A stretch of 64,000 nucleotides of DNA. Source: Clavaria fumosa. Taxonomy: Eukaryota; Basidiomycota; Agaricomycetes; Agaricales; Clavariaceae. The position numbers were made by a program, and so were the translations under genes. Below the pieces are notes generated by a model. It saw nothing but the letters and a program-made list of their open reading frames with translations, did no database searches and was not told where the DNA came from. Location of the stretch: positions 186,001-250,000 of the forward strand of contig OX637797.1 of NCBI GenBank assembly GCA_951802425.1, read 5' to 3'. Positions 1 through 64,000 of the stretch are shown piece by piece (positions within the stretch are counted from its first letter, which is position 1; each line of letters starts with the position of its first letter).

Positions 1-1696
1 TAAAGTGCTTATGAATGGAGCATCGAATGAGAGCCTGTTGAAATGCATAGGATGCAGTTCCTTCTGCACAATCTGGTGGTAGATCTTGCTGTTGCTGGGC
101 TTGTGCTTTCCACCATCCTTCATGCCATTCCAGATATGCAAGTACTCGCCGCATCTCCTCACGCAAAAGCTCTATTTCCTCACCCCAACGCATGGCACGC
201 GCCCTGGCTTTGCACCATTCAATGCGAATTGCTTGAGCAATGGCTTTCAGTAAACCCCATTTGTGAAGCCTAATCATCACTCACCTTCATGTAGGTCACT
301 TCCACCCTCATTTACAGACATGCCTTGGGCATGCCAAATCCATGATCTTGTCCGGCGACCCTCATTGAGCATCCTTTTGCCCAACCGAATGGTCCTTTCA
401 CCATCATCTTCATGTAACTCACGGACATCCCCAGGCTCAAGAACTTGGAATTTGGATTCCCAATTTCTCTTTGTCAGCACATGTGACAACGAAGAGAGAG
501 CAATGCGGGCAACCCGATATTTTTTGACTGCAAGTTTGACTTTCACATCACAGCGGTTGATGAATCCACGTGCGCGAGTGTTTGCTCCTTGGCCCCGTTC
601 AAATTGTGTCTTGTACTTCCAGAGATGAGATCGCAACTGTAGATGAGACCGGAGTTCATTCAGTGCATCACTGGCCTGTGCCTCTCGCAACCGCCATTCA
701 TATCTGGACAGCTGGCATTCACAATGAGCATTACGGGGCAATGCTGATGGCAAATATAGTGGGACATCTTCTGTTTTGACCTCAGGCGAGCCAGCAGCGG
801 CATTTTGCTCATCCCTGCCTCGAAGTATAGCAGTTGAGGGCATGTATATCTGCTGAACTTGTTGCCAAGCATGAATGCGGTGCCGGAGCATGTATGACCG
901 CTCCTTAAGCTTTGCCAGTTGCAGATTTGTAGGATGAAATCCTAATGATGCTGTTTCAATAGACAATCTATGCCTGCAATAAATTGTTATAGCAAAGTTA
1001 GCGGTGCAAATATTTCAATTTTACTTACTGTCGGTCTTCCAAGTCTATGCCAGCATTAATGAGCATACTCGGAGAGAAATCTTCATGTACAATTGGCACA
1101 TCTTGTCCTTGAAAATCAAGAGCCTCTTCATCAGCTAGCATCATCCGGACTGTGGCCTGGGTGACACCTGATTTGGAAGCTATGTCAAAATCTTGTTTAT
1201 GGAAAGCAACAAAGCCCATCTCACTTCTGACAGTCGCAACAAAGGGATTTGTATTTGATGAATCCAATTCCCACAGCTCAACACTTTTCCTCCAAGCCTC
1301 AACCTCAGCCGCCTCCAAAGATGATGTGAATCGCTCGAAAGCAGATGATTGCTCTGCATATTCTGCAACAGCAGTCTCAAAGCGTCGAAGGAGGAGAGTG
1401 CCTGAAGTAGAGGATGTCAATTCCACGCAATTGCAGGGAGCTGGCTAAGTTCACCTAAGCCAGTGTATTTCTTCCAGTTCCAATCTGAGAAGTGATCATC
1501 TAATGTATCACGACGTGATCCGGGCCCCATTTCACATGTGCTAGTGGCAAGGGAGTTGGCATGAGCCCATCCTCGCTCAGGTGCTTCACCGTCTGTACGA
1601 CCAACACGCGGAGTAAGGTTGAATGAGTATCTTGTCCGACATGCATCTACATGGGCTGGGAGGTGGAACTTTGGGATGAGAAAGACGGTGCCTGTC

Positions 1697-2095
1697 GGGC
1701 TTGTGACAGCAAAACCCCTTTGGTGTGCAAGGGTAGAGCGAAGGGTCTGTTCAGTTTCTAACGCTAGTCGATAGTCTTGGCGGACTTGTCTCTCGATATG
1801 CAGGGAACACTCCTGCAGTAGTCGAAGTGTCTGGTAATAAGTCTGGGGATTGGCTCGGAGTAGTCGGTCCTTTATCCAAGTCCTTGTATACCTTTGGTAA
1901 TACTCGAACCGATAGAGGTTCTGCTCAATCGATGGGTGGCTGGTGAAACTCTCAGGAGGGATGACTTGCGACCTTAAAGGTGGGAAGACGAATCCTTCCA
2001 GTGCGAAGCTCTCAGCAGCGACGTTTGCTGTCAGACTTAGTTGAGGTCTCTCAAGTAAGTGTATAGACGAAAAGATCGAAGCTAGGGTACATGTG
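1697..2095 (-). CDS. Repeated unknown reading frame, open into the KDZ exon
   Basis: A minus-strand frame of about 130 codons without a stop. It has no ATG, lies just downstream of a TATA-like box, and passes through the left end of the insertion straight into the KDZ frame before FLIPKFHLPAH. The protein is rich in Arg, Gln and Tyr (for example YRFEYYQRYTRTWIKDRLL) and probably helical. I do not recognise the family. A degenerate copy lies at 62156-62474 with stops. It may be the start of a gag-like protein. The read-through into KDZ could be chance, since one frame in three would connect. Confidence 0.4.
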
Positions 2096-2565
2096 GGTTG
2101 GTCTCAGGTCTTATATACTCTAGCTATGGGCTGTACGTGATGTATGAGTCATTGATTAAATATCGGAATCTGATAGATGATCAGGAAAGCTGCGCGCTTG
2201 CACTGGAATGATGAGTCCGAGCAGTGTCGATCTTTGTTGGGATCCTTGTGATGATGATGTCATCCGCGATCAGATAGGGTCCCCGCTTCGATGCATTACA
2301 TCATGTCGGCTGCATCTGATCTTGTTGGGGATATGATCGGAGGGTCAGCTGATCTGTGATCGAGCTGTTCTGAGTCATGATCACTTGATCGATCGGTGTG
2401 ATGCAGTGATCGAGTGAAACTGATCTTTGATCAGAGATCTTCTTAGGGGTGATCGTGTCTGGTGGATAGGGGTCTGCCCAATCGAGGTCGAGATCAGTCT
2501 GTGGCGGTTTATTGGATAAAAGGACGGTCTTCCTCCTTTCGCCATCCCTTCAGAGTCTGCCTGCT

Positions 2566-3212
2566 ATGTGCTTCCAAGGCCACCACCTTGTCGAGTTCTT
2601 CCACAGCTCCTCCCTCTTCGCTCCTCGTACTGGAATCAAGCTCTCTTGCGACACCTTCCACTGGTGGGTTCAACTTGTCCCTGCCGATGCGGACCTCTAC
2701 TGGGTCCTCGACCGATGCTTCGCCTGTGGGGATCCCTCCCACCTTGTCAAGGATTGCTCCTTGACCCAAGGTCCTTACCGACGTATCTGTGACCTTCTCG
2801 AGGACCCTCATGGTGAGTTAGCCGAGCTGCTTCTCTCTGTCTCCAGTAAGTCTGATTCTTTATAGATTGGGACTGGGCTCCTCCCCGTCCTCCCTCGCCA
2901 ACTGTTTGGGCCACCACCCCTTGGGGTGACCAAGGTACTTGGTACCAAGGTGGGCAGGATTGGGCTGAGATTGGTTCTGGTCCTGTACATCCGGCTTACC
3001 GTCCCCAGGTCCAGATCCCCAACCTCTGGATACCCCGTTGGTGGCGCCTCCTCCGTCGCCCTCCCTTCCTACCGTTGACCTCCCCCCCGCCTATTCCCCC
3101 CTCCCGTCTCCTACTCTGGACGACGGAGGTTCTCTCGGCGCTGTGCGAGATCTGCGAGAGGCTGCCCTGGAGGCGGGAATCTGGGATGGTCAGTTTGCCT
3201 CCCATCCCTTGA
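2566..3212 (+). CDS. Small CCHC zinc-knuckle (gag-like) protein
   Basis: Start at ATG 2566, about 45 bp after a TATA-like ATAAAAGG. Exon 1 (2566-2812) carries one retroviral-type zinc knuckle, CFACGDPSHLVKDC (C-x2-C-x4-H-x4-C), typical of Gag proteins that bind RNA, followed by RICDLLEDPH. An intron (2813-2865, GT-AG) leads to a Trp/Pro-rich exon (WDWAPPRPPSP) ending at a stop at 3212, giving 197 residues. A further intron at about 3190-3237 would instead join an acidic Ser-rich tail ending at 3352. A degraded relative at about 24930-25080 keeps the LLEDPH motif, the intron position and the WDFVPP continuation, which supports the gene model. It probably belonged to the inserted retroelement. 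Confidence 0.55.
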
Positions 3213-5483
3213 GGGTAGCTCTCGGGTTCGTGGGTGAGTCTGACTTCTCAGACTCTTCAGATGAGTCATGGGAAGAGGAGTCTTGGGGGTCTGAGTACGG
3301 CACCTCGGGCTCCTCCCTTGATGAAGAGGGGTCTTGGCTTTCTTTCGTGTAGATAAGTATTGTACTTATCTTGCGATAAAATATATAGTTGGGGTTTAGC
3401 CCCTTGTTCGCCTGATTTGCATGGTGTTCCTTAAGTTAAAGGATTGAAATTTGCTGGCCTGGTAGTACGGACGACGCTTTCATGACAGTGCCTCTTCGGG
3501 CCATGCTTGGTAGCCGCAAAGCTTGATTGTAGGTATTCATCCTTGACCAAACATTCTTTGACCATTGGCAAGCAATGTCATAGGAAACGGTGAGGTGGCG
3601 GAGCGAAGTTGCACTGAGACTCGAGAAGAAGAGGAAGTCCATGTTGGTATAGCTGGGGAGTGTGTTCAATGGGGGATCCCACGCATGGAAGTGCCCAGAA
3701 CTCACCGCTCGCCTTTTTGCAAGTCTCCAACTGACAAGGGGCGTTTGATGTCGTGCCGTGCACAATCTACTGCGCCCAGACCAGTAGCTGCGAGTCCACG
3801 GGTTGAGGCAACATTTGCATTATTGATAGCTGTGTGTGATGCACAGTTACTTGGCTACCATGACATTAGCAGATTGTATGTGACAAAGCAACGAGCCACA
3901 TACTTCCTGTCTAAGATTTCCAAACTCTTGCACATGCGCCATATATGCCGTGTCATTTACGAAGTATGACCAACCATTACTCAATCCTGGGTCTTTCTCA
4001 TTGCTGGATACATCTTTACGTTTGAGACGAAAGTTGGCGTCGATGCCAAGAAAGAGGCTATAGAGCCATCTGCGACATTGGAAATCAACCAAAATTAACT
4101 GGTCAAAATGTTCCGAGGCTTACTGCTGGCTCTCAGGTGCAGAAGCCCAATCTGGGGGCAGATTTCTCCCTGGTTGAGGGCATGCAGGACATACAACTGC
4201 ACATTGCCCAGGCTGAGTCGCTGCGACTCCGGCAGGGTCATGACCACGACCGCTTCGCTTCAACATCTTGAGGTGCCGCCATTCTCGAACCATTCGAAGG
4301 AATGCCTTATATCGGCCCTAGATGAATGAAATCAAGCTATGCTACAGATTAGATGCATGCCAAGACTTACCTTTGGGGGATTAATGCCTGTGTTATCAGT
4401 TTGGCATGAAAGGCTATTGTAGACCTCAAAGACAGATGCCTTTGACTCAAATGAAAAGATGTGGAACTGTTCAAGACAAGCAAACGTTGCGGCAGTCTTC
4501 GGATTCTGGACTGTTGATGGATACCAGCGCCGCCGAAGCAGTTGTGTGGTATGTGGAAGAGCCAGGTCGCAGTTACAGAAGTCAAGGGATACAGAATGAA
4601 TACCAGAATGGCAAATGACAATAAAATCGTCGTTGAACGCAGCTTTCGGGCAAGGGCAGTGCTGCCCGACAGGATGGCCAAGCTGGATACGCAATCCGAG
4701 TGTCTTCAAAGTTGTTTTTTGAAAGTGGTCACCTATCCACTCCTGCGCAAAATCCAAGTCAGAGGTTTGTGATATTGAATATTGCTGGACTGGAACATGC
4801 CTGGATACGATGGAGCGGGTTTTCATGATGCAATTCAACTGAACACTCCCTACACAACAGTCTACCCCCAAAGCAATCTATACAACGAATTGCAGGCACT
4901 CGAGCAGCGCAAGAAGGGCACAAAGTATCGAGATATTCGCCTCTACCTTCCAGCCGAAGGAGTTCACGCAGGAAAACATCTACTTCAGCGACGAACATGT
5001 GCAGGGGGTTATACTTAAATGCTATTTAATGATGTCAATATTGGAGAAAAGAGCAGATACACTTACCGTGTCATCTCCCTTACAATCTGGCTTTGGTCCT
5101 GTCATTTCTTCGGTGTGAGACGAATGTCCTGGATCTATCCAGGCATAGCTGTCTGCTGGAAATTCTTCAGGAGCATGTGATGCAGATGAATGGCCTGGTG
5201 AGGCAGGAGTGGAAATGTAGGAAACCTGAGAGTCAACCGAACCCGAAGCATTGACGTTATATGAGCAGTGGCGAAGGTTGACTGTTTGGGCTGCTGGCAT
5301 GGAAGTTTCACCCTCGTCTTCAGAGAATATAGTTGGCATGGAAGTCCATACAGTCCTGTGGATGTGGGGTTGCTTTCTCGGACGATAGGACATAGCAAAT
5401 GCAATGTGTTGTCGTTTGGACCAAAGGCAAGCGCATACGGAATCAATACTATATCAATACTATAATTGACGTTGAAAACGGGT

Positions 5484-5538
5484 CACGTGGTTACAACTTC
5501 TCCTTCCTTTGGAGTCACGTGCATCCTTTCATCACGTG
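5484..5538. promoter_or_regulatory. Three CACGTG boxes upstream of the KDZ start
   Basis: CACGTG occurs at 5484-5489, 5516-5521 and 5533-5538, 90-145 bp upstream of the KDZ start codon (5393, minus strand). The motif is the classic binding site of bHLH factors such as Cbf1/Pho4 in fungi. That it regulates the transposase is inferred from position only. Confidence 0.45.
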
Positions 5539-5545
5539 TCGAGGT

Positions 5546-6497
5546 GCGGCCAGGCTTGCGTTCGCTTATTAAGTTATTTGGAACATGTTATATTTTCGAT
5601 GGATTACGTAATCGTAATGACTCTTTTTCGTTGGCTTTACTCAGACTCCGCACACCACATTCCAATGTCTGCTGTACTCGAGCCCGAGAACGCAGATCAT
5701 GGGAATGTGTAGGCCTCGTCATCACATGCTCACAGCCAATCCTGTTCGCTACTTGGCATCCCCTGCTCGATGAATGGCAGCGGTATCTGGGGTCAGTGAA
5801 GGTGCTTGCACCGACAAAAGTTACTCGAGCTGGTAGTGCGACGGCTACTGGTACATGGACATCTCGGCACGGCGAAGCCCTATATTGTTTGAACGGTCTT
5901 TAGTCTCTTCGTCCAATCCCACTACTGAGTCTTACGATTAATTGACGAGTTTTCAATCTGTTAAAGGCTTTGACCGCTGTCTCTGGAGAGGCAAACGGTT
6001 ACTCCAGTGATACTCGAGGATACACCGCTACTGAGACGACAGGCTACGGCTCACGCTCCAACTCAAGGGCTTACGAGTTGCTTCGACTATGCTACTTGGA
6101 AAGGAGAGAGATACTCACAGAACCGGAGCCCGTATTTTTTTGGAAATGCTTGTGAGCTCGAGAAGAGAGCGGCTAAAGCTCAATCCGGCAGCCAGGGGCA
6201 AGGCCCTATCGTCTCGGAGGGGGGTGGATGGTGCCTGAACCCTTTAAATATTCAATCCATCCGCTCAGATGTGCGCGCAATGAGGAGACCGTGCTTGCCA
6301 TCTCGATCGCTAATTGGCTAGCAGCTAGCAAGAAGAGTGAAACGGATTTTTTGGCATGAGGTGAATGTTACCGATCATGCCTCGAAATTTCTTACGCGCA
6401 GAGTATGAAAATAGGGGAAGCGAAGGACACGTCCTCCGGGAGAGGGTGATTAATGCAGCACGACCTCCCCTTGCGGAAGCAGATCTCCAACAGATTA
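5546..6497. other. No supported gene
   Basis: Upstream flank of the KDZ gene. Several short frames are open on the plus strand, but none has recognisable motifs or intron structure. It may contain the KDZ element's 5' terminal region; I could not identify its inverted repeat because the other end is outside the window. Confidence 0.5.
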
Positions 6498-7159
6498 CTG
6501 TACCATTTAACTCAATTCACCGGTAACGCATAACGCAGCTCTCAAAATCAGTGAAAAGTAACACATGTAACGCATAACAGTCCAAATTGGTGAATTGATT
6601 CAACTAGTTACCAAATTGGGTTACTCAGCATCTGAGGCCTCATTGTCCCAGTGCCTTGCAAAGCTTGCAAGGCTGTAGAGCTGATTTGCTGTCCTCTTTC
6701 ACTTGCCTTGGACCATCTCTCCCTCCTCTTTTTCCTCATCTCCCACTGGCTGCTCATCCAAGTCCTCAGCATTTGCAACTGTTGACAAGCCGCCATCAGG
6801 CTTTGGGTGACTAGAAATGCGATGTGTGGCAGGTGGGTGCAAAGGAGGGCTTTTATGTTGTCAGGCAAGATATTAGGAGGTTTGCTAGAAAATGTTAAAC
6901 TTTTGAAGGTTTTGCCTGTTGCTCGAGGGATATCAAAAGCCAGGAGATCAGTTATGGGTAGTTTTTGGCTTGGGAGATACTCTTTCAGGATATCTGGAGG
7001 TATCTCAAGTGTGGACATGCCAACATGGCTGAGAGGGATTTTTTCAAGGGTGGTGAATGTTACTCCTTGTCACACATAACACTCATTTTTGGTGAAACCC
7101 CCAATTCACCAGATGCGTAATGCGTAACACATAGCGGTGAATTGAGTTAAATGGTACAG
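6498..7159. mobile_element. TA-flanked short inverted-repeat element (pogo/Tc1 type), 662 bp
   Basis: Both ends begin CTGTACCATTTAACTCAATT and continue to TCACC in inverted orientation, flanked on each side by TA, the target duplication of the Tc1/mariner superfamily. Just inside both ends are further similar tracts (AACGCATAACGC and its inverse). The same CTGTA start and TA flank are seen in the full-length pogo-like element at 42821 and the short element at 62771, so this is probably a non-autonomous member of that group. It contains a 136-codon frame (see next entry). Confidence 0.85.
6608..7018 (-). CDS. Hypothetical 136-residue protein inside the short TA element
   Basis: The only long frame in the element at 6498-7159: ATG to stop, 136 residues. 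It starts with a plausibly folded segment (MSTLEIPPDILKEYLPSQKL) and has a basic stretch near the end (MRKKRRERW). It does not resemble the transposase of the full-length relative at 43001. It may be a captured host fragment or simply an open frame in a short element. Confidence 0.3.
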   Translation of the reverse strand: MSTLEIPPDILKEYLPSQKLPITDLLAFDIPRATGKTFKSLTFSSKPPNILPDNIKALLCTHLPHIAFLVTQSLMAACQQLQMLRTWMSSQWEMRKKRRERWSKASERGQQISSTALQALQGTGTMRPQMLSNPIW

Positions 7160-7955
7160 TATTGGCCATCTTTCTCGGGTTTCAAATTGGAGACGCGGGG
7201 CGAGGCACGGCGAAGGCTAGATGTAGCAATCAGTATTGCCAGATGCTCCGCCGGACCGAACAGTGAGCGGGAGTGCTCGTTGAGTTGAGCATCCAAGCAG
7301 GGTCATGGACGGCGTCGTTTGGGAGTCGCAAGTGAAGAAAGGTGGAAAGACTAACCCATGTTCGAGATATTACATCTTTTGGGTCGCTTCCGAGTCAACG
7401 CCTCGTATCAATCCGTCGTGTGTACAACCGGCTAGACGCGTGTACGGTCATCAGAGGAGAAGCATGGTCTGCGCCACGGCGCGAGCCGGGGTTGCCTGAC
7501 GTGGAGTTTCCCTTGAGGTCTGGACCTTTCAACCGTCCATTTCTACTCACAGTACTGCTGATAATCCTTGGCTGAATCCAGGCTGTGTAGCCGGAGAACT
7601 CGACCCTCCATTGTCTATTGGGAAAAATCCATTCTCATTTGAGCAATGAAAAGAGGAATGGAGGGTCGAGATGTCACACCTGATGTCGCACCATACAGGG
7701 GCGTGCACGACCGTGTTCCCCGACCAGTGACACTGTGAAAGAAACTCCACATGAAGGACCAGATGGTGATGGCCATGTTGGCTAGCCAGAGTCGCGGCTC
7801 CTTAGCGCATAAACGAGACGTACAAAAGTGTGATCCTTCGTACATGTCAATGAAAACTATTTCATTACTCCCTGTAACAGTATAGATATTGAAGATGCAT
7901 GTCAGAAACCTGGTCACTGCCGTCGAAGATCGGCGCTACCCTCTAGTTGTCATTG
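7160..7955. other. No supported gene
   Basis: Between the TA-flanked element and the first long palindrome. Short frames on both strands lack recognisable motifs. Confidence 0.5.
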
Positions 7956-8736
7956 TGGATGTCAAAGTTGCCTTATTGGGCAGCATGGCAAGTAATGTCG
8001 GGGACATCGGTCAGGCTGTTACAGACTGTTCAATCATAAAGTAGCAGACATAAAGATATTATTAGATGCTGAATGACAGTATCTATAGTGCACCAAATTT
8101 CTGTATTTTTGTAGGGCTTCTGTAGCTTATGATTCAACATTTATCCTCACCCACCTGCTAATTGTGAGGCACATCCGACATAACTCTGCATCTAATTGGA
8201 TTAAATTTCTTAAAGTAATTGTGGAAGTTGGCATGATAACCTATTTCCTATTGGTTACATGTGCCTGAGAATGCTGGGTGGGAGATGAGGCAAATGCACA
8301 GTTGAAGAAGGAAAAACTTTGAATGGCACGTTCTGAATGCTCGATAGCACTCAACGCTCAACACACCTTTCAGAGCCTTTCTTTCTTCAACTGTGCATTT
8401 GCCTCATCTCCCACCCAGCATTCTCAGGCACATGTAACCAATAGGAAATAGGTTATCATGCCAACTTCCACAATTACTTTAAGAAATTTAATCCAATTAG
8501 ATGCAGAGTTATGTCGGATGTGCCTCACAATTAGCAGGTGGGTGAGGATAAATGTTGAATCATAAGCTACAGAAGCCCTACAAAAATACAGAAATTTGGT
8601 GCACTATAGATACTGTCATTCAGCATCTAATAATATCTTTATGTCTGCTACTTTATGATTGAACAGTCTGTAACAGCCTGACCGATGTCCCCGACATTAC
8701 TTGCCATGCTGCCCAATAAGGCAACTTTGACATCCA
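7956..8736. repeat. Long near-perfect inverted repeat, arms about 355 bp
   Basis: The left arm (about 7956-8310) reappears almost base for base as the reverse complement at about 8383-8736. A spacer of roughly 70 bp carries short repeats of CTCAACGCTCAAC type. Weaker pairing extends about 10 bp further on each side. A transcript across it would fold into a hairpin of more than 350 bp. No coding frame is convincing. It could be a foldback transposon, two head-to-head copies of one sequence, or an assembly artefact. Confidence 0.9.
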
Positions 8737-8749
8737 TGACGACAACCAT

Positions 8750-9464
8750 GACCTCGGACAAGCACTTTCCATAGCCCAAGGGCATTGTAGCAGCAAGATG
8801 TGGTAGGGGACTTACTGGTGAGTCTTTGTTAATGGATTAGCACAATGATAAAACTGCACAGGTGATGACAATAAGGGCGACCAGGACAACAATAAACTCC
8901 TCTCTCGACCAAGCTGGTATGATCCATCCTCCATGCTCCATCCACGAACACTCACACCATGCAGTTCACAGTCCCCCACCAACCTAGGTGTTAATTAGTG
9001 TTAGCCTCTCATACTACTCTGGCCTGGCAGACTCAGTTGACAACAGCATTAGTGTGTGACTAGTGCAGCCGCAGGGAGGCAGGACGAATCAGTAAGTCAT
9101 TATATTGGCCAATTTTGATTGTCTCGGAGTCTTGTCCACTAATGTTGAGCCGCTTGTGCAGCATGCCGGAGAAATCAAAGACGCATACCTGGTTACAGTA
9201 CCATTCTCATCGTCACACATCTAAAAATGTACTGCAGCTTGGCTCTCTTTTCTAACCAGCACATACAGTACAATGAAAAAAGAAAAAAAGAAAAAAAAGA
9301 AAGCAATTTCCTAGTGTTCGTAAACTGTCATTTCAAGTCGTGATGTTTTTAGTCCGATAAATCATAGAGGTGAAGAAACTATCTGCGCAATGATGGGGGA
9401 TCAAGAAGAGCACAGCCGGAGCGAGAACGCTTTCGGATATCTAAACACAAATTCTTTTAAGACG
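8750..9464. other. No supported gene
   Basis: AT-rich sequence downstream of the palindrome with an A-rich tract near 9277-9303. It probably includes the 3' flank of the minus-strand gene that ends at 9465. Confidence 0.4.
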
Positions 9465-11490
9465 TTAGTCTTTATTACTGGCTCGAGAGCAGAATGCGCA
9501 CCTTTTATACTGGGAAGGATCATGGTTATCAGCATCTGTTGGCCGCTTATTCCCTGTCATGCGTTTGAGACGAGCTGAAACCTCTTCAACCATAGCCTTC
9601 CATTCCGCCGTGATCTCTGCCCGGCCCCACCAGCACAGCAGTAGCATAACTACGAGGAAACCATTCAAACCACCGGTCCGCAAAACCCCCTCTGCACCTC
9701 CTTCTGCGACCATCCGTTCCCACCATTTCTTGAAGCTTACGGTAAATTTTGGAAGGTCATCGATTGATGGAGGCATCGCATATTTGCGTGCACGCTTGAT
9801 CCACTCTGAAAACTCTCTTGGACGTCCTTCGGCTGGGAGACACTAGCAAAATGACATCAGCAAGTAAAGAGTTTATCTTCCAGGTAACATACCTTTTGAC
9901 CGCATCTCTCACCATATCCAACGTAGGCCTCAAACTTTATCCAAACCGTCACGCAGTCCAGCCAATTGTCATCGAGTGAAACCTCCTGGAGGTGAGCTGT
10001 AGCCTGCAATATCCAAGAAGGCGCACTTGATGTGATAGAGTCCGACATCGCATTGGTGCTATAAGCTTCGGACTGCACAGGCAGAACAACAGGGTCAGGG
10101 GGCAGAGCACCCCCAGCGAATGACGGGGCAATATCTGGTGCACCAGTACTGAAAGCTTCAGACTGTCGAGGCAGAATGACAGGGTCAGGGGGCGGAGTAC
10201 CCTCAACTAACAGAGGAGCAATATCCTGTGTACCAGCACTGGAAGCTTCGGACTGCTGGGGCAGAACAACAGAGTCAGGGGGCGGAGTACCTCCCGGTGA
10301 TAGAGGGGCAGCAGCGTTGCCAGAAGCTTCGGAATGCTGTGATGGAATGGCCAAGTTGTGGGGTGCAGACGTCACTGAGCTGCTCCGAATTTGTAGGGCA
10401 CGGTTCGCACGGACAGGAGCAGCTGTTAATAGAATAAGACTTGGATATGGAAGACGTGATTGCAGACTTACGGAAGACTTCACGGGCAAAAGCCGCAAAT
10501 GGGCGAAGATAAGCATTCTCGAAGTTAGGTTGACTTTGCGCAAAGTTGGAACCTGCCGCAGTTATTCCGACATGCATGCTAGAGCAGTTTAGGAAGACTA
10601 GCTCTGGGATTGACATTGAGTCCGCTCACCTGTTTACTTGAACTCTGCCTCCAGAAACGGGCTCAGGACCAGCCCAGAAAAGAGACATCACCTGCCCAGT
10701 CTGCTGAAAGGCAGCATCGAGGATCGGGGCCATCATTGGGATAAAATCATCGATTGCACTAGGGAGTCATATGGAATCAGATCTAGAACAAATAATGCAG
10801 GTCACATACCTTTGGAACTCAGCAGGTGTTCTCTCCGGCGCAGGATGCGCAACAACTGGATGCGCCCTTTCCGCATCCCGCTGTGCCTTGATCTCCTTCA
10901 CCTTCGCCATGACCTCCCCAAAAACCTCGTCTGTCTCTGCATTCCACATCTGGTCAGTAACTTCCCGGATGAGGGCAAGACTTTCGCTGCGAGTCAAGGT
11001 GCGGCTTTCCCTCCGTTTTTCAACCTCTGGTCGGATTTTCTTGGCGTAGTAAAGTGACGAATAGACTTCAGTTACATGCATCATGCGAGTTCTTGGGGCA
11101 TCGGCAGGAGCAGTAAACGGGTTGAACCCAGGAAGGTGCAATTTTCTTCGGATCCTCTTTTTGCAGTGCCAAGAGAACCAGGATTGGATTTGCTGGATCA
11201 GGCGCAGTTAGAAAAGACAAATTGAATTATGAATGGGTCTTACGCACACTTTTACGAGTAGTGATAGACCTGGTAAGCTCGAGCTCCTGAGATGCGCTCA
11301 ATCCTTGAGCTACTCCATCCTTTTCGAGAGGAAATAGTGCATCACGTTCAGGCCACTTGACAAAAAAATCATGGCAAACAGATGGGAGGAAGGAAGGAAG
11401 GCGACCATTTGCTTGTGTGGTCAAGAAATCTTCCTGCCGACTCGACAAGAAATCGCGCTGAGCAGTCGAAGTCCACGATTTCGCTGGCAT
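9465..11490 (-). CDS. Six-exon gene of unknown function, 589 residues, with internal 30-residue repeats
   Basis: Exons 11490-11248, 11192-10810, 10758-10630, 10578-10472, 10422-9893 and 9842-9465 join through GT-AG introns into a 1770-nt frame. It reminds me of a multi-copy family of Agaricomycete proteins, for which I know no function. The N-terminal part (TAQRDFLSSRQEDFL, FFVKWPERDALFP, WFSWHCKKRI) looks helical. The middle has VFGEVMAKVKEIKAQRDAER and then a proline-rich section with about three 30-residue repeats around GTPPPD and LPxQSEA (10060-10330). The C-terminal part is Trp-rich (WLDCVTVWIKFEAYVGYG, WIKRARKY, FKKWWERM) and ends in a short Cys-containing segment. No catalytic motif or membrane segment is evident. 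A transposon-borne origin is possible given the neighbours. Confidence 0.75.
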
Positions 11491-11916
11491 TCCAAATCTG
11501 GCTAGGAATTTGAGGCGTGACTTGCGTCCGCCTTATAGGCCACACAGTAGGTACTACAACCACAATAAGAAAAATAATTTGCTCCGCTACATGTAATAAC
11601 GTCCAGGAACTTTGGATCCAAACCGCTTCTGGAACAATGCATTTTGTACATTGTCCTGTTCTCCACGAGGCATGAAACTTAATTCCGTCTGAATCTTCAC
11701 CAATTGCACATGTCAGGTTCTGTGCTAGCCTTCTTTCTCTTCCACTTCCTCACACGACATAGCCATCATGTCGTCTCATGTCTCGCCTGAACCTACCTGC
11801 CTGCAAGGGTCACTTGTGATGAATATAATCTTGGTCCATGCATTGAGAGATGCTTGCTGGGTCGTTCCATATTTTCATTTAAGGCTGAATTATTGCAGCG
11901 AGCTCTTTCTTTCCCC

Positions 11917-12613
11917 ATGACTCAAGGCTCCGCAATGAAGCGGGACACAGCTCTACCTTTGTCCCAGTCCATCACGGCGCTGGCCTCGTCTCTGGCTACT
12001 GTCCTCAAAGGTAAGAACCATTGAGACGTTGTCGGCAATGCTGACATCAACATTACAGCATTAGAAGAGTTTCAGCTACAGAATGGCGATGAACGTTCGT
12101 ATATCATTGCTAACTGTTGACTGTGGCTTACCTGTTCCATCACAGTTGGTTTGAGCACAGGATCTTGTACTGAGGGCACTGCTGTCAGCAGCGATAGCGA
12201 TGGCAATGGTAAAGATAGCGAAGGTATGCATTTGAACAAAGCTTACCCTCTGTTTTCCTTCTGAACCCGTTTCTAGCGGCTGCTGCTCCGAGTATTGTCG
12301 CAGTCCCAGCTGCTGTGATTGCCACTCCGGCTCCAGCTCATCCCAATATGGCTGTGGCTCCTGCCCATTTCCCGGTACAGCCAGGTGCACGATGGTATGC
12401 CATCACTCGGGGGGTGGCAGTTGGGGTATTTGAGGGATGGTCAGTGATTTCTTTCTGTCACCTTGTCTCCGTTTCTAATGTATACCTAGGGTGAATGTTG
12501 CACCTCTTGTCAGTGGCCATTCAGGTGCCTGTTATGCACGGCATCCTACCAGAGCAGCTGCAGAAGCAGCGTATCAAGAGGCAGTGGAGGCAGGGACTGT
12601 TTTGCTAGTCTAG
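11917..12613 (+). CDS. Small protein with a C-terminal RNase H1 N-terminal (viroplasmin-like) domain
   Basis: Five exons (11917-12010, 12059-12094, 12146-12223, 12277-12439, 12490-12613) give 164 residues. The end of the protein, WYAITRGVAVGVFEGW and then a Gly-Ala-Cys-Tyr and Ala-rich helix, matches the fold found at the N-terminus of eukaryotic RNase H1, where it binds RNA/DNA hybrids. The catalytic RNase H domain is absent. The N-terminal half is low-complexity (Ser/Asp, then Ala/Pro). Stand-alone copies of this domain are, to my knowledge, multi-copy in mushrooms, but their role is unknown. It is divergently arranged with the gene at 9465-11490, 426 bp apart. The exon 2 donor (GTTCGT) is unusual. 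Confidence 0.75.
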
Positions 12614-12836
12614 TAGTTCTACTGCGTAATTGCCTATGCACTCAAACATTATGATACCGGATGCATGTCTGATTCCCAATTGTGAACGCTTATTAATAAT
12701 TGTAGCAAGAGTTATCTGGGTCAGCGCAGCTCAGCCAAAGTTCAAGAAGCCTATAACTCATGTCAACCACATGGTATGTATGAAATGAGGCTGCCCAAGA
12801 AAAAACTGGGATGCAGCGAGGAGGGTTGCTTGAAAG

Positions 12837-13010
12837 TAGGGATGCTGAAGTTTGGTTCAGTTCAGTTCTCCAAGACATTTGCCTGAATCACAAACCAGAA
12901 CCAAGTGTTGAGGGCAGGATAGATCAAACCAAGAACTAGAACTGACAGAACCAACAGAACTGGGTTCAGCAGGTTCAGTTCTGGTTCAGACTGGGTTCCA
13001 ACCATAGAAG
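12837..13010. mobile_element. Degenerate MITE rich in GGTTCAGTTC
   Basis: It begins TAGGGATGC, like the hAT-type MITE at 54744. It is then filled with GAACC/GGTTC and TTCAG tracts in both orientations, ending near GGTTCCAACC. The right terminal repeat is decayed and no target duplication was found, so the assignment rests on the start and the composition. Confidence 0.4.
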
Positions 13011-13019
13011 CAAGAGAAT

Positions 13020-13412
13020 GTTAGAATAAGGTTAGGGTTAATGTATTCCTGCTTTTCCAAGTTAATGGTAGTACATAAAACTTATCAAAAATATGCTGGT
13101 GGTGGGCAAAGTAGTGTATGACAATTTGCAAAAGAAAGTGAAGTGAGATACTTAACAGTTGTCTAGGAAAAAAATTAAAAGCCATGATTTTGGGCCGTAG
13201 GAAGATTTTAGTCCCCTGGGGAACAAAATCTTCCCACGGCCCAAAATCATGGCTTTTAATTTTTTTCCTAGACAACTGTTAAGTATCTCACTTCACTTTC
13301 TTTTGCAAATTGTCATACACTACTTTGCCCACCACCAGCATATTTTTGATAAGTTTTATGTACTACCATTAACTTGGAAAAGCAGGAATACATTAACCCT
13401 AACCCTATTCTA
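13020..13412. repeat. Near-perfect 393-bp palindrome with telomere-like ends
   Basis: Two arms of about 195 bp meet at CCCCTGGGG near 13211-13219 with almost no spacer. The outer ends read TTAGAATAAGGTTAGGGTTA and, inverted, CTAGAATAGGGTTAGGGTTA, so each contains one and a half TTAGGG units. It is most simply a foldback element. The telomere-like ends may be coincidental. Confidence 0.9.
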
Positions 13413-13694
13413 GCAGTCTGTTGGTGCCATTGCTGGTCATCATGGTGCACCAGATGAAGAATCCAGAGCACATAAAGCCAATAAGGAGGCTTATGTTTGG
13501 TGGATGGCTCCAGCCTGTCTTTCTCTTCTTCTCTTCATACCCATGATGTGGATCTTGTTTGGGGATTCTGCAACACATTATAGTTTACTGTTCCATTCTC
13601 ATTGCTGATGCATCAGTCTGATTTATAATTACAATGCATAAGGCATGACACAATTGATTAACAACTACAATTACTCAAGCACTGATCTGGTTTG

Positions 13695-13958
13695 TATCAG
13701 ACTGGGTCTCACAATCACACAGCTTAATGTAAGGTCAATGATGACAATACTAACATAAGGGGAAAAGGGTACAAGTAGGAAAAAGACATAGTATATATAG
13801 CGGGAACCCTGAGAGTTGCTGGTGTTCCCACGCTTGGACCCCGTGAGTCACGGGATGCATCCAGGCCCGGGTCACGTGACTTTCCCACGACCTTCCCGCA
13901 TCTCTTTCACGCAGCCCTCCCTCTCGCATCTCTGGTGCTTATGTAAGCAGTCCTGACA
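13695..13958. mobile_element. Solo LTR with 5-bp target duplication
   Basis: A 264-bp sequence from TATCAGAC to CCTGACA, flanked on both sides by GTTTG (13690-13694 and 13959-13963). Most of it matches the LTR at 24066-24370, including a shared CATAGTATATATAG promoter-like box. It is therefore a solo LTR left by recombination between the two LTRs of an integrated element. It contains a CACGTG box at about 13874. Confidence 0.85.
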
Positions 13959-13963
13959 GTTTG

Positions 13964-15720
13964 TGGTTACAATTCATAATAGATGATTTTGTGGATGCAT
14001 TGCTGCATATAAGCTGATTCATAATGCAATTGATTAATAATTACAATTGTTGATGCACTGATCTGATTTGTAATTACAATTCATAATGCATGATAGTCTG
14101 CATGCACTACTCCATATAAGTTGATGCATGACACAATTGATTAATAATTACAATTACTCATGCATCAATCCGATTTGTAATTACAATTGATAATGCATGA
14201 TAGCCTGCATGCAATGCTGCATATAAGCTGATGCATGACACAATTGGTTGAAAACTACAATCACTGATGCATGAGTCTGATTTGTAATTACAATTGATAA
14301 TGCATGGTAGCCTGCATGCAATGCTCCATATAAGCTGATGCATGACACAATTGATTAACAATTACAATTGCTGATGCACCAATCTCATTTGTAATTACAA
14401 TTGCTCATGCATCAATCTGATTTGTAATTACAATTCATAATGCATGATGGTCTGCATGCATTGCTCCATATAAGCTGATGCATGATACAATTGATTAACA
14501 ATTACAATTGCTCATGCATCAGTCTGATTTGTAATTAGAATTCATAATGCATGATAGCCTGCATGCAATGCTCCATATAAGCTGATGCATTACACAATTC
14601 ATCATGCATTGCTCCATGTAAGCTGATGCATGATACAATTGATTAACAATTACAATTGCTCATGCATCAGTCTGATTTGTAATTAGAATTCATAATGCAT
14701 GATAGTCTGCATGCAATGCTCTATACATACTGATGCATGACACAATTGATTAACAATTACAATTGCTCATGCATGAGTCTGATTGTAATTAGAATTGATA
14801 ATGCATGATAGCCTGTATGCAATGCTCTGTACAAGCTGATGCATGACACAATTGATTAATAATTACAATTACTGATGCATGAGTCTAATTTATAATTACA
14901 ATTCATAATGCATCACACAATTGATTAATAATTACAATTACTGATGCATGAGTCTGATTTGTAATTACAATTGACAATGCATGATTGCCTGCATGCAAAG
15001 CTCCATATAAGCTGATGCATGACACAGTTGGTTGATAATTACAATTACTGATGCATGAGTCTGATTTGTAATTACAATCCATAATGCATGATAGCCTGCA
15101 TGCAATGCTCCATAAGCTGATGCATGACAGAATTGGTTGATAACTACAATTGCTCATGCATGAGTCTGATTTGTAATTAGAATCCATAATGCATGATAGC
15201 CTGCATGCAATGCTCCATACAAGCTGATGCATGACACAATTGGTTAATAACTACAATTACTGATGCATGAGTCTGATCTGTAATTACAATTGATAATGCA
15301 TGACACAATTGATTAACAATTGCAATTGCTCATGCATCAATCTGATTTGTAATTACAATTGACAATGCATGATAGCCTGCATGCAATGCTCCATACAAGC
15401 TGATGCATGACACAATTGGTTGATAACTACAATTACTGATGCATGAGTCTGATTTGTAATTACAATTGATAATGCATGACAACCTGAATGCATTGCTCAC
15501 ATGACACAATTTATTTATGATTAGAATTACTGATGCATGAGTCTGATACACCAATCTGATTTGTAATTACATTTGCTGATGCACCAAAGTGATTTGTAAT
15601 TACAATTCATAATGCATGATTTCATTGATGCACTGCTCCATATTGAGTTTATAAGCCAATGCATCCTACAATTGATTGGTAATTACAGTATCTGATGCAT
15701 TACCACCTTAGCCCAGAGCA
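13964..15720. repeat. AT-rich tandem repeat, units of about 110-130 bp
   Basis: Around a dozen or more imperfect repeats built from ACAATTGATTAACAATTAC, TGATGCATGAGTCTGATTTG, GCATGATAGCCTGCATGC and TCCATATAAGCTGATGCATG. Unit length varies because sub-blocks are missing in some copies. Open frames here are by-products of the repeat. CpG is nearly absent. It abuts the truncated 5' end of chromovirus A. Confidence 0.9.
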
Positions 15721-15834
15721 CAGCCTCAAGCAATTCTAATTAGAATATATTTGCAAATGGTAAATTACAATACAAATGCACTAGTCATATTGTTCTAATT
15801 AGAATATTTCCATGCATGGATATGCCAGCATCTG

Positions 15835-17682
15835 GTGTTCCACGCACGTACAATGATCACCGCAGAACTCAACTACGACATTTACGACAAAGAGCTCCTC
15901 GCAATACACGATGCGTTCAAGCAATGGAGAGCGTACCTCGAAGGCGCGCGATACCAAATTCAGGTCTTTTCAGACCACAACAACCTACGATATTTTACCA
16001 CCACGAAGCAACTCAGCCGCCGACAAGCCTGCTGGGCAGAGTATCTTTCCAGTTTCGATTATGTAATTCATTATTGAGCAGGAAAGCTAGGCGCGAAGCC
16101 AGATGCCCTCACGCGACGACCCGACGTCTACCCGAAGAAATCCGACCAACCCGCGACCAATGCACAAAACAATAAGGTCGCGATACCACCAGAATTACTT
16201 CGAGCAGCCGTCATCCTCAACGAAGAAGCCCTGATTTCGCGAATTCGACACGCCCCTCGCGACTCCTACTTCTCCAAGAAAACACAGGGCACTTCACAAG
16301 GTCGCGACAAGGCGTTCTCGCTCTTGCCCGATGGCTCACTACTACTTTGTAACGGTAAAATATACGTCCCTGATCACAACTCCCTCCGATTCGACATCTT
16401 ATGCTCCAATCACGACCATAAACTACAAGGACATCCAGGTATAAGAAAGACAACCCAGCTAATAAACAGGTTGTTTTTCTGGCCAGGACTCCGAAAGGAC
16501 GTAACCGCCTACGTCTGTGGTTGTCACACCTGCGCAAGGGCAAAACCCGTCCGGCACAAACCCTACGGACTCCTCAAGCCCTTGCCCATAGGCGAGCGAC
16601 CTTGGTCTTCGATTTCGATGGACCATATCGAAGCCCTCCCTCTCTCCGCGACCTTTGACTCGATCCTTGTCGTTGTCTGTCGACTTACGAAACAAGCGAT
16701 TTTTATCTCTACCAATACTACCGACACCGCAAAAGAATTAGCCCAGCATTTCATCACCCACGTCTTTTCAAAGCATGGGCTACCCGCGGATATAGTGTCG
16801 GATAGAGGAAGATTATTTGTTTCTAAGTTTTGGTCTTCGTTATGCCAAGCTTTGGATATTACTTCAAATCTCTCCACAGCTTACCACCCCGAGACCGACG
16901 GACAAACAGAACGAGTCAACCAGGTTCTAGAGCAATATATCCGAATATATACGAACTACCAGCAAGATGACTGGAATTACCAACTCCCGCTCGCCGAGTT
17001 CGTATACAATAACACCCCTCATAGCGCGACTGGTGTCTCCCCGTTCTTCGCAAACAAGGGATACCACCCTAGACTCACGATTTCTCTCGACGACATACCC
17101 GCGCACGAAGCTCATATGGTCGTGACCGATCTCAGGACGCTTCACCAGCATCTACAAGACCAACTCAAGGTCGCGAACGAGGCCTACTCGCGCTTTGCGG
17201 ACCCGAAGAGAGAGACTACGCCGGATTGGAAGGAAGGAACAAGAGTGTGGTTAGATTTGCGGAATGTGAAGACGAAGAGACCAATGAAGAAATTGGACTC
17301 GAAACGAGCCGGACCTTTCCCCATACTCGCGAAAGTTTCGACTCATGCATATCGTCTCCAGTTACCGAAATCGATGCGAGAAATTCACGACGTTTTCCAC
17401 ATTTCTTTACTCGAGAAGGTCTACGACAACGCTTTCCCCCAGCGGCAACAGCAACCCCCGCCCCCTATCGAGGTCGACAGCGAACAACATTATGAAGTCG
17501 CCGACATACTAGATTCTCGAAGGAGGGGTAGGAAAGTGCTTTACCTCGTACGATGGGAAGGTTACGGACCCGAGGACGACACCTGGGAACCAATAGAGTC
17601 ACTTTCCGGATCGAAGGAGCTCCTCCAGGACTTCCATGCGACCTACCCGGAAAAACCTCGTGCGGCTCGCGCAACTCAATAA
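15835..17682 (+). pseudogene. Gypsy pol remnant: RNase H end, integrase, chromodomain
   Basis: It starts mid-RNase H (AELNYDIYDKELLAI, FSDHNNLRYF). A TGA stop at 16075-16077 lies in the spot where the family normally has Arg before GKLGAKPDALTRR, and the frame then runs on to 17682. Integrase parts are visible: a His2Cys2 zinc site (GHPGIRK then CGCHTCARAKP), then catalytic Asp in SMDHIEALP, Asp in VSDRGRLFVSKFW and Glu in HPETDGQTERVNQ. The C-terminal chromodomain (LYLVRWEGYGPEDDTWEP) places it among chromoviruses; such domains steer integration by binding chromatin. With no reverse transcriptase and one stop it cannot act alone. Confidence 0.9.
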
Positions 17683-17780
17683 ATTTCCTCGCCTCTTTCT
17701 CGTTTTTTCTTCACTTTCTCACTTCGGACTTCACAGCAATTCATATATACGCAATAAAAATACAACAAGAAAACTTTTAT

Positions 17781-19856
17781 CTACTGGTCGCGAGCTTTTT
17801 CCTTCCCCTTTCGTGACCCTTCTGCTCCTTCCCCGCCTTCCACACTCGCGACTTTTTCCTTTTCCCCCTTCTCCTCCTCTCCAGCCTCGGGAGCCTTCAA
17901 CTCAAAACCCCAATTGTCCACCCTCGGAATATCCAACAACTCCCTCCTCACACGACGCTGCTCCTGCTCCACCCACTTTTCCACCCACGACGGGAGTTCT
18001 TTCGGCGACTTCATCAAGAGGTCTTCATAGGCGAAGAAGACCGTCTCGAGGCCTCGCCGTCCTCGAAAGCGAGCCTCGCGGAGCTCACCAACCATACTCC
18101 CGCATTGGTCACGTAATTCTAGAAAAACAAACCATTAGCTTATCGTTAAGAATACGAAACTCGCGACCACTTACCTTGCGACTGCTCCCTCGACACCGAC
18201 AACTCCTCCTCCATCCTCTCTACAGTCGCAACTAATACTATAAAACGCTGAATTAAGTCATTTTATACTCGCGACCATTGACTTACCCTCTTTTTCCTTC
18301 TCCAATCCCTTCACCTCGCGGCGCGCCTCCCTCAACTTGGTTTCCTGGTCTGAGTAAACAAAGGAAATCAGTTTGTAACGTGGTAAAACTAAACAATTAC
18401 TTACCTTCCCACTCCCCATGGAGAGCCTCAAAATCCTTCTCCACCTCCTCCTTCTGCGCCGTCAACTCTGCGACCTTCACATCCAACCCCCTGGATGTGG
18501 ATGCCTTCAGCGAATCCACTCGCGCTTCCTGGACCTCTCTGCTTTTTCCTACAGACGCGCAAGTTCAGTAAAAAAGTTTCCGAGCATAAAGAAAACTCAC
18601 CTTTTGCGCTTTTCCGCGCCTCCTCCAACTCGCGTTTTACCGCCGCCAACTCTCTTTCCAACTCCACTTCCTTGTCGGACTTCTCCACCCACAACGTCTT
18701 CTTCGAGGGCTCCGCGACCTGCTGTCTCAACGTCGCGAGTTCCCTTTCCACCTCCTCTCTCGTTCCGGACTCATGTGACGATGTTGCCACCTTCGTTCGC
18801 ACCGTCGTCGCGACCGCCTTCAATCGCTTCACCTCCTCCTCGCTTTTCTTCAACCTCCCCTCCAGCCAGCGCTCCTTCGTCGCCCTTACATCCAACCGCC
18901 CTTGAAGGATCTTCACTTCTTCCTCACAGTCCATCACCCTCCGAAGCAGCCGCCCCTTCTCTCCCGGGGTTGCCAGAATCCGCGCCTTCTCCGCGCGAAC
19001 CTTCGCGACGTTCGTCAGTCGCACCGGCGCGTCTTCCTCCACCTCCGTCTCTGTTTCTGCGACTCGCCTCCTCGACGTCGAAGGACCCGGCGTCGGTGAC
19101 CGCGACCTTGCCCTCGTTCGTTTTCCGCGCCCTACTCACGTAGGGGTTTCCGGAACCGGAAGGAAGGGGAGCTTTCCTCCCACTCGACTCACGACCTTGG
19201 GCGTCGCCATACCCATCGTTTCCGATCCTTCGGCGTGTTTCAGCGCCTCATCGACTCGCGCGTCGTCCCATCCGTATTCATTTTTGACACGCCATCGATG
19301 GAATTCTTGAACCCAAGAGCACTTTCCGTGGTCTTCTGCGCACTGACGACACTTGCCGGCAGTGCTGCGCTCACACTGTCAGCCCTTTGCGACGCAATTG
19401 TCGCAATCCTTTGACACAACAATTAGAAAACGAATGGAAACGAGAAATACTGCTATGCACCTCTCGCTCCCTCTCGTTCCATTCCTTATTCTCCCTCGCT
19501 GACCCAATTTTCTTCCATGCCCTCAGGAAGTCCGCAGGCAATGGGTCAGCTCCGCCCGCAACTTTGCCCCTTACTCCGCTAGGGCCCGCGACATTCTCCA
19601 TTGACCCGCTAGGGCCTGCGACGTTGTCCCTCGCCTTGTTGGGACTCGCGACCTTGTTCTTATTTTCGCGCTTCGCGACCTCCTCTCGGGAACGCGCACA
19701 TCGCACCTGTTCAACCTTTTGACGGGTCAGCGTGTCTTCTAGGATCCCCAAATTGACCCCGGGTTCTGTTGTGTCGAAAATGCGCATTTCGCGCGCGACC
19801 TCATTCTCGTCCTTGTTGGTTTCGGTTTCGTGTTGTTTGATAAAAGCGGAGACCAT
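17781..19856 (-). CDS. Antisense accessory gene of chromovirus A: Zn2Cys6-like cluster plus coiled coil
   Basis: A multi-exon gene opposite to pol, starting 117 bp inside the 3' LTR and ending 98 bp past the pol stop. The first exon (from ATG 19856) has repeats of VAGPSG and ends DFLRAWKKIGS...NEREREV. The second encodes six cysteines spaced C-x2-C-x6-C-x7-C-x2-C-x6-C (about 19424-19319), the spacing of fungal binuclear zinc clusters. Then comes a long Glu/Lys/Arg-rich coiled coil (mostly 19042-18550) and several short exons. The last exon (18095-17781) holds FFAYEDLLMKSPKELPSWVE and an acidic/basic tail. A TGA interrupts the zinc cluster where the second copy has Trp, so this copy may be dead. 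Parts near 19140-19200 could not be joined with certainty. DNA binding and dimerisation are inferred from the motifs. Confidence 0.65.
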
Positions 19857-19960
19857 GGTGGTTGGACTTAGAGAAAAATTTCGGGTGTTGTGACCTGATC
19901 AACAAACATCGCGCTGACTAATCATCACGTGATCTCCACTCTCGCAGGGCTCGAGGCTTG

Positions 19961-21335
19961 AAGGGGGGGTAATGTCAGGACCCATTCATTTTTCCTTTAC
20001 CCAAGCTGACTCCACCAACATCTACGGCCCTCCCGACGACCCTCTACCACCTCGCGTATCCCTCTATACACTTCCGGGACCCGCTGTCTCCTTCCGGAAG
20101 CCTCTCCAACCTCCCCCGCGCTCACATGACACTCGCGACCACCATGCTGTACTCGCGACGCTTCCTAGTACTTCATCCTACGCGCATACTTCACCCGGAC
20201 CCACCAATCCTATGCGCGACACACCGATACGCGTCTACTTCCACCAGCACGTGACTTGTCGCGCGGCACCCCTGGCGCTACCACTACCAGCGCCAATACG
20301 TTACCAGCATTACGACCGTTACTTGCGTTACCAGCGTTACCCACGTGACTACCCGCCCGTAGGTCACCTGCGTCACTAGCGTCACCCACGTGATCGCTCT
20401 TATGACCTCACGACCTTAACACTCAAACGCGCCACCAACGGTCAGCTGTATGAACACTTCAAATATGCGTCCCTTCTTCTCCTCAGTCGTCTATAATTAC
20501 GTTACTTATGATCCAAGAATCCCTCCGTAGTTATAGCAACGTATATACTTATTTAACTAGGTCACGACCCGTGACAGGTCATCTTCGCGACCTTACCTAT
20601 GCATACCTAACCCCTCACAACCTTAGTAGAACACGCGCCTAGTCACTTTACGACTAAACATACCCCATACTACCATAGTCTTGTTGCCTGGCAACCTCTG
20701 TACTTTCCCTTTTTCATTATACTCTCTCTACGTACGTATATAAGGTCTCGCATGTACTTATGGTACTCCAGACTTGATATTGACACACATTGGTTTAAGC
20801 TTGAGGCTAGTACGCCCTTTGAGCTTGGAACCATCGCAATTGATAGGTCTTGTCTCTCTTGGTGACCACAAGATCGCCAAGACACGCTCTACTCTGTTCT
20901 AACTCACCCTCTACGCTCGTACAACTCGCGCGATCCAAGTATTCTCTATTATTCGTCTTGGTACTGATCTTAGAACTCTACAGGTTCACCCGTTGGTTGG
21001 CAAAGTCATCGCCTTCACCGACACATTCCTCAACACCGTCACGACCACCACGACCCTTCCAACATTGTCTATTTCTTTCACCTCGTCTTCTTCCTTCTCT
21101 ACGCTTCGTCGGTCGACCTCGCGACCTTCTCAGCGTTGTCACTTTCTCCCACCTTGTCTATTTCTTTCTTCACGCTTCGTTGGTCGACTTCGCGACCCTC
21201 TCAGCGTCACCCATTCCCCCCCTCCTTGTCAATTTCCTCCTTTACACTTCGTCTACCGACTTCGCGACCTTCCAGGACCGAGCATTCTCGACTGTGCTCT
21301 ACAGTTGATTGGTCTTAGCGAGTTTCCAGCATAGG
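19961..21335 (+). repeat. Polypurine tract and 3' LTR of chromovirus A
   Basis: The polypurine tract AAGGGGGGG precedes TGTCAGGA at 19973, the usual tract-LTR junction. The LTR contains CACGTG boxes (about 20250, 20342, 20387), a minisatellite of GCGTTACCA type at 20285-20400, a TATATAAGG box near 20737 and three imperfect 70-85-bp repeats with GGTCGACCTCGCGACC at 21060-21290. With the accessory gene start only 117 bp away on the other strand, the LTR may drive transcription both ways; this is an inference. Confidence 0.65.
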
Positions 21336-21344
21336 TCACCAACA

Positions 21345-23470
21345 AGTCAATCTCCGGCATTACTATTGAGATGGGACAGGCCCTAACACACATCCACTGT
21401 GTCTCTGATGCATGGGAGGGGGTATTTGTCCTTTGATCAGATGCGCATTTAGCCTTGAGTAGTCAATAATCGGCCGCAGCTTGTCCTTCTCATGTTTGAA
21501 GAAGAAGGGGCTTGCATACGGGGATTTCGAGGGTCAGATACGTCCAGATGCTAACTGCTCATCCACCCATCAGTTCATCTCCACCATCTCTGCCCATGTT
21601 AGTGAGTACAGCTTAGTGGAGAGGTGCCAAGGATCAGTTTTGAACTCAATTTTAATGTCAAAGTCAGGGCAGGAGCAGGGAAGCTCGTCCCACTTTGCTT
21701 CACTGAAGACCATGGGGTGGAGGCTGGGCCAATCAGGAGTGGGGCCAGCATTGGGAAAACAGGTGTCCGGAATACTGGTGGAGGCCAGGGTACTTGTTTT
21801 CAGGGGTGCAGGGGCTCGTTTAGGAGTCGGGCGGCTGTGCGGGGAAGAGGCACAGGCATGGGGGCAGCGAGTGAGCCTTACTTCAGCTTTCACCCAGTCG
21901 ATCTCTGGGTTATGACATTTTAACCAATCATGCCCAAGGATCGCCATGTGGGACTGGGTCTTCCCTAGCAGGAAGTGGATCCGTTCCTGGTGATCACCAA
22001 CTGTCACAAGCAGCTCTACCCCATACCAGATCTTGCCATCCCTGTTCTGTGTCCCATCCACATTGTACATGGTGATCAGGTTCAACAGGGGGGATAGCTC
22101 CAATCCCACTTTCCTAGCCCACTCCAAGTCCATAAAGCAGTTGGTGCAGCCTGAATCAACAAGGGCTTTCATGGTTGCCCCCCTGCCAGTGCTGAGAGCT
22201 TCCAGGTGCACCTGAATGGAGAGCTCTCAGGGCATACGCGATAGTGTGTCCTTCAGCACCTCTGCCAGGTGCTTGGTCAGCTCCACTTTTCTGCTAGTCC
22301 CCATTTTCTTTTTCGGTATTTCACTCTTAGCAGTTTCTGTTTCCGCTTTGTCCTTTGCCTCAGCCCCAATCCGGGTATGTCTCCACTGCAATATAGTATA
22401 TTTTGGGATACTAGCTGCGGATACAGGGACGGGAGGGGGGCTGGGGTATCTACTCTTGAGGCACCAGTTTGGACTTACTGGACCTCATCTCCAAAATCCT
22501 GCTCCTCAACAGGAGCCTTCCTTTCTCTCTGAAGCAACTGCAATCTCATTCTCATAGTCTTCGGCATTTCAAACCTGGCTTTCCATGGCGCAGAGCTGCA
22601 GCCTCTGGATCTGTGGGCATGCATCTGGGAGTGGGCACTCTCTCACCATGTGGCCAGCTTGACCACAGCAGAAGCAAGTGTGCACTACTCCAGGGGCACG
22701 GGCACAGTCCACCATCATGGCATCACCAGCACTGCGTGGGTGTGGCATGATGGGAGGGGCAGGGGTGCGGGCCAGTGGCTGGGCCAGGAAGGGGCGTGGG
22801 GCTGGAGCGAAATGGGTTGGTGGGGTGGGTCGATTCGCCGTCGATTCGCCATGGGCAGGGCAGGGTGGGTAGCATTCTGCTGGGCCACAACACCCTCGAA
22901 GCATCGCTGCTGGGCATCCAGCCTCTCAGCAAGTGCCTTCCACTCCCCATAGGTTCCTGGCATCGGAGAGATGTTGTATATCCTCGCCACCAATTTCCTG
23001 CTGAGGTTCTGCTCTAACCAGTGGACCAGAATGTCCAAGTTGGCTACCTCTGTCATCCCTGCTTGGTGAAACATCATCTTGAACTTGGCGAAGAACTCTG
23101 GGGCTGTCATGGTGCCCTGCTTTAACCCAGCGATGTCTGCGAGGGCAGTCGTACAGTTGTTCGGGTCATCAAAGGCCCACTTCATTTCCTCCATGAACTC
23201 CACCCAGGTTCCAGCTTCACCACTCTCTAGGATCTCTTCAGCTTTCATGTTTGCCCACTCTGCGGCGAATCCCTTTCCAGTAATTTTGCTTAGAGCAAAA
23301 AGGACCTTTGCCTGGTCCATGGCATAGACTGTTGGATTCACCATAAACAGGAGGCAAATTGACTGGAGGAACATGTGGAAGTTCCTTTTCTGCCCATCAA
23401 AGGGGGCAACAGATAAGTCCAGCCTCATGGCTTGGACTACAGGTGGGGCGACATGGTCAGCCATCACAGA
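21345..23470 (-). pseudogene. Gypsy gag-protease-RT start, truncated and frameshifted
   Basis: The gag frame begins at 23467 (MMADHVAPPVVQAMRLDL) and has the capsid-like region (FDGQKRNFHMFLQSICLLF, WVEFMEEMKWAFDDP, EFFAKFKMMFHQAG). An 11-bp tandem duplication of GTCGATTCGCC (22829-22850) shifts the frame. The zinc knuckle CFCCGQAGHMVREC follows in the next frame (near 22650). The aspartic protease is at about 22170-21900 (LVDSGCTNCFMD, AILGHDWLKCHNPEIDW). The start of reverse transcriptase (SPYASPFFFKHEKDKLRPII) is followed by an abrupt end near 21345. No integrase is attached. It is a different family from chromovirus A by its position and sequence. Confidence 0.85.
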
Positions 23471-24065
23471 CCCTGGTGGTGGTGATGGGGTTTTGGGGAT
23501 GTCAGTAACAGGGGAATTGGGGGGAAGCAGGGCTTGACCTGGTCTCAGTCTCAGACACTGTAAACAAAATTCCAGGCCTTGGGCACTCAGGATTTCTTCG
23601 ATCTCATAGCAGTCCTGTCCTCTCAGGCTGCTCTTCTATGTACTTATGTACTTGTAGAACTCTTATTCTATAAAACTCTTGCTAACGTGGGGTCCAAAAG
23701 GTATCCCAGGTGGTCGCTCCACAACTCTTAATGAGTTGCCCATGCGCCCTTCTGACAATGGTCACAGAGCAAGGGCTCTGTCCACTGGACCAGGAAACTA
23801 CTTGAAAGACTAAGTAGAGGGCCTTTCCGTGCCCTGTACACTACACAATTTACTGGGAGGAGTTTGGTGGCTGTGCTCCAGTTCGGGTCATGTGTATCTA
23901 TACACAGTAAAAATTTCACACAGTTCTGTTGCACACTGTGGGCAGGGTAAAGAGAAAGAGGATGAGGGGGATAAGCTGTCACAGAGTGTGACAGTTTGAG
24001 ATAGGGATCCAGGCTAGCCAGGTTAGGACACGGGGCTAGGGTGGACAGGGTTGATGTTAGTATTG
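23471..24065. other. Untranslated or LTR-linked sequence, no supported gene
   Basis: Lies between the gag start and the LTR-like sequence at 24066. Short minus-strand frames exist but show no family motif. It may be the gag leader or part of a longer LTR. Confidence 0.4.
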
Positions 24066-24370
24066 TGTCAGACTTAGTCTTATGGTTCACACAACTTAAC
24101 ATAAGGTCGATGATGACGATACTAACATAAGGGGAAAAGGGTACAAGTAAGGAAAAGTCATAGTATATATAGCAGGAACCCCAGGAGTTGCTGGCATTCC
24201 CATGCTCAGACCCCAGATGTCATGTGATGTGCCTGAGGCCTGAGTCACATGATGCACCATTATGTAATCTGGCGACCATTCCAATCACATGACTTACCTG
24301 TGATCTTCCCATGACTCCTTTGTAATCCCATCCTGACCTTTCTCATGTGCTTATGTAAGCGATCCTGACA
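24066..24370. repeat. LTR, about 305 bp
   Basis: From TGTCAGAC to CCTGACA, matching the solo LTR at 13695-13958 across most of its length, including ACTAACATAAGGGGAAAAGG and the TATATATAG box. Its flanks do not match (TATTG and CTTAT), so it is not an intact solo LTR. It probably belonged either to the gag fragment on its left or to the gag-like fragment on its right. Confidence 0.7.
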
Positions 24371-24780
24371 CTTATATACCTGAGGGTGCTGTGGGTTCCT
24401 GCGGTGCAGCCCCAGGTCTGCAGCCTAAGGATGCTATCCATCTGTTGTGGCATGTCTCTCTACAGGCCTGCTCAGTCCACAGCTGCCTTCCACAGTATTC
24501 CGCAGGCTTGCACAGTCCACAGCTGTTTGATACTGCTCTTTGATGCGGCTCTCTGCTCTCTCCTGTTGCCCCTTTCCTGGATGTTATCGGGGCAGCTTAT
24601 CTCCACATGCTTTCCTCAGTTGCCATGTGCTCCTGTGTGATGGCTCTTCCTTGCCACTCAGCTTATCTCACAGCTCTTATCTGCCCTTCATAGTATATAA
24701 GGAGGGTTTGTACTGCTTCTCCCTCCTCATTACTGTTATGTGCTGGGGCCCACACAAACTCAACTTCCTTTCCAGCTCTC

Positions 24781-25084
24781 ATGTCTTCTAACAAGTCGCC
24801 CCCCTTGTACTCTCTTGTGCCACCTTTCATTAGGCGATTCAGAGGGGAGCCAACGACCTCCTCATTCTCACCATTGCCCAACGATGCTATGCTTGCAGAC
24901 ATCCTGGCCATTTTGCATCATCATGCCCCTGAGTCATCTGCCCCAGCAACCTTATCTGTGACCTTCTCGAGGATCCCCACAGTACAGTCTTTTCTTCCAT
25001 TTCTCATTTGCTTTTTTGATTATTCTTTCCAGAGTGGGACTTTGTTCCTCCTACCTGGTGGGCATCCCCCACTTCTTATTCAGG
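24781..25084 (+). pseudogene. Gag-like fragment related to the gene at 2566
   Basis: Begins ATG at 24781 about 80 bp after a TATATAAGG box. It includes the segment ICDLLEDPH followed by a 50-bp intron-like stretch and WDFVPP, which correspond to the zinc-knuckle gene at 2566-3212. The zinc knuckle itself is missing. The sequence then switches abruptly to integrase at about 25085, so this is a deletion junction. Confidence 0.5.
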
Positions 25085-25764
25085 ATGGACAACAACACCC
25101 CCCATAGCACAACTGGTGTCTCCCTGTTCTTCACAAACAAGGGATACCACCCAAGACTCATGATTTCCCTCGAAGGGATACCCATGCACAAGGCCCACAT
25201 GGTCACAACTGATCTCAAGATGCTCCATCAGCACCTACAAGATCAACTCAAGGTCACAAACGAGGCCTACTCATGCTTTGCAGACAGGAATAGAGAGGTT
25301 ACACCAGATTGGAAGGAAGGGATGAAAGTGTGGTTAGACTTACAGAATGTGAAGATGAAGAGACTGATGAAGAAACTGGACTCAAAACAAGCCGGACATT
25401 TCCCCATACTCACAAAAGTTTTGACTCACATGTATCATCTCCAGTTACCAAAATCAATGCAGGGAATTCACAATGTTTCCCATGTCTTGTTACTCAAGAA
25501 CGTCTATGATGACACCTTCCCCCAGTGACAACAGCAACCCCTGCCCCCTATCAAGATCAACAGCAAACAACACTACAAAGTTGCCAACATATTGGATTCT
25601 CAAAGGAGGGGTAGGAAAGTGCTTTACCTCATACATTGGGAAGGTTATGGACCCAATGACAACACCTGGGAGCCCATCAAATCACTTTCCAGCCTGAAGG
25701 AACTCCTTGAGGACTTCCATGTGGCATACCTGGACAAGCCTCATGCAACTCACACAACTCAATA
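25085..25764 (+). pseudogene. Integrase C-terminus and chromodomain, second copy
   Basis: Parallel to residues near the end of chromovirus A pol (TTGVSLFFTNKGYHPRL, QLPKSMQGIHNV). The frame is closed by TGA at 25526-25528 where copy A has CGG, then continues open through the chromodomain (VLYLIHWEGYGPNDNTWEP) to TAA at 25762. Several conserved Arg and Asp/Glu codons have become Gln, His, Asn or Lys through CG-to-CA changes. Non-functional. Confidence 0.85.
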
Positions 25765-25885
25765 ATTTTCCTTGCCTCCTTTTCATTTTTCTTCACTTTC
25801 TCACTTCAGACTTTGCAGCAGTATATACACAATAAAAATACAACAAGAAAAACTCTACCTACTGGTCATGAGCTTTTTCCTTCCC

Positions 25886-27921
25886 CTATTGCGACCCTTC
25901 TGCCCCTTCCCCACCTTCCACACTTGCAACTTTTTCTTCCTCTCCCCCCTTCTCCTCCTCTCCATCCTCAGGACCCTTCAACTCCACACCCCATTGGTCC
26001 ACCCTTGGAAGATCCAACAACTCCCTCCTCACACAATGCTGCTCCTGCTCCGCCCATTTCTCCACCCATGGTGAGAGCTCTGGTGGCGACTTCAGCAAAA
26101 GATCTTCATAGGCAAAGAAGACTGTTTCCAGTCCTTGTTGCCCTCAAAATTGAGCCTTGCAAAGCTCACTGACCATCATCATGCATCTACTGCACAATTC
26201 TAGAAACAAACCATCAGCTCATCATCAAGAATACAAAACTTGTGACTACTTACCCTGCTCCTGCTCCCTTGATGCCAACAATTCTGTTTCCATCCTCTCT
26301 ACAGTTGCAAACAAATCTACAAAACACAGATTAGTTTATTTTATATTCACAACTGTAGAACTTACTTTGTTCTGACTCCTCAGCCTCTTCCAATCCATGC
26401 CAGACCTCCCCCAGTTCAACCTTCTGATCTGGGTAAAAAGGAAGATCAGTTGGAACGTCGTGAAGCGAAATCACGACTTACCAGTGTCTTCCTTCTTTGC
26501 TGTCGCTATCACCCCCTTTACCTCCTCAAACCTGTTGCAAGTTTTTTCCACCATTGCCAACTATTCTATGGGTGAAATTAGCTCACTTCATATCTGTGAA
26601 ATTTGAACTTACCCTCCTTCTCCTTCTTCAACTCCCTCACCTCACGGCATGCCTCTCTTAATTTGGCCTCCTGGTCTGCATAAGGAAGGAAATCAGTTTG
26701 TAACACAGTAAAACAAAGCAAATACTTACCTTGCCACTCCCCATGGAGTGCCTTGAGCTCCTTTTCCACTCCCTCTGCCCACGCCATTAAATCCACAATC
26801 TCCACATCCACATCCCTGGATGCAGGTACCTTTGATGACTTCCTCTGTGTTTCCTCCACTTCCTTGCCTTTCCCTACAGACTCACAAGTTCAGTAAACTT
26901 GCAAAAAGCGAAGAAACTTGAAGACTCACCTTTCGCACCTTTCTGCACCTCCTCCAACTTGCATCTCACCCACCAACTCTGCTTCCAACTCCACCTCCCT
27001 ATTCAACTTCTGCACCCACATTATCTTCTGTGTGGGCTCTGCAACTTGTTGTTGGAGCATCACAAGCTTTCTCTTGAGGTTGACTCTTGGGACCAAAGTC
27101 CCCATGACCTTTTCTCCCTCCCCCACCAACTCCCTCGACGACAACGGCTTTGTGACTCACCTTTTTGATGTTGACAGGCCAGGCATTGGCAACCATGACC
27201 TTGCCCTTGTCTGCTTCCCATGTCCCACCCATGTCGGAGTCCCCGGAACTGGTATTGTAGGGTATTTCGGTCCCACTTGACTCATGACCACTGTCACCAA
27301 CCCTTCCACATGTCACATAGCCTTGTCAATCTTCGTGTCATCCCATCCATACTTGTTCTTCACATGCCATCGACAGAAGTCTTGGACCCAGGAGCACTTC
27401 CCATGGTCCTCCACACACTGATGAAATTTGCCTGCTGCACTGCACTTGCACTGCCAGCCCTTTGCAATGCAATTGTCACAATCCTGTAACACAACAATTA
27501 GAAGAAATGAATGAGAATGAGAATTACTATTATGCACCTCTCACTCCCTTTCATTCCACTCTTTGTTCTCCTTTACTGACCCTATTTTCTTCCAAGCTTT
27601 TAGGAAGTCTGTGGGCAACAGGTCAGCCTCACCCGCAAGATTGCCCCCCATCCTGCTGGGGCCCACAATGTTCTCCATCGCCCCACTTGGGCCTGCAACA
27701 TCACCCACTGCCTTGCTCATGCCCATGACATTGCCTCACATCTTGTTGTGGCCTGTGACTTCGTCTTGAATGCACACACATCGCACCCATTCTGCGGCTT
27801 GTCAAGCCAAGGCATTGTCCAAGATACTCTCGTTTAGTGCCAGCTCCGTCTCCTCATAAATGCGCATTTTGTGCATGACCTTGGTTTTGTCTTTGTGTTG
27901 TTTGATAGTGGCAGAGACCAT
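25886..27921 (-). pseudogene. Second copy of the antisense Zn-cluster/coiled-coil gene
   Basis: Same order as the gene at 17781-19856. The ATG at 27921 gives MVSATIKQHKD, and the DFLKAWKKIGS exon ends near 27541. The cysteine exon (about 27480-27310, CDNCIAKGWQC ... HGKCSW) keeps five of the six cluster cysteines, with Phe in place of the fourth, and retains Trp where copy A has a stop. Coiled-coil pieces lie at about 27130-26930 and 26860-26590. The C-terminal exon ends at 25886 (LLKSPPELSPWVEKW). Exon order and splice positions agree between copies despite heavy CpG decay, which supports a real spliced gene. Stops in several exons make this copy a pseudogene. Confidence 0.65.
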
Positions 27922-28194
27922 GGTGGTTGAACTTAGAAAAAAATTTCAGGTGTCATGACTTGATCAACAAACATCGCGCTGACTAATTGTCACATGATCT
28001 CCACCCACTTCCAACCCTGCTTGAGCATCTTGCCACCCAGTGTGTTGCATGACTGTTTTTGCCACATGCACTGGTTGCATGACATTTTCACAACCCCAAC
28101 ACACTGCATGCTTGCAAACATGCAGCATTCACAAACAGGGTCCTGCAGGACCAATACCTTATCCTAGAGAACAATACATTAGAGCTTTTTTCTC

Positions 28195-28871
28195 TTGATT
28201 AGACTTACTTACCTTTCCATCCACCAATGTCTGCCCCCTCCCGCCATGTGCACATCTTGAGGAATCTGAGATGGGCATACCAGTAGCCCTTGGCATCGAC
28301 TTCCTCAATTTCCACATTGCCCTCATTGCATGCCAATGTGTCTTGTTGTTGTTGGATGTCTTCACTTCACCTGCACTCCTCCAATGTGGGAGCGCAGGCA
28401 GTTGTGGCAGCTGTTGCCGCTGCTGCCTCCACCTCCACCTCCCTCCATGCTTCCTCCGCTTTTTCCTCTTGACAGGCCCACTCTACCTCCACTGCCCACT
28501 CCGTGCATGCGTTGTCAACCTTCTTCAGAAAATTGTGGGTGTCAACAATTGCCCACTCCACTGCCTCTAACTGTCCCTCAGACTCAACGATGTCCCCCTC
28601 CACCATGGCAAATGCCATATACCACTTGCAGTGGTCCTACAGCAACACTGTCATATCAGCATTAGAGCCAAGGGGTGGGATGACTTACCACCAATTGTTG
28701 GGCATCGTCCACCCACACCCACAACTCTCTCACTTCCATCACCACCTCGAATTCTGCCTGCAGGTCCACTTGGGGGGGGAGAGACCTCTCTGCCATCAGC
28801 AAGTGCCGGTTTTGGAACTTGGCAATGATTTCACATAAGAGGGGCAGGAGAGGGTGAAGAGTAGGTGCCAT
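28195..28871 (-). pseudogene. Opposite-strand gene of a third LTR element
   Basis: Starts at ATG 28871 (MAPTLHPLLPLLCEII). One GT-AG intron (about 28686-28630) separates it from an exon encoding KWYMAFAMVEGDIVE and a Glu/Ala/Trp-rich helical run. A stop near 28367 is followed by more in-frame sequence (GYWYAHLRFLKMCTW) up to a GTAAGT donor near 28212. It lies just inside a polypurine tract and LTR start, as the genes of chromovirus A and its relative do, but has no cysteine cluster in the visible part and no clear sequence similarity to them. Function unknown. Confidence 0.45.
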
Positions 28872-28987
28872 GATGTTGCAACAGAACAGAGGGAGGTGTG
28901 ACCTTAAAAAAAAAATCAAGCACTGCTGTGAGTCAACAGAACCATGTGACCAGTCGCATATGGGCCTGCCTCACAGGAGCTCAGCTC

Positions 28988-29150
28988 CTAGGGAGGAGGT
29001 ACTGTCACAACCCAACACACCCTGTTATGGGCTGCCTGACATGTCCTCACACTTGACGACTGCTCCTGACTCAATTCCACTGCTCAATGATCACTCCGAA
29101 CCTACAATCAGCAACTCCATATGTGGACCATAATTCCGATGGACTCCACG
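28988..29150 (+). repeat. Polypurine tract and LTR start of a third element
   Basis: AGGGAGGAGG is followed after a few bases by TGTCACAACCC at 29003, the same arrangement as at 19961-19973. How far the LTR extends to the right is unclear; I see no matching end within the next several hundred bases. Confidence 0.5.
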
Positions 29151-32100
29151 CACTTCACTGTTGTTTGGCTGATGTTGGGGAACCTTGGGAATGAGTGAAA
29201 TCAGTTTAGGACTTGCAGAGTGGCCTCTAGACAAGCTAGTGAAGGTCCCTCAATGATATTAGACTTTGGGGTTTGGATACAGTGGCTGAAACATGTTTCC
29301 AGACAATTTCTTAGTATTTGTTTTATGACTTCTTCTTTGTGGACTTTTTTTGATACTATCCCATTTTAGACACTTACTTACTATATAATCCTTGAAGCTG
29401 TAGTAGATACTACAGCATATGACATAAACTCAATTACCTGCTTATGCACAAGGATTGCTGTCTGAGTAGGTCAATTCCACCTAAACACAAATATGAACAA
29501 CAGCAAGCTATATGATGTCCACTTAGTCATGGCAAATAGCATATGTCATGGCACATAGCATAGTCATTCCTTATGTATTTACAGAGCTCAGCTAAACATG
29601 GATACCTTTCTACTCCATTCTCATGGTGCTGAGGCCAAATTATTCCTACAAGCCAAGCTGTGGCAATGCTAACTGGGCCCTGTGCATGAACATCCTGCAT
29701 CTAACCCAATTTGAATCACTCAAATTAATGAAAATTTGGATGAAAATTTGTGAGACCCTTTCTGCTGCACAGGTGGAAAAATTATGTAATCAATGTGTTG
29801 CCTGCTAATACCGCATCTGCCTCCAGTTCTACTTCTCACTATTGTGATTTCTCATTTCACACTCTTACACGACCCATTCACTTTACATGTTATCGCATTC
29901 GCCATTTGGCCTATTTATTTTTTCTATTCATCTTGTCTCTTCCGCCTGCTAATTGTCCATGCACTCCACGTGCGTTATTATGCCTACGCGCTGCAGCAGG
30001 TGAGAACGGTTGTTGATCATTTCTTGTGAATCACCAGAGCTGACGCTGTTGTGATTGTCGAACTTGCAATGCAATTCCATCGTCGTGCACATTGTTTACT
30101 GACCCTATCTCGTCTGCCCGCATTCGCTCTCACCCGCGAGTCGTGTTCTCGTCCCTCGTTCCCCGCTTTCGCGATCACCCCCCTCGCCGTTTTGCGTTTG
30201 CGCCTCTTAAAGGGAGTGTTGCAACGACGTGGAAGGTTTTTCACACCAATCTACTATCTAAGTTGTCGCGCCAATACCCCGAATTTAAGGGAACGTGACC
30301 CATTCAAGGGCTCGTCCATGTGTTTGATCTTCACTTGCCAAAAAATCATGGGAGTGTCCTCAAAGGTTCGCAAGTCGGACCGAGCTCAGCATTTTGCGGG
30401 GCAGTGACAGTTATCGGCCTTTCGTGTCCAAGCGCTCGGTTCCGAGATGAAATCTGGATCAAAAACGATGGTCCTTTTTCCTTGACAGTTGTCTTCGGAA
30501 AGTTCCACGGACGCAATCGCGGGGGCTTTGCGTCTGACGTGACGCGTGACGTGGCAGACATGACACATGTCGCCTCTGACTGAGCGCTTGGTCTTGGTGC
30601 GATATGAATCCGCTGGTGGGCCTTCACCTTGCCGACGTCAAAAGCGCGCAGCGACCCGACCGCTGCTATTGCAGGATGAGGGGAAAAGAGGCAGACTGAC
30701 AATGATCAGTGGTCTCGTCGCCCATCAATGCAAAAAGAAAATCTTTTGCACTTGTGCTGCATACGCATTTGGCAGGTCCACCAAATCCCACAACTGAATC
30801 TTCCTTATCCCCTTTGAGGTTTCGACCCGCCTGCCTCCTTCCTGCCATTCTCAGTTGAATTGCTTTTGGCTCCACCGGCTTGATGCCGTCAATACACGGG
30901 AAGCCACACGAGTCAACATTCGCACCCTCCTTTCTGAACTTCTACGTCATCGGAGGGGCCTGAACTGCATCGGTTGCAGACGAGGGAACTGCCTTGATCG
31001 CCGTACAGATGTGTTGTGACCGACACCACCGCAAGGCACTGTTCAAGTGACGGCCGCTGGGATACAAAGAACTCGTTTGGCAAATCATTGATTATGCCTT
31101 ATCGGCGAACGCGGCGAACACGGTAACTTAGCAGCCAGCTGGTCCATAAGGATAGCGGATCGACGCAGGGGAGAGCCCTCGCTCAGGCTCGATGGATAGC
31201 TGGTCTAACATCGTCCAGCCGAAAATTTCCTCCCCTCAGTTCGCACGACGGCTCCATGATACTCCACCGTCAACCGCTGGCCATTCGGGAGACCAGCGGG
31301 GTGCCGCCTTTCCATGTCTGAGGCCTCGCTCGAATGTCGTGTGTCGCCTGACAGGTTGGGGTATGGTTAATATGTGGGGCGACCCTGATATATAACGGCG
31401 TCGGGTGTACCACCATGTAGCCGGTTCCACGTCCACCAGTCACATACAGTGCATGACAGTATAAGTACATGACAAGCCTCACAGAAACGCACCGCAAGCG
31501 TGCCACAGCACGCAATCGTCAGTTCAGTTCTTTGGATTTCGATCGAGGCGGAAACGGCCCGCTTTGAATGTTATCTCTTTTTCCTTTTTTTTTCTTTGGC
31601 CACGCCCTCTCTTCTGACTTTACAGATATCATATCTTCTTTCCCCGTGGGTCAGTGAATGGTTGAAGGGCCCAGCTCTTCTCCCCTGGCGGCGACGATCT
31701 TACAGCCAGGGCCGAATTTCTTATCATCTCCCTCGGAGTGCTGAGAGTTGGTACACCGAAATACACGGGGACTGGTTTTGGAAAGTTCAGCTGACAAGCA
31801 AGGCAGGGCCGGATCAAAAGGTGTGTGTTGCCATGCTGCCTTCATTCACACGCTCACTGACACCCAGAAAAACCCCGCAATCTCGCAAAACCCTAGATCT
31901 GACTTCGAGGGGCGAACAACGAAAGGAGGAAGAAGAAAAAATGGGCGACCCGAGGAGAGGAGAGTTCGGGCAAAAGTAGGGTCTGCCTGCCTCCCTTATT
32001 GAATGCCTAGCGTTTTGAATCTTGCACTTCCCGCGAAGGTCCCGACGAGGTCATGGGCGCAGATTGATCTCTCTGGTTCCCACACATTGGTTCTCGGCCA

Positions 32101-32990
32101 GGCACGCATGTAAGCTATGACGAGAGGAACGCAAGCCCCAAATTGACGAAGAAAAGCGCAGGATGTTGAGAGGAAGAGGCGGGAAAAAGTGATGACTTGT
32201 GGGGATACTCGGGGGCCTGCCCCGCGGAGGATTGTTATGTAATACAGGCACGCTGGATGAACTCGTGATCAAATGGAAAAGAGACCGGAGATTCGGAGAT
32301 TCGCGTGGGAGGGTGGACAGTGGCGACCTGCTAGCGCAGTGCCGCTGCCCTCGTTGAGCGATTGACGGGCGGTAGGGACGGCGGTGGTGTATGGTGGTCT
32401 CTCGTTGCCCTTCCAGCCCTAGTTACAGAGAACGGAGGGACCAAAAGCGAGATGGGAGTGACCATGCGGACCCTGGATAAGCCACGTGCGATTGCGGTAA
32501 TGGAAGCCAGGTGGGACCGAGAAAAGGGGACTAGACTGCAGCCAAAGGCTAAACTCAGCCCTAGTCCGTGGCTGTTGGTAGTTGTTTTGATTTCAGCAGT
32601 TGATGGAGTGTGACGAGAGTGTGACGTGTCATTGCCATATAGGGTATGTTCTCAGTACGACGGGTTGCTTTTACGTATAACGTCCGGCCCACCCCCATCC
32701 GAAGACTTCTTTTTTGCACCGCCGTATAATCACACGTTCAATAAATTACATCGACAAGAGAAAAAAAAAAAAACAAACAGAAAAAAAAAACCCCCAACAG
32801 AAAAAAAAAGAAGAAAAAAAAAAAAAGTGACCGTTCTAAATTTGAGAATCGACACATACATACACAACAACCCACCACACACACACGCCGTCTCTCTCCT
32901 CTTCGCTGTCCCTTTCTTTCCTTAGCCTCCTTCCGCTTATAATCTCTCACTTCAGTCCCTTCTCCCCCTTCTCTCTCAGCTTCGCTGTTC
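29151..32990. other. Long region without a supported gene
   Basis: The left part (to about 29800) is AT-rich and CpG-poor, like the neighbouring repeats. From about 30000 the base composition becomes CpG-normal, as in the host genes. Frames up to 160 codons occur on both strands but show no motif or splice continuity. The last 250 bp has A-rich tracts (32760-32826) and a CT-rich run (32890-32985) directly before the zinc-finger start, typical of a fungal core promoter and 5' leader. Confidence 0.5.
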
Positions 32991-34536
32991 ATGCCTCGTG
33001 CTACCGATTCAAAGATGACCCAGTTCTACCACTCGCCGTTGCCTTACGACTCACCCTCGATCGCGTCACCGACTTCCACCACTTCGCAAGTACATCAATC
33101 CCATTCTTCCATTGACACACCCCCAAAGAAGAAACACGTTTGCCCAACTTGTGATCGCGCCTTCACCACTAGTGGTCATCTTGCTCGTCATTCTCGTGTT
33201 CACACAGGAGAGCGGAACCATAAATGCCCCTTCCCTGGTTGTGAGACACGGTGCTCCAGACAGGACAACTTGCAGCAACAGTGAGTCTCATCATCCCTCT
33301 AGTCGTAGTCAATCGTTTGGTTTTGTCATCCTCAACGAGGCTACGGTCGAACTTGCCTTAATGGTACTTTTGGGCTTGCCGTTCATTCGCGCTTCTGCGA
33401 GGCCTCTCGTCTCACTTTTTGATCGTCGATGTCTATTGAGCGCTCAACTTCCTTGGCCTAGTTATCGTATACATCTAGCTCCGGGATCGCGCAGAGGCTC
33501 AACCCGCTCCGCCATCGCACGCGCAATGAATAACAACACTGTTCAGCCGTCTAATTACGGCAAGCGATCGTCGGACTCCTATCCAGCCTCGAGTGCACCA
33601 CCTCTTTCAGCTCCTCCGGCGTTGCAGCAGGCCACCCGTTTTTCTGTCTCTTCACCTCCAGACTCACCTCCCGCCCTTACCCATGCCACTCTTCCTCCCT
33701 CTGTGCATCCTCTGCCCGATGGCGGCTCCAGTCGTTCTTCCTCGTCGCCCGATATGCCCTATCCCTCAGATGCCCACTCTCACCTTCTACCGATCACAAC
33801 TGCTGTAAACGGGCATAATACCCATGCATATCACAACTATAGGAGCGGAACAACCACTTATCACGAGCAATCGCAAGGTGGAGGATATACCTATGTCAAC
33901 AGCGCTCCTTTACCTCATCCATCAGGATCGAGTGGTCAGCCCCTTCATAGTGGTTCTTTTTCCTACTCGAGTTACGACAATATGAACCAAGCTCACTCTC
34001 ACCCAACGCCGTCCCCCCCTTTGTCATCGATCTCGTCCCGTCATTCTATCTCTCACATATCGCACCCGCAATCCTATCCGAATGGACATCATCAATCCTC
34101 CACTGGCCCACCTTCGCCCGAGTCTACAGCGTCTGTCGCATCTCATACGTCCCGCTCTGGACCCGCGACCCCCTCTTATACCGGGTACAATGAAGAGACT
34201 CACTACGGCGTCGTCCTCGAGCCGTCCCCGGAATTGCCCGGCCTCGGCGGCGGCCACGTGAATTCGCACGGCCAGCTCGTGCAAAACGGCTACACTTCGG
34301 CCATGATGTCCCAGAACTCGATGCCTAATCGCTTTGACTCCCCACCCCCCGTCCTTGCGCCCATCCAGGGCGGCGACCGAAACGCGGTGCAGCGCAACGA
34401 CCAGCGCATGCCATACATCCACCACCCTACTCAGCCGATGTCCAACGACTACCAATACCAACCCTCGCATATCAGCCTCGGACACGGCGCTTGGAAATCG
34501 GATTCGGGCCTCCGCAATAAAGGACTGGTGCATTGA
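32991..34536 (+). CDS. C2H2 zinc-finger transcription factor, 454 residues
   Basis: Two exons (32991-33280 and 33462-34536). The intron falls inside the second finger, and the codon for a zinc-binding His is split across it. Finger 1 is CPTCDRAFTTSGHLARHSRVH; finger 2 starts KCPFPGCETRCSRQDNLQQ and ends HYRIH in the next exon. The GHLARHSRVHTGERNH linker resembles glucose/stress repressors such as Nrg1 and Mig1 of other fungi, so a nuclear sequence-specific regulator is likely; the target genes cannot be read from the sequence. The remaining 340 residues are Ser/Pro/His/Tyr-rich, without other domains, as usual for such regulators. A short basic segment (RRGSTRSAIARA) follows the fingers. Confidence 0.88.
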
Positions 34537-35110
34537 TGCTTAGGAATGGCTTACGTTGCGATGGCTGGAGTTGCTTGTTTTTTCTTAAAATCCTTTTCCT
34601 TCTTGGGACCTCGCCGTACAAGCTGGAGCTCCCTTCTTCTCCTGCTGCTGTTGAACATCCGTGCTACTTGGATACCTGCGCTATCTGTATAGATCAATAC
34701 CCCGTTCCTTCCCTCCAGTCAGTTGTACTATTGATGTGGCCGCCGTTTCCAATAATCCGTTAGTTTGGGTGTTCCCCGTTGGTTTTCGCCCTTGGCTTTC
34801 AAGTGTCTGATGCCTAGCCGCTTTGCTCCTCGGCTACCTCATTCCACCGCGTAACCCATCAGTCGCTCGCTTTTGTAAACTGTACCACCATCACACCCAT
34901 TCCTTACGTAGACTGAGATGATCGGAGTCCTACATAATCAAATCACCCATTACGTTCTTTGCTGCGAACACGCGGTTTACATAAGAAACCTTAGTCGCAA
35001 TGGGCGCTTTAACCGCTCCGCATCAAAACTCACCTTCCAGATAGAACATTTTTGTCGTTCTGAAACCTTCCTGTGCGTTCTCGTGCACGAGTTGAATTGG
35101 AAGGATCAAG

Positions 35111-36743
35111 ATGGGCGATCTCGATAGGTGCTTTTTAATTTTTTTTCCTTTCGGTCATTTGTTTGGGATCAAAGACGGAAGGTCGTCCCACCGCCTCCTT
35201 GCTTGTACCATTTCATGAATCGTTATCATTAAATTCATTTGTGCACTGCGCCACAGGCAGATAGAACAGCTGACTCGCTGCGAGCCCATCTCAGAGGAAG
35301 AAGTGAAGCGGCTCTGCTTCAAGGCTCGCGAAATTCTTATCGAGGAAGCCAATGTGCAGAACGTGGACTCGCCTGTCACCGTGCGCGTTCTCTCCCGCGG
35401 GCTTCTCCGTCATCGTGTGGGTCCGTGTCCGCTAATCAGCTGGTCTGAAAGATCTGCGGCGACATTCATGGTCAGTTCTTCGACCTCATGGAGCTGTTCG
35501 CGGTTGGTGGATTTTGCCCCGAGACAAACTATCTCTTCATGGGTAGGAACGGCTATCTTATTCGTGCCAAAACTGGGAATTTGAACGCTCGTTATCGCCT
35601 TCTTCTCTTTCCAGGCGATTTTGTCGACCGTGGCTTCTATAGCGTCGAGACGTTCCTGCTGCTGCTGGCGCTCAAGGTCCGGTACCCCGAACGCATGACA
35701 CTCATCCGCGGGAACCACGAGTCGCGGCAGATTACACAGGTCTACGGCTTCTATGACGAGTGCCAACGCAAATATGGGAGCGGCAACGTGTGGCGCTGGT
35801 GTTGCGAGGTATTCGACTTCCTCGCCCTAGGCGCAATCGTCGACGGCAGAGTCTTTTGTGTCCATGGAGGACTGAGCCCGACCCTCCATAGCATTGACCA
35901 GGCACGTCCTTCCCAGACAAATATCGTTCATTTTTTACAATCCGACCCCCGCGTTGGGTCACGTTCATTGTGAACCGCTGGGTAGTACCTTTTCTCACGT
36001 CATTTCTGGCCGCGACCAGATACGTGCCATTGACCGAAAACAAGAAGTCCCACACGACGGACCCATGTGTGATCTTTTATGGTCAGATCCGGACGGTGAG
36101 TACAGTTTACCGTTGCTTTCGATGCCTCCTCGGTAGCTAGACGAGCAATTGTGGACTTTTCATTCCCTCCTTGTTCCATCCAACCCACTTACGCTCTTCC
36201 ATGGCATAGAAATCTCGGGTTGGGGCCTTTCGCCACGCGGGGCAGGTTTCCTCTTCGGCGCAGACATCACTAAGGCGTTTACCCACGTCAACGCGATCGA
36301 CCTCATAGCGAGGGCTCATCAACTCGCCATGGAGGGATACAAATTGATGTTCGACAACAAAATCGTCACGGTTTGGAGTGCTCCCAACTACTGCTATCGG
36401 TGTGTGGCTTTACCAGTCAAGTCCCTTCACCAAACACCTTTTTTTTCCTTTCTCTTGTATGATCATGTGCCATTAAAATTCCTTGTTTTCTGTTCATGCA
36501 TTGCCGCGAATACGAGGTTCATCGCATTTCTTGCCTTTCTTCTGCAGGTGCGGCAATGTGGCTTCGATTCTTGAGCTTGACGAAAGCCTAGGGCAGCTGT
36601 ACAAGGTTTTCCGCCATGCCCCATCGGTGCGTGCCGTTCTCACGTTTGATAGATGCGGTTTAACTTCCTTTTTCTTTCCATCTGGGCCGCAGGATGTACG
36701 CTCAGCGCCCGCAAAACGCTCGGCGCCTGAATACTTCGTGTGA
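35111..36743 (+). CDS. PPH3: Serine/threonine protein phosphatase PP4 catalytic subunit
   Basis: Eight exons (35111-35127, 35257-35380, 35452-35542, 35615-35901, 36020-36095, 36210-36399, 36548-36626, 36693-36743) give 304 residues, close to the family's 307. Metal-binding and catalytic motifs are intact: [37 protein letters not shown]4-specific stretches are present (RQIEQL at the start, [20 protein letters not shown]). It ends EYFV, close to the family's DYFL, whose last Leu is carboxymethylated; here it is Val. PP4 dephosphorylates targets such as phosphorylated H2A in DNA-damage recovery. The first exon is only 17 nt, and intron 4 (35902-36019) appears to begin with GC rather than GT. The best-supported host gene here. 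Confidence 0.96.
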
Positions 36744-37894
36744 TCGCCACGATGTGGCCTACTAATCGGATAAGGAGGCGCCAGCGTTGCCACAGACTCG
36801 GATCGGCCGAACTTCCTTCGCATCGTATGAGTTTTGTGAAAACAGGACACATGAGAAGATAGTTCATAGGGTAACTCTGGATATCCTTTAGCTTGACTTG
36901 CGTCCAAGGTCTGCGAGTTTGAAGTCAATTTGACGAGTGAGAAACTCAGTACTCAGGACTGAAGCTGTTAAACGAGCTCGTAGTTTATTCTACCGCAAGT
37001 GGTCGTGAAGACATCTTTTGAAGACATCGTCTGGACTCAACGCTATTCAGAAGTCTTGGTGAAGGCTCTCATATTGTGACAACTTGCCTTGCATACTTGC
37101 CAGTGCGCTCGTTGAGAATAGAGGTGCTTGCCGGACTCCTAGGAGAACAGACTTCGAGAGCCTCAGGCAGGTACTGCGGCCAGAAACAATGTCTTTCTTG
37201 TCGCAACTTCTGTTCGTCACACCGCTTCACTACAATGGTTGTCGAGACCATGAATGGCAAGATAACGAATCCCATAACACTTACTGTACCATACGCCATA
37301 AACATTCTGTCGCTGATAATTTCTTTGGTTTGGCATTGCCGGGACTGGCGCGATATGTCGGCACGGTAAACCCCCGCATTGAATGGAACCTCGGCGGGGG
37401 AGGGCTGTCTTCGTGTCGAAACACCACAGGAGTTTCCGCACCATCTAACTTCTGAGGCGGCGGCTGTCCTGGGGGAGCGACGAAGGAATTCGATTCTTAA
37501 GGAGTCCGCCTTTCACTAGCCTTCTACCGAAGATGCGCCATCCCACTTGCATAACAGTTTTAATTTGTTTATGGAGACGATATGTACCACGGCGAAATCT
37601 TAAAACAATGCGCGACGCGGAGCGGATGATCAAAAGGCCTTGAATACTAGGCTAGTATACAACGTCTAACAAACAATGAGATACATCTGCCGTGATAACA
37701 GTGCCTCGTGCCTTCCTCATAGTTTCAAAGTCAGGGCGGAAAGCGCAAGGGTGCTCAACCTCCAGACTCGCAAATTCGGAATGTAGGTTTGCGGAATGGT
37801 ACGCAGCCGAGAGAAGATTTATTTATTTGATTACAAAAGCCGCAACTGTATTATAATGAGCATATATCCCTCAACGCATTCTTCTTATAAGATA
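36744..37894. other. Intergenic region, convergent gene ends
   Basis: Between the 3' end of the phosphatase gene and the 3' end of the Lunapark gene. Short frames show no support. It would hold both transcript ends. Confidence 0.5.
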
Positions 37895-39142
37895 TTACGA
37901 ATCTATCATCATCATGCTCACCTCTCCGGTGCCTTCCTTGTTTGGGACGTCTGGTTTAGTGGAAGGCTTCTCCTTCCCAAAGGTAGGGGAGGATGGAAGA
38001 AAACTGAGATCCCCGGTAGGTGCAACAGGAGACGGACAAGAGGGAATGGGTCCGTCCGGCGACGAAGGCGAAGGGGATAAAGAGGTACGGGGAGGGGTTC
38101 GGTGATTTGAGCGCGCTGGGGCGTTGAAGTGATTACATTTTGGACAAACGTATTCTGTCACGTATGATGGAGAAAAGAATTTAAACGCCAGGAACACCAC
38201 TCACGGACTTCAGACAATTTATCTGGCTCCACCAAACCATTGTGCGTGAAGCATTTCTCGCAGATTAGGGCGTATTTGTGGGCCGCGGGGACACTTTCGT
38301 CGTCTGTGCCGAGAAGAGCGTCCGCTAGCCTGTCGTACCACTGCTTTCGTGCTGGTGTTTGTGGCTGCTGTGGATGCCGACTGAATCGTTGCTGGAGCCG
38401 CTGATCTGGGAGCTTCGCAGGTGGGTATTGAACGTTCATCAAGGGAGGCAGTGAGGAGCTTGGCGGAAACTTTTGCGGCGTGCTAGGCATGACGGAGCGA
38501 CGGAATGGCGAAACGTCTGATTCGTCGAATCTTTCGATCAAGCTACGTGTGGAGTAATAATTTGTTTTCTTTTTGATTTCTTCTACTTTGGTGCGGCGTT
38601 CCTTGAGGAGAAGCTGCAGCGTCTTTTCTGTGGATTGAACCAGGGACAACGTCAGGACATTCGAGATGGATGCGCGATGATATGTACCTTCGGCATTTCC
38701 TTTGCTAGCGTACCAAAGCTGTACGACCCGTCTAGTAAATAAGATTCTAGATGATAAAAAGTTACTCGATAAAAGGAGAGTTATGGATCCTGGAACGGAC
38801 GCACACAAAAGGGCCAAGCACGAGTGGTGCAGTTCTCAGGAATCTCCGAGTGGTAGTCATACCTCTCTGAGTCGCTCTATCCTTAGCCGCAAAGCCCATG
38901 TACCAGATGCTAACGTAGAGAAGCCAGGCCGCAAGGGCGTACATGGTCACCAGGAGGGAGGCCCGTCTTTCGCGCAGACGGATCTCAGAGAGGTGAGATT
39001 TACGTCGCTCGATTGACAAAGCGAGTTTCTCGAGGGTGGTCTCGTAGTCCTCTTCCGGTGCGCGACGAAATCGTCCAAACCACCCTATCAAGGAAGACAT
39101 GAGCGATTTGCGGCCGAATGTTGGGGCTGCGGCCACAGCCAC
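37895..39142 (-). CDS. LNP1: Lunapark family ER junction protein
   Basis: Four exons (39142-38805, 38746-38688, 38627-38205, 38154-37895) join to 359 residues. Near the N-terminus comes a helical segment (ERRKSHLSEIRLRERRA), then two membrane segments separated by a short loop (around YALAAWLLYVSIWYMGF and LGPF...ILFTRRVVQLWY). A coiled coil follows (EKTLQLLLKERRTKVEEIKKKTNYYSTR), then the zinc ribbon typical of Lunapark: CEKCFTHNGL then CPKCNHFN. The family stabilises three-way junctions of the tubular endoplasmic reticulum. The second cysteine pair is split from the first by the last intron. The tail is Ser/Pro-rich. Confidence 0.92.
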
Positions 39143-39491
39143 GGTTTCGTTGACTCACGTGCCTTATTTTATTTCATTTGTATACCGCCACATGTGGTGA
39201 AGATGAAGACGCGGTTGTACGGAAGTACAAGTGTTGTTTGTGAGTAAGGTGGGGTTGGAGTTTTGTACGTAAGTACTGTGTCCTTTAATCATGGTGGTTC
39301 GGGGGATTCGGAGGGTGGAATTTCGGCATCTGATATTTCTGTGATAGACAGTAGAGGTCCTTTTGTTTTACTGTTTACTGTAAAGTCTGCAATAGACGAG
39401 AGCCTCCAACAATGTGAGGTGGAAGGGCACGTGGCACGGCTTACTCAGCGCAGCAATATGGGAGCATTGGAGCTTTCACCCTGCTCTTCAA

Positions 39492-40759
39492 ATGCCTATC
39501 ACTTACCGCCACAGCTTTAGACCAGCGTCAGGCTCCTCTAGCGAATCCGACACATCTCTCGACTCCCCCTCCGTGACAGATGTAGACGACTCTATCGTTC
39601 TCTCGGATCTGGTCCGGACAGGCGAAGCCTCTAGGCTGCGCCGACGCGGAGCGATGAGGCTGGACCACGGACATGGGAACCATGGGTCCAATGCAACCGC
39701 GAATGCCGCCGTGGCTTTAGCAAACCGCCCGCAGTCCACATGGGCTTTTCCCTTTTCACTTGGCCTTCCGCGAACCGGTCGACACGCCGCTTCTTCTGAC
39801 CCTCCCAGCAACTCTGGTCCAGGTGGAGCACCAACTATGTATACTCTGATTTGCGGTGCTGAGGATTTGTCGCCTGAGGCGGAGGGAGGGTCTACGACTC
39901 CACTGCAACCCTCAGCCTTGCCCCTCTATCCTCCCCCACCTTCTTCGCGCACCGAGCAGCGATCGCGCCGAAAGCTGAAGCGTACAAATGGCTGCGGCAC
40001 AGTAATTCACACACGTGCCTTTCCGCGCAGACGACTCGGAGTCTGGACTGCTAGAACAAGTGCAACAAATGTCGTGATTGGAATGGACACATGCTATTTC
40101 GATCGCGCGCCCGTGGCGCAGTTTGTCAAAAATTCTTGTGGATGTGTTCGCGAGGGTGTAGGATGTGCTGTCTGGTGCGTGAATTCTTGGTCTATCCTTT
40201 GCCTCTCTGTTGATCGTGATTCCCGTCTTATAGTGGGAATCCCCTAGGAATGCGATACAAGCCTTGCGCCGTTGCTGTGGAAAATTTGTTCAGGTCTTCT
40301 ATGTTGACTCCCGTGTTGGGAACTTCAAGCGCTGCGCCGCACCGTAATCGTCAGCCACCACCTTCTCGTGCCAGAAACTCACCCGCCGCCACCGGCCAAC
40401 ATTCGTCGTCCAGCGACTCGTGCTCGTCAGCGAGTTCTCCGTTTTCCCTATACACTTTTTTCTCCTCGTCAGTTTCCTCCTCCCCGGCCTTCGTCTTTCC
40501 GTCGACACGGAACGAACAACCCGCGCCCGCATCGCCCGTGCCTTCTCCCCCCCTCTCTAGAAACTCTGTGGATGAGGACGAAAGGGGGATATATCTTGAT
40601 GGTGCGCTGACTGCCTCGCCTTTGCCAGCAGTCCCATCCGATATCAGTGAAGAAGGTGTATGGGATGCGCACATGGAAAGAATCGGATTTAATCACGGTA
40701 TATCGACCGAGCCAAGTACGGATAAGTCTGGTAGCGAGATGCTCGCCCCAGAGCGGTAG
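39492..40759 (+). CDS. Unknown protein with CGCVREGVGCAVCGNPLG motif, 402 residues
   Basis: Two exons (39492-40174 and 40234-40759), joined in the middle of the cysteine motif. The motif CGCVREGVGCAVCGNPLG followed by RYKPC has five cysteines and suggests a metal-binding knuckle; I recall similar basidiomycete proteins but no function. Both flanks are Ser/Pro-rich and probably disordered. The second half has a hydrophobic Phe/Ser-rich stretch (FSLYTFFSSSVSSSPAFVF) that is not clearly a membrane segment. I chose ATG 39492 because upstream in-frame sequence looks non-coding. Another small intron near 40000 is possible. It is divergent from the Lunapark gene, sharing a 350-bp promoter region. 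Confidence 0.7.
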
Positions 40760-41104
40760 CTGCTCACTCTACTCCTTGCTCAGGTGCACATATGTTAATC
40801 TATAATGGGAATATACCCTAAATTTTGTTGTGCTGAAATGAGCCCTGTGTCTGCTTTCTAGAGCATCAGCAAAACAGCTCAGCTGAATTGTCAGTTTGTG
40901 TAAAGCTTTAAGTTATTCTTCTGGACCTGACTCAACTGTATATCAAGTAAGTAGTTTATTGTAGAAGGACCTCTACTACAGTCTTAGTACACTGTATATA
41001 CAAGTGGCCCCAGGGGGCCTAGCAGCAGTGCTTGTAGATTATGTAATATATAAAGGCATTCAGCAGCACTTTCTTGCATGAAAATATCTAGCCTCAGGCG
41101 ATTC

Positions 41105-42300
41105 AAGTGATTTAATGCAACATTTTATGGCAATTGCCATAAGTGTGTGATGCATGGGAGATGGCAAGCTACCATTACCAAAACTAATGCATTACATGAA
41201 GGCAGGGATGCATCACCCCATCCACCCTCATGCATCACCCTCACCATCATGCATCCTGCTCGCTGACACCTGCTGCCTGCCCTGCTGCTGCCACCTGCTG
41301 CCCACCCTGCTGCCGCCACCCGCCTCTGCCCTTCTGCTGCCACCTGCCACCCGCCCTTCTGCTGCTGACCCGCTGCCCGCCCTTCTGCTGCCACCTGCCA
41401 CCCACCCTTCTGCCACCGCCTGCCACCCAATCCCCACCCCGCTGCTGCCGCTGCCATTCCCCGCACTACTGCTATGCCCTGCCCCTGCTGCCCCTGCTCC
41501 CTGCCCTGCTGCCACCAGCCACCTGCCCTCCTGCCACCACCTGCCACCTGCTCCCCACCCTGCTGCTCCTGCCCTGCTGTTGCTGCCACTCCCTGCCCAG
41601 CTGCTACCAATGGCCCCAGTCCCCACCATTGGTCTGTGACCATGGTTGGGGCGCTTGGGCCATTGCTACAGGGAGGAGGGCGCACCTGGCAGGCAGCCTA
41701 TCATGACCGCTGCCCTCGTCACACCCATCGCACCTGTCGCCCCTGTCAGCCCCATCGCACCTGTCGCCCCCGTCGCCCCCATCACCCCCATCAGCCCTGT
41801 TGCCGTCATTGTCATTGTTGCCCCTCCCACTGCCATCCTTGTTGTGCCGCTGCTGAAGAGAGGGAGAGAGGGAGGGGAGAAAGAGAGGGGGGAGGGAGGG
41901 TGAAAGAAAGAGAAAAAAGAAAGAGGGAGGAACATGTGCCAGCAGTTGTTGTCATCGCCATCGTTGCCCCCATTGCCCCTGTCAGCCCCATCGCCATTGT
42001 CATCGTTGTTGCCCCTCCCGCCGCTGCTGAAGAGAGGGAGAGAGGGAGAGAAAGAGAGGGGGGAGGGTGAAAGAAAGAGAAAAAAGAAAGAGGGAGGAAC
42101 ATGTGCCAGCAGTTGTTGTCATCGCCGTTGTTGCCCCCGTTGCCCCTGTCAGCCCCATCGCCATTGTCATCATTGTTGCCCCTCCCACCGCTGCTGAAGA
42201 GAGGGAGAGAGGGAGAGAAAGAGGGGGGAGGGTGAAAGAAAGAGAAAAAAGAAAGAGGGAGGAACATGCACCAGCAGTTGTTGTTGTTGCCATCATTGCC
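41105..42300. repeat. GC-rich low-complexity repeat R1
   Basis: It starts with TAATGCAACATTTTATGGCA and CATAAGTGTGTGATGCA. It continues with CTGCCACC-type runs and a unique link (ACCAATGGCCCC ... GGGCCATTGCTACAGGGAGG), then a tandem repeat of about 150 bp with three to four copies (41840-42290) combining a GAGAGAGGGAGAG purine tract and GCCCCTGTCAGCCCCATCGC. The same start, link and repeat recur inverted at 60408-61320, and a piece at 54570-54735. Frames here (for example a Pro/Ala-rich one) follow the repeat and are not counted as genes. Confidence 0.8.
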
Positions 42301-42644
42301 TGTGGGAAGAGCCCTAGCTGCCACTGTCATCATCATTGTTGCCACTGGCCGCTGGAGCTGCCATTGTTGTTGTTATTGCTGCTGGCTGCTGGAGCCGCCA
42401 CCATCATTGTTGTTGCTGCTGGCCACTGGAGCCACCACTGTTGTTGTCATTTACTGCTGTCATAGTTGCCATCACTGTCTGCTGTGGCCATTATTGCCAT
42501 CATTGTCTGCCGCAGGTGTCGTCGATGTTGTTGTCAGCTGCTAAATGGTGGATTAGTGAGGGGAGAAGGGGGATGGGGATAATGATGCACTGTTGCTGGC
42601 ACAAGCATGGTGTGGCTGGTCAAGCTCTGTAAAAACACAAAGTC

Positions 42645-42820
42645 CAGCTATTGCACAGTAATAGTCGAGTTTGAGGGGCAACTTGACTAAATGCCCTTTT
42701 TGCTGCATTTGCCTGACTGCTGCTGGACTGAATCAGTCGCATAATAGTCAACCATTGGCATTGGCACAGTACTAGCTATAGTCAAGCAACAGTCAAGCTA
42801 GGTTGGGTAAAAGTCAAGTA
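42645..42820 (+). repeat. Left subterminal AGTCA repeats (continue at 45450-45605)
   Basis: Repeated TAGTCAA, AAGTCAA and CAGTCAAG tracts. They are interrupted by the pogo-like element and resume right after it, as expected if one subterminal array was split by the insertion. Confidence 0.7.
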
Positions 42821-45449
42821 CTGTAGTATTTCGACCTTAGGTTCACGCCACAGTTACATAAGCATCATGTGACCTTTTTTTTGTGGTTCAGGTTTCAGTG
42901 GTGGGGCGTGACTGAACGGTTCCTTAGTTCATGCCCGAAATTTATTGTGCGCTACTGGACTAGTTGCAATTTTATTGTGTGCTACAAGTTTCACCCAACC
43001 ATGAAATCTTCAAAGCTCAAGATTGACCAACAAGCATCCGCAGCAGATCAAGAACTCGGTCTGTTCAAGTACTTTAAAATAGGGTTCCCTGAAGAGCACC
43101 AGGAAAGCATCACACGTGAAAGTGAGAGGGCTAAAGAGCTACGTGCCATGTACCAGGAGAAGCAACTTCATGCCTCAGCAATCAGAGATGAGCGCAAACG
43201 AGATAAGGCACGCAAACGGAAGCAGCGTCAGCGGGTGCGAGAGAAGATGGTCAGTAACATCCTTACTGTAATATGAAACAATGTCTAAACGGACCTTCAG
43301 GCTGACCTCAGTACATCTGAATCTGGCACTTCTGATGGTTCAAGCTTTGAAGGGAGTGAGGAGTCAGATTCTTCTGCTTCTGAATCCGACATTGCGGACT
43401 TGACACGACCAAAACGTAATATCATGGATCAACTACCTAAGGATCCAAAAGGGCGTGGTCGGAAGAGGAAGCACACGGGTCGCAAGCGGATTCGGACCAA
43501 CTGGAAGAACCCCCTTATATTTGCAGTGATCCGAGAGGCACAACGCGAGGTCGGAAGAATCAACCGAAATGAGGAATGGTCCCCAAGTGCGATCGCGAAA
43601 CGCTGTCATGCAAAGAGTATCCGCCTTTTCAAAGGCCTGACGTCGCAGGTTGTGGGGCGTTGGATTGACAGGTCCGGACCTTCCCCAATGTGGTCTGCTG
43701 CGATTCTGGAGGAAGTTGAGATGAACGGCACTATGCCACACACCTTGTCAACTCGCATTGGGATCCTCGATACGCACCTTGAATTGAAGAAAGGCATTGT
43801 CAATCAGCTTCGAAACATGCGACAAACCGGTATTCCCATCACTGTTGCAACAGTTAATGCAGTTGTGATTGCATATCTTCAAAACCACGCACCGGAAATC
43901 CTCCAGACCTTTCGATGCAGTGAATCCTGGGCACGGCAATTTGTACTGAAGGAGCTGCGCTGGGTAATGCGAAAGCCAACGAAAGCAAGCCAGAAGGTTC
44001 CAGCTAATGCGGCTGATCAGATCAAGCTCTCATTTTTTCGACACGTACTCATCTTCCGCGATGCACCTATCCAGCACCCTGCCTTTCGTGTCAACATGGA
44101 CCAGACGCAAGTTGTGTATCAAATGGGAGGGGGTCTTACATTTGAAGTCATCGGCTCGTCGCAAGTGCCCGTCCTCGGTCTTGATGAGAAGCGCGCCTTC
44201 ACACTCGTAGTGGCTGTTTCGTCCGCTGGCCATCTTCTCCCATTCCAGGCTATTTTCCAAGGAAAAACAAAGCAGGTCGAACCCAGCATCAATGCGCCAT
44301 TTCGGGCACAATCAGACCATCTTGGATTTCAATTCGAGCACTCTGGGACACAGACGTATTGGTCCAATTTCGCAACTATGAAGTCATGGGTAATAAAAAT
44401 TCTTGTGCCTTACTGGCGCAAGACGATAGAGGAGTTGAACTTGCCATCCCAAGAGTGCGTGCTGCAACTTGATGTATGGAGTGTCCACCGCTCTCAGGAG
44501 TTTGTGGGCTGGATGAAGGAAAGCTATCCTTGGATTATTCTCGAATTTGTGCCAGGCGGCTGCACTGGATTATGGCAACCTTGTGATGTTGGGATTCAGC
44601 GTCCCCTCAAACTTGCAATCAAGCGCAACCAGCAAGCAGATCTGGTGCAGGAGACTCTGGCACAACTTGAAAAAGACGTCTCTTCAAAGAATGTCAAGTT
44701 TGACACCACACTTGGCTGCCTTCGTGATCGTGCTGTAGGCTGGCTCGTCTCTGCTTATCATGAAATCAACAAACCTGATGTCGTACTCCAAGTCTGTACT
44801 CCAAGTCTTTGGCTATGAAATGAAGTCACTAATCACTCACTCAAACAGGCTTTCCAACTTTGCAAAAGTGACGACTTCAATCTTTCTCATAACAGTATCA
44901 CAAGCACAGATGCCCTAAGGGCTCTACGAGAAATACAGCAGAACGAACCTGAAATGTGGTCAAAGATTTCCCTTCGAGAAAGTGCTGACAGTTCAGATTC
45001 CAGGAGCAAAGCTACAATTGGCATAGAGGAAGTTGAGCCATTCCAGGATGGACCCGAAGATGATGGTGCAGTTACAGTTCCAGACTTGGTCTTGAGCATC
45101 GCAGCAATTGCGAGTGGGTCGGTATTGGGTGATAACCTGTCGCTTGCATATGAGGGCCATGTAGAGCTTGCAGAAGACTCAACACAGCAAAAAGACTTAC
45201 CCGAAATGACAATTGACAAGATTTTGGAACAGGTTGAGGAATGTGGCAGAGGAAGGAGGCAACGGCACAAATCTCGCCGGTATGAGGAAGATTGGGAAGA
45301 GCATTAGTCATCAGCCACAATAGGAAATTCTTATATAATTTTTTTTATCAAGTTCATTGTCACTCAAACAGCGTGACGGTCACGCTGTTTGAGTTCAGTT
45401 CAGCCCCCCTGCGTGACGCGTGACTGAACCTAAGGTCGAAATACTACAG
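42821..45449 (+). mobile_element. Full-length pogo/Tc1-like DNA transposon, 2629 bp
   Basis: Both ends begin CTGTAGTATTTCGACCTTAG and agree for 25 bp, inverted, with TA on each side (42819-42820 and 45450-45451). Subterminal GCGTGAC repeats and a 33-bp perfect palindrome (45362-45394) lie near the right end. A single three-exon transposase gene fills the element without stops, so it may be recently active. It inserted into the AGTCA array of the larger transposon. Confidence 0.93.
43001..45307 (+). CDS. DDE-type transposase of the pogo-like element, 732 residues
   Basis: Exons 43001-43249, 43301-44791 and 44849-45307. It cuts at the TA-flanked inverted repeats and joins the element to new TA sites. 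N-terminal helical and basic region (KARKRKQRQRVREKM), an acidic Ser/Asp patch, a basic patch (GRGRKRKHTGRKRIR), a helix-turn-helix-like segment, then the DDE_1 catalytic domain. The three acidic residues lie in VNMDQTQVVYQ, LQLDVWSVHRSQEF and GLWQPCDVGIQRPLK, giving a D-D-D triad. A C-terminal acidic extension ends with a basic segment (GRGRRQRHKSRRYEEDWEEH) that is also preserved in the short element at 62771-63173. The start at 43001 is the first ATG that fits; an upstream in-frame extension to 42869 is possible. Confidence 0.92.
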
Positions 45450-45798
45450 TAATAGTCAATAAAACGTCGGCTAATTATATTGATAATAATCAATTTTCCC
45501 ACTTCGTCAACTCAATGTCAAATGTTAGTCAGGTAAATGTTGCAAATAGTCAAGCAAAAGTCATAGATTGCAAGGCTAAAGTCGAGGCAAAGTCCAACAA
45601 TTTCAAGGGTGTTATGATGCGCTACCTGCTCTACATCAACCCCTCCAGACTCCTTTCTTCCCTTGTCGCTGAATAACTGTAAGAAATTATCAATATCATC
45701 TAAGGAACGCTTACTGAGCCTACAATCCCTTCAATCACCTCCGCTGAAATATTCGTTTCACGCAGAACCACGGATATTAGATCTGTAGCTCATAAAGG

Positions 45799-48176
45799 TT
45801 AGAAATCCATCTGAGAAAAAGAAGCATAAAAATTTCTTTGGTGCGGCTCTTCTTTGCCGCACCAGCTTGAGAGCTCTGCTTGAGGAGCTCTTTGAGCTCC
45901 TCTTTCGTCAAAAGCTAGACAAGGTGAGTCCGTTTGCACTCTAATAACAGAAGCGGAGTTTACCTGCAACCGGGTGCGAAGTGCTGGTTGGGGGGAGGGC
46001 ATAACTGTGGGACTGGCCAGCATCTGCAGAGGAGGGGGTGGGGCCGCCGCCGAAGTTGCCACATCCGACAATGAAGGAGCCGTGACCTACATGTTTGGAA
46101 TAAGTAGAAGAAATCCTGAGACAGAAACGACGCACCATTTCTTTACTTCTCCATGCCTCCCAAAGCTGTTCAATGACCATACCTAAATACATATCGCTCA
46201 AGTATGATGACGGCTTGATTCCCTTCTGAGCGCAAATATATCTTGCGATGACTGAGGTCTTGAGGGCAGCAGCAATCAATCGACAGGCAGTTGTGGTGTT
46301 TCCGACGCTGTCCCAACTGGTCAGCACGCTACGCAAGGAGAGATGACCGGAAGTGAACTGGGCATGGCCCCAGCTCTCATTCCTGTCATCTTCAGAGATG
46401 CTTGGGTCGTTCGGGTCGGCGTTCTCGATGCGTTCAATGAAGGCAATCATTTCTTGAGAAGGTTGAGCACTGTCGGGGATGATGTTCGTGCTCATGGCGT
46501 CAAGGAGGTTGATGGCGAGCGGAATCGACGAAAATTCTTGCGAAAATAAGACTGTTAAAGATGTGCGGCTCAGTAATGTCAAACTAGACGTAATAAGAGT
46601 ACATTACATACCTTTAAGACTTTCAACTGCATGAAATGTGATCGATGTGAGCAGGCGAATATCGTGCAAAGAACTTGGGACGCACAAGAGGCTACAATAT
46701 GAGCACTACACGCATTTGCGCCATCGCCAGTGTTGATGCTGCTGCTGGCCTGCACATTACTCTTATCAGTCATTTGATTTGAGGAGCCATTGGTCGTAGT
46801 GTCGTAGGTTGTGCCCTGGTTGGTGACCAGATTCGAGGCGCTATCGGTAGTTGCGTTGCCGTCTGCACGAGCCTTCCCTTTTCTTGATGAGATCGAGAGG
46901 CTGTGAGTCATGTGAGTCGTGGCAGCAGTACTTGTGTTGATGCTGGCCATCGTGCCAATGTTCGTATTCGCATTCGCGCTGCTGGTAGCACTTGTGCTGG
47001 GGCCTGGAATGGTACTCGTAGAGGCGATCTTACTCTTGGGTTTTAGGAAGCCTGGGGCGGCGAACTTGGTGCGTTTCAGGGGATCTACATGTAAATACGC
47101 AATGAGATAATGCTTGAAACTGAAAAGCATATGTACCAGTAGTTTTGTTCTTTTTGTTCTTGGGAGATTGCATAGGCAATGTAGGTCGCTTCGAACCACT
47201 GGGGGAGGGCGGGGGATAAGTGGGAGGACGGGCGGTAGGGCGGGCGGACGGATTGGTGCTGTGCGATGTCGTATCGTCCTCGGTTTCGTCATAGTCACAA
47301 TCTTTGGACTTGTCATTTCGAATAAGGAGAGAATTACCGAGGACATGATCTGCCTTCCAGTGCGCAGCACAGAGCCTCAAAAGGGGCTGTTGCTTCTCCA
47401 TCTTTGCGATTGCGGTCATCCATTCCTGAGGGAAGTAGGTGTGGAAATATGTCTTGGTCTTGGCGTGTCCTTTCGCTCGTCGATCGGATGGTGGGGAGAG
47501 TTGCAGGAGGTCGATTTTGACAAGCCGAGCTGTCGCCTTGATCGCAGACCATTCACCGGCGGAGACCATCGTCCCATCGGGATGGCGGATAGCTTTGTCC
47601 ATTGCGGGTCTTGATAAATTTGACTCGGAAATCTTCATGTCGGGATCGCATTTACAGTCGTCGAGGCACCAGAGAACTTCGGGTGGGTATTGGGTCGGTC
47701 TCGTCGCTGGTTGGAAGTCAAATGATATGGTTGAGTACGAGTCGCTGGGCGAGATTGAAGTTGTTCCTGGCAATGGTGAAATCTTTCCCCTATATTTGAA
47801 TTAATGAGTAAACGAAGAGGAAAAAGAGAAAAAAGAAAAAAAGGAACCCTAATTGTCGCCAATTGGCGGTCTTGAGATCCTCGATCTCTGTGCGAAGGCG
47901 GTTGTTTTCGAGATAAAGAACTTGTTGCGTTTGTAGTGCCTTGACAGCCTGTGTGGATGCATCCTGCCAGTTATTGTACATCTGTTGTACATGAGGGTTC
48001 TTGAGGAGGTCTGCGAGCTCGAGGTGTTCAATACGAAGCGAAGGGGGCATCGGATGCATCATGGCATTGTTGTGGCGAGCTGGTTGAAGTGATGAAGAAA
48101 ATGAGGGGGCATTGGGCATTTGAAAAAGAGCGTCGTTATCAAACATAATCGGTTGGGGGAAAACAGAGGGAGCCAT
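45799..48176 (-). CDS. Accessory gene of the large transposon, unknown function
   Basis: Minus strand, at least four exons, starting at ATG 48176 and transcribed away from the transposase. Exon 1 encodes a Met/Pro-rich start and a helical segment (LELADLLKNPHVQQMY, QQVLYLENNRLRTEIEDL). Next is a conserved-looking block: IRHPDGTMVSAGEWSAIKAT, FPQEWMTAIAKMEKQQ and LLRLCAAHWKADHVLG; its intron to the following exon (47136-47095) is clear. Then come a Ser/Thr/Asn-rich linker and a block with RLIAAALKTSVIARYICAQ and SDMYLGMVIEQLWEAWRSKE. I recall similar proteins in many mushroom genomes near transposons, but no function. The end near 45799-45900 is approximate. Confidence 0.6.
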
Positions 48177-48374
48177 GGAGAAGAGGGGGATAGGGATAGC
48201 GGGCCGATGAGTTGTACTTTGCTTTGCAACCGCGCGCTGCGCACAGCCTCAAATATTACTCCCACGCCACAAAGCGGCGACAAAGTGCTGATGCGAGTGC
48301 TGGAATGCTGATGCCCGCACTGCTGCACCTTGCCCTCCACATCCTCTCTCCCTCTGCACCCTCTCTACTTCTGG

Positions 48375-51300
48375 ATGTTCTGCTACTGCTCTCAGTGCTT
48401 TCCCTCTCGCAGTAGGGCTCTGAGGACTATCCACAGGCACCTCAAGGATGACTCAGATCTACTGAGCCAAGGTGGCCATACTGATGAGTTCCTTATGCAC
48501 TTACAGGACTGTATTGAGAGGACCATGGACTCTCTCTCAGACATAGAATCTGGTCAACAAGGTAAGTCTCATTCCATATCTCAAGTTCTTTGCTCATAGT
48601 CTTCATTTACACTAGCTGAAATGGACTCTAAGGGTATGTTTTATATGTTTTATTTGATGCAAATATTAGATTGACATTTCTGGCCCTTCAGAATCTTATA
48701 CTGGCCAAGAATCCTATATTAGCCAAGGTAAGATAATTTTCACCTCACTGAACTGTTTCACATGCTGATGCTGACATATAGGGACCATGGACATAGATCA
48801 AGGTACAGTAGGCCTGGGACTAATTTAATAGAAATTGACTTATTTATTATGCGCTCAGATCCTTCGGCAATACAAGGTAATGTTTGCCTCACCTTAATTT
48901 TATTCATACTCAAATGGCAAATTTAATAGATGCTGAACAATCAGATGATGCAGATGGTGAGTTTCTTTCCTACTTTATTACATGCTAGTCTATATGTACA
49001 AAAATCTCATCTGAAAGTAGATGAAGATGAAGATGTCTCATCCCCTATGGAGCTGCTGGTGTTCCCTGCAGCAGAGGATAGAATAACTTGTTCCAGTGGC
49101 TCAGAAAGTTCTGGGAGCAAGGGTGATGATGAGATGGATGATGGTCTGGATGGTGGCTTGGATGATGGCCTGGATGATGGCCTGAATGATGGCCTGGATA
49201 GTGGGGATAATGTTGGGTGGGAGAGAAGTCATTCAGATGATGAACCAGAGGGGGATGTGAAATTCAGTCTCCCAAGCTCTTTGATGGGACTCCATCAAAA
49301 CCTGCTTGGAGGGTATACTGTCCCCCCAATGCCAACTTCTCCAATGCCTCAAGTTGAGGAATTGAGTGCATCTGAATTGCATTCATTGAGGCACTATGTC
49401 GCTTGGAGGGCAACTGGGGGAACTCTGAAGGCATATAATTCTCATGCCAAAGTGCTTGAGGCTGCAGCTGGGGTGGAGATAATGTCATTACATGCTGCAA
49501 AAAGTCATGCAGTTAAACTGACAGGTTTGAGGCCTGTACAGATTGACATCTGTCCCCACACTTGTATTGCTTATACTGGAGAGTTTGAAGACAGAGATTC
49601 TTGCCCTTTCATTCGAGATGGGAAAGTATGTGGTGAACCACGCTTCCGAAAGCAGAGCAGCAAGTCCAAAAGACAAAAACCTTGTGCTCAAATGCTGCAA
49701 CTGGAAATAATGGGAACCATCAGGGCAATGTTTGCCAATGCAGAGACCTCACAGCTTTTGCGTTATCGAGACAAGTGTCTGCAGCAGGCTCTGCACCTAG
49801 TGGCCACAGCATCTGAGCTGCATAGATATTCAGATTTTGCAAATGCCAAAGTCCATATGCACCATTATAAAAATATGGACCTTTTCAAGGACTCACGTGA
49901 CATTGCATTAGCAATTTCTACAGATGGGGCTCAGTTAACAATGAAGAAGCAATCAGAAACTTGGCTCTTGATTGTGATTCTCCTCAACCTTCCCCCTGAG
50001 ATTCGATATCAGTCAGGAAATTCTATTATTGGCTTTGCCACTCCAGGACCAAAGGCTCCTGGGAATATTGAATCATTCTTCTACCCCCTGTTTGAAGAAA
50101 TGGCAAAAGCTAGTGAAGGGATATGGATGTGGGATGCAGTGGATTCATCCTATTTTCTCAACCGAGCTTATATTTGTATGGCCTTGGGGGACATGCTGGG
50201 ATCAGCCAAGCTCAATGGGATGGCAGGCCATTCAGCAATCTATGGAGACCGTTTCAGTATGGTTAGGGGTGCACGAGCAAGCAGAAGAAAAGGTGCAAAG
50301 GCTCAGTACTACCCTATTGCACCACCAGAAAGTGAAACTTACAACCCTGAACGACCAACATCATATGATCTGGATAATTTGCCAATACGTGATGAGAGCT
50401 CATATTGGGATATGATAGAAAAACTGCAGGGTGCAAGAAGCCAAGCAGCCCGAATGGCTATCACTAGAGAAACAGGCATAGCACGGATGCCTCTGTGTGC
50501 TGCTAGCCCTGCATTCATACATCCCACATTCTTTCCTCTGGATCCATTCCATCTTCTTTATGAAAACTGCATGGCATTCATTTGGGATTTGTGGACAGTC
50601 TTCAGCTCACCATCTGAGTCTATCCACTTAGATGCTGAGAAGGCTTCTCACCTTGGTCGCCTTGTGACTAAGGGAATGTCAACACTTCCTCCTGCACTTT
50701 GTGGACTTGTTCGTGACCCCCATCTAAAGCGTCAAAGTCAGTACAAAGTTTATGAATGGATGGCATTGCTCCATTGGTATATTCTGCCAATTGGAATTGA
50801 ACTGGGATTCAATCCTACAGTTCTGGAGAACTTCTCTCTTTTTGTTGAAGCTGTTGAGTTCTCTATGACAATCTGTCCAAGGACTGAAAGTGAGCTCCAT
50901 GAGCTCCATGTCTTAATAAAGAAGTTTCTGGAAGGATTTGAGAGGCTGTATGTTGGCAAGGACTCAGAAAAAGTTTCCAGGTTCAGGCTTTGTATATTTC
51001 AACTCATCCACATTCCAAGGCATGTGGAATGGAATGGCTCAATCAGACTTGGTTCCCAAGCAACAGTGGAAAGGGCTATTGGAGAAATGGGTCATCAGAT
51101 CCACTCAAAGAAACGTCCTTTTGCAAACTTGGCCAACATCATATTTGAGAGAGAATTAGTCAGGGCATTGCTGCTTTACTATCCAGTTTTGTCCCTGAAA
51201 GCACAAGAAGCTCCAAGGGATGTTTTGAGGCCAATCAAACAGGTCAAAATCCTGAAAAAGGAATTTGCTGTGGGTCAGAAGTTTTTCTTACATTTGAAAG

Positions 51301-51770
51301 AAATCTGTACCTGGTTGGGGAGGGACTTTGACCCTGGTCTCAAATTGCAGAGATGGGCAAAAGTTAGGATTCCTGGTAAGGCTGTGCTCCGCAGTCAACT
51401 GAGTGAGTTGGGAGACAACCCTCCAACCAGGTCTGCACGATATTTTGAAGCCAAGGTGGAGGGAACTGCAGAGCCATTGTTTGGTGAAGCAATTGCAATG
51501 TATGAAGTGATAGAGACACAACAACTGCTGGTGCTCTATCATTCATTGGTTAATGTTCACCAAGTTCTGAAGCAGTGGAGAGGATGTTGGTCAAAGGACA
51601 TCTGCATTTTACTGGCATCAGACCTCTGCAACATTGTTGGGATTTGGAATGGAAATGAGCATGTTTACATTCTGAGGAAACATCCAGGATTAGGAATCTT
51701 ACACCCAGAGGAATGTGGTGTAGAAATCAATGATAGAGAAGGAGAAGGAGAAGATGAGGAAGAAAGTTAA
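48375..51770 (+). CDS. Tnp2/Plavaka-like transposase, 1018 residues, with five micro-exons
   Basis: Exons 48375-48561, 48616-48633, 48692-48727, 48782-48802, 48859-48876, 48930-48956 and 49021-51770, total 3057 nt. The first exon has a Cys/His-rich start (MFCYCSQCFPSR...TIHRHL), perhaps a zinc finger. The tiny exons build an acidic linker. The large exon begins with acidic Asp-Gly repeats and contains the family signatures CPHTCIAYTGEFEDRDSCPF, LLRYRDKCL, ALAISTDGAQLT, LLNLPPEIRYQSGNSIIGF and PGPKAPGNIESFFYPLFEEM. These resemble Tnp2-type transposases grouped as Plavaka in mushrooms (CACTA/EnSpm side). A late block (WNGSIRLGSQATVERAIGEM) also fits. No stop interrupts it, so the protein may be functional. 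The start at 48375 is the first in-frame ATG but an upstream exon cannot be excluded. Confidence 0.85.
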
Positions 51771-51786
51771 TTGATGCTGCTGTGCT

Positions 51787-51841
51787 GCTGTAGTTGTAGT
51801 TGTAGTTGTAGTTGTAGTTGTAGTTGTAGTTGTAGTTGTAG

Positions 51842-51881
<40 letters not shown>

Positions 51882-52215
51882 ACTTGTTGTACTTGTACCC
51901 ATGTTTGTAGTTGTGCTTCTAGTTGTGTAAGGCTGTAGGCCTTTCTCTATTCCATTCATGTCTACTTGGCATATCATATGAGCACTGCTGCTAGATGGTA
52001 CGAGTCAGTCTCCATTGGGCCACTCATATATTTACTACACCTTTGTATAATGATTAGGTGACTTCTCCTCTACAAAGAACTACTTACTCAATGTACACAT
52101 CAAGTCTGGTTCTACTGATGGATAAGTTGTGCTTTACAAGATGTGTTTGTAGTAGTCTTGCTTGTAGTAGTAGTAGTAGTAGTAGTTGTTGTTGTTGTTG
52201 TTGCTGCTGCTGTTG
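51787..52215. repeat. GTAGTT/GTT and TAG/GTT microsatellites
   Basis: 51790-51890 is (GTAGTT)n followed by (GTT)n and GTACTT units. 52158-52210 is (GTA)n followed by (GTT)n and (GCT)n. They lie just after the transposase stop. A threonine-rich minus-strand frame over the first is only the repeat. Confidence 0.9.
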
Positions 52216-52239
52216 CCATGTCAAGGTGTGATTCTGGAG

Positions 52240-53960
52240 GTAATTAGGATGTGACAATAGAAAGGAATTTCATTGGTGCAATTCTAAAATGGAGTGGAAG
52301 ACAAAACCTAAGGATACAGCTCATGGGTAAAATCATAGGGTGGCTGAATTGGAATGGCAGGTTGAGCACAATGGAGTTGACATCATTACCAATACCAGCT
52401 CCTCCTATATGACATGCAGTGTGTGCTGTTTGTAGGGTGCTACATTGGTCCTCCTTGTCATCACAAGAACTCCCTAGATGGTGGTCTGAGGAAGCCAATC
52501 AAAACTGGTGCAGGTCTAGCCACAGCAGAAAGAGTTCAGGGCTACCACATGACTATCTCAGTGAGTCAAGGACATCCTGAGCATAGGAAACAGTAGGCAA
52601 ACAATGCTTCATGGCAGGCTGACCAGACTCCACCCACATATGACATATATGACATACTGGTCATGTATGTCTAGGATAAGGTGGCCCACATATATGAACA
52701 TAGCAAACAGGCTGTTGATGCTTTCAGCACTCTGTCATCAACTACAAAGTATTGTGTGGGTGATATATGCAGAGCCCTCTCAATGAATATGCTGCTTTAC
52801 AATATCTTTTGAGGAAGAAGATCAACATCTGATAGGAACCTCATTTCTCTTTTTTTTTTGTGGCCAATTCTTACCCCACTCAGGTCCTGAAGAAGAATTG
52901 CTATTTGCATTTGAGTGAGTTTAGATGTAAATTATGCTGCCACAGATTCATACTATCAACATATTCCATTTGTCTGTGGACTTAGTTTGCACAAGGTGCA
53001 CTCCTTGTGAAGAAAAATCAGCACAATGGTTCATTCTAGCCATCTTCTCTGCTAATGTTCAATTGTCATTGTAACACAGCAATCTCTTTAAGTTTGACCA
53101 ATTCATCAAAGGAGAGCTGCTTACAATAAATATCTTTTTGAATGCTGTCAGCTTCCTCCACATCTCTCATGAAATCGAACACAAGCCAGGGAAGAACAGG
53201 CATAATGACAAAGGTGATCAGAATCCTCTACACTCATCCAGAGGACTATAAGCTTGCATGCAAATGGCTGATGGATGCACTCAAGGTTGGCAAAGAAGAC
53301 ATACATGACAAATACCCTCCTTATATTGTCTCTCTCATCATGAACAATCCTGACAGCAGGAAGCTTGATGGGCTAAGAACACTCACAGAATAAGGATGCT
53401 TGTCAATTTTGTTGATCCCCTTCTCTGTCAGTAGCACAGATGCCTGGGTGTTGTCCTAGAATTCAAGCATTGCCTGGCACAGCAATGGGTCTTTGCTAAG
53501 CTCAATCAGAAGTGTCAGACATGCACATGCAGGGAGCTCTTTGGATGACTGTGCATTGACCATGTCCAGATCTGGGAACTGCTCTGCATATGCTATAGGA
53601 CTGAGTTCTTGATCATCCATAAGCTGGGTTTGATGTTGTGTTGTGAGGTTGAGCCAGGACCATGAAGTTCAGACATCAACAAACCTACCAATTTGTGACC
53701 AGACTCTTCTTTGCTACTTCATATGCAGAGATTCTAGTGGGTGTCTTCTGTTTCTTGGTTTCCATCTGCTCTCCTCATTATGGAATGGGAAGTGGAAGTC
53801 ATATTGTTTTTATCCTTGCATTTCATTTTCATAACTAACCATGCTGTGCATCTGTGAGCACTTTCAATGCTTGTGAATTTGGTTGGATGTGATCCCATGT
53901 GGTGGCCACCAGCAACTGCCACCTTTCTGACAATGAGCAGCACTTTGCCCAAGATCATAT
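52240..53960 (-). pseudogene. Decayed coding sequence in the large transposon
   Basis: Minus-strand frames with protein-like composition are broken by stops and shifts. At about 53640-53300 comes DLDMVNAQSSKELPACACLT, then LLTEKGINKIDKHPYSVSVL. At about 53230-53060 there is WLVFDFMRDVEEADSIQKDI followed by FDELVKLKEIAVLQ. A plus-strand 83-codon frame at 53142-53393 overlaps and is probably a shadow. I do not recognise the protein. It may be a third gene of the transposon that has lost function. Confidence 0.35.
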
Positions 53961-54049
53961 ATCTGCCAAAGTTCTACTGTAGCCCTCCTTTTTCCTCAGA
54001 TCTTGCACTTCAGGATGTGAGTGTGCAGACCAGTGCATCAGACTATGAA

Positions 54050-54341
54050 ATGACTATCATTTGACTACTGCCTGACTATTTCCTGACTGTCATCTGACTG
54101 AGTTCCATGGGAAATCCAAAGCTCGGCCGGAAATAACATGATCAGAATTGTAAAACCACTGGATGACCACTGCCTGACTACTGCCTGACTATTGTTTGAC
54201 TATTGTCTGGCTGATTTCCCACCAGATGACATCCTGTTCCTGACCGATCAATTTGATGACTATTACATGACTAATGGTTGACTATCATTGACTAAAGGTG
54301 TACACTTCCTTGACTTCACACGACTTTGTGTTTTTACAGAG
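54050..54341. repeat. Right subterminal TGACTA repeats and terminal repeat
   Basis: TGACTA, TGACTG and TGACCA recur more than a dozen times, for example TTTGACTACTGCCTGACTAT, the inverse of the TAGTCA motif at the left end. The stretch ends with the terminal repeat at 54322-54341. Confidence 0.75.
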
Positions 54342-54569
54342 GGTCAAGGCAGTCATCTAGTCACACATGTAACTGTAAAGCAAGAAACTGATTCAATCAT
54401 CATCACACTTTTTAGACAGCATTCTACATTGTAAATTTAACATAGGATTGTTGAGCATGTGGACTCAATCCTTCCCAATTATTTTCAGAATTTATTATAT
54501 TCAGACTAGGATGCAGGGACAGTTTTTCTGTCAGTAGGACAGATACTGTGGCTGTGACTTATGGGTCTC

Positions 54570-54735
54570 AATAGGCAATGACGGCGACAACGACGACCGC
54601 TGGTGCGTGTTCCTCCCTCTTTCTTTTTTCACCCACCCCCTCTCTCTCCCCTCCCTCTCTCCCTCTCTTCAGCAGTGGCACAATGATGACGGCGGCAGGA
54701 GGGGCAACAATGATGACAACGGCGACAGCTAGCTT
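54570..54735 (-). repeat. Piece of repeat R1 (R3)
   Basis: Inverted match to the tandem unit of R1: GTGTTCCTCCCTCTTTC, a CT-rich tract CTCTCTCCCTCTCTTCAGCA and GGCAACAATGATGAC. Confidence 0.7.
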
Positions 54736-54743
54736 CCAACAAG

Positions 54744-55036
54744 TAGGGATGCCACGGTCCGGTTAAGTCCGGTTCAGGGCCAATTTTTTCGAACCCCGAA
54801 CCGGACTTTAGGTCCGGTTCAGGCCAAATTCCGAACCTTGAACCTGAGTTCGGTCCAAGTCCAGTTCATTGGACCGGACTTTTACCAAATAAGGTAATGG
54901 TTCGCCCAAATTTGGGCTTCTGAACCTCAATTTTGGTTCGGTTCACCCACTTGGCTGAACCTGAACCTCATTTTCGGTTCGGTCCAGTCCAGTTCAGGTT
55001 CGAACCAAAGTTCAGAACTGAACCGTGGCATCCCTA
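54744..55036. mobile_element. hAT-type MITE, 293 bp, with 8-bp target duplication
   Basis: It starts TAGGGATGCCACGGT and ends with the exact inverse ACCGTGGCATCCCTA. It is flanked by CCAACAAG on both sides (54736-54743 and 55037-55044). Eight-bp duplications and a YAGGG start are characteristic of hAT elements. The interior is made of GGTTCGG/GAACC tracts in both orientations and codes for nothing. Confidence 0.95.
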
Positions 55037-55410
55037 CCAACAAGGCAGCCAGCGAGCCATCCCCGACCAGACCGCTGGGTCTCAGCAGCGCAACTCTGGA
55101 GTTCGCGCGAGAGCGGTAACGCGTGAGTTGTTAGTACTATGTAGTGCGAAGTGTTACAAGATAATACGGACCTGGAGTTCGCGCGAGAGCGGTAACGCGT
55201 GAACTCCTGGTAAACTATCGCGGCAGTACTTAAGGCAAGACGAACACTACGAAGCAAGAGTCTAAAGGTTAAATGAATCAAAGTACAAAGAAGGGCCGGA
55301 CAAGAGAAGAGCGGCGGGAGAACCACGGATCCGCGCGAGGCGCGGATCCGAGTGAGTCGGAACGAGGCATCTGGGTATGCTCTTCGTCACTCCCACTTGC
55401 CGAGCTCCCA

Positions 55411-58400
55411 CTACTCAAGTACACCGATAGCGACCCGGAACTTCTCGAACAGGTCGCACGGCAGAGGCTTCGTCAAGATGTCCGCAATCATTTGCGTCGT
55501 CGGGCAATACTGGAAAGCGACCTCGGCGCTGGCGACGCGCTCTCGAACGAAGTGGTGGCGAATATCTATGTGTTTTGCACGCGAGTGGGCGACGGGATTC
55601 TTCGCGAGTGCAATACATCCCTGATTGTCGGCGTGGATGACGGTCGCGGTAGAGGGAGTAAAGCCAAGATCAGTAAGTAGTGAGCGCAGCCAAACCGCTT
55701 CCTTGGTCGCATTTGCAGAGGCCATATACTCGGCTTCGACAGTGGACAGGGCGACCGTCGGCTGTTTCTTCGACGACCACGAGACTGTGCCGCCAGCGAC
55801 GTCAAAGACGAAGCCGGCAATCGAGCGTTGGTCATCAGCGTCTTGGGCCCAATCTGAATCTGTCCATCCAACGAGGTTAACGCCGTCGTTTTTACCTCCC
55901 AATACTAGACCAAGTTGAGCCGTGCCCTTAAGGTAGCGAAGAATTCTCTTCAGAGCGATGAGGTGTGGCCTTCCTGGATTCGCCCCGAACTGGGCACAGA
56001 CGTTGGTCGCATACTGGATATCCGGTCGAGTGTGCGTCGCATACAGGACGCCGCCGAGGCACTCGAGGTAGCCAAAGCCCCGGGCGAACTCGTCGTAGGC
56101 GGCGTGGTCAGCATCAGAAGCAGGACAATCTGAAACGGACAATTTCTCCTTGACAACAGCTGGCGTTGCGACAGGTGTGGAATTTTCCATGCCATACCGT
56201 GTGAGAAGTGCCTGAATATATGCCATCTGGTCCAATCGGATCGTGTGGGCCATGCGGTCGCGACGGACCCGAATTCCTAGAATGTGTTTCAGCTCACCCA
56301 AGTCGGTAAGTTGAAAGACTTTTCCCAGCTCCGTCTTAAACCACTTCACATCACGGACATCCGCCGCCGCGACCACCATATCGTCGACATACACCAGTAC
56401 AAGTATCTTCACCTTCCTCTCCTCTCGTTTCACGTACAAACAGTCGTCTGCCGTCCCGCTGGCGAAGCCCAATCGTTTCATGGTCTCGCCTAGCTTTATT
56501 TTCCATTGTCTCCCAGCTTGCTTGAGGCCGTAGAGCGGTCTCCGCAAGCGCCAGACTCACCGGTCCTTTTCATTTGTACGTGTTCCGTCTGGTGGATCCA
56601 GGTAGATTTCTTCGCTCAAGTCACCTCGCAGATACGCCCCGACGACATCGACCTGGTGGAGGGTCCAGTCCTCCCTCGCAGCCATAGACAGAAGGGCTCG
56701 GAGCGTCGACAGACGTGCGACGGATGCGAACGTCGCCTCGAAGTCTTGACCTGGAACCTGTGAGAATCCCTTCGCTACTATCCTAGCCTTGTATCTGACC
56801 ACCTTTCCGTCGCCGTCCCTCTTCGTTTGAAAGACTATGCGGCTTCCGACTGCTTTGCGGCCGTCTGGAACCTTGGATACCCACTCAAAGGTCCCTGAAG
56901 AACGAAGCTGTTCGAGCTCGGCCTCGATTGCCTTCTCCCACTCTTTAGCCTGACCAGTCTTCATCGCCTCTTTGTAAGTGCGAGGATCGCCGTCCGTGAC
57001 GACGAACGCTTGATGAACGCCCTCCCTAACAGCTTCTTCATATTCCTCCGTGGTCGCTTCTTCCCCAAAACGAACCGGTGGACGACGTCGGCGTCTGGAC
57101 GGCTCTCGACGAGGTGCTGCATCTTCCTTGGGTCCAGTAGGTGTAACCACATCCTCCACAACATCATCTGATCCTTCTCCTTCAGCAGTAGAGAGGGGGT
57201 CGCTAGTCGTACCCGCATCGTCGCGCTTTGTTGCCTCCGGAACGTCACTCGGCGGTCGTGGGTCGATCCCTTCGATAATGGCTAAGTCTGTTGGGGGGGG
57301 ATCTTCAACAAAACGGACGTCGCGTGAGGTGATTAGTGTTTTAGTTTCCAAATCCTCTAAACGATACCCTTTCGTCTCATCTGCCCACCATCCTAGTAGT
57401 CTACACTTCACAGACGTGGCTTCGAGCTTCCCACCGCGTACCTTCTTCGGAATGTTGGCATATGCGACGGAGCCGAAGATCCGAAGGTGAGATATGTCAG
57501 GTTTTCGCCCGTTCCATGCCTCATACGGTACCATCCCAGGCAGAGCAGACGTCAGCGAGAGGTTTCTGATATGTGCCGCGTACGCCAGGGCCTCGCCCCA
57601 GTAACGTAGATCCATACCTGATGAATGCAACATACATCTTACCATCTCGAAGTACGTCGCTATCGTTCGCTCGGCGATTCCATTTTGCTCAGGTCCATAG
57701 GGAACAGTCGTCTTGTGTATTATTCCGTTCTTTTTGCAGAGTTCCTCTACTTTGTCGTTGACGAGTTCGGTTCCATTGTCGGTATGTAGTTTCTTTAGTT
57801 TTCGTCCGGACTGTCTTTCTAACATCGCTATTACCTCCTTCAGCACGGCTGGGGCCTCGTCCTTGCTCTTCAATAGGCGGACAATCCCGTATCGCGAGCT
57901 CACCTCGACGGTGATGAGGGCATATCGCATGCCGGACCATGTCTCGACCTTCATCGGTCCAGTGAGGTCGGCAGCAACAAGGTCCATCCGTTCGTATTGT
58001 GTCTGACTTATCTTCGGCAGCGGCAATCGGTGGGACTTACCGATCGCACACCCCTCGCACACTCGGTCGTGGTCGCTAGACGAAATGGTAAGTCCGTGTA
58101 CCATCCCCCTTCGTGAAAGCTCGCGAATCCCTTCCAGATGTAGGTGCCCCATCCGCCGGTGCCACGTTCGCATACTCGCGCCTGAGGAGGTCGCGAAGGC
58201 GGCTTCGGTGGCCGTCTCGGCCTTCGCGTGCATGCAGTCCACTCGGTACAGTCCGTCTCTGAGCTGTCCATGCATCAACTCATCCTTTCCCAGCATCACA
58301 ACCAACCCAGTCTCTGTGCTTCGGTACTGCGCCCCTTCTCGTTGGAGCGCGCCTAAGCTGACCAAATTCATAGCCAACTTCGGAGCGTGCATAACCTTGT

Positions 58401-58780
58401 GTAGGGTGACTGTCCTGTGTCCTTCGGGGAGCTTGACTCTTAGGCGGACGCTGCCTATGCCCTCGACAGGTACGTCTCTCGCATCCCCGACCGATATTGT
58501 TTGGTTTGACGCAGTAGAGTAGGACATGAAGTATGACCTGTCGCAGAACATGTGGCCGGTCGCTCCGCAATCGAGTATGACGCCAGCCACGGCCTGCGAT
58601 CCGGCAGCCAGGTAGACTCGGCCCACCTCGCGATCGCCAAGGTCTTGACTCCCACTGACGGCCGTGTTAGCCGATCCGCCAGGTGCGTCATGTTTCTTTT
58701 CATCAGCCTCTCGTCGTGGGCACTCATTCGCCCAATGTCCCTTGCCTTTGCAGTAACGGCATTCGTCCTCTGGTTGGGGG
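55411..58780 (-). pseudogene. Copia pol: protease, integrase, reverse transcriptase, RNase H
   Basis: Order as in Ty1/copia. The protease has VILDCGATGHMF. The pre-integrase zinc region is HRRMGHLHLEG...CEGCAIGKSH. The integrase has acidic residues in VAADLTGPM, LHTDNGTELVN and AERTIATYFEMVR. Reverse transcriptase follows (WEKAIEAELEQL, VDVVGAYLRGDL, VYVDDMVVAA), then RNase H (GWTDSDWAQDADDQRS, ALSTVEAEYMA, KHIDIRHHFVRE). One TGA at 56557-56559 interrupts reverse transcriptase just before VWRLRRPLYGLKQ, where a CGA-to-TGA change would explain it. With the gag shift this copy should be inactive on its own. Confidence 0.92.
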
Positions 58781-59515
58781 CCACGTCCTCCGGATGCTCC
58801 CTGGCCCCCGGCCTCGTCCTCGACCGCGGGTGCCGGTTGCCTGGAAGGCCGTCTGGCTCCCGGCCTTCTCCTGGGCGCGTCTGTTTGCTTCGGCCTGTAG
58901 CCTCATGCTAACGATGTCGGGGGTAAGTCTATCACTGTGAATCAGCTGTACTGTGATTAACTCCCAAGACGGTGTCTCTGGTAGGGACAAGATCATCGCC
59001 TGCGACATCTGGGAGTCATCCACGGTCCCTCCAGATTGGACAATCCGTTGTCGTAGGTTCAGTAGCGTAGCGATATGATCTTCCATAGACGTTCCGTCGA
59101 CGTATTTCTTCGTGTATAGCTCTTTCAAGTAGTAGTAGGCATTCGTAGATTGTTTATTGGTTTGGTGGATCGTCTTCCAAGTGTCCCACATCTCGACTGC
59201 GGTCTTGCAGTCCGAGACGTGCGGCCACTGTGACTCGTCGGTCGATCCGTACATCAGGCCTTGCGCGGCTTCATCTTTAGCCTCCCATTCGTCTATGAGG
59301 GCTTCGACTCGTGCGATCTCTTCTGCGCTCGGGGCCGGTCCTCCGGGGGCAGCAACTGGGCTATTCGGGCGGGTTTCTTTTCCTTTCACTAATGCCCACA
59401 GGTATTTTGACTGTAATGCGGAGCGCATGTGAATGGCCCAAGTAGCGTAGTTCTGTCCGTTCAACTTTGTAAACCGGAGGGAGTCCATCTCTGTCAGGCC
59501 CTGCACGGGTCTCAT
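58724..59515 (-). pseudogene. Copia gag region
   Basis: The frame starts either at the ATG inside the primer site (59515) or at ATG 59488 (MDSLRFTKLNG). It contains the capsid-like region of Copia gag proteins (YATWAIHMRSALQSKYLWAL, WDTWKTIHQTNKQSTNAYY, KYVDGTSMEDHIATLLNLR). It ends in an Arg-Gly-rich stretch where a run of five C/G at 58805-58809 shifts the frame. The zinc knuckle CRYCKGKGHWANEC follows in the shifted frame. A programmed shift is possible, but a one-base insertion in the homopolymer is the simpler explanation. Confidence 0.88.
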
Positions 59516-59844
59516 AATCTCTCAGCAGCGCAACTCTGGAGTTCGCGCGAGAGCGGTAATGCGTGAGTTGTTAGTACTATGTAGTGCGAAGTGTTACAAG
59601 ATAATACGGACCTGGAGTTCGCGCGAGAGCGGTAACGCGTGAACTCCTGGTAAACTATCGCGGCAGTACTTAAGGCAAGACGAACACTATGAAGCAAGAG
59701 TCTAAAGGTTAAATGAATCAAAGTACAAAGAAGGGCCGGACAAGAGAAGAGCGGCGGGAGAACCACAGATCCGCGCGAGGCGCGGATCCGAGTGAGTCGG
59801 AACGAGGCATCTGGGTATGCTCTTCGTCACTGGGCCGCTCTACA

Positions 59845-60407
59845 ATGGCTTCCACCCTTATCGCAGGCCTAATCGACCTCAATCGCGCCTCCCCCAACCT
59901 GACCGCCGCTCTTCCGCCTCCATTGGGCACCAAGGGTTACCCCGCCCGTCCTGACGCGTCCGGTTCCTCCTCCTCGCTCCACTCCGCCTCCAGCCACAAC
60001 CACAGCCCACCCCGTTCGAGGACTAACAGCAACCAGAGCGCACACAGCGTGAACGGGCACTCGCCCTCGGGCCGCAGCCACACGAACGGCGGTGGCGGTA
60101 GCAACACCTCGGGCGCGTCCTCGCGGAGCCGACCTAGCGCGGCCCCACCGCTTCTCGGAAACGGCGCGCATGGCCGGACAAGCAGCTCGTCATCGTCGGC
60201 GGCAGGCCCGTCGTCTTCGAGCTCGACCGCCGCCGCCACGTCACGACACAATCGAAACCAATCCTCGACGTCCTCCGTGGTGTCGACCGCCTCCCGTGCG
60301 ACCACGACCACGTCGACGACGGCCGGCATGGGCGCGTCATCGTCGTCCTCTGCCGCCCCACTCTCGCAGGGTACCTCTTTCACGGTGGCCGAGAAGCGCA
60401 TTTGGGC
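59845..60407 (+). pseudogene. 5' fragment of a Ser-rich host-like gene
   Basis: The open frame starts at ATG 59845 (MASTLIAGLIDLNRASPNL), continues Ser/Gly/Ala/Asn-rich and ends FTVAEKRIW where repeat R2 begins. Base use is GC- and CpG-rich like host genes. Removing the Copia element restores the sequence CCGCTGGGCCGCTC just upstream, so Copia entered 15 bp before the ATG. No domain is recognised; the rest of the gene is missing or displaced by R2. Confidence 0.5.
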
Positions 60408-61320
60408 TGACGGGGGCGATGGGTGCGAGGGGTGCGAGGGGTGCGACGAGGGTGGCGGCCACGATAGGCTGCCTGCCAGGTGCGCCCTCCTCCCTGTAGC
60501 AATGGCCCAAGCCCCCAACCGTGGTCACAGACCAATGGAGGGGACTGGGGCCATTGGTAGCAGCTGGGCAGGGAGTGGCAGCAATGGCAGGGCAGGAGCA
60601 GCGGGGTGGGGAGCGGGTTGCAGGCAGTGGCAGAAGGGCGGGCGGTGGGTGGCGGCAAAATGGCGGGCAGCGGGTGGTGGCAGCAGGGCAGGCGGCGGGT
60701 GGCGGCAGCAGGGCGGGCGGCACGCGGCAGCAGCAGCGGCTGGGGATGATGGCGGTGGCAGCAGTGGCAGCGCAGCATGCAGTAGCAATGGCCCAAGCCC
60801 CCGGCAGCGATCGGAGACCAATGGCAGGGACTGGGGCCATTGGGCAGGGAGCAGCTGGGTGCCAGATGGCATATGCAGGCATGGATGGAGCGCAGGGTGT
60901 GCCAGGAGGTGTGGATGGAATGCAGGGTGTGCTAGGTGGTGTGGGCAGGGCGCAGGGGTGCACCAAGCGGCAGAGGATGCACCAGGATAGTAGCAGGGCA
61001 GAGAGCGGGTGGGCGAGGAGCGGGTCAGGCGTGGCAGGGTGGGGAACGAGCGGGTCAGGTGCAGCGGCAGGGCGGGGAGTGGCGGCAGGGTGGGGAGTGG
61101 TGGCAGGGTGGGGAGTGGCAGCAGGGCAGGAGCAGTTCAGGTGTGGCAGGGTGGGGAATGAGTAATCAGCTGCAGCAGCAGGGTGGGGGGTGGAGGTGAT
61201 GCAACATGGCAGGGGATGAGGGGATGGAGGTGATGCAACATGGCAGGGGATGGTGACTTGCCATTGAGGTTGCATCACACACTTATGGTAATTGCAATAA
61301 AATGTTGCATTACAATGCTC
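60408..61320 (-). repeat. GC-rich low-complexity repeat R2
   Basis: Inverted relative of R1. It runs from GCTGACGGGGGCGATGGGTG through the shared link (AGGCTGCCTGCCAGGTGCGC, GTAGCAATGGCCCAAGCCCC, partly duplicated at 60780-60840) and GGGTGGCGGCAGCAGGGC runs. It ends with CATCACACACTTATGGTAAT and AAAATGTTGCATTA. It lacks the purine-rich tandem repeats of R1. Confidence 0.8.
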
Positions 61321-61609
61321 ACATCTGGTGCTAGCCTTTACTCCAATCTGACCAGTCCAAGATTAGGTAGAGCTTTCTGTGATTGAGAAATCAGTCATGT
61401 TCATTGAACACAAATACTCATATATCCAACCTCTACTGCACACACACATGGTCAAAACATCTTCTGGAGACTATGCACACCTGAGACTGTGAGAGAGGAT
61501 GGCTTTGATGACAGTCTTGGCTGGTGTAGCTGCTGTTCATCAGGTTGCTCAGTACTATGATAAGACCCCCAGGAATACATCAAAGCTTGTGGGACTGGAC
61601 TTGTAAAGG

Positions 61610-61720
61610 CTCCCCTGACATTACTCCCAACCTTGCCATGGCCTATCACCCAGGACTGATGGTCAAACAGAATGCATTAATCAAATATTGGAACAATACT
61701 GCGAAAGAATAAAACATCTG
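61610..61720 (+). pseudogene. Gypsy integrase fragment
   Basis: About 30 codons resembling the integrase stretch AYHP...DGQTE.INQILEQY, with a one-base shift. Flanking sequence is not recognisable. Confidence 0.6.
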
Positions 61721-61739
61721 ACAGGACAATTTAGTGCTC

Positions 61740-62152
61740 AGTCAGTGATCCATGCTGAGTGAATTATTTAGGTACCTGACAGAACAATTTAGCTACAAGT
61801 GTCCATATCAATAAAAGATTTGATGGTCATAAAAAAATTACACTTACTGCTCAGTCAGTGATCTGTACTGAGCAGTATCATGCCATGCACATGGCTGTGA
61901 AATATAATTTATTTTCATGCTTCAACACTCCCCCTCAAGCAGCACACAGTCTGATCTCTATCATTGTGGTCTCAAACTTTGTGTGTGGCAAGGCCTTCAT
62001 GAACACATTGGCAAGGTTGTCATCCATAGGCATGTATGTGATTTTGATCTTCCCTGCTCAGACCAGATCTCTGATAAAGTGATAGTGCACATCAATGTGC
62101 TTCATCCTAGCATGAAATTTCAGATCTTTGGCTATTGCAATGGCTGACTGGT
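61740..62152 (-). pseudogene. Copia RNase H end and LTR remnant
   Basis: The minus strand encodes QSAIAIAKDLKFHARMKHID, VHYHFIRDL, MPMDDNLANVFMKALP and a stop. A purine tract GAGGGGGAG and an LTR-like start TGTTGAAGCATG follow near 61929. It is cut at its upstream side by the repeat at 62156. A different Copia family from the one at 55080. Confidence 0.75.
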
Positions 62153-62155
62153 GTC

Positions 62156-62520
62156 AGGCTTGTCACAGCAAAGTCCCTCTGTTGCACAAGGGTAGAGCAA
62201 AGTGTCTGTTCAGTTTCTAATGCTAGTCAGTAGTCTCTTCTGACCTGTCTCTCAATGTACAGGGAACACTCGAAGGGTCTGGTAATATGTCTGTGGATTG
62301 GCTCTGAGTAATCTGTCTCTTATCCAGGTCTGTGTATATCTCTGGTAATACTTGAATTGATGGAGGTTCTGCTTGATCAATGGATGGCTAGTGAAGCTTT
62401 CAGGACGAATAACTTGTGACCTTAAAGGTGGGAAGACAAACCCCTCTAGCGCAATGTTCTCAGCAGTGATGTTTGCTGTCAGACTTAGTTGATGCTCTTC
62501 TCAAATAAGTATATAGATGA
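62156..62520 (-). repeat. Second copy of the segment at 1697-2060
   Basis: Aligns with the left part of the insertion in the KDZ gene (shared tracts such as GACCTTAAAGGTGGGAAGAC and TTTGCTGTCAGACTTAGTTG), with many CG-to-TG/CA changes and small deletions. The coding frame seen in the first copy is broken here. Confidence 0.8.
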
Positions 62521-62770
62521 AAAGATCAAAGCCCACCAGACTCTGGTAGCAGCATGTATGAATTGGTTCTCATTACCATTTTCCAGTGTTGTATGTATTG
62601 CTCTGATTTAGAACATCTAGAATGATATATGGCCAATTGTAATCACAAGGTTGCCACTCTACTTGTCCCATACATTAGCACCTCTGTTCACTGGCTGATT
62701 GCATGGTACATTGACTGCTCTAATTGTCCCATCCATTGGCATCTCTGATTGACTGGCTGGCTGCATGATA

Positions 62771-63173
62771 CTGTACCATTTCAACCACATGTTCGTCACG
62801 CGTCACGCGGACCTCTGAACTGAACACAAACTGCGTGACTGTCACGCAATATTTTCGTAGATGAACTTGGAGGCGTGACTAATTTCAATGAGCCTCGAAG
62901 TCATTATTGTACCTACTGCTTTTCAATTTACGCCTTTGCCCTCTCCCCCCTTCTTGTATCTCTTCTAGTTGTTTAACAATTGCTGCGATACTCAACTGCT
63001 GAGCCTCCTCCACCTCCTCTGCCACATCCTCTGCAAATTTAAAATCTGCTTGTTGACTGGCTTGAACTTGTTTCAACCCTGGTCACACATCATGTTGAGC
63101 TCTGAACTCCGAGTGGATGCGTGACCACCTGCTTATGTAAGTGTGGCGTGAACATGTGGTCGAAATGATACAG
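62771..63173 (-). mobile_element. TA-flanked deletion derivative of a pogo-like element, 403 bp
   Basis: The left end starts CTGTACCATTTCAACCACAT and the inverted right end CTGTATCATTTCGACCACAT. TA lies on both sides, with GCGTGAC/GTCACGC subterminal motifs as in the element at 42821. It contains the last codons of a related transposase (next entry). Confidence 0.88.
62885..63076 (-). pseudogene. C-terminal remnant of a pogo-like transposase, 63 codons
   Basis: Ends GRGQRRKLKSSRYNNDFEAH, matching the C-terminus of the transposase at 43001-45307 (GRGRRQRHKSRRYEEDWEEH), preceded by an SIAAIVKQLEEI helix similar to its counterpart. The catalytic domain is deleted. Only the tail remains. Confidence 0.8.
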
Positions 63174-63789
63174 TACATTAAGTCTTCTAATTATGCCATG
63201 CATTGACCCCTCTGATTCAATGGCTAATACATGGCCACCTCTAGTTGTATGATACTGTACATTGACCACTCTAGTCAAATAGCCAATATATTGACTGCTC
63301 TAATTGTCCCATACATTGGCATCTCTGGTTGACTGACTCATTGTATGATACATCAAGTCTTCTAATCATAAGATAGGGCCCATTCATATGCATCCAATGT
63401 CATGTGATAAAGCGTGACAATCAACAATTAATCTATCTAGATATTTACACAATAATATTACTGAAATTGGAAACCATAGAATGAAAGTATCAACATTTTA
63501 GCACAATTTTATGGTTCTTGATTTCCTTTAAAGTGGTTCTAAAGAGAGGAGTTGTGGTTTTAATCATTTTCTCTACTAAAATGGAATTGAAACGGAGTTT
63601 GATTTCCACCACCCTCTCAACACGTCAATGTGCCTTCATGCCCAAATGAAAGAAAGGAGATCACACTCTCAACTTCGGAGTATATGCCAAAAAAAAGTAT
63701 ACTGAGAACAAGGAAAATGTCAGTGATTACATAGATAATTTTATGAAAAGCTTCCGAGCATTCCCATAGGAACCCTGTGTACCATTACA

Positions 63790-64000
63790 TGGGGGTGCAG
63801 CTGCTTCATTGATCATCAAAGCACCATCTATCAAGCACACCATAACAGAAAAGCCCGAGGCATGGGAAATAGAGCCAGACAAATTGTGTGAGAAGGATCA
63901 GGACAAAGAGATTGGTGGCAAGAAGGATCAGATTGACATATTTAATGACTCTGAAACAGACAGCGAAGACGACAGAGGAGGGGATGAGGAAAGTAATGAT
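63790..64000 (+). CDS. Acidic reading frame running off the right edge
   Basis: Open for about 70 codons to the end of the window with a Lys/Asp/Glu-rich sequence (EKDQDKEIGGKKDQIDIFND, DSETDSEDDRGGDEE). Acidic linkers like this precede the catalytic region in the transposases of this window, so it may be an exon of another element. There is no start or domain to judge from. Confidence 0.3.

Follow-up and report, generated by a model that had tools for sequence, protein, structure and literature searches.

An antisense, spliced accessory gene of a chromovirus family in Clavaria fumosa, whose product is a candidate self-recognising regulator

Why would an LTR retrotransposon carry a spliced gene that reads against its own gag and pol, and what could the product of such a gene do for it? 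The question is raised by the 64,000 nucleotides of Clavaria fumosa DNA analysed here (the window), where genes of this kind lie in an element that we call A, in its decayed relative B and in a third element. We argue, at a probability of roughly 60%, that the gene is an accessory gene of a chromovirus family, antisense to gag-pol, and that its product is a candidate self-recognising regulator.

Element A is a chromovirus (Ty3/Gypsy) by domain order: the open reading frames of the related copy L011 hold gag, protease, RT, RNase H, integrase and chromodomain in chromovirus order, the protease and integrase core scoring below cut-offs. In A itself, the end of pol with integrase and chromodomain lies at 16324..17682 (plus strand) and the 3' LTR at 19973..21380 (plus; right edge approximate), and LTR matches in L010, L015 and L021 start at 19972 or 19973. 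Between the two, on the minus strand, runs a six-exon gene from 19856 to 17781, as the original prediction of a spliced gene opposite pol had it. Exon 1 (19461..19856) carries the ATG and the N-terminal region; exon 2 (18601..19408) a six-cysteine cluster, a basic linker and the first coiled coil; exon 3 (18405..18548) more coiled coil; exon 4 (18287..18349) a coiled-coil module of 63 nt, or three heptads; exon 5 (18175..18237, its acceptor revised from relatives) another such module of 63 nt; and exon 6 (17781..18118) a C-terminal domain and a charged, partly acidic tail that ends in TAG. The five introns measure 49-56 nt, are all GT-AG, have phase 1 from the second to the fifth, and are found again, all five, in related copies. 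A distance of 117 nt separates the ATG from the LTR edge at 19973, inside the predicted 100-130 bp, and the stretch from polypurine tract to ATG (19857..19972, minus) is more conserved than any codon position, with a mean pairwise difference of 0.123 (134 columns, LTR edge included); judged by its sequence, it could be the site of an antisense promoter or a 5' UTR.

Is this a gene in use, or a reading that decay has left behind? The window's copy of A has two in-frame TGA codons, both in exon 2 and one of them within the cysteine cluster, and so that copy is broken, although the family's gene is under selection. Broken copies are what one would expect of a passenger, that is, of a captured host gene without benefit or a chance reading in decayed DNA, and the window's own copies are broken. 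Against this stands selection across 29 related copies: the median dN/dS of the antisense frame is 0.279 (383 distant pairs, which are not independent), compared with 0.83-0.94 in shifted frames (0.936, 0.922) and 0.118 in a pol control (96 pairs, 15 copies). By exon, the in-frame medians are 0.29 (exon 1), 0.22 (exon 2) and 0.24 (exon 6), and over the first 50 codons of exon 2 the pooled pN/pS is 0.16 versus 1.2-1.4. These tests cover the copies other than L023-L028 and L030 (7 of 36, all of the L022 type), include frameshifted copies and skip gap or stop codons. Of 32 aligned copies, most keep the start codon and splice sites, and those long enough to include the stop keep it too. Within this genome, then, the frame and splice sites are conserved and dN/dS is not near one, the points on which the original prediction had staked itself. 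The antisense gene is protein-coding and under purifying selection. Its dN/dS argues against a passenger, as do its presence in several subfamilies and two proteins on other public contigs that match the A protein; of the 151 genomic matches to the cysteine exon, roughly one in four was inspected, and none of these pointed to a host gene lying outside an element of this kind. We regard the passenger as scarcely credible, and we reject chance or decay as the source of the frame, given the conserved splice sites and frame-specific selection.

Two other ways of reading the same DNA meet the same evidence. Env-like coding on the pol strand was considered and rejected: in all four exons tested (1, 2, 3 and 6), the lowest pN/pS of the six frames belongs to the antisense frame, the second-lowest always being the pol-strand frame that shares third positions with it, and the antisense frame also has the fewest stops of the six in exons 1 and 2 and ties in exon 3. 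Alternatively, the functional product might be the antisense RNA, acting through dsRNA or small RNAs, and a review does describe element antisense RNA that can feed RNAi. Frame-specific purifying selection and the keeping of splice sites and cysteines imply, however, that the protein is needed, and RNA as the sole function is very unlikely.

How widely is the gene shared? The integrase-chromodomain directly precedes it in 13 of 20 loci of 10 kb, so the predicted position holds for these; the other seven (L022-L028) have one common layout that lacks this segment, and L022, the one tested, has a copia gag. In L015 and L043 (a comparison without B), the dS of pol is 0.087 and that of the antisense gene 1.10. 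A search of viral contigs gave no relatives, and two members of other chromovirus families (L046 and L047; 41-43% identity over the integrase-chromodomain) have no stop-free cluster of A spacing in 5.5 kb each.

Nearer at hand are the two neighbours of A. Element B retains a pol remnant, the integrase-chromodomain part (25016..25766, plus), and a decayed antisense gene (approximately 25886..27921, minus) with a short exon 2, many stops and a TTT codon in place of cysteine 4. The similarity of A and B stops near 28004, where the third element starts, which means that the polypurine tract and LTR of B are gone; the loss of its LTR had already been noted. The third element has an antisense spliced gene too, longer than the 28195-28871 first assigned to it: exon 1 (28689..28871, minus) and exon 2 (28213..28636, minus; charged, by eye probably helical, with one TGA in the window copy) are followed by an exon 3 (approximately 28005..28163, minus), cut by the junction with B, and 29003..29200 (plus) covers, judged from sequence alone, the first part of its LTR, with TGTCACAACC after a purine tract. 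Exon 3, just beyond the interval first assigned, holds a cluster C-x2-C-x6-C-x7-C-x2-C-x6-C, and no other stop-free cluster so spaced occurs in any of the six frames of the window. None arose in 40 replicates of 64 kb simulated with a first-order Markov model, and the spacing recurs in each of the three copies of this third family that were compared. The order of parts differs from that in A, the charged region coming first and the cluster last. Pfam Zn_clus has no match in the third family, and a search elsewhere for relatives of its cysteine exon gave two candidates, neither scoring at E up to 10. GGAATT was tried as a self motif of this family and rejected: it occurs 12 times against 2.5 expected in L040 (both strands) and is absent from the top words of L049, the rest of that element.

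What kind of protein, then, is encoded? The A-type cluster has the spacing C-x2-C-x6-C-x7-C-x2-C-x6-C (shorter in the middle spacer of L029), and A-type and third-family copies alike satisfy the Zn2Cys6 pattern of Pfam Zn_clus, C-x2-C-x6-C-x5-12-C-x2-C-x6-8-C. Among copies with letters at the position, cysteines 1 to 6 are kept in 29/29, 29/29, 27/27, 26/27, 27/27 and 27/27, B being the sole exception. The fold of the segment, for which a prediction had been proposed, gave six PDB matches in Foldseek, all of them chains of PPR1, HAP1, GAL4 or Pho7, with no single match significant. The PDB title of the PPR1 chain states Zn2Cys6, and we take HAP1, GAL4 and Pho7 to be Zn2Cys6 proteins as well. 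More members match Zn_clus than any other Pfam family (11 of 20, with E up to 10 allowed; lowest E 0.071), below its curated cut-off (8.9 bits against 21 for member 1), and of the 16 Zn_clus matches in the genome none coincides with a listed locus of the antisense gene. Alignment to GAL4 with hhalign brings every one of the cysteines into register (E 0.0014, probability 17.5%); a PDB sequence search gave only coiled coils and chance matches. Long helices of coiled-coil character are predicted. The protein thus resembles GAL4, PPR1, HAP1 and Pho7 in cysteine spacing, in a predicted helix at each CxxC and in a coiled coil farther along the chain, and differs from them in scoring under the Pfam cut-off, in two additional predicted helices directly after the cluster and in being encoded by a retroelement. 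It looks like a Zn2Cys6-like, coiled-coil protein, a predicted DNA-binding regulator; of the DNA-binding, dimerising regulator first proposed, the selected gene, the spacing and the predicted coiled coil stand, and the proposal as a whole is partly supported.

If the protein binds DNA, which DNA might it bind? A-type elements are rich in the palindrome TCGCGA. It occurs 29 times in L011 (8.0 expected) and 34 times in L017 (8.2 expected), and it and words overlapping it are the five top hexamers of both elements when both strands are pooled. Pooling scores a palindromic word on both strands at once, which raises its z about 1.4-fold; the corrected z is about 7 in L011 and about 9 in L017, with the overlapping GTCGCG/CGCGAC slightly higher (9.6 and 8.9), so that the motif is unchanged, although by itself TCGCGA does not quite rank first. 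The L011 pol frame has 12 copies against 2.7 after synonymous shuffling, a number reached in none of 1000 shuffles; the enrichment arises partly via synonymous codon choice. No clear excess is seen in four non-A loci (L040, L041, L046, L047), and 49 kb of other DNA in the window is not enriched.

One possible, though rather doubtful, use of such a motif would be as a brake, the antisense protein lowering LTR-driven transcription of its element, so that copies stay latent and do the host less harm. HBZ and APH of HTLV are of this layout (PMC10186651): antisense, spliced, read from the 3' LTR side, and regulators that are repressive and chiefly nuclear. The A protein likewise has a coiled coil and an acidic part, and the A LTR holds TCGCGA in a tandem array of 71-72 bp units (21051..21269, plus), with three copies at unit spacing (21119, 21190, 21262). 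But HBZ and APH have a bZIP or none and belong to a human virus, the A protein has a different DNA-binding domain and no bZIP, and we claim no shared ancestry. Moreover, L011 has 16 TCGCGA in the 5.8 kb of gag-pol and 5 in the 1.4 kb of LTR, a similar density, which fits marking of the whole element better than promoter control.

The opposite role would be that of the VANC proteins of Arabidopsis: the protein, sitting on its many motifs, might shield the copies that encode it from DNA methylation or heterochromatin. The dense self motif, its unit spacing in the LTR array and the modular coiled-coil exons agree with this, and so does the fate of B, an old copy that has lost nearly all CpG in this genome (of the CpGs of L011, it keeps 1 of the 18 in motifs and 12 of the 170 elsewhere). 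Two observations weigh against it: VANC21 motifs lie in non-coding parts, TCGCGA in coding parts too, and motif CpGs in the oldest copies show no sign of protection, CpG protection within TCGCGA being slight at best. We consider this role, too, conceivable and on the doubtful side. That the protein instead guides the pre-integration complex together with the chromodomain, or aids nuclear entry, is unlikely; the chromodomain does adjoin the antisense gene and nuclear roles have been proposed for plant antisense genes, but the enrichment of TCGCGA within the element would be left unexplained.

From the observed gene structure, selection, conserved cluster and motif enrichment, we can imagine how a self-recognising regulator might work. 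Transcription would run against gag-pol, probably from a promoter between the polypurine tract and the antisense ATG; the product, some 600 residues long, would have an N-terminal region, then a Zn2Cys6-like cluster to bind DNA, a modular coiled coil by which it dimerises and a charged C-terminal part, and would enter the nucleus; and its dimer would bind TCGCGA across gag-pol, the antisense gene and the LTR and alter either how the element's own copies are transcribed or their chromatin state. That TCGCGA is the site, and which way the effect goes, we infer. Tentatively, we go further: a dimeric protein may read TCGCGA written by synonymous codons and LTR tandem repeats, and so control the silencing of its own kind, independently of plant VANC, its gene being passed from element to element as a cassette, for which the dS values of L015 and L043 speak. 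With a predicted DNA-binding domain, a candidate site, modular exons, measured selection and more than 100 genome matches, the question of function is reducible to a binding assay.

How does this compare with what is known? Descriptions of antisense accessory genes in LTR retrotransposons go back to the 1990s, according to a review, and in the portions of the literature searched no such gene of a retrotransposon has a tested function. The original claim that a gene of this sort is absent from standard Gypsy elements holds for most of them and fails for plant elements and for Boty of Botrytis. Maize Grande gene23, rice RIRE2, Silene Retand TRP28 and PvRetro13 are described as antisense ORFs that lie after pol and before the 3' LTR, are conserved and occur in most copies; gene23 encodes a nuclear protein and is transcribed from an upstream promoter, and TRP28 is predicted to bind DNA. 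Compared by description and by Pfam, where the A protein has no TRP28 match, the A gene differs in its six exons, its Zn2Cys6-like cluster and its fungal chromovirus. A fungal case is brtn, which Zhao et al. reportedly described in 2011 from Boty-like elements of Botrytis cinerea. It too is an extra antisense gene of a fungal chromodomain Gypsy element, located by the review between pol and 3' LTR; the descriptions consulted mention neither a Zn2Cys6 cluster nor a multi-exon structure for it. Among titles and abstract openings, mostly from outside subscription journals, none points to an antisense gene of a fungal LTR element that is Zn2Cys6-like or has several exons. Genes in this antisense position ahead of the 3' LTR are already known (Grande, RIRE2, Retand, Boty), and the features of the A gene are new within that kind. 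VANDAL elements, which carry VANC, are DNA transposons. According to PMC5735166, each VANC recognises a short motif that is concentrated in the elements encoding it, motif density matters, and motifs spread via tandem repeats; the VANC genes themselves are variable in their repeats and in how their exons are organised. The A elements share the dense short self motif, the tandem arrays and the repeat-variable protein and exons; the domains differ, and recognition of the motif by the A protein is putative. If TCGCGA is truly its site, this would be a fungal retrotransposon self-recognition system comparable to plant VANC.

Element A, a Ty3/Gypsy chromovirus, lies within contig C4 of a 48.8-Mb genome (17 contigs) and is truncated at its 5' side. 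Its integrase and chromodomain (16324-17682) precede the antisense gene (19856-17781, minus strand), after which come the purine tract and the long terminal repeat (LTR) from 19973. The antisense gene has six exons and five introns, all GT-AG, of which introns 2 to 5 each split a codon after its first base; because they share this phase, the gain or loss of middle exons leaves the frame intact. Exons 4 and 5 are 63 nt each, or three heptads, and two loci elsewhere in the genome, L043 and L045, apparently carry extra exons of this kind between exons 4 and 5 (sequence read by eye), so that the coiled coil would seem to expand and contract by modules. Around these features, self-comparison finds a long array of tandem units, spaced at about 107 bp, immediately upstream of the truncated element (13960-15700); a 9-bp tandem repeat, CGTTACCAG, stands in the LTR at 20299-20341 and at 1461-1503 of a second A-type locus, L017; and a further Gypsy element, in opposite orientation, contributes gag and protease-like ORFs (21570-23467, minus strand) between A and its decayed relative, B.

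Is this a gene at all? The original prediction held that it is a spliced coding gene, a claim that an unconserved frame, unconserved splice sites or a dN/dS near one would contradict, and within this genome it stands. In an alignment of 32 copies, most rows share the start codon as well as the splice donors and acceptors. Distant pairs have a median dN/dS of 0.279 (383 pairs from 29 copies, 7 of 36 having been excluded as duplicates of one type; the pairs are not independent of one another). Shifting the letters by one or two bases gives 0.936 and 0.922, and the integrase-chromodomain control gives 0.118 (96 pairs, 15 copies). Differences per site are 0.31 in introns, 0.34 at third codon positions, 0.21 at first and second positions and 0.05 at GT/AG, with just 0.12 between the LTR edge and the ATG. 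When all six frames are compared, the antisense frame has the lowest pN/pS in exons 1, 2, 3 and 6 (0.45, 0.32, 0.40 and 0.53). Ranked from the fewest stops up, it comes first in exons 1 and 2, joint first in exon 3 and third in exon 6. Constraint is strongest, among the parts tested, in the cysteine part of exon 2 (pooled pN/pS 0.16), and a genome search with that part returned 151 matches (150 of 173 candidates scored), many of them stop-free, some short or split.

The window's own copies are broken. A's gene holds two TGA codons; B's (27921 to about 25886, minus strand) has stops, frame shifts and one cysteine changed to Phe. B retains just 6-7% of the CpGs present at matching places in L011, an A-type locus, and its CpG observed/expected ratio is 0.23 against 1.25 for the still CpG-rich A, a loss that resembles decay via CpG methylation.

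A third, separate element was also predicted to carry such a gene, and it does (from 28871, minus strand, at least three exons; a probable LTR start, at 29003, lies 132 nt from where the gene begins), but the interval first proposed was too short: the last exon, 28163 to about 28005, falls outside it. That exon encodes a cluster with spacing identical to A's, kept in all three copies compared (the window, L040 and L041), and it has 28 genome matches, a few of them split. In L040 and L041 an integrase-chromodomain lies beyond the 3' end of the antisense gene, 56% identical to A's in the former and 47-49%, in two pieces, in the latter. Pfam did not detect Zn_clus in this exon, and homology between the two clusters cannot be claimed on spacing alone. 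For two more chromovirus families, L046 and L047, the cluster was not found in 5.5 kb each.

What might the protein recognise? Against a second-order expectation, the top five over-represented hexamers in L011 and L017 (10 kb each) are the palindrome TCGCGA and words overlapping it, with a z for TCGCGA, inflated by the pooling of strands, that falls on correction to about 7 and 9. The excess in L011 runs throughout: 16 against 4.5 expected from the 5' part through pol, 8 against 2.2 in the antisense gene and 5 against 0.9 in the LTR. Of the window's 31 copies, 21 fall within A's 5.5 kb, two of them in introns, and positions 1-15000 and 30001-64000 together hold 10 against 9.2 expected. A-type loci L042 to L045 have 8, 11, 3 and 5 against 2.4, 2.6, 1.1 and 1.8; the non-A loci L040, L041, L046 and L047 have 1, 0, 2 and 2 against 0.9, 0.3, 0.9 and 1.3. 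Under synonymous codon shuffling, the pol ORF of L011 and one pol ORF of L017 hold 12 against 2.7 and 10 against 2.0, numbers reached in 0 of 1000 shuffles each; among nine A-type pieces two further fall below 1% (6/1000 and 4/1000) and five above, and the motif is absent from the four control pieces. In the LTR's array of 71-72 bp units, TCGCGA recurs at unit spacing. Motif and antisense gene co-occur in the same elements, and none of the four non-A loci examined shows the motif in clear excess; L040 and L041, which are among the four, encode a different cluster protein of their own. A palindrome suits a coiled-coil dimer, and from sequence we infer that the antisense protein may read TCGCGA. 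In many copies, too, TCGCGAG stands near the splice donor of introns 4 and 5, as if an intron-exon unit had been duplicated together with the motif.

The gene and its element do not always share a history. L043 and L015 differ by a dS of 0.087 in pol (L043's taken from the adjoining L048) and 1.10 in antisense exons 1-2, and across 105 pairs (15 copies) the correlation between pol and antisense dS is just 0.31. Either the antisense gene is traded among elements as a cassette, or this region is where recombinants join. Across copies the cysteine cluster is nearly invariant; the coil and N-terminus differ.

Some copies sit in larger repeats. A similarly laid-out block (L022-L028 and L030; contigs C1, C2, C4, C5, C9, C11 and C12), containing LTR, antisense exons 1-4 and, in L022, the one copy tested, a copia-type gag, turns up on these contigs, in many cases near an end, and looks like a duplicated subtelomeric segment. 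Among the 151 genome matches, 24 places match only residues 1-52 of the cysteine-domain query (e.g., C9:3391544, C2:33121 and C8:20430), in most cases carrying one TGA and one TAG, at similar identity and often near contig ends; this piece perhaps belongs to another subtelomeric repeat.

Outside this genome, one relative emerged from 5.8 billion proteins searched (7996 candidates scored): P0001 (385 aa, E 4e-78, ENA), whose reading frame stays open across exon 1, the intron and exon 2 and which has all six cysteines. A second protein, P0002 (227 aa, JGI), came from an alignment search; it starts immediately past the cluster and belongs to B's short-exon-2 type.

Antisense genes upstream of the 3' LTR are already established in Grande, RIRE2, Retand, PvRetro13 and, in Botrytis, Boty, and these sources state their functions as unknown (Vicient and Casacuberta 2020, PMC7264820; PMC11963269; PMC8365987; PMC4227169). 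HBZ (PMC10186651) would serve as a working model if the antisense gene is a brake, and VANC (PMC5735166) if it is an anti-silencer. The gene belongs to a known kind and offers an unusually testable hypothesis.
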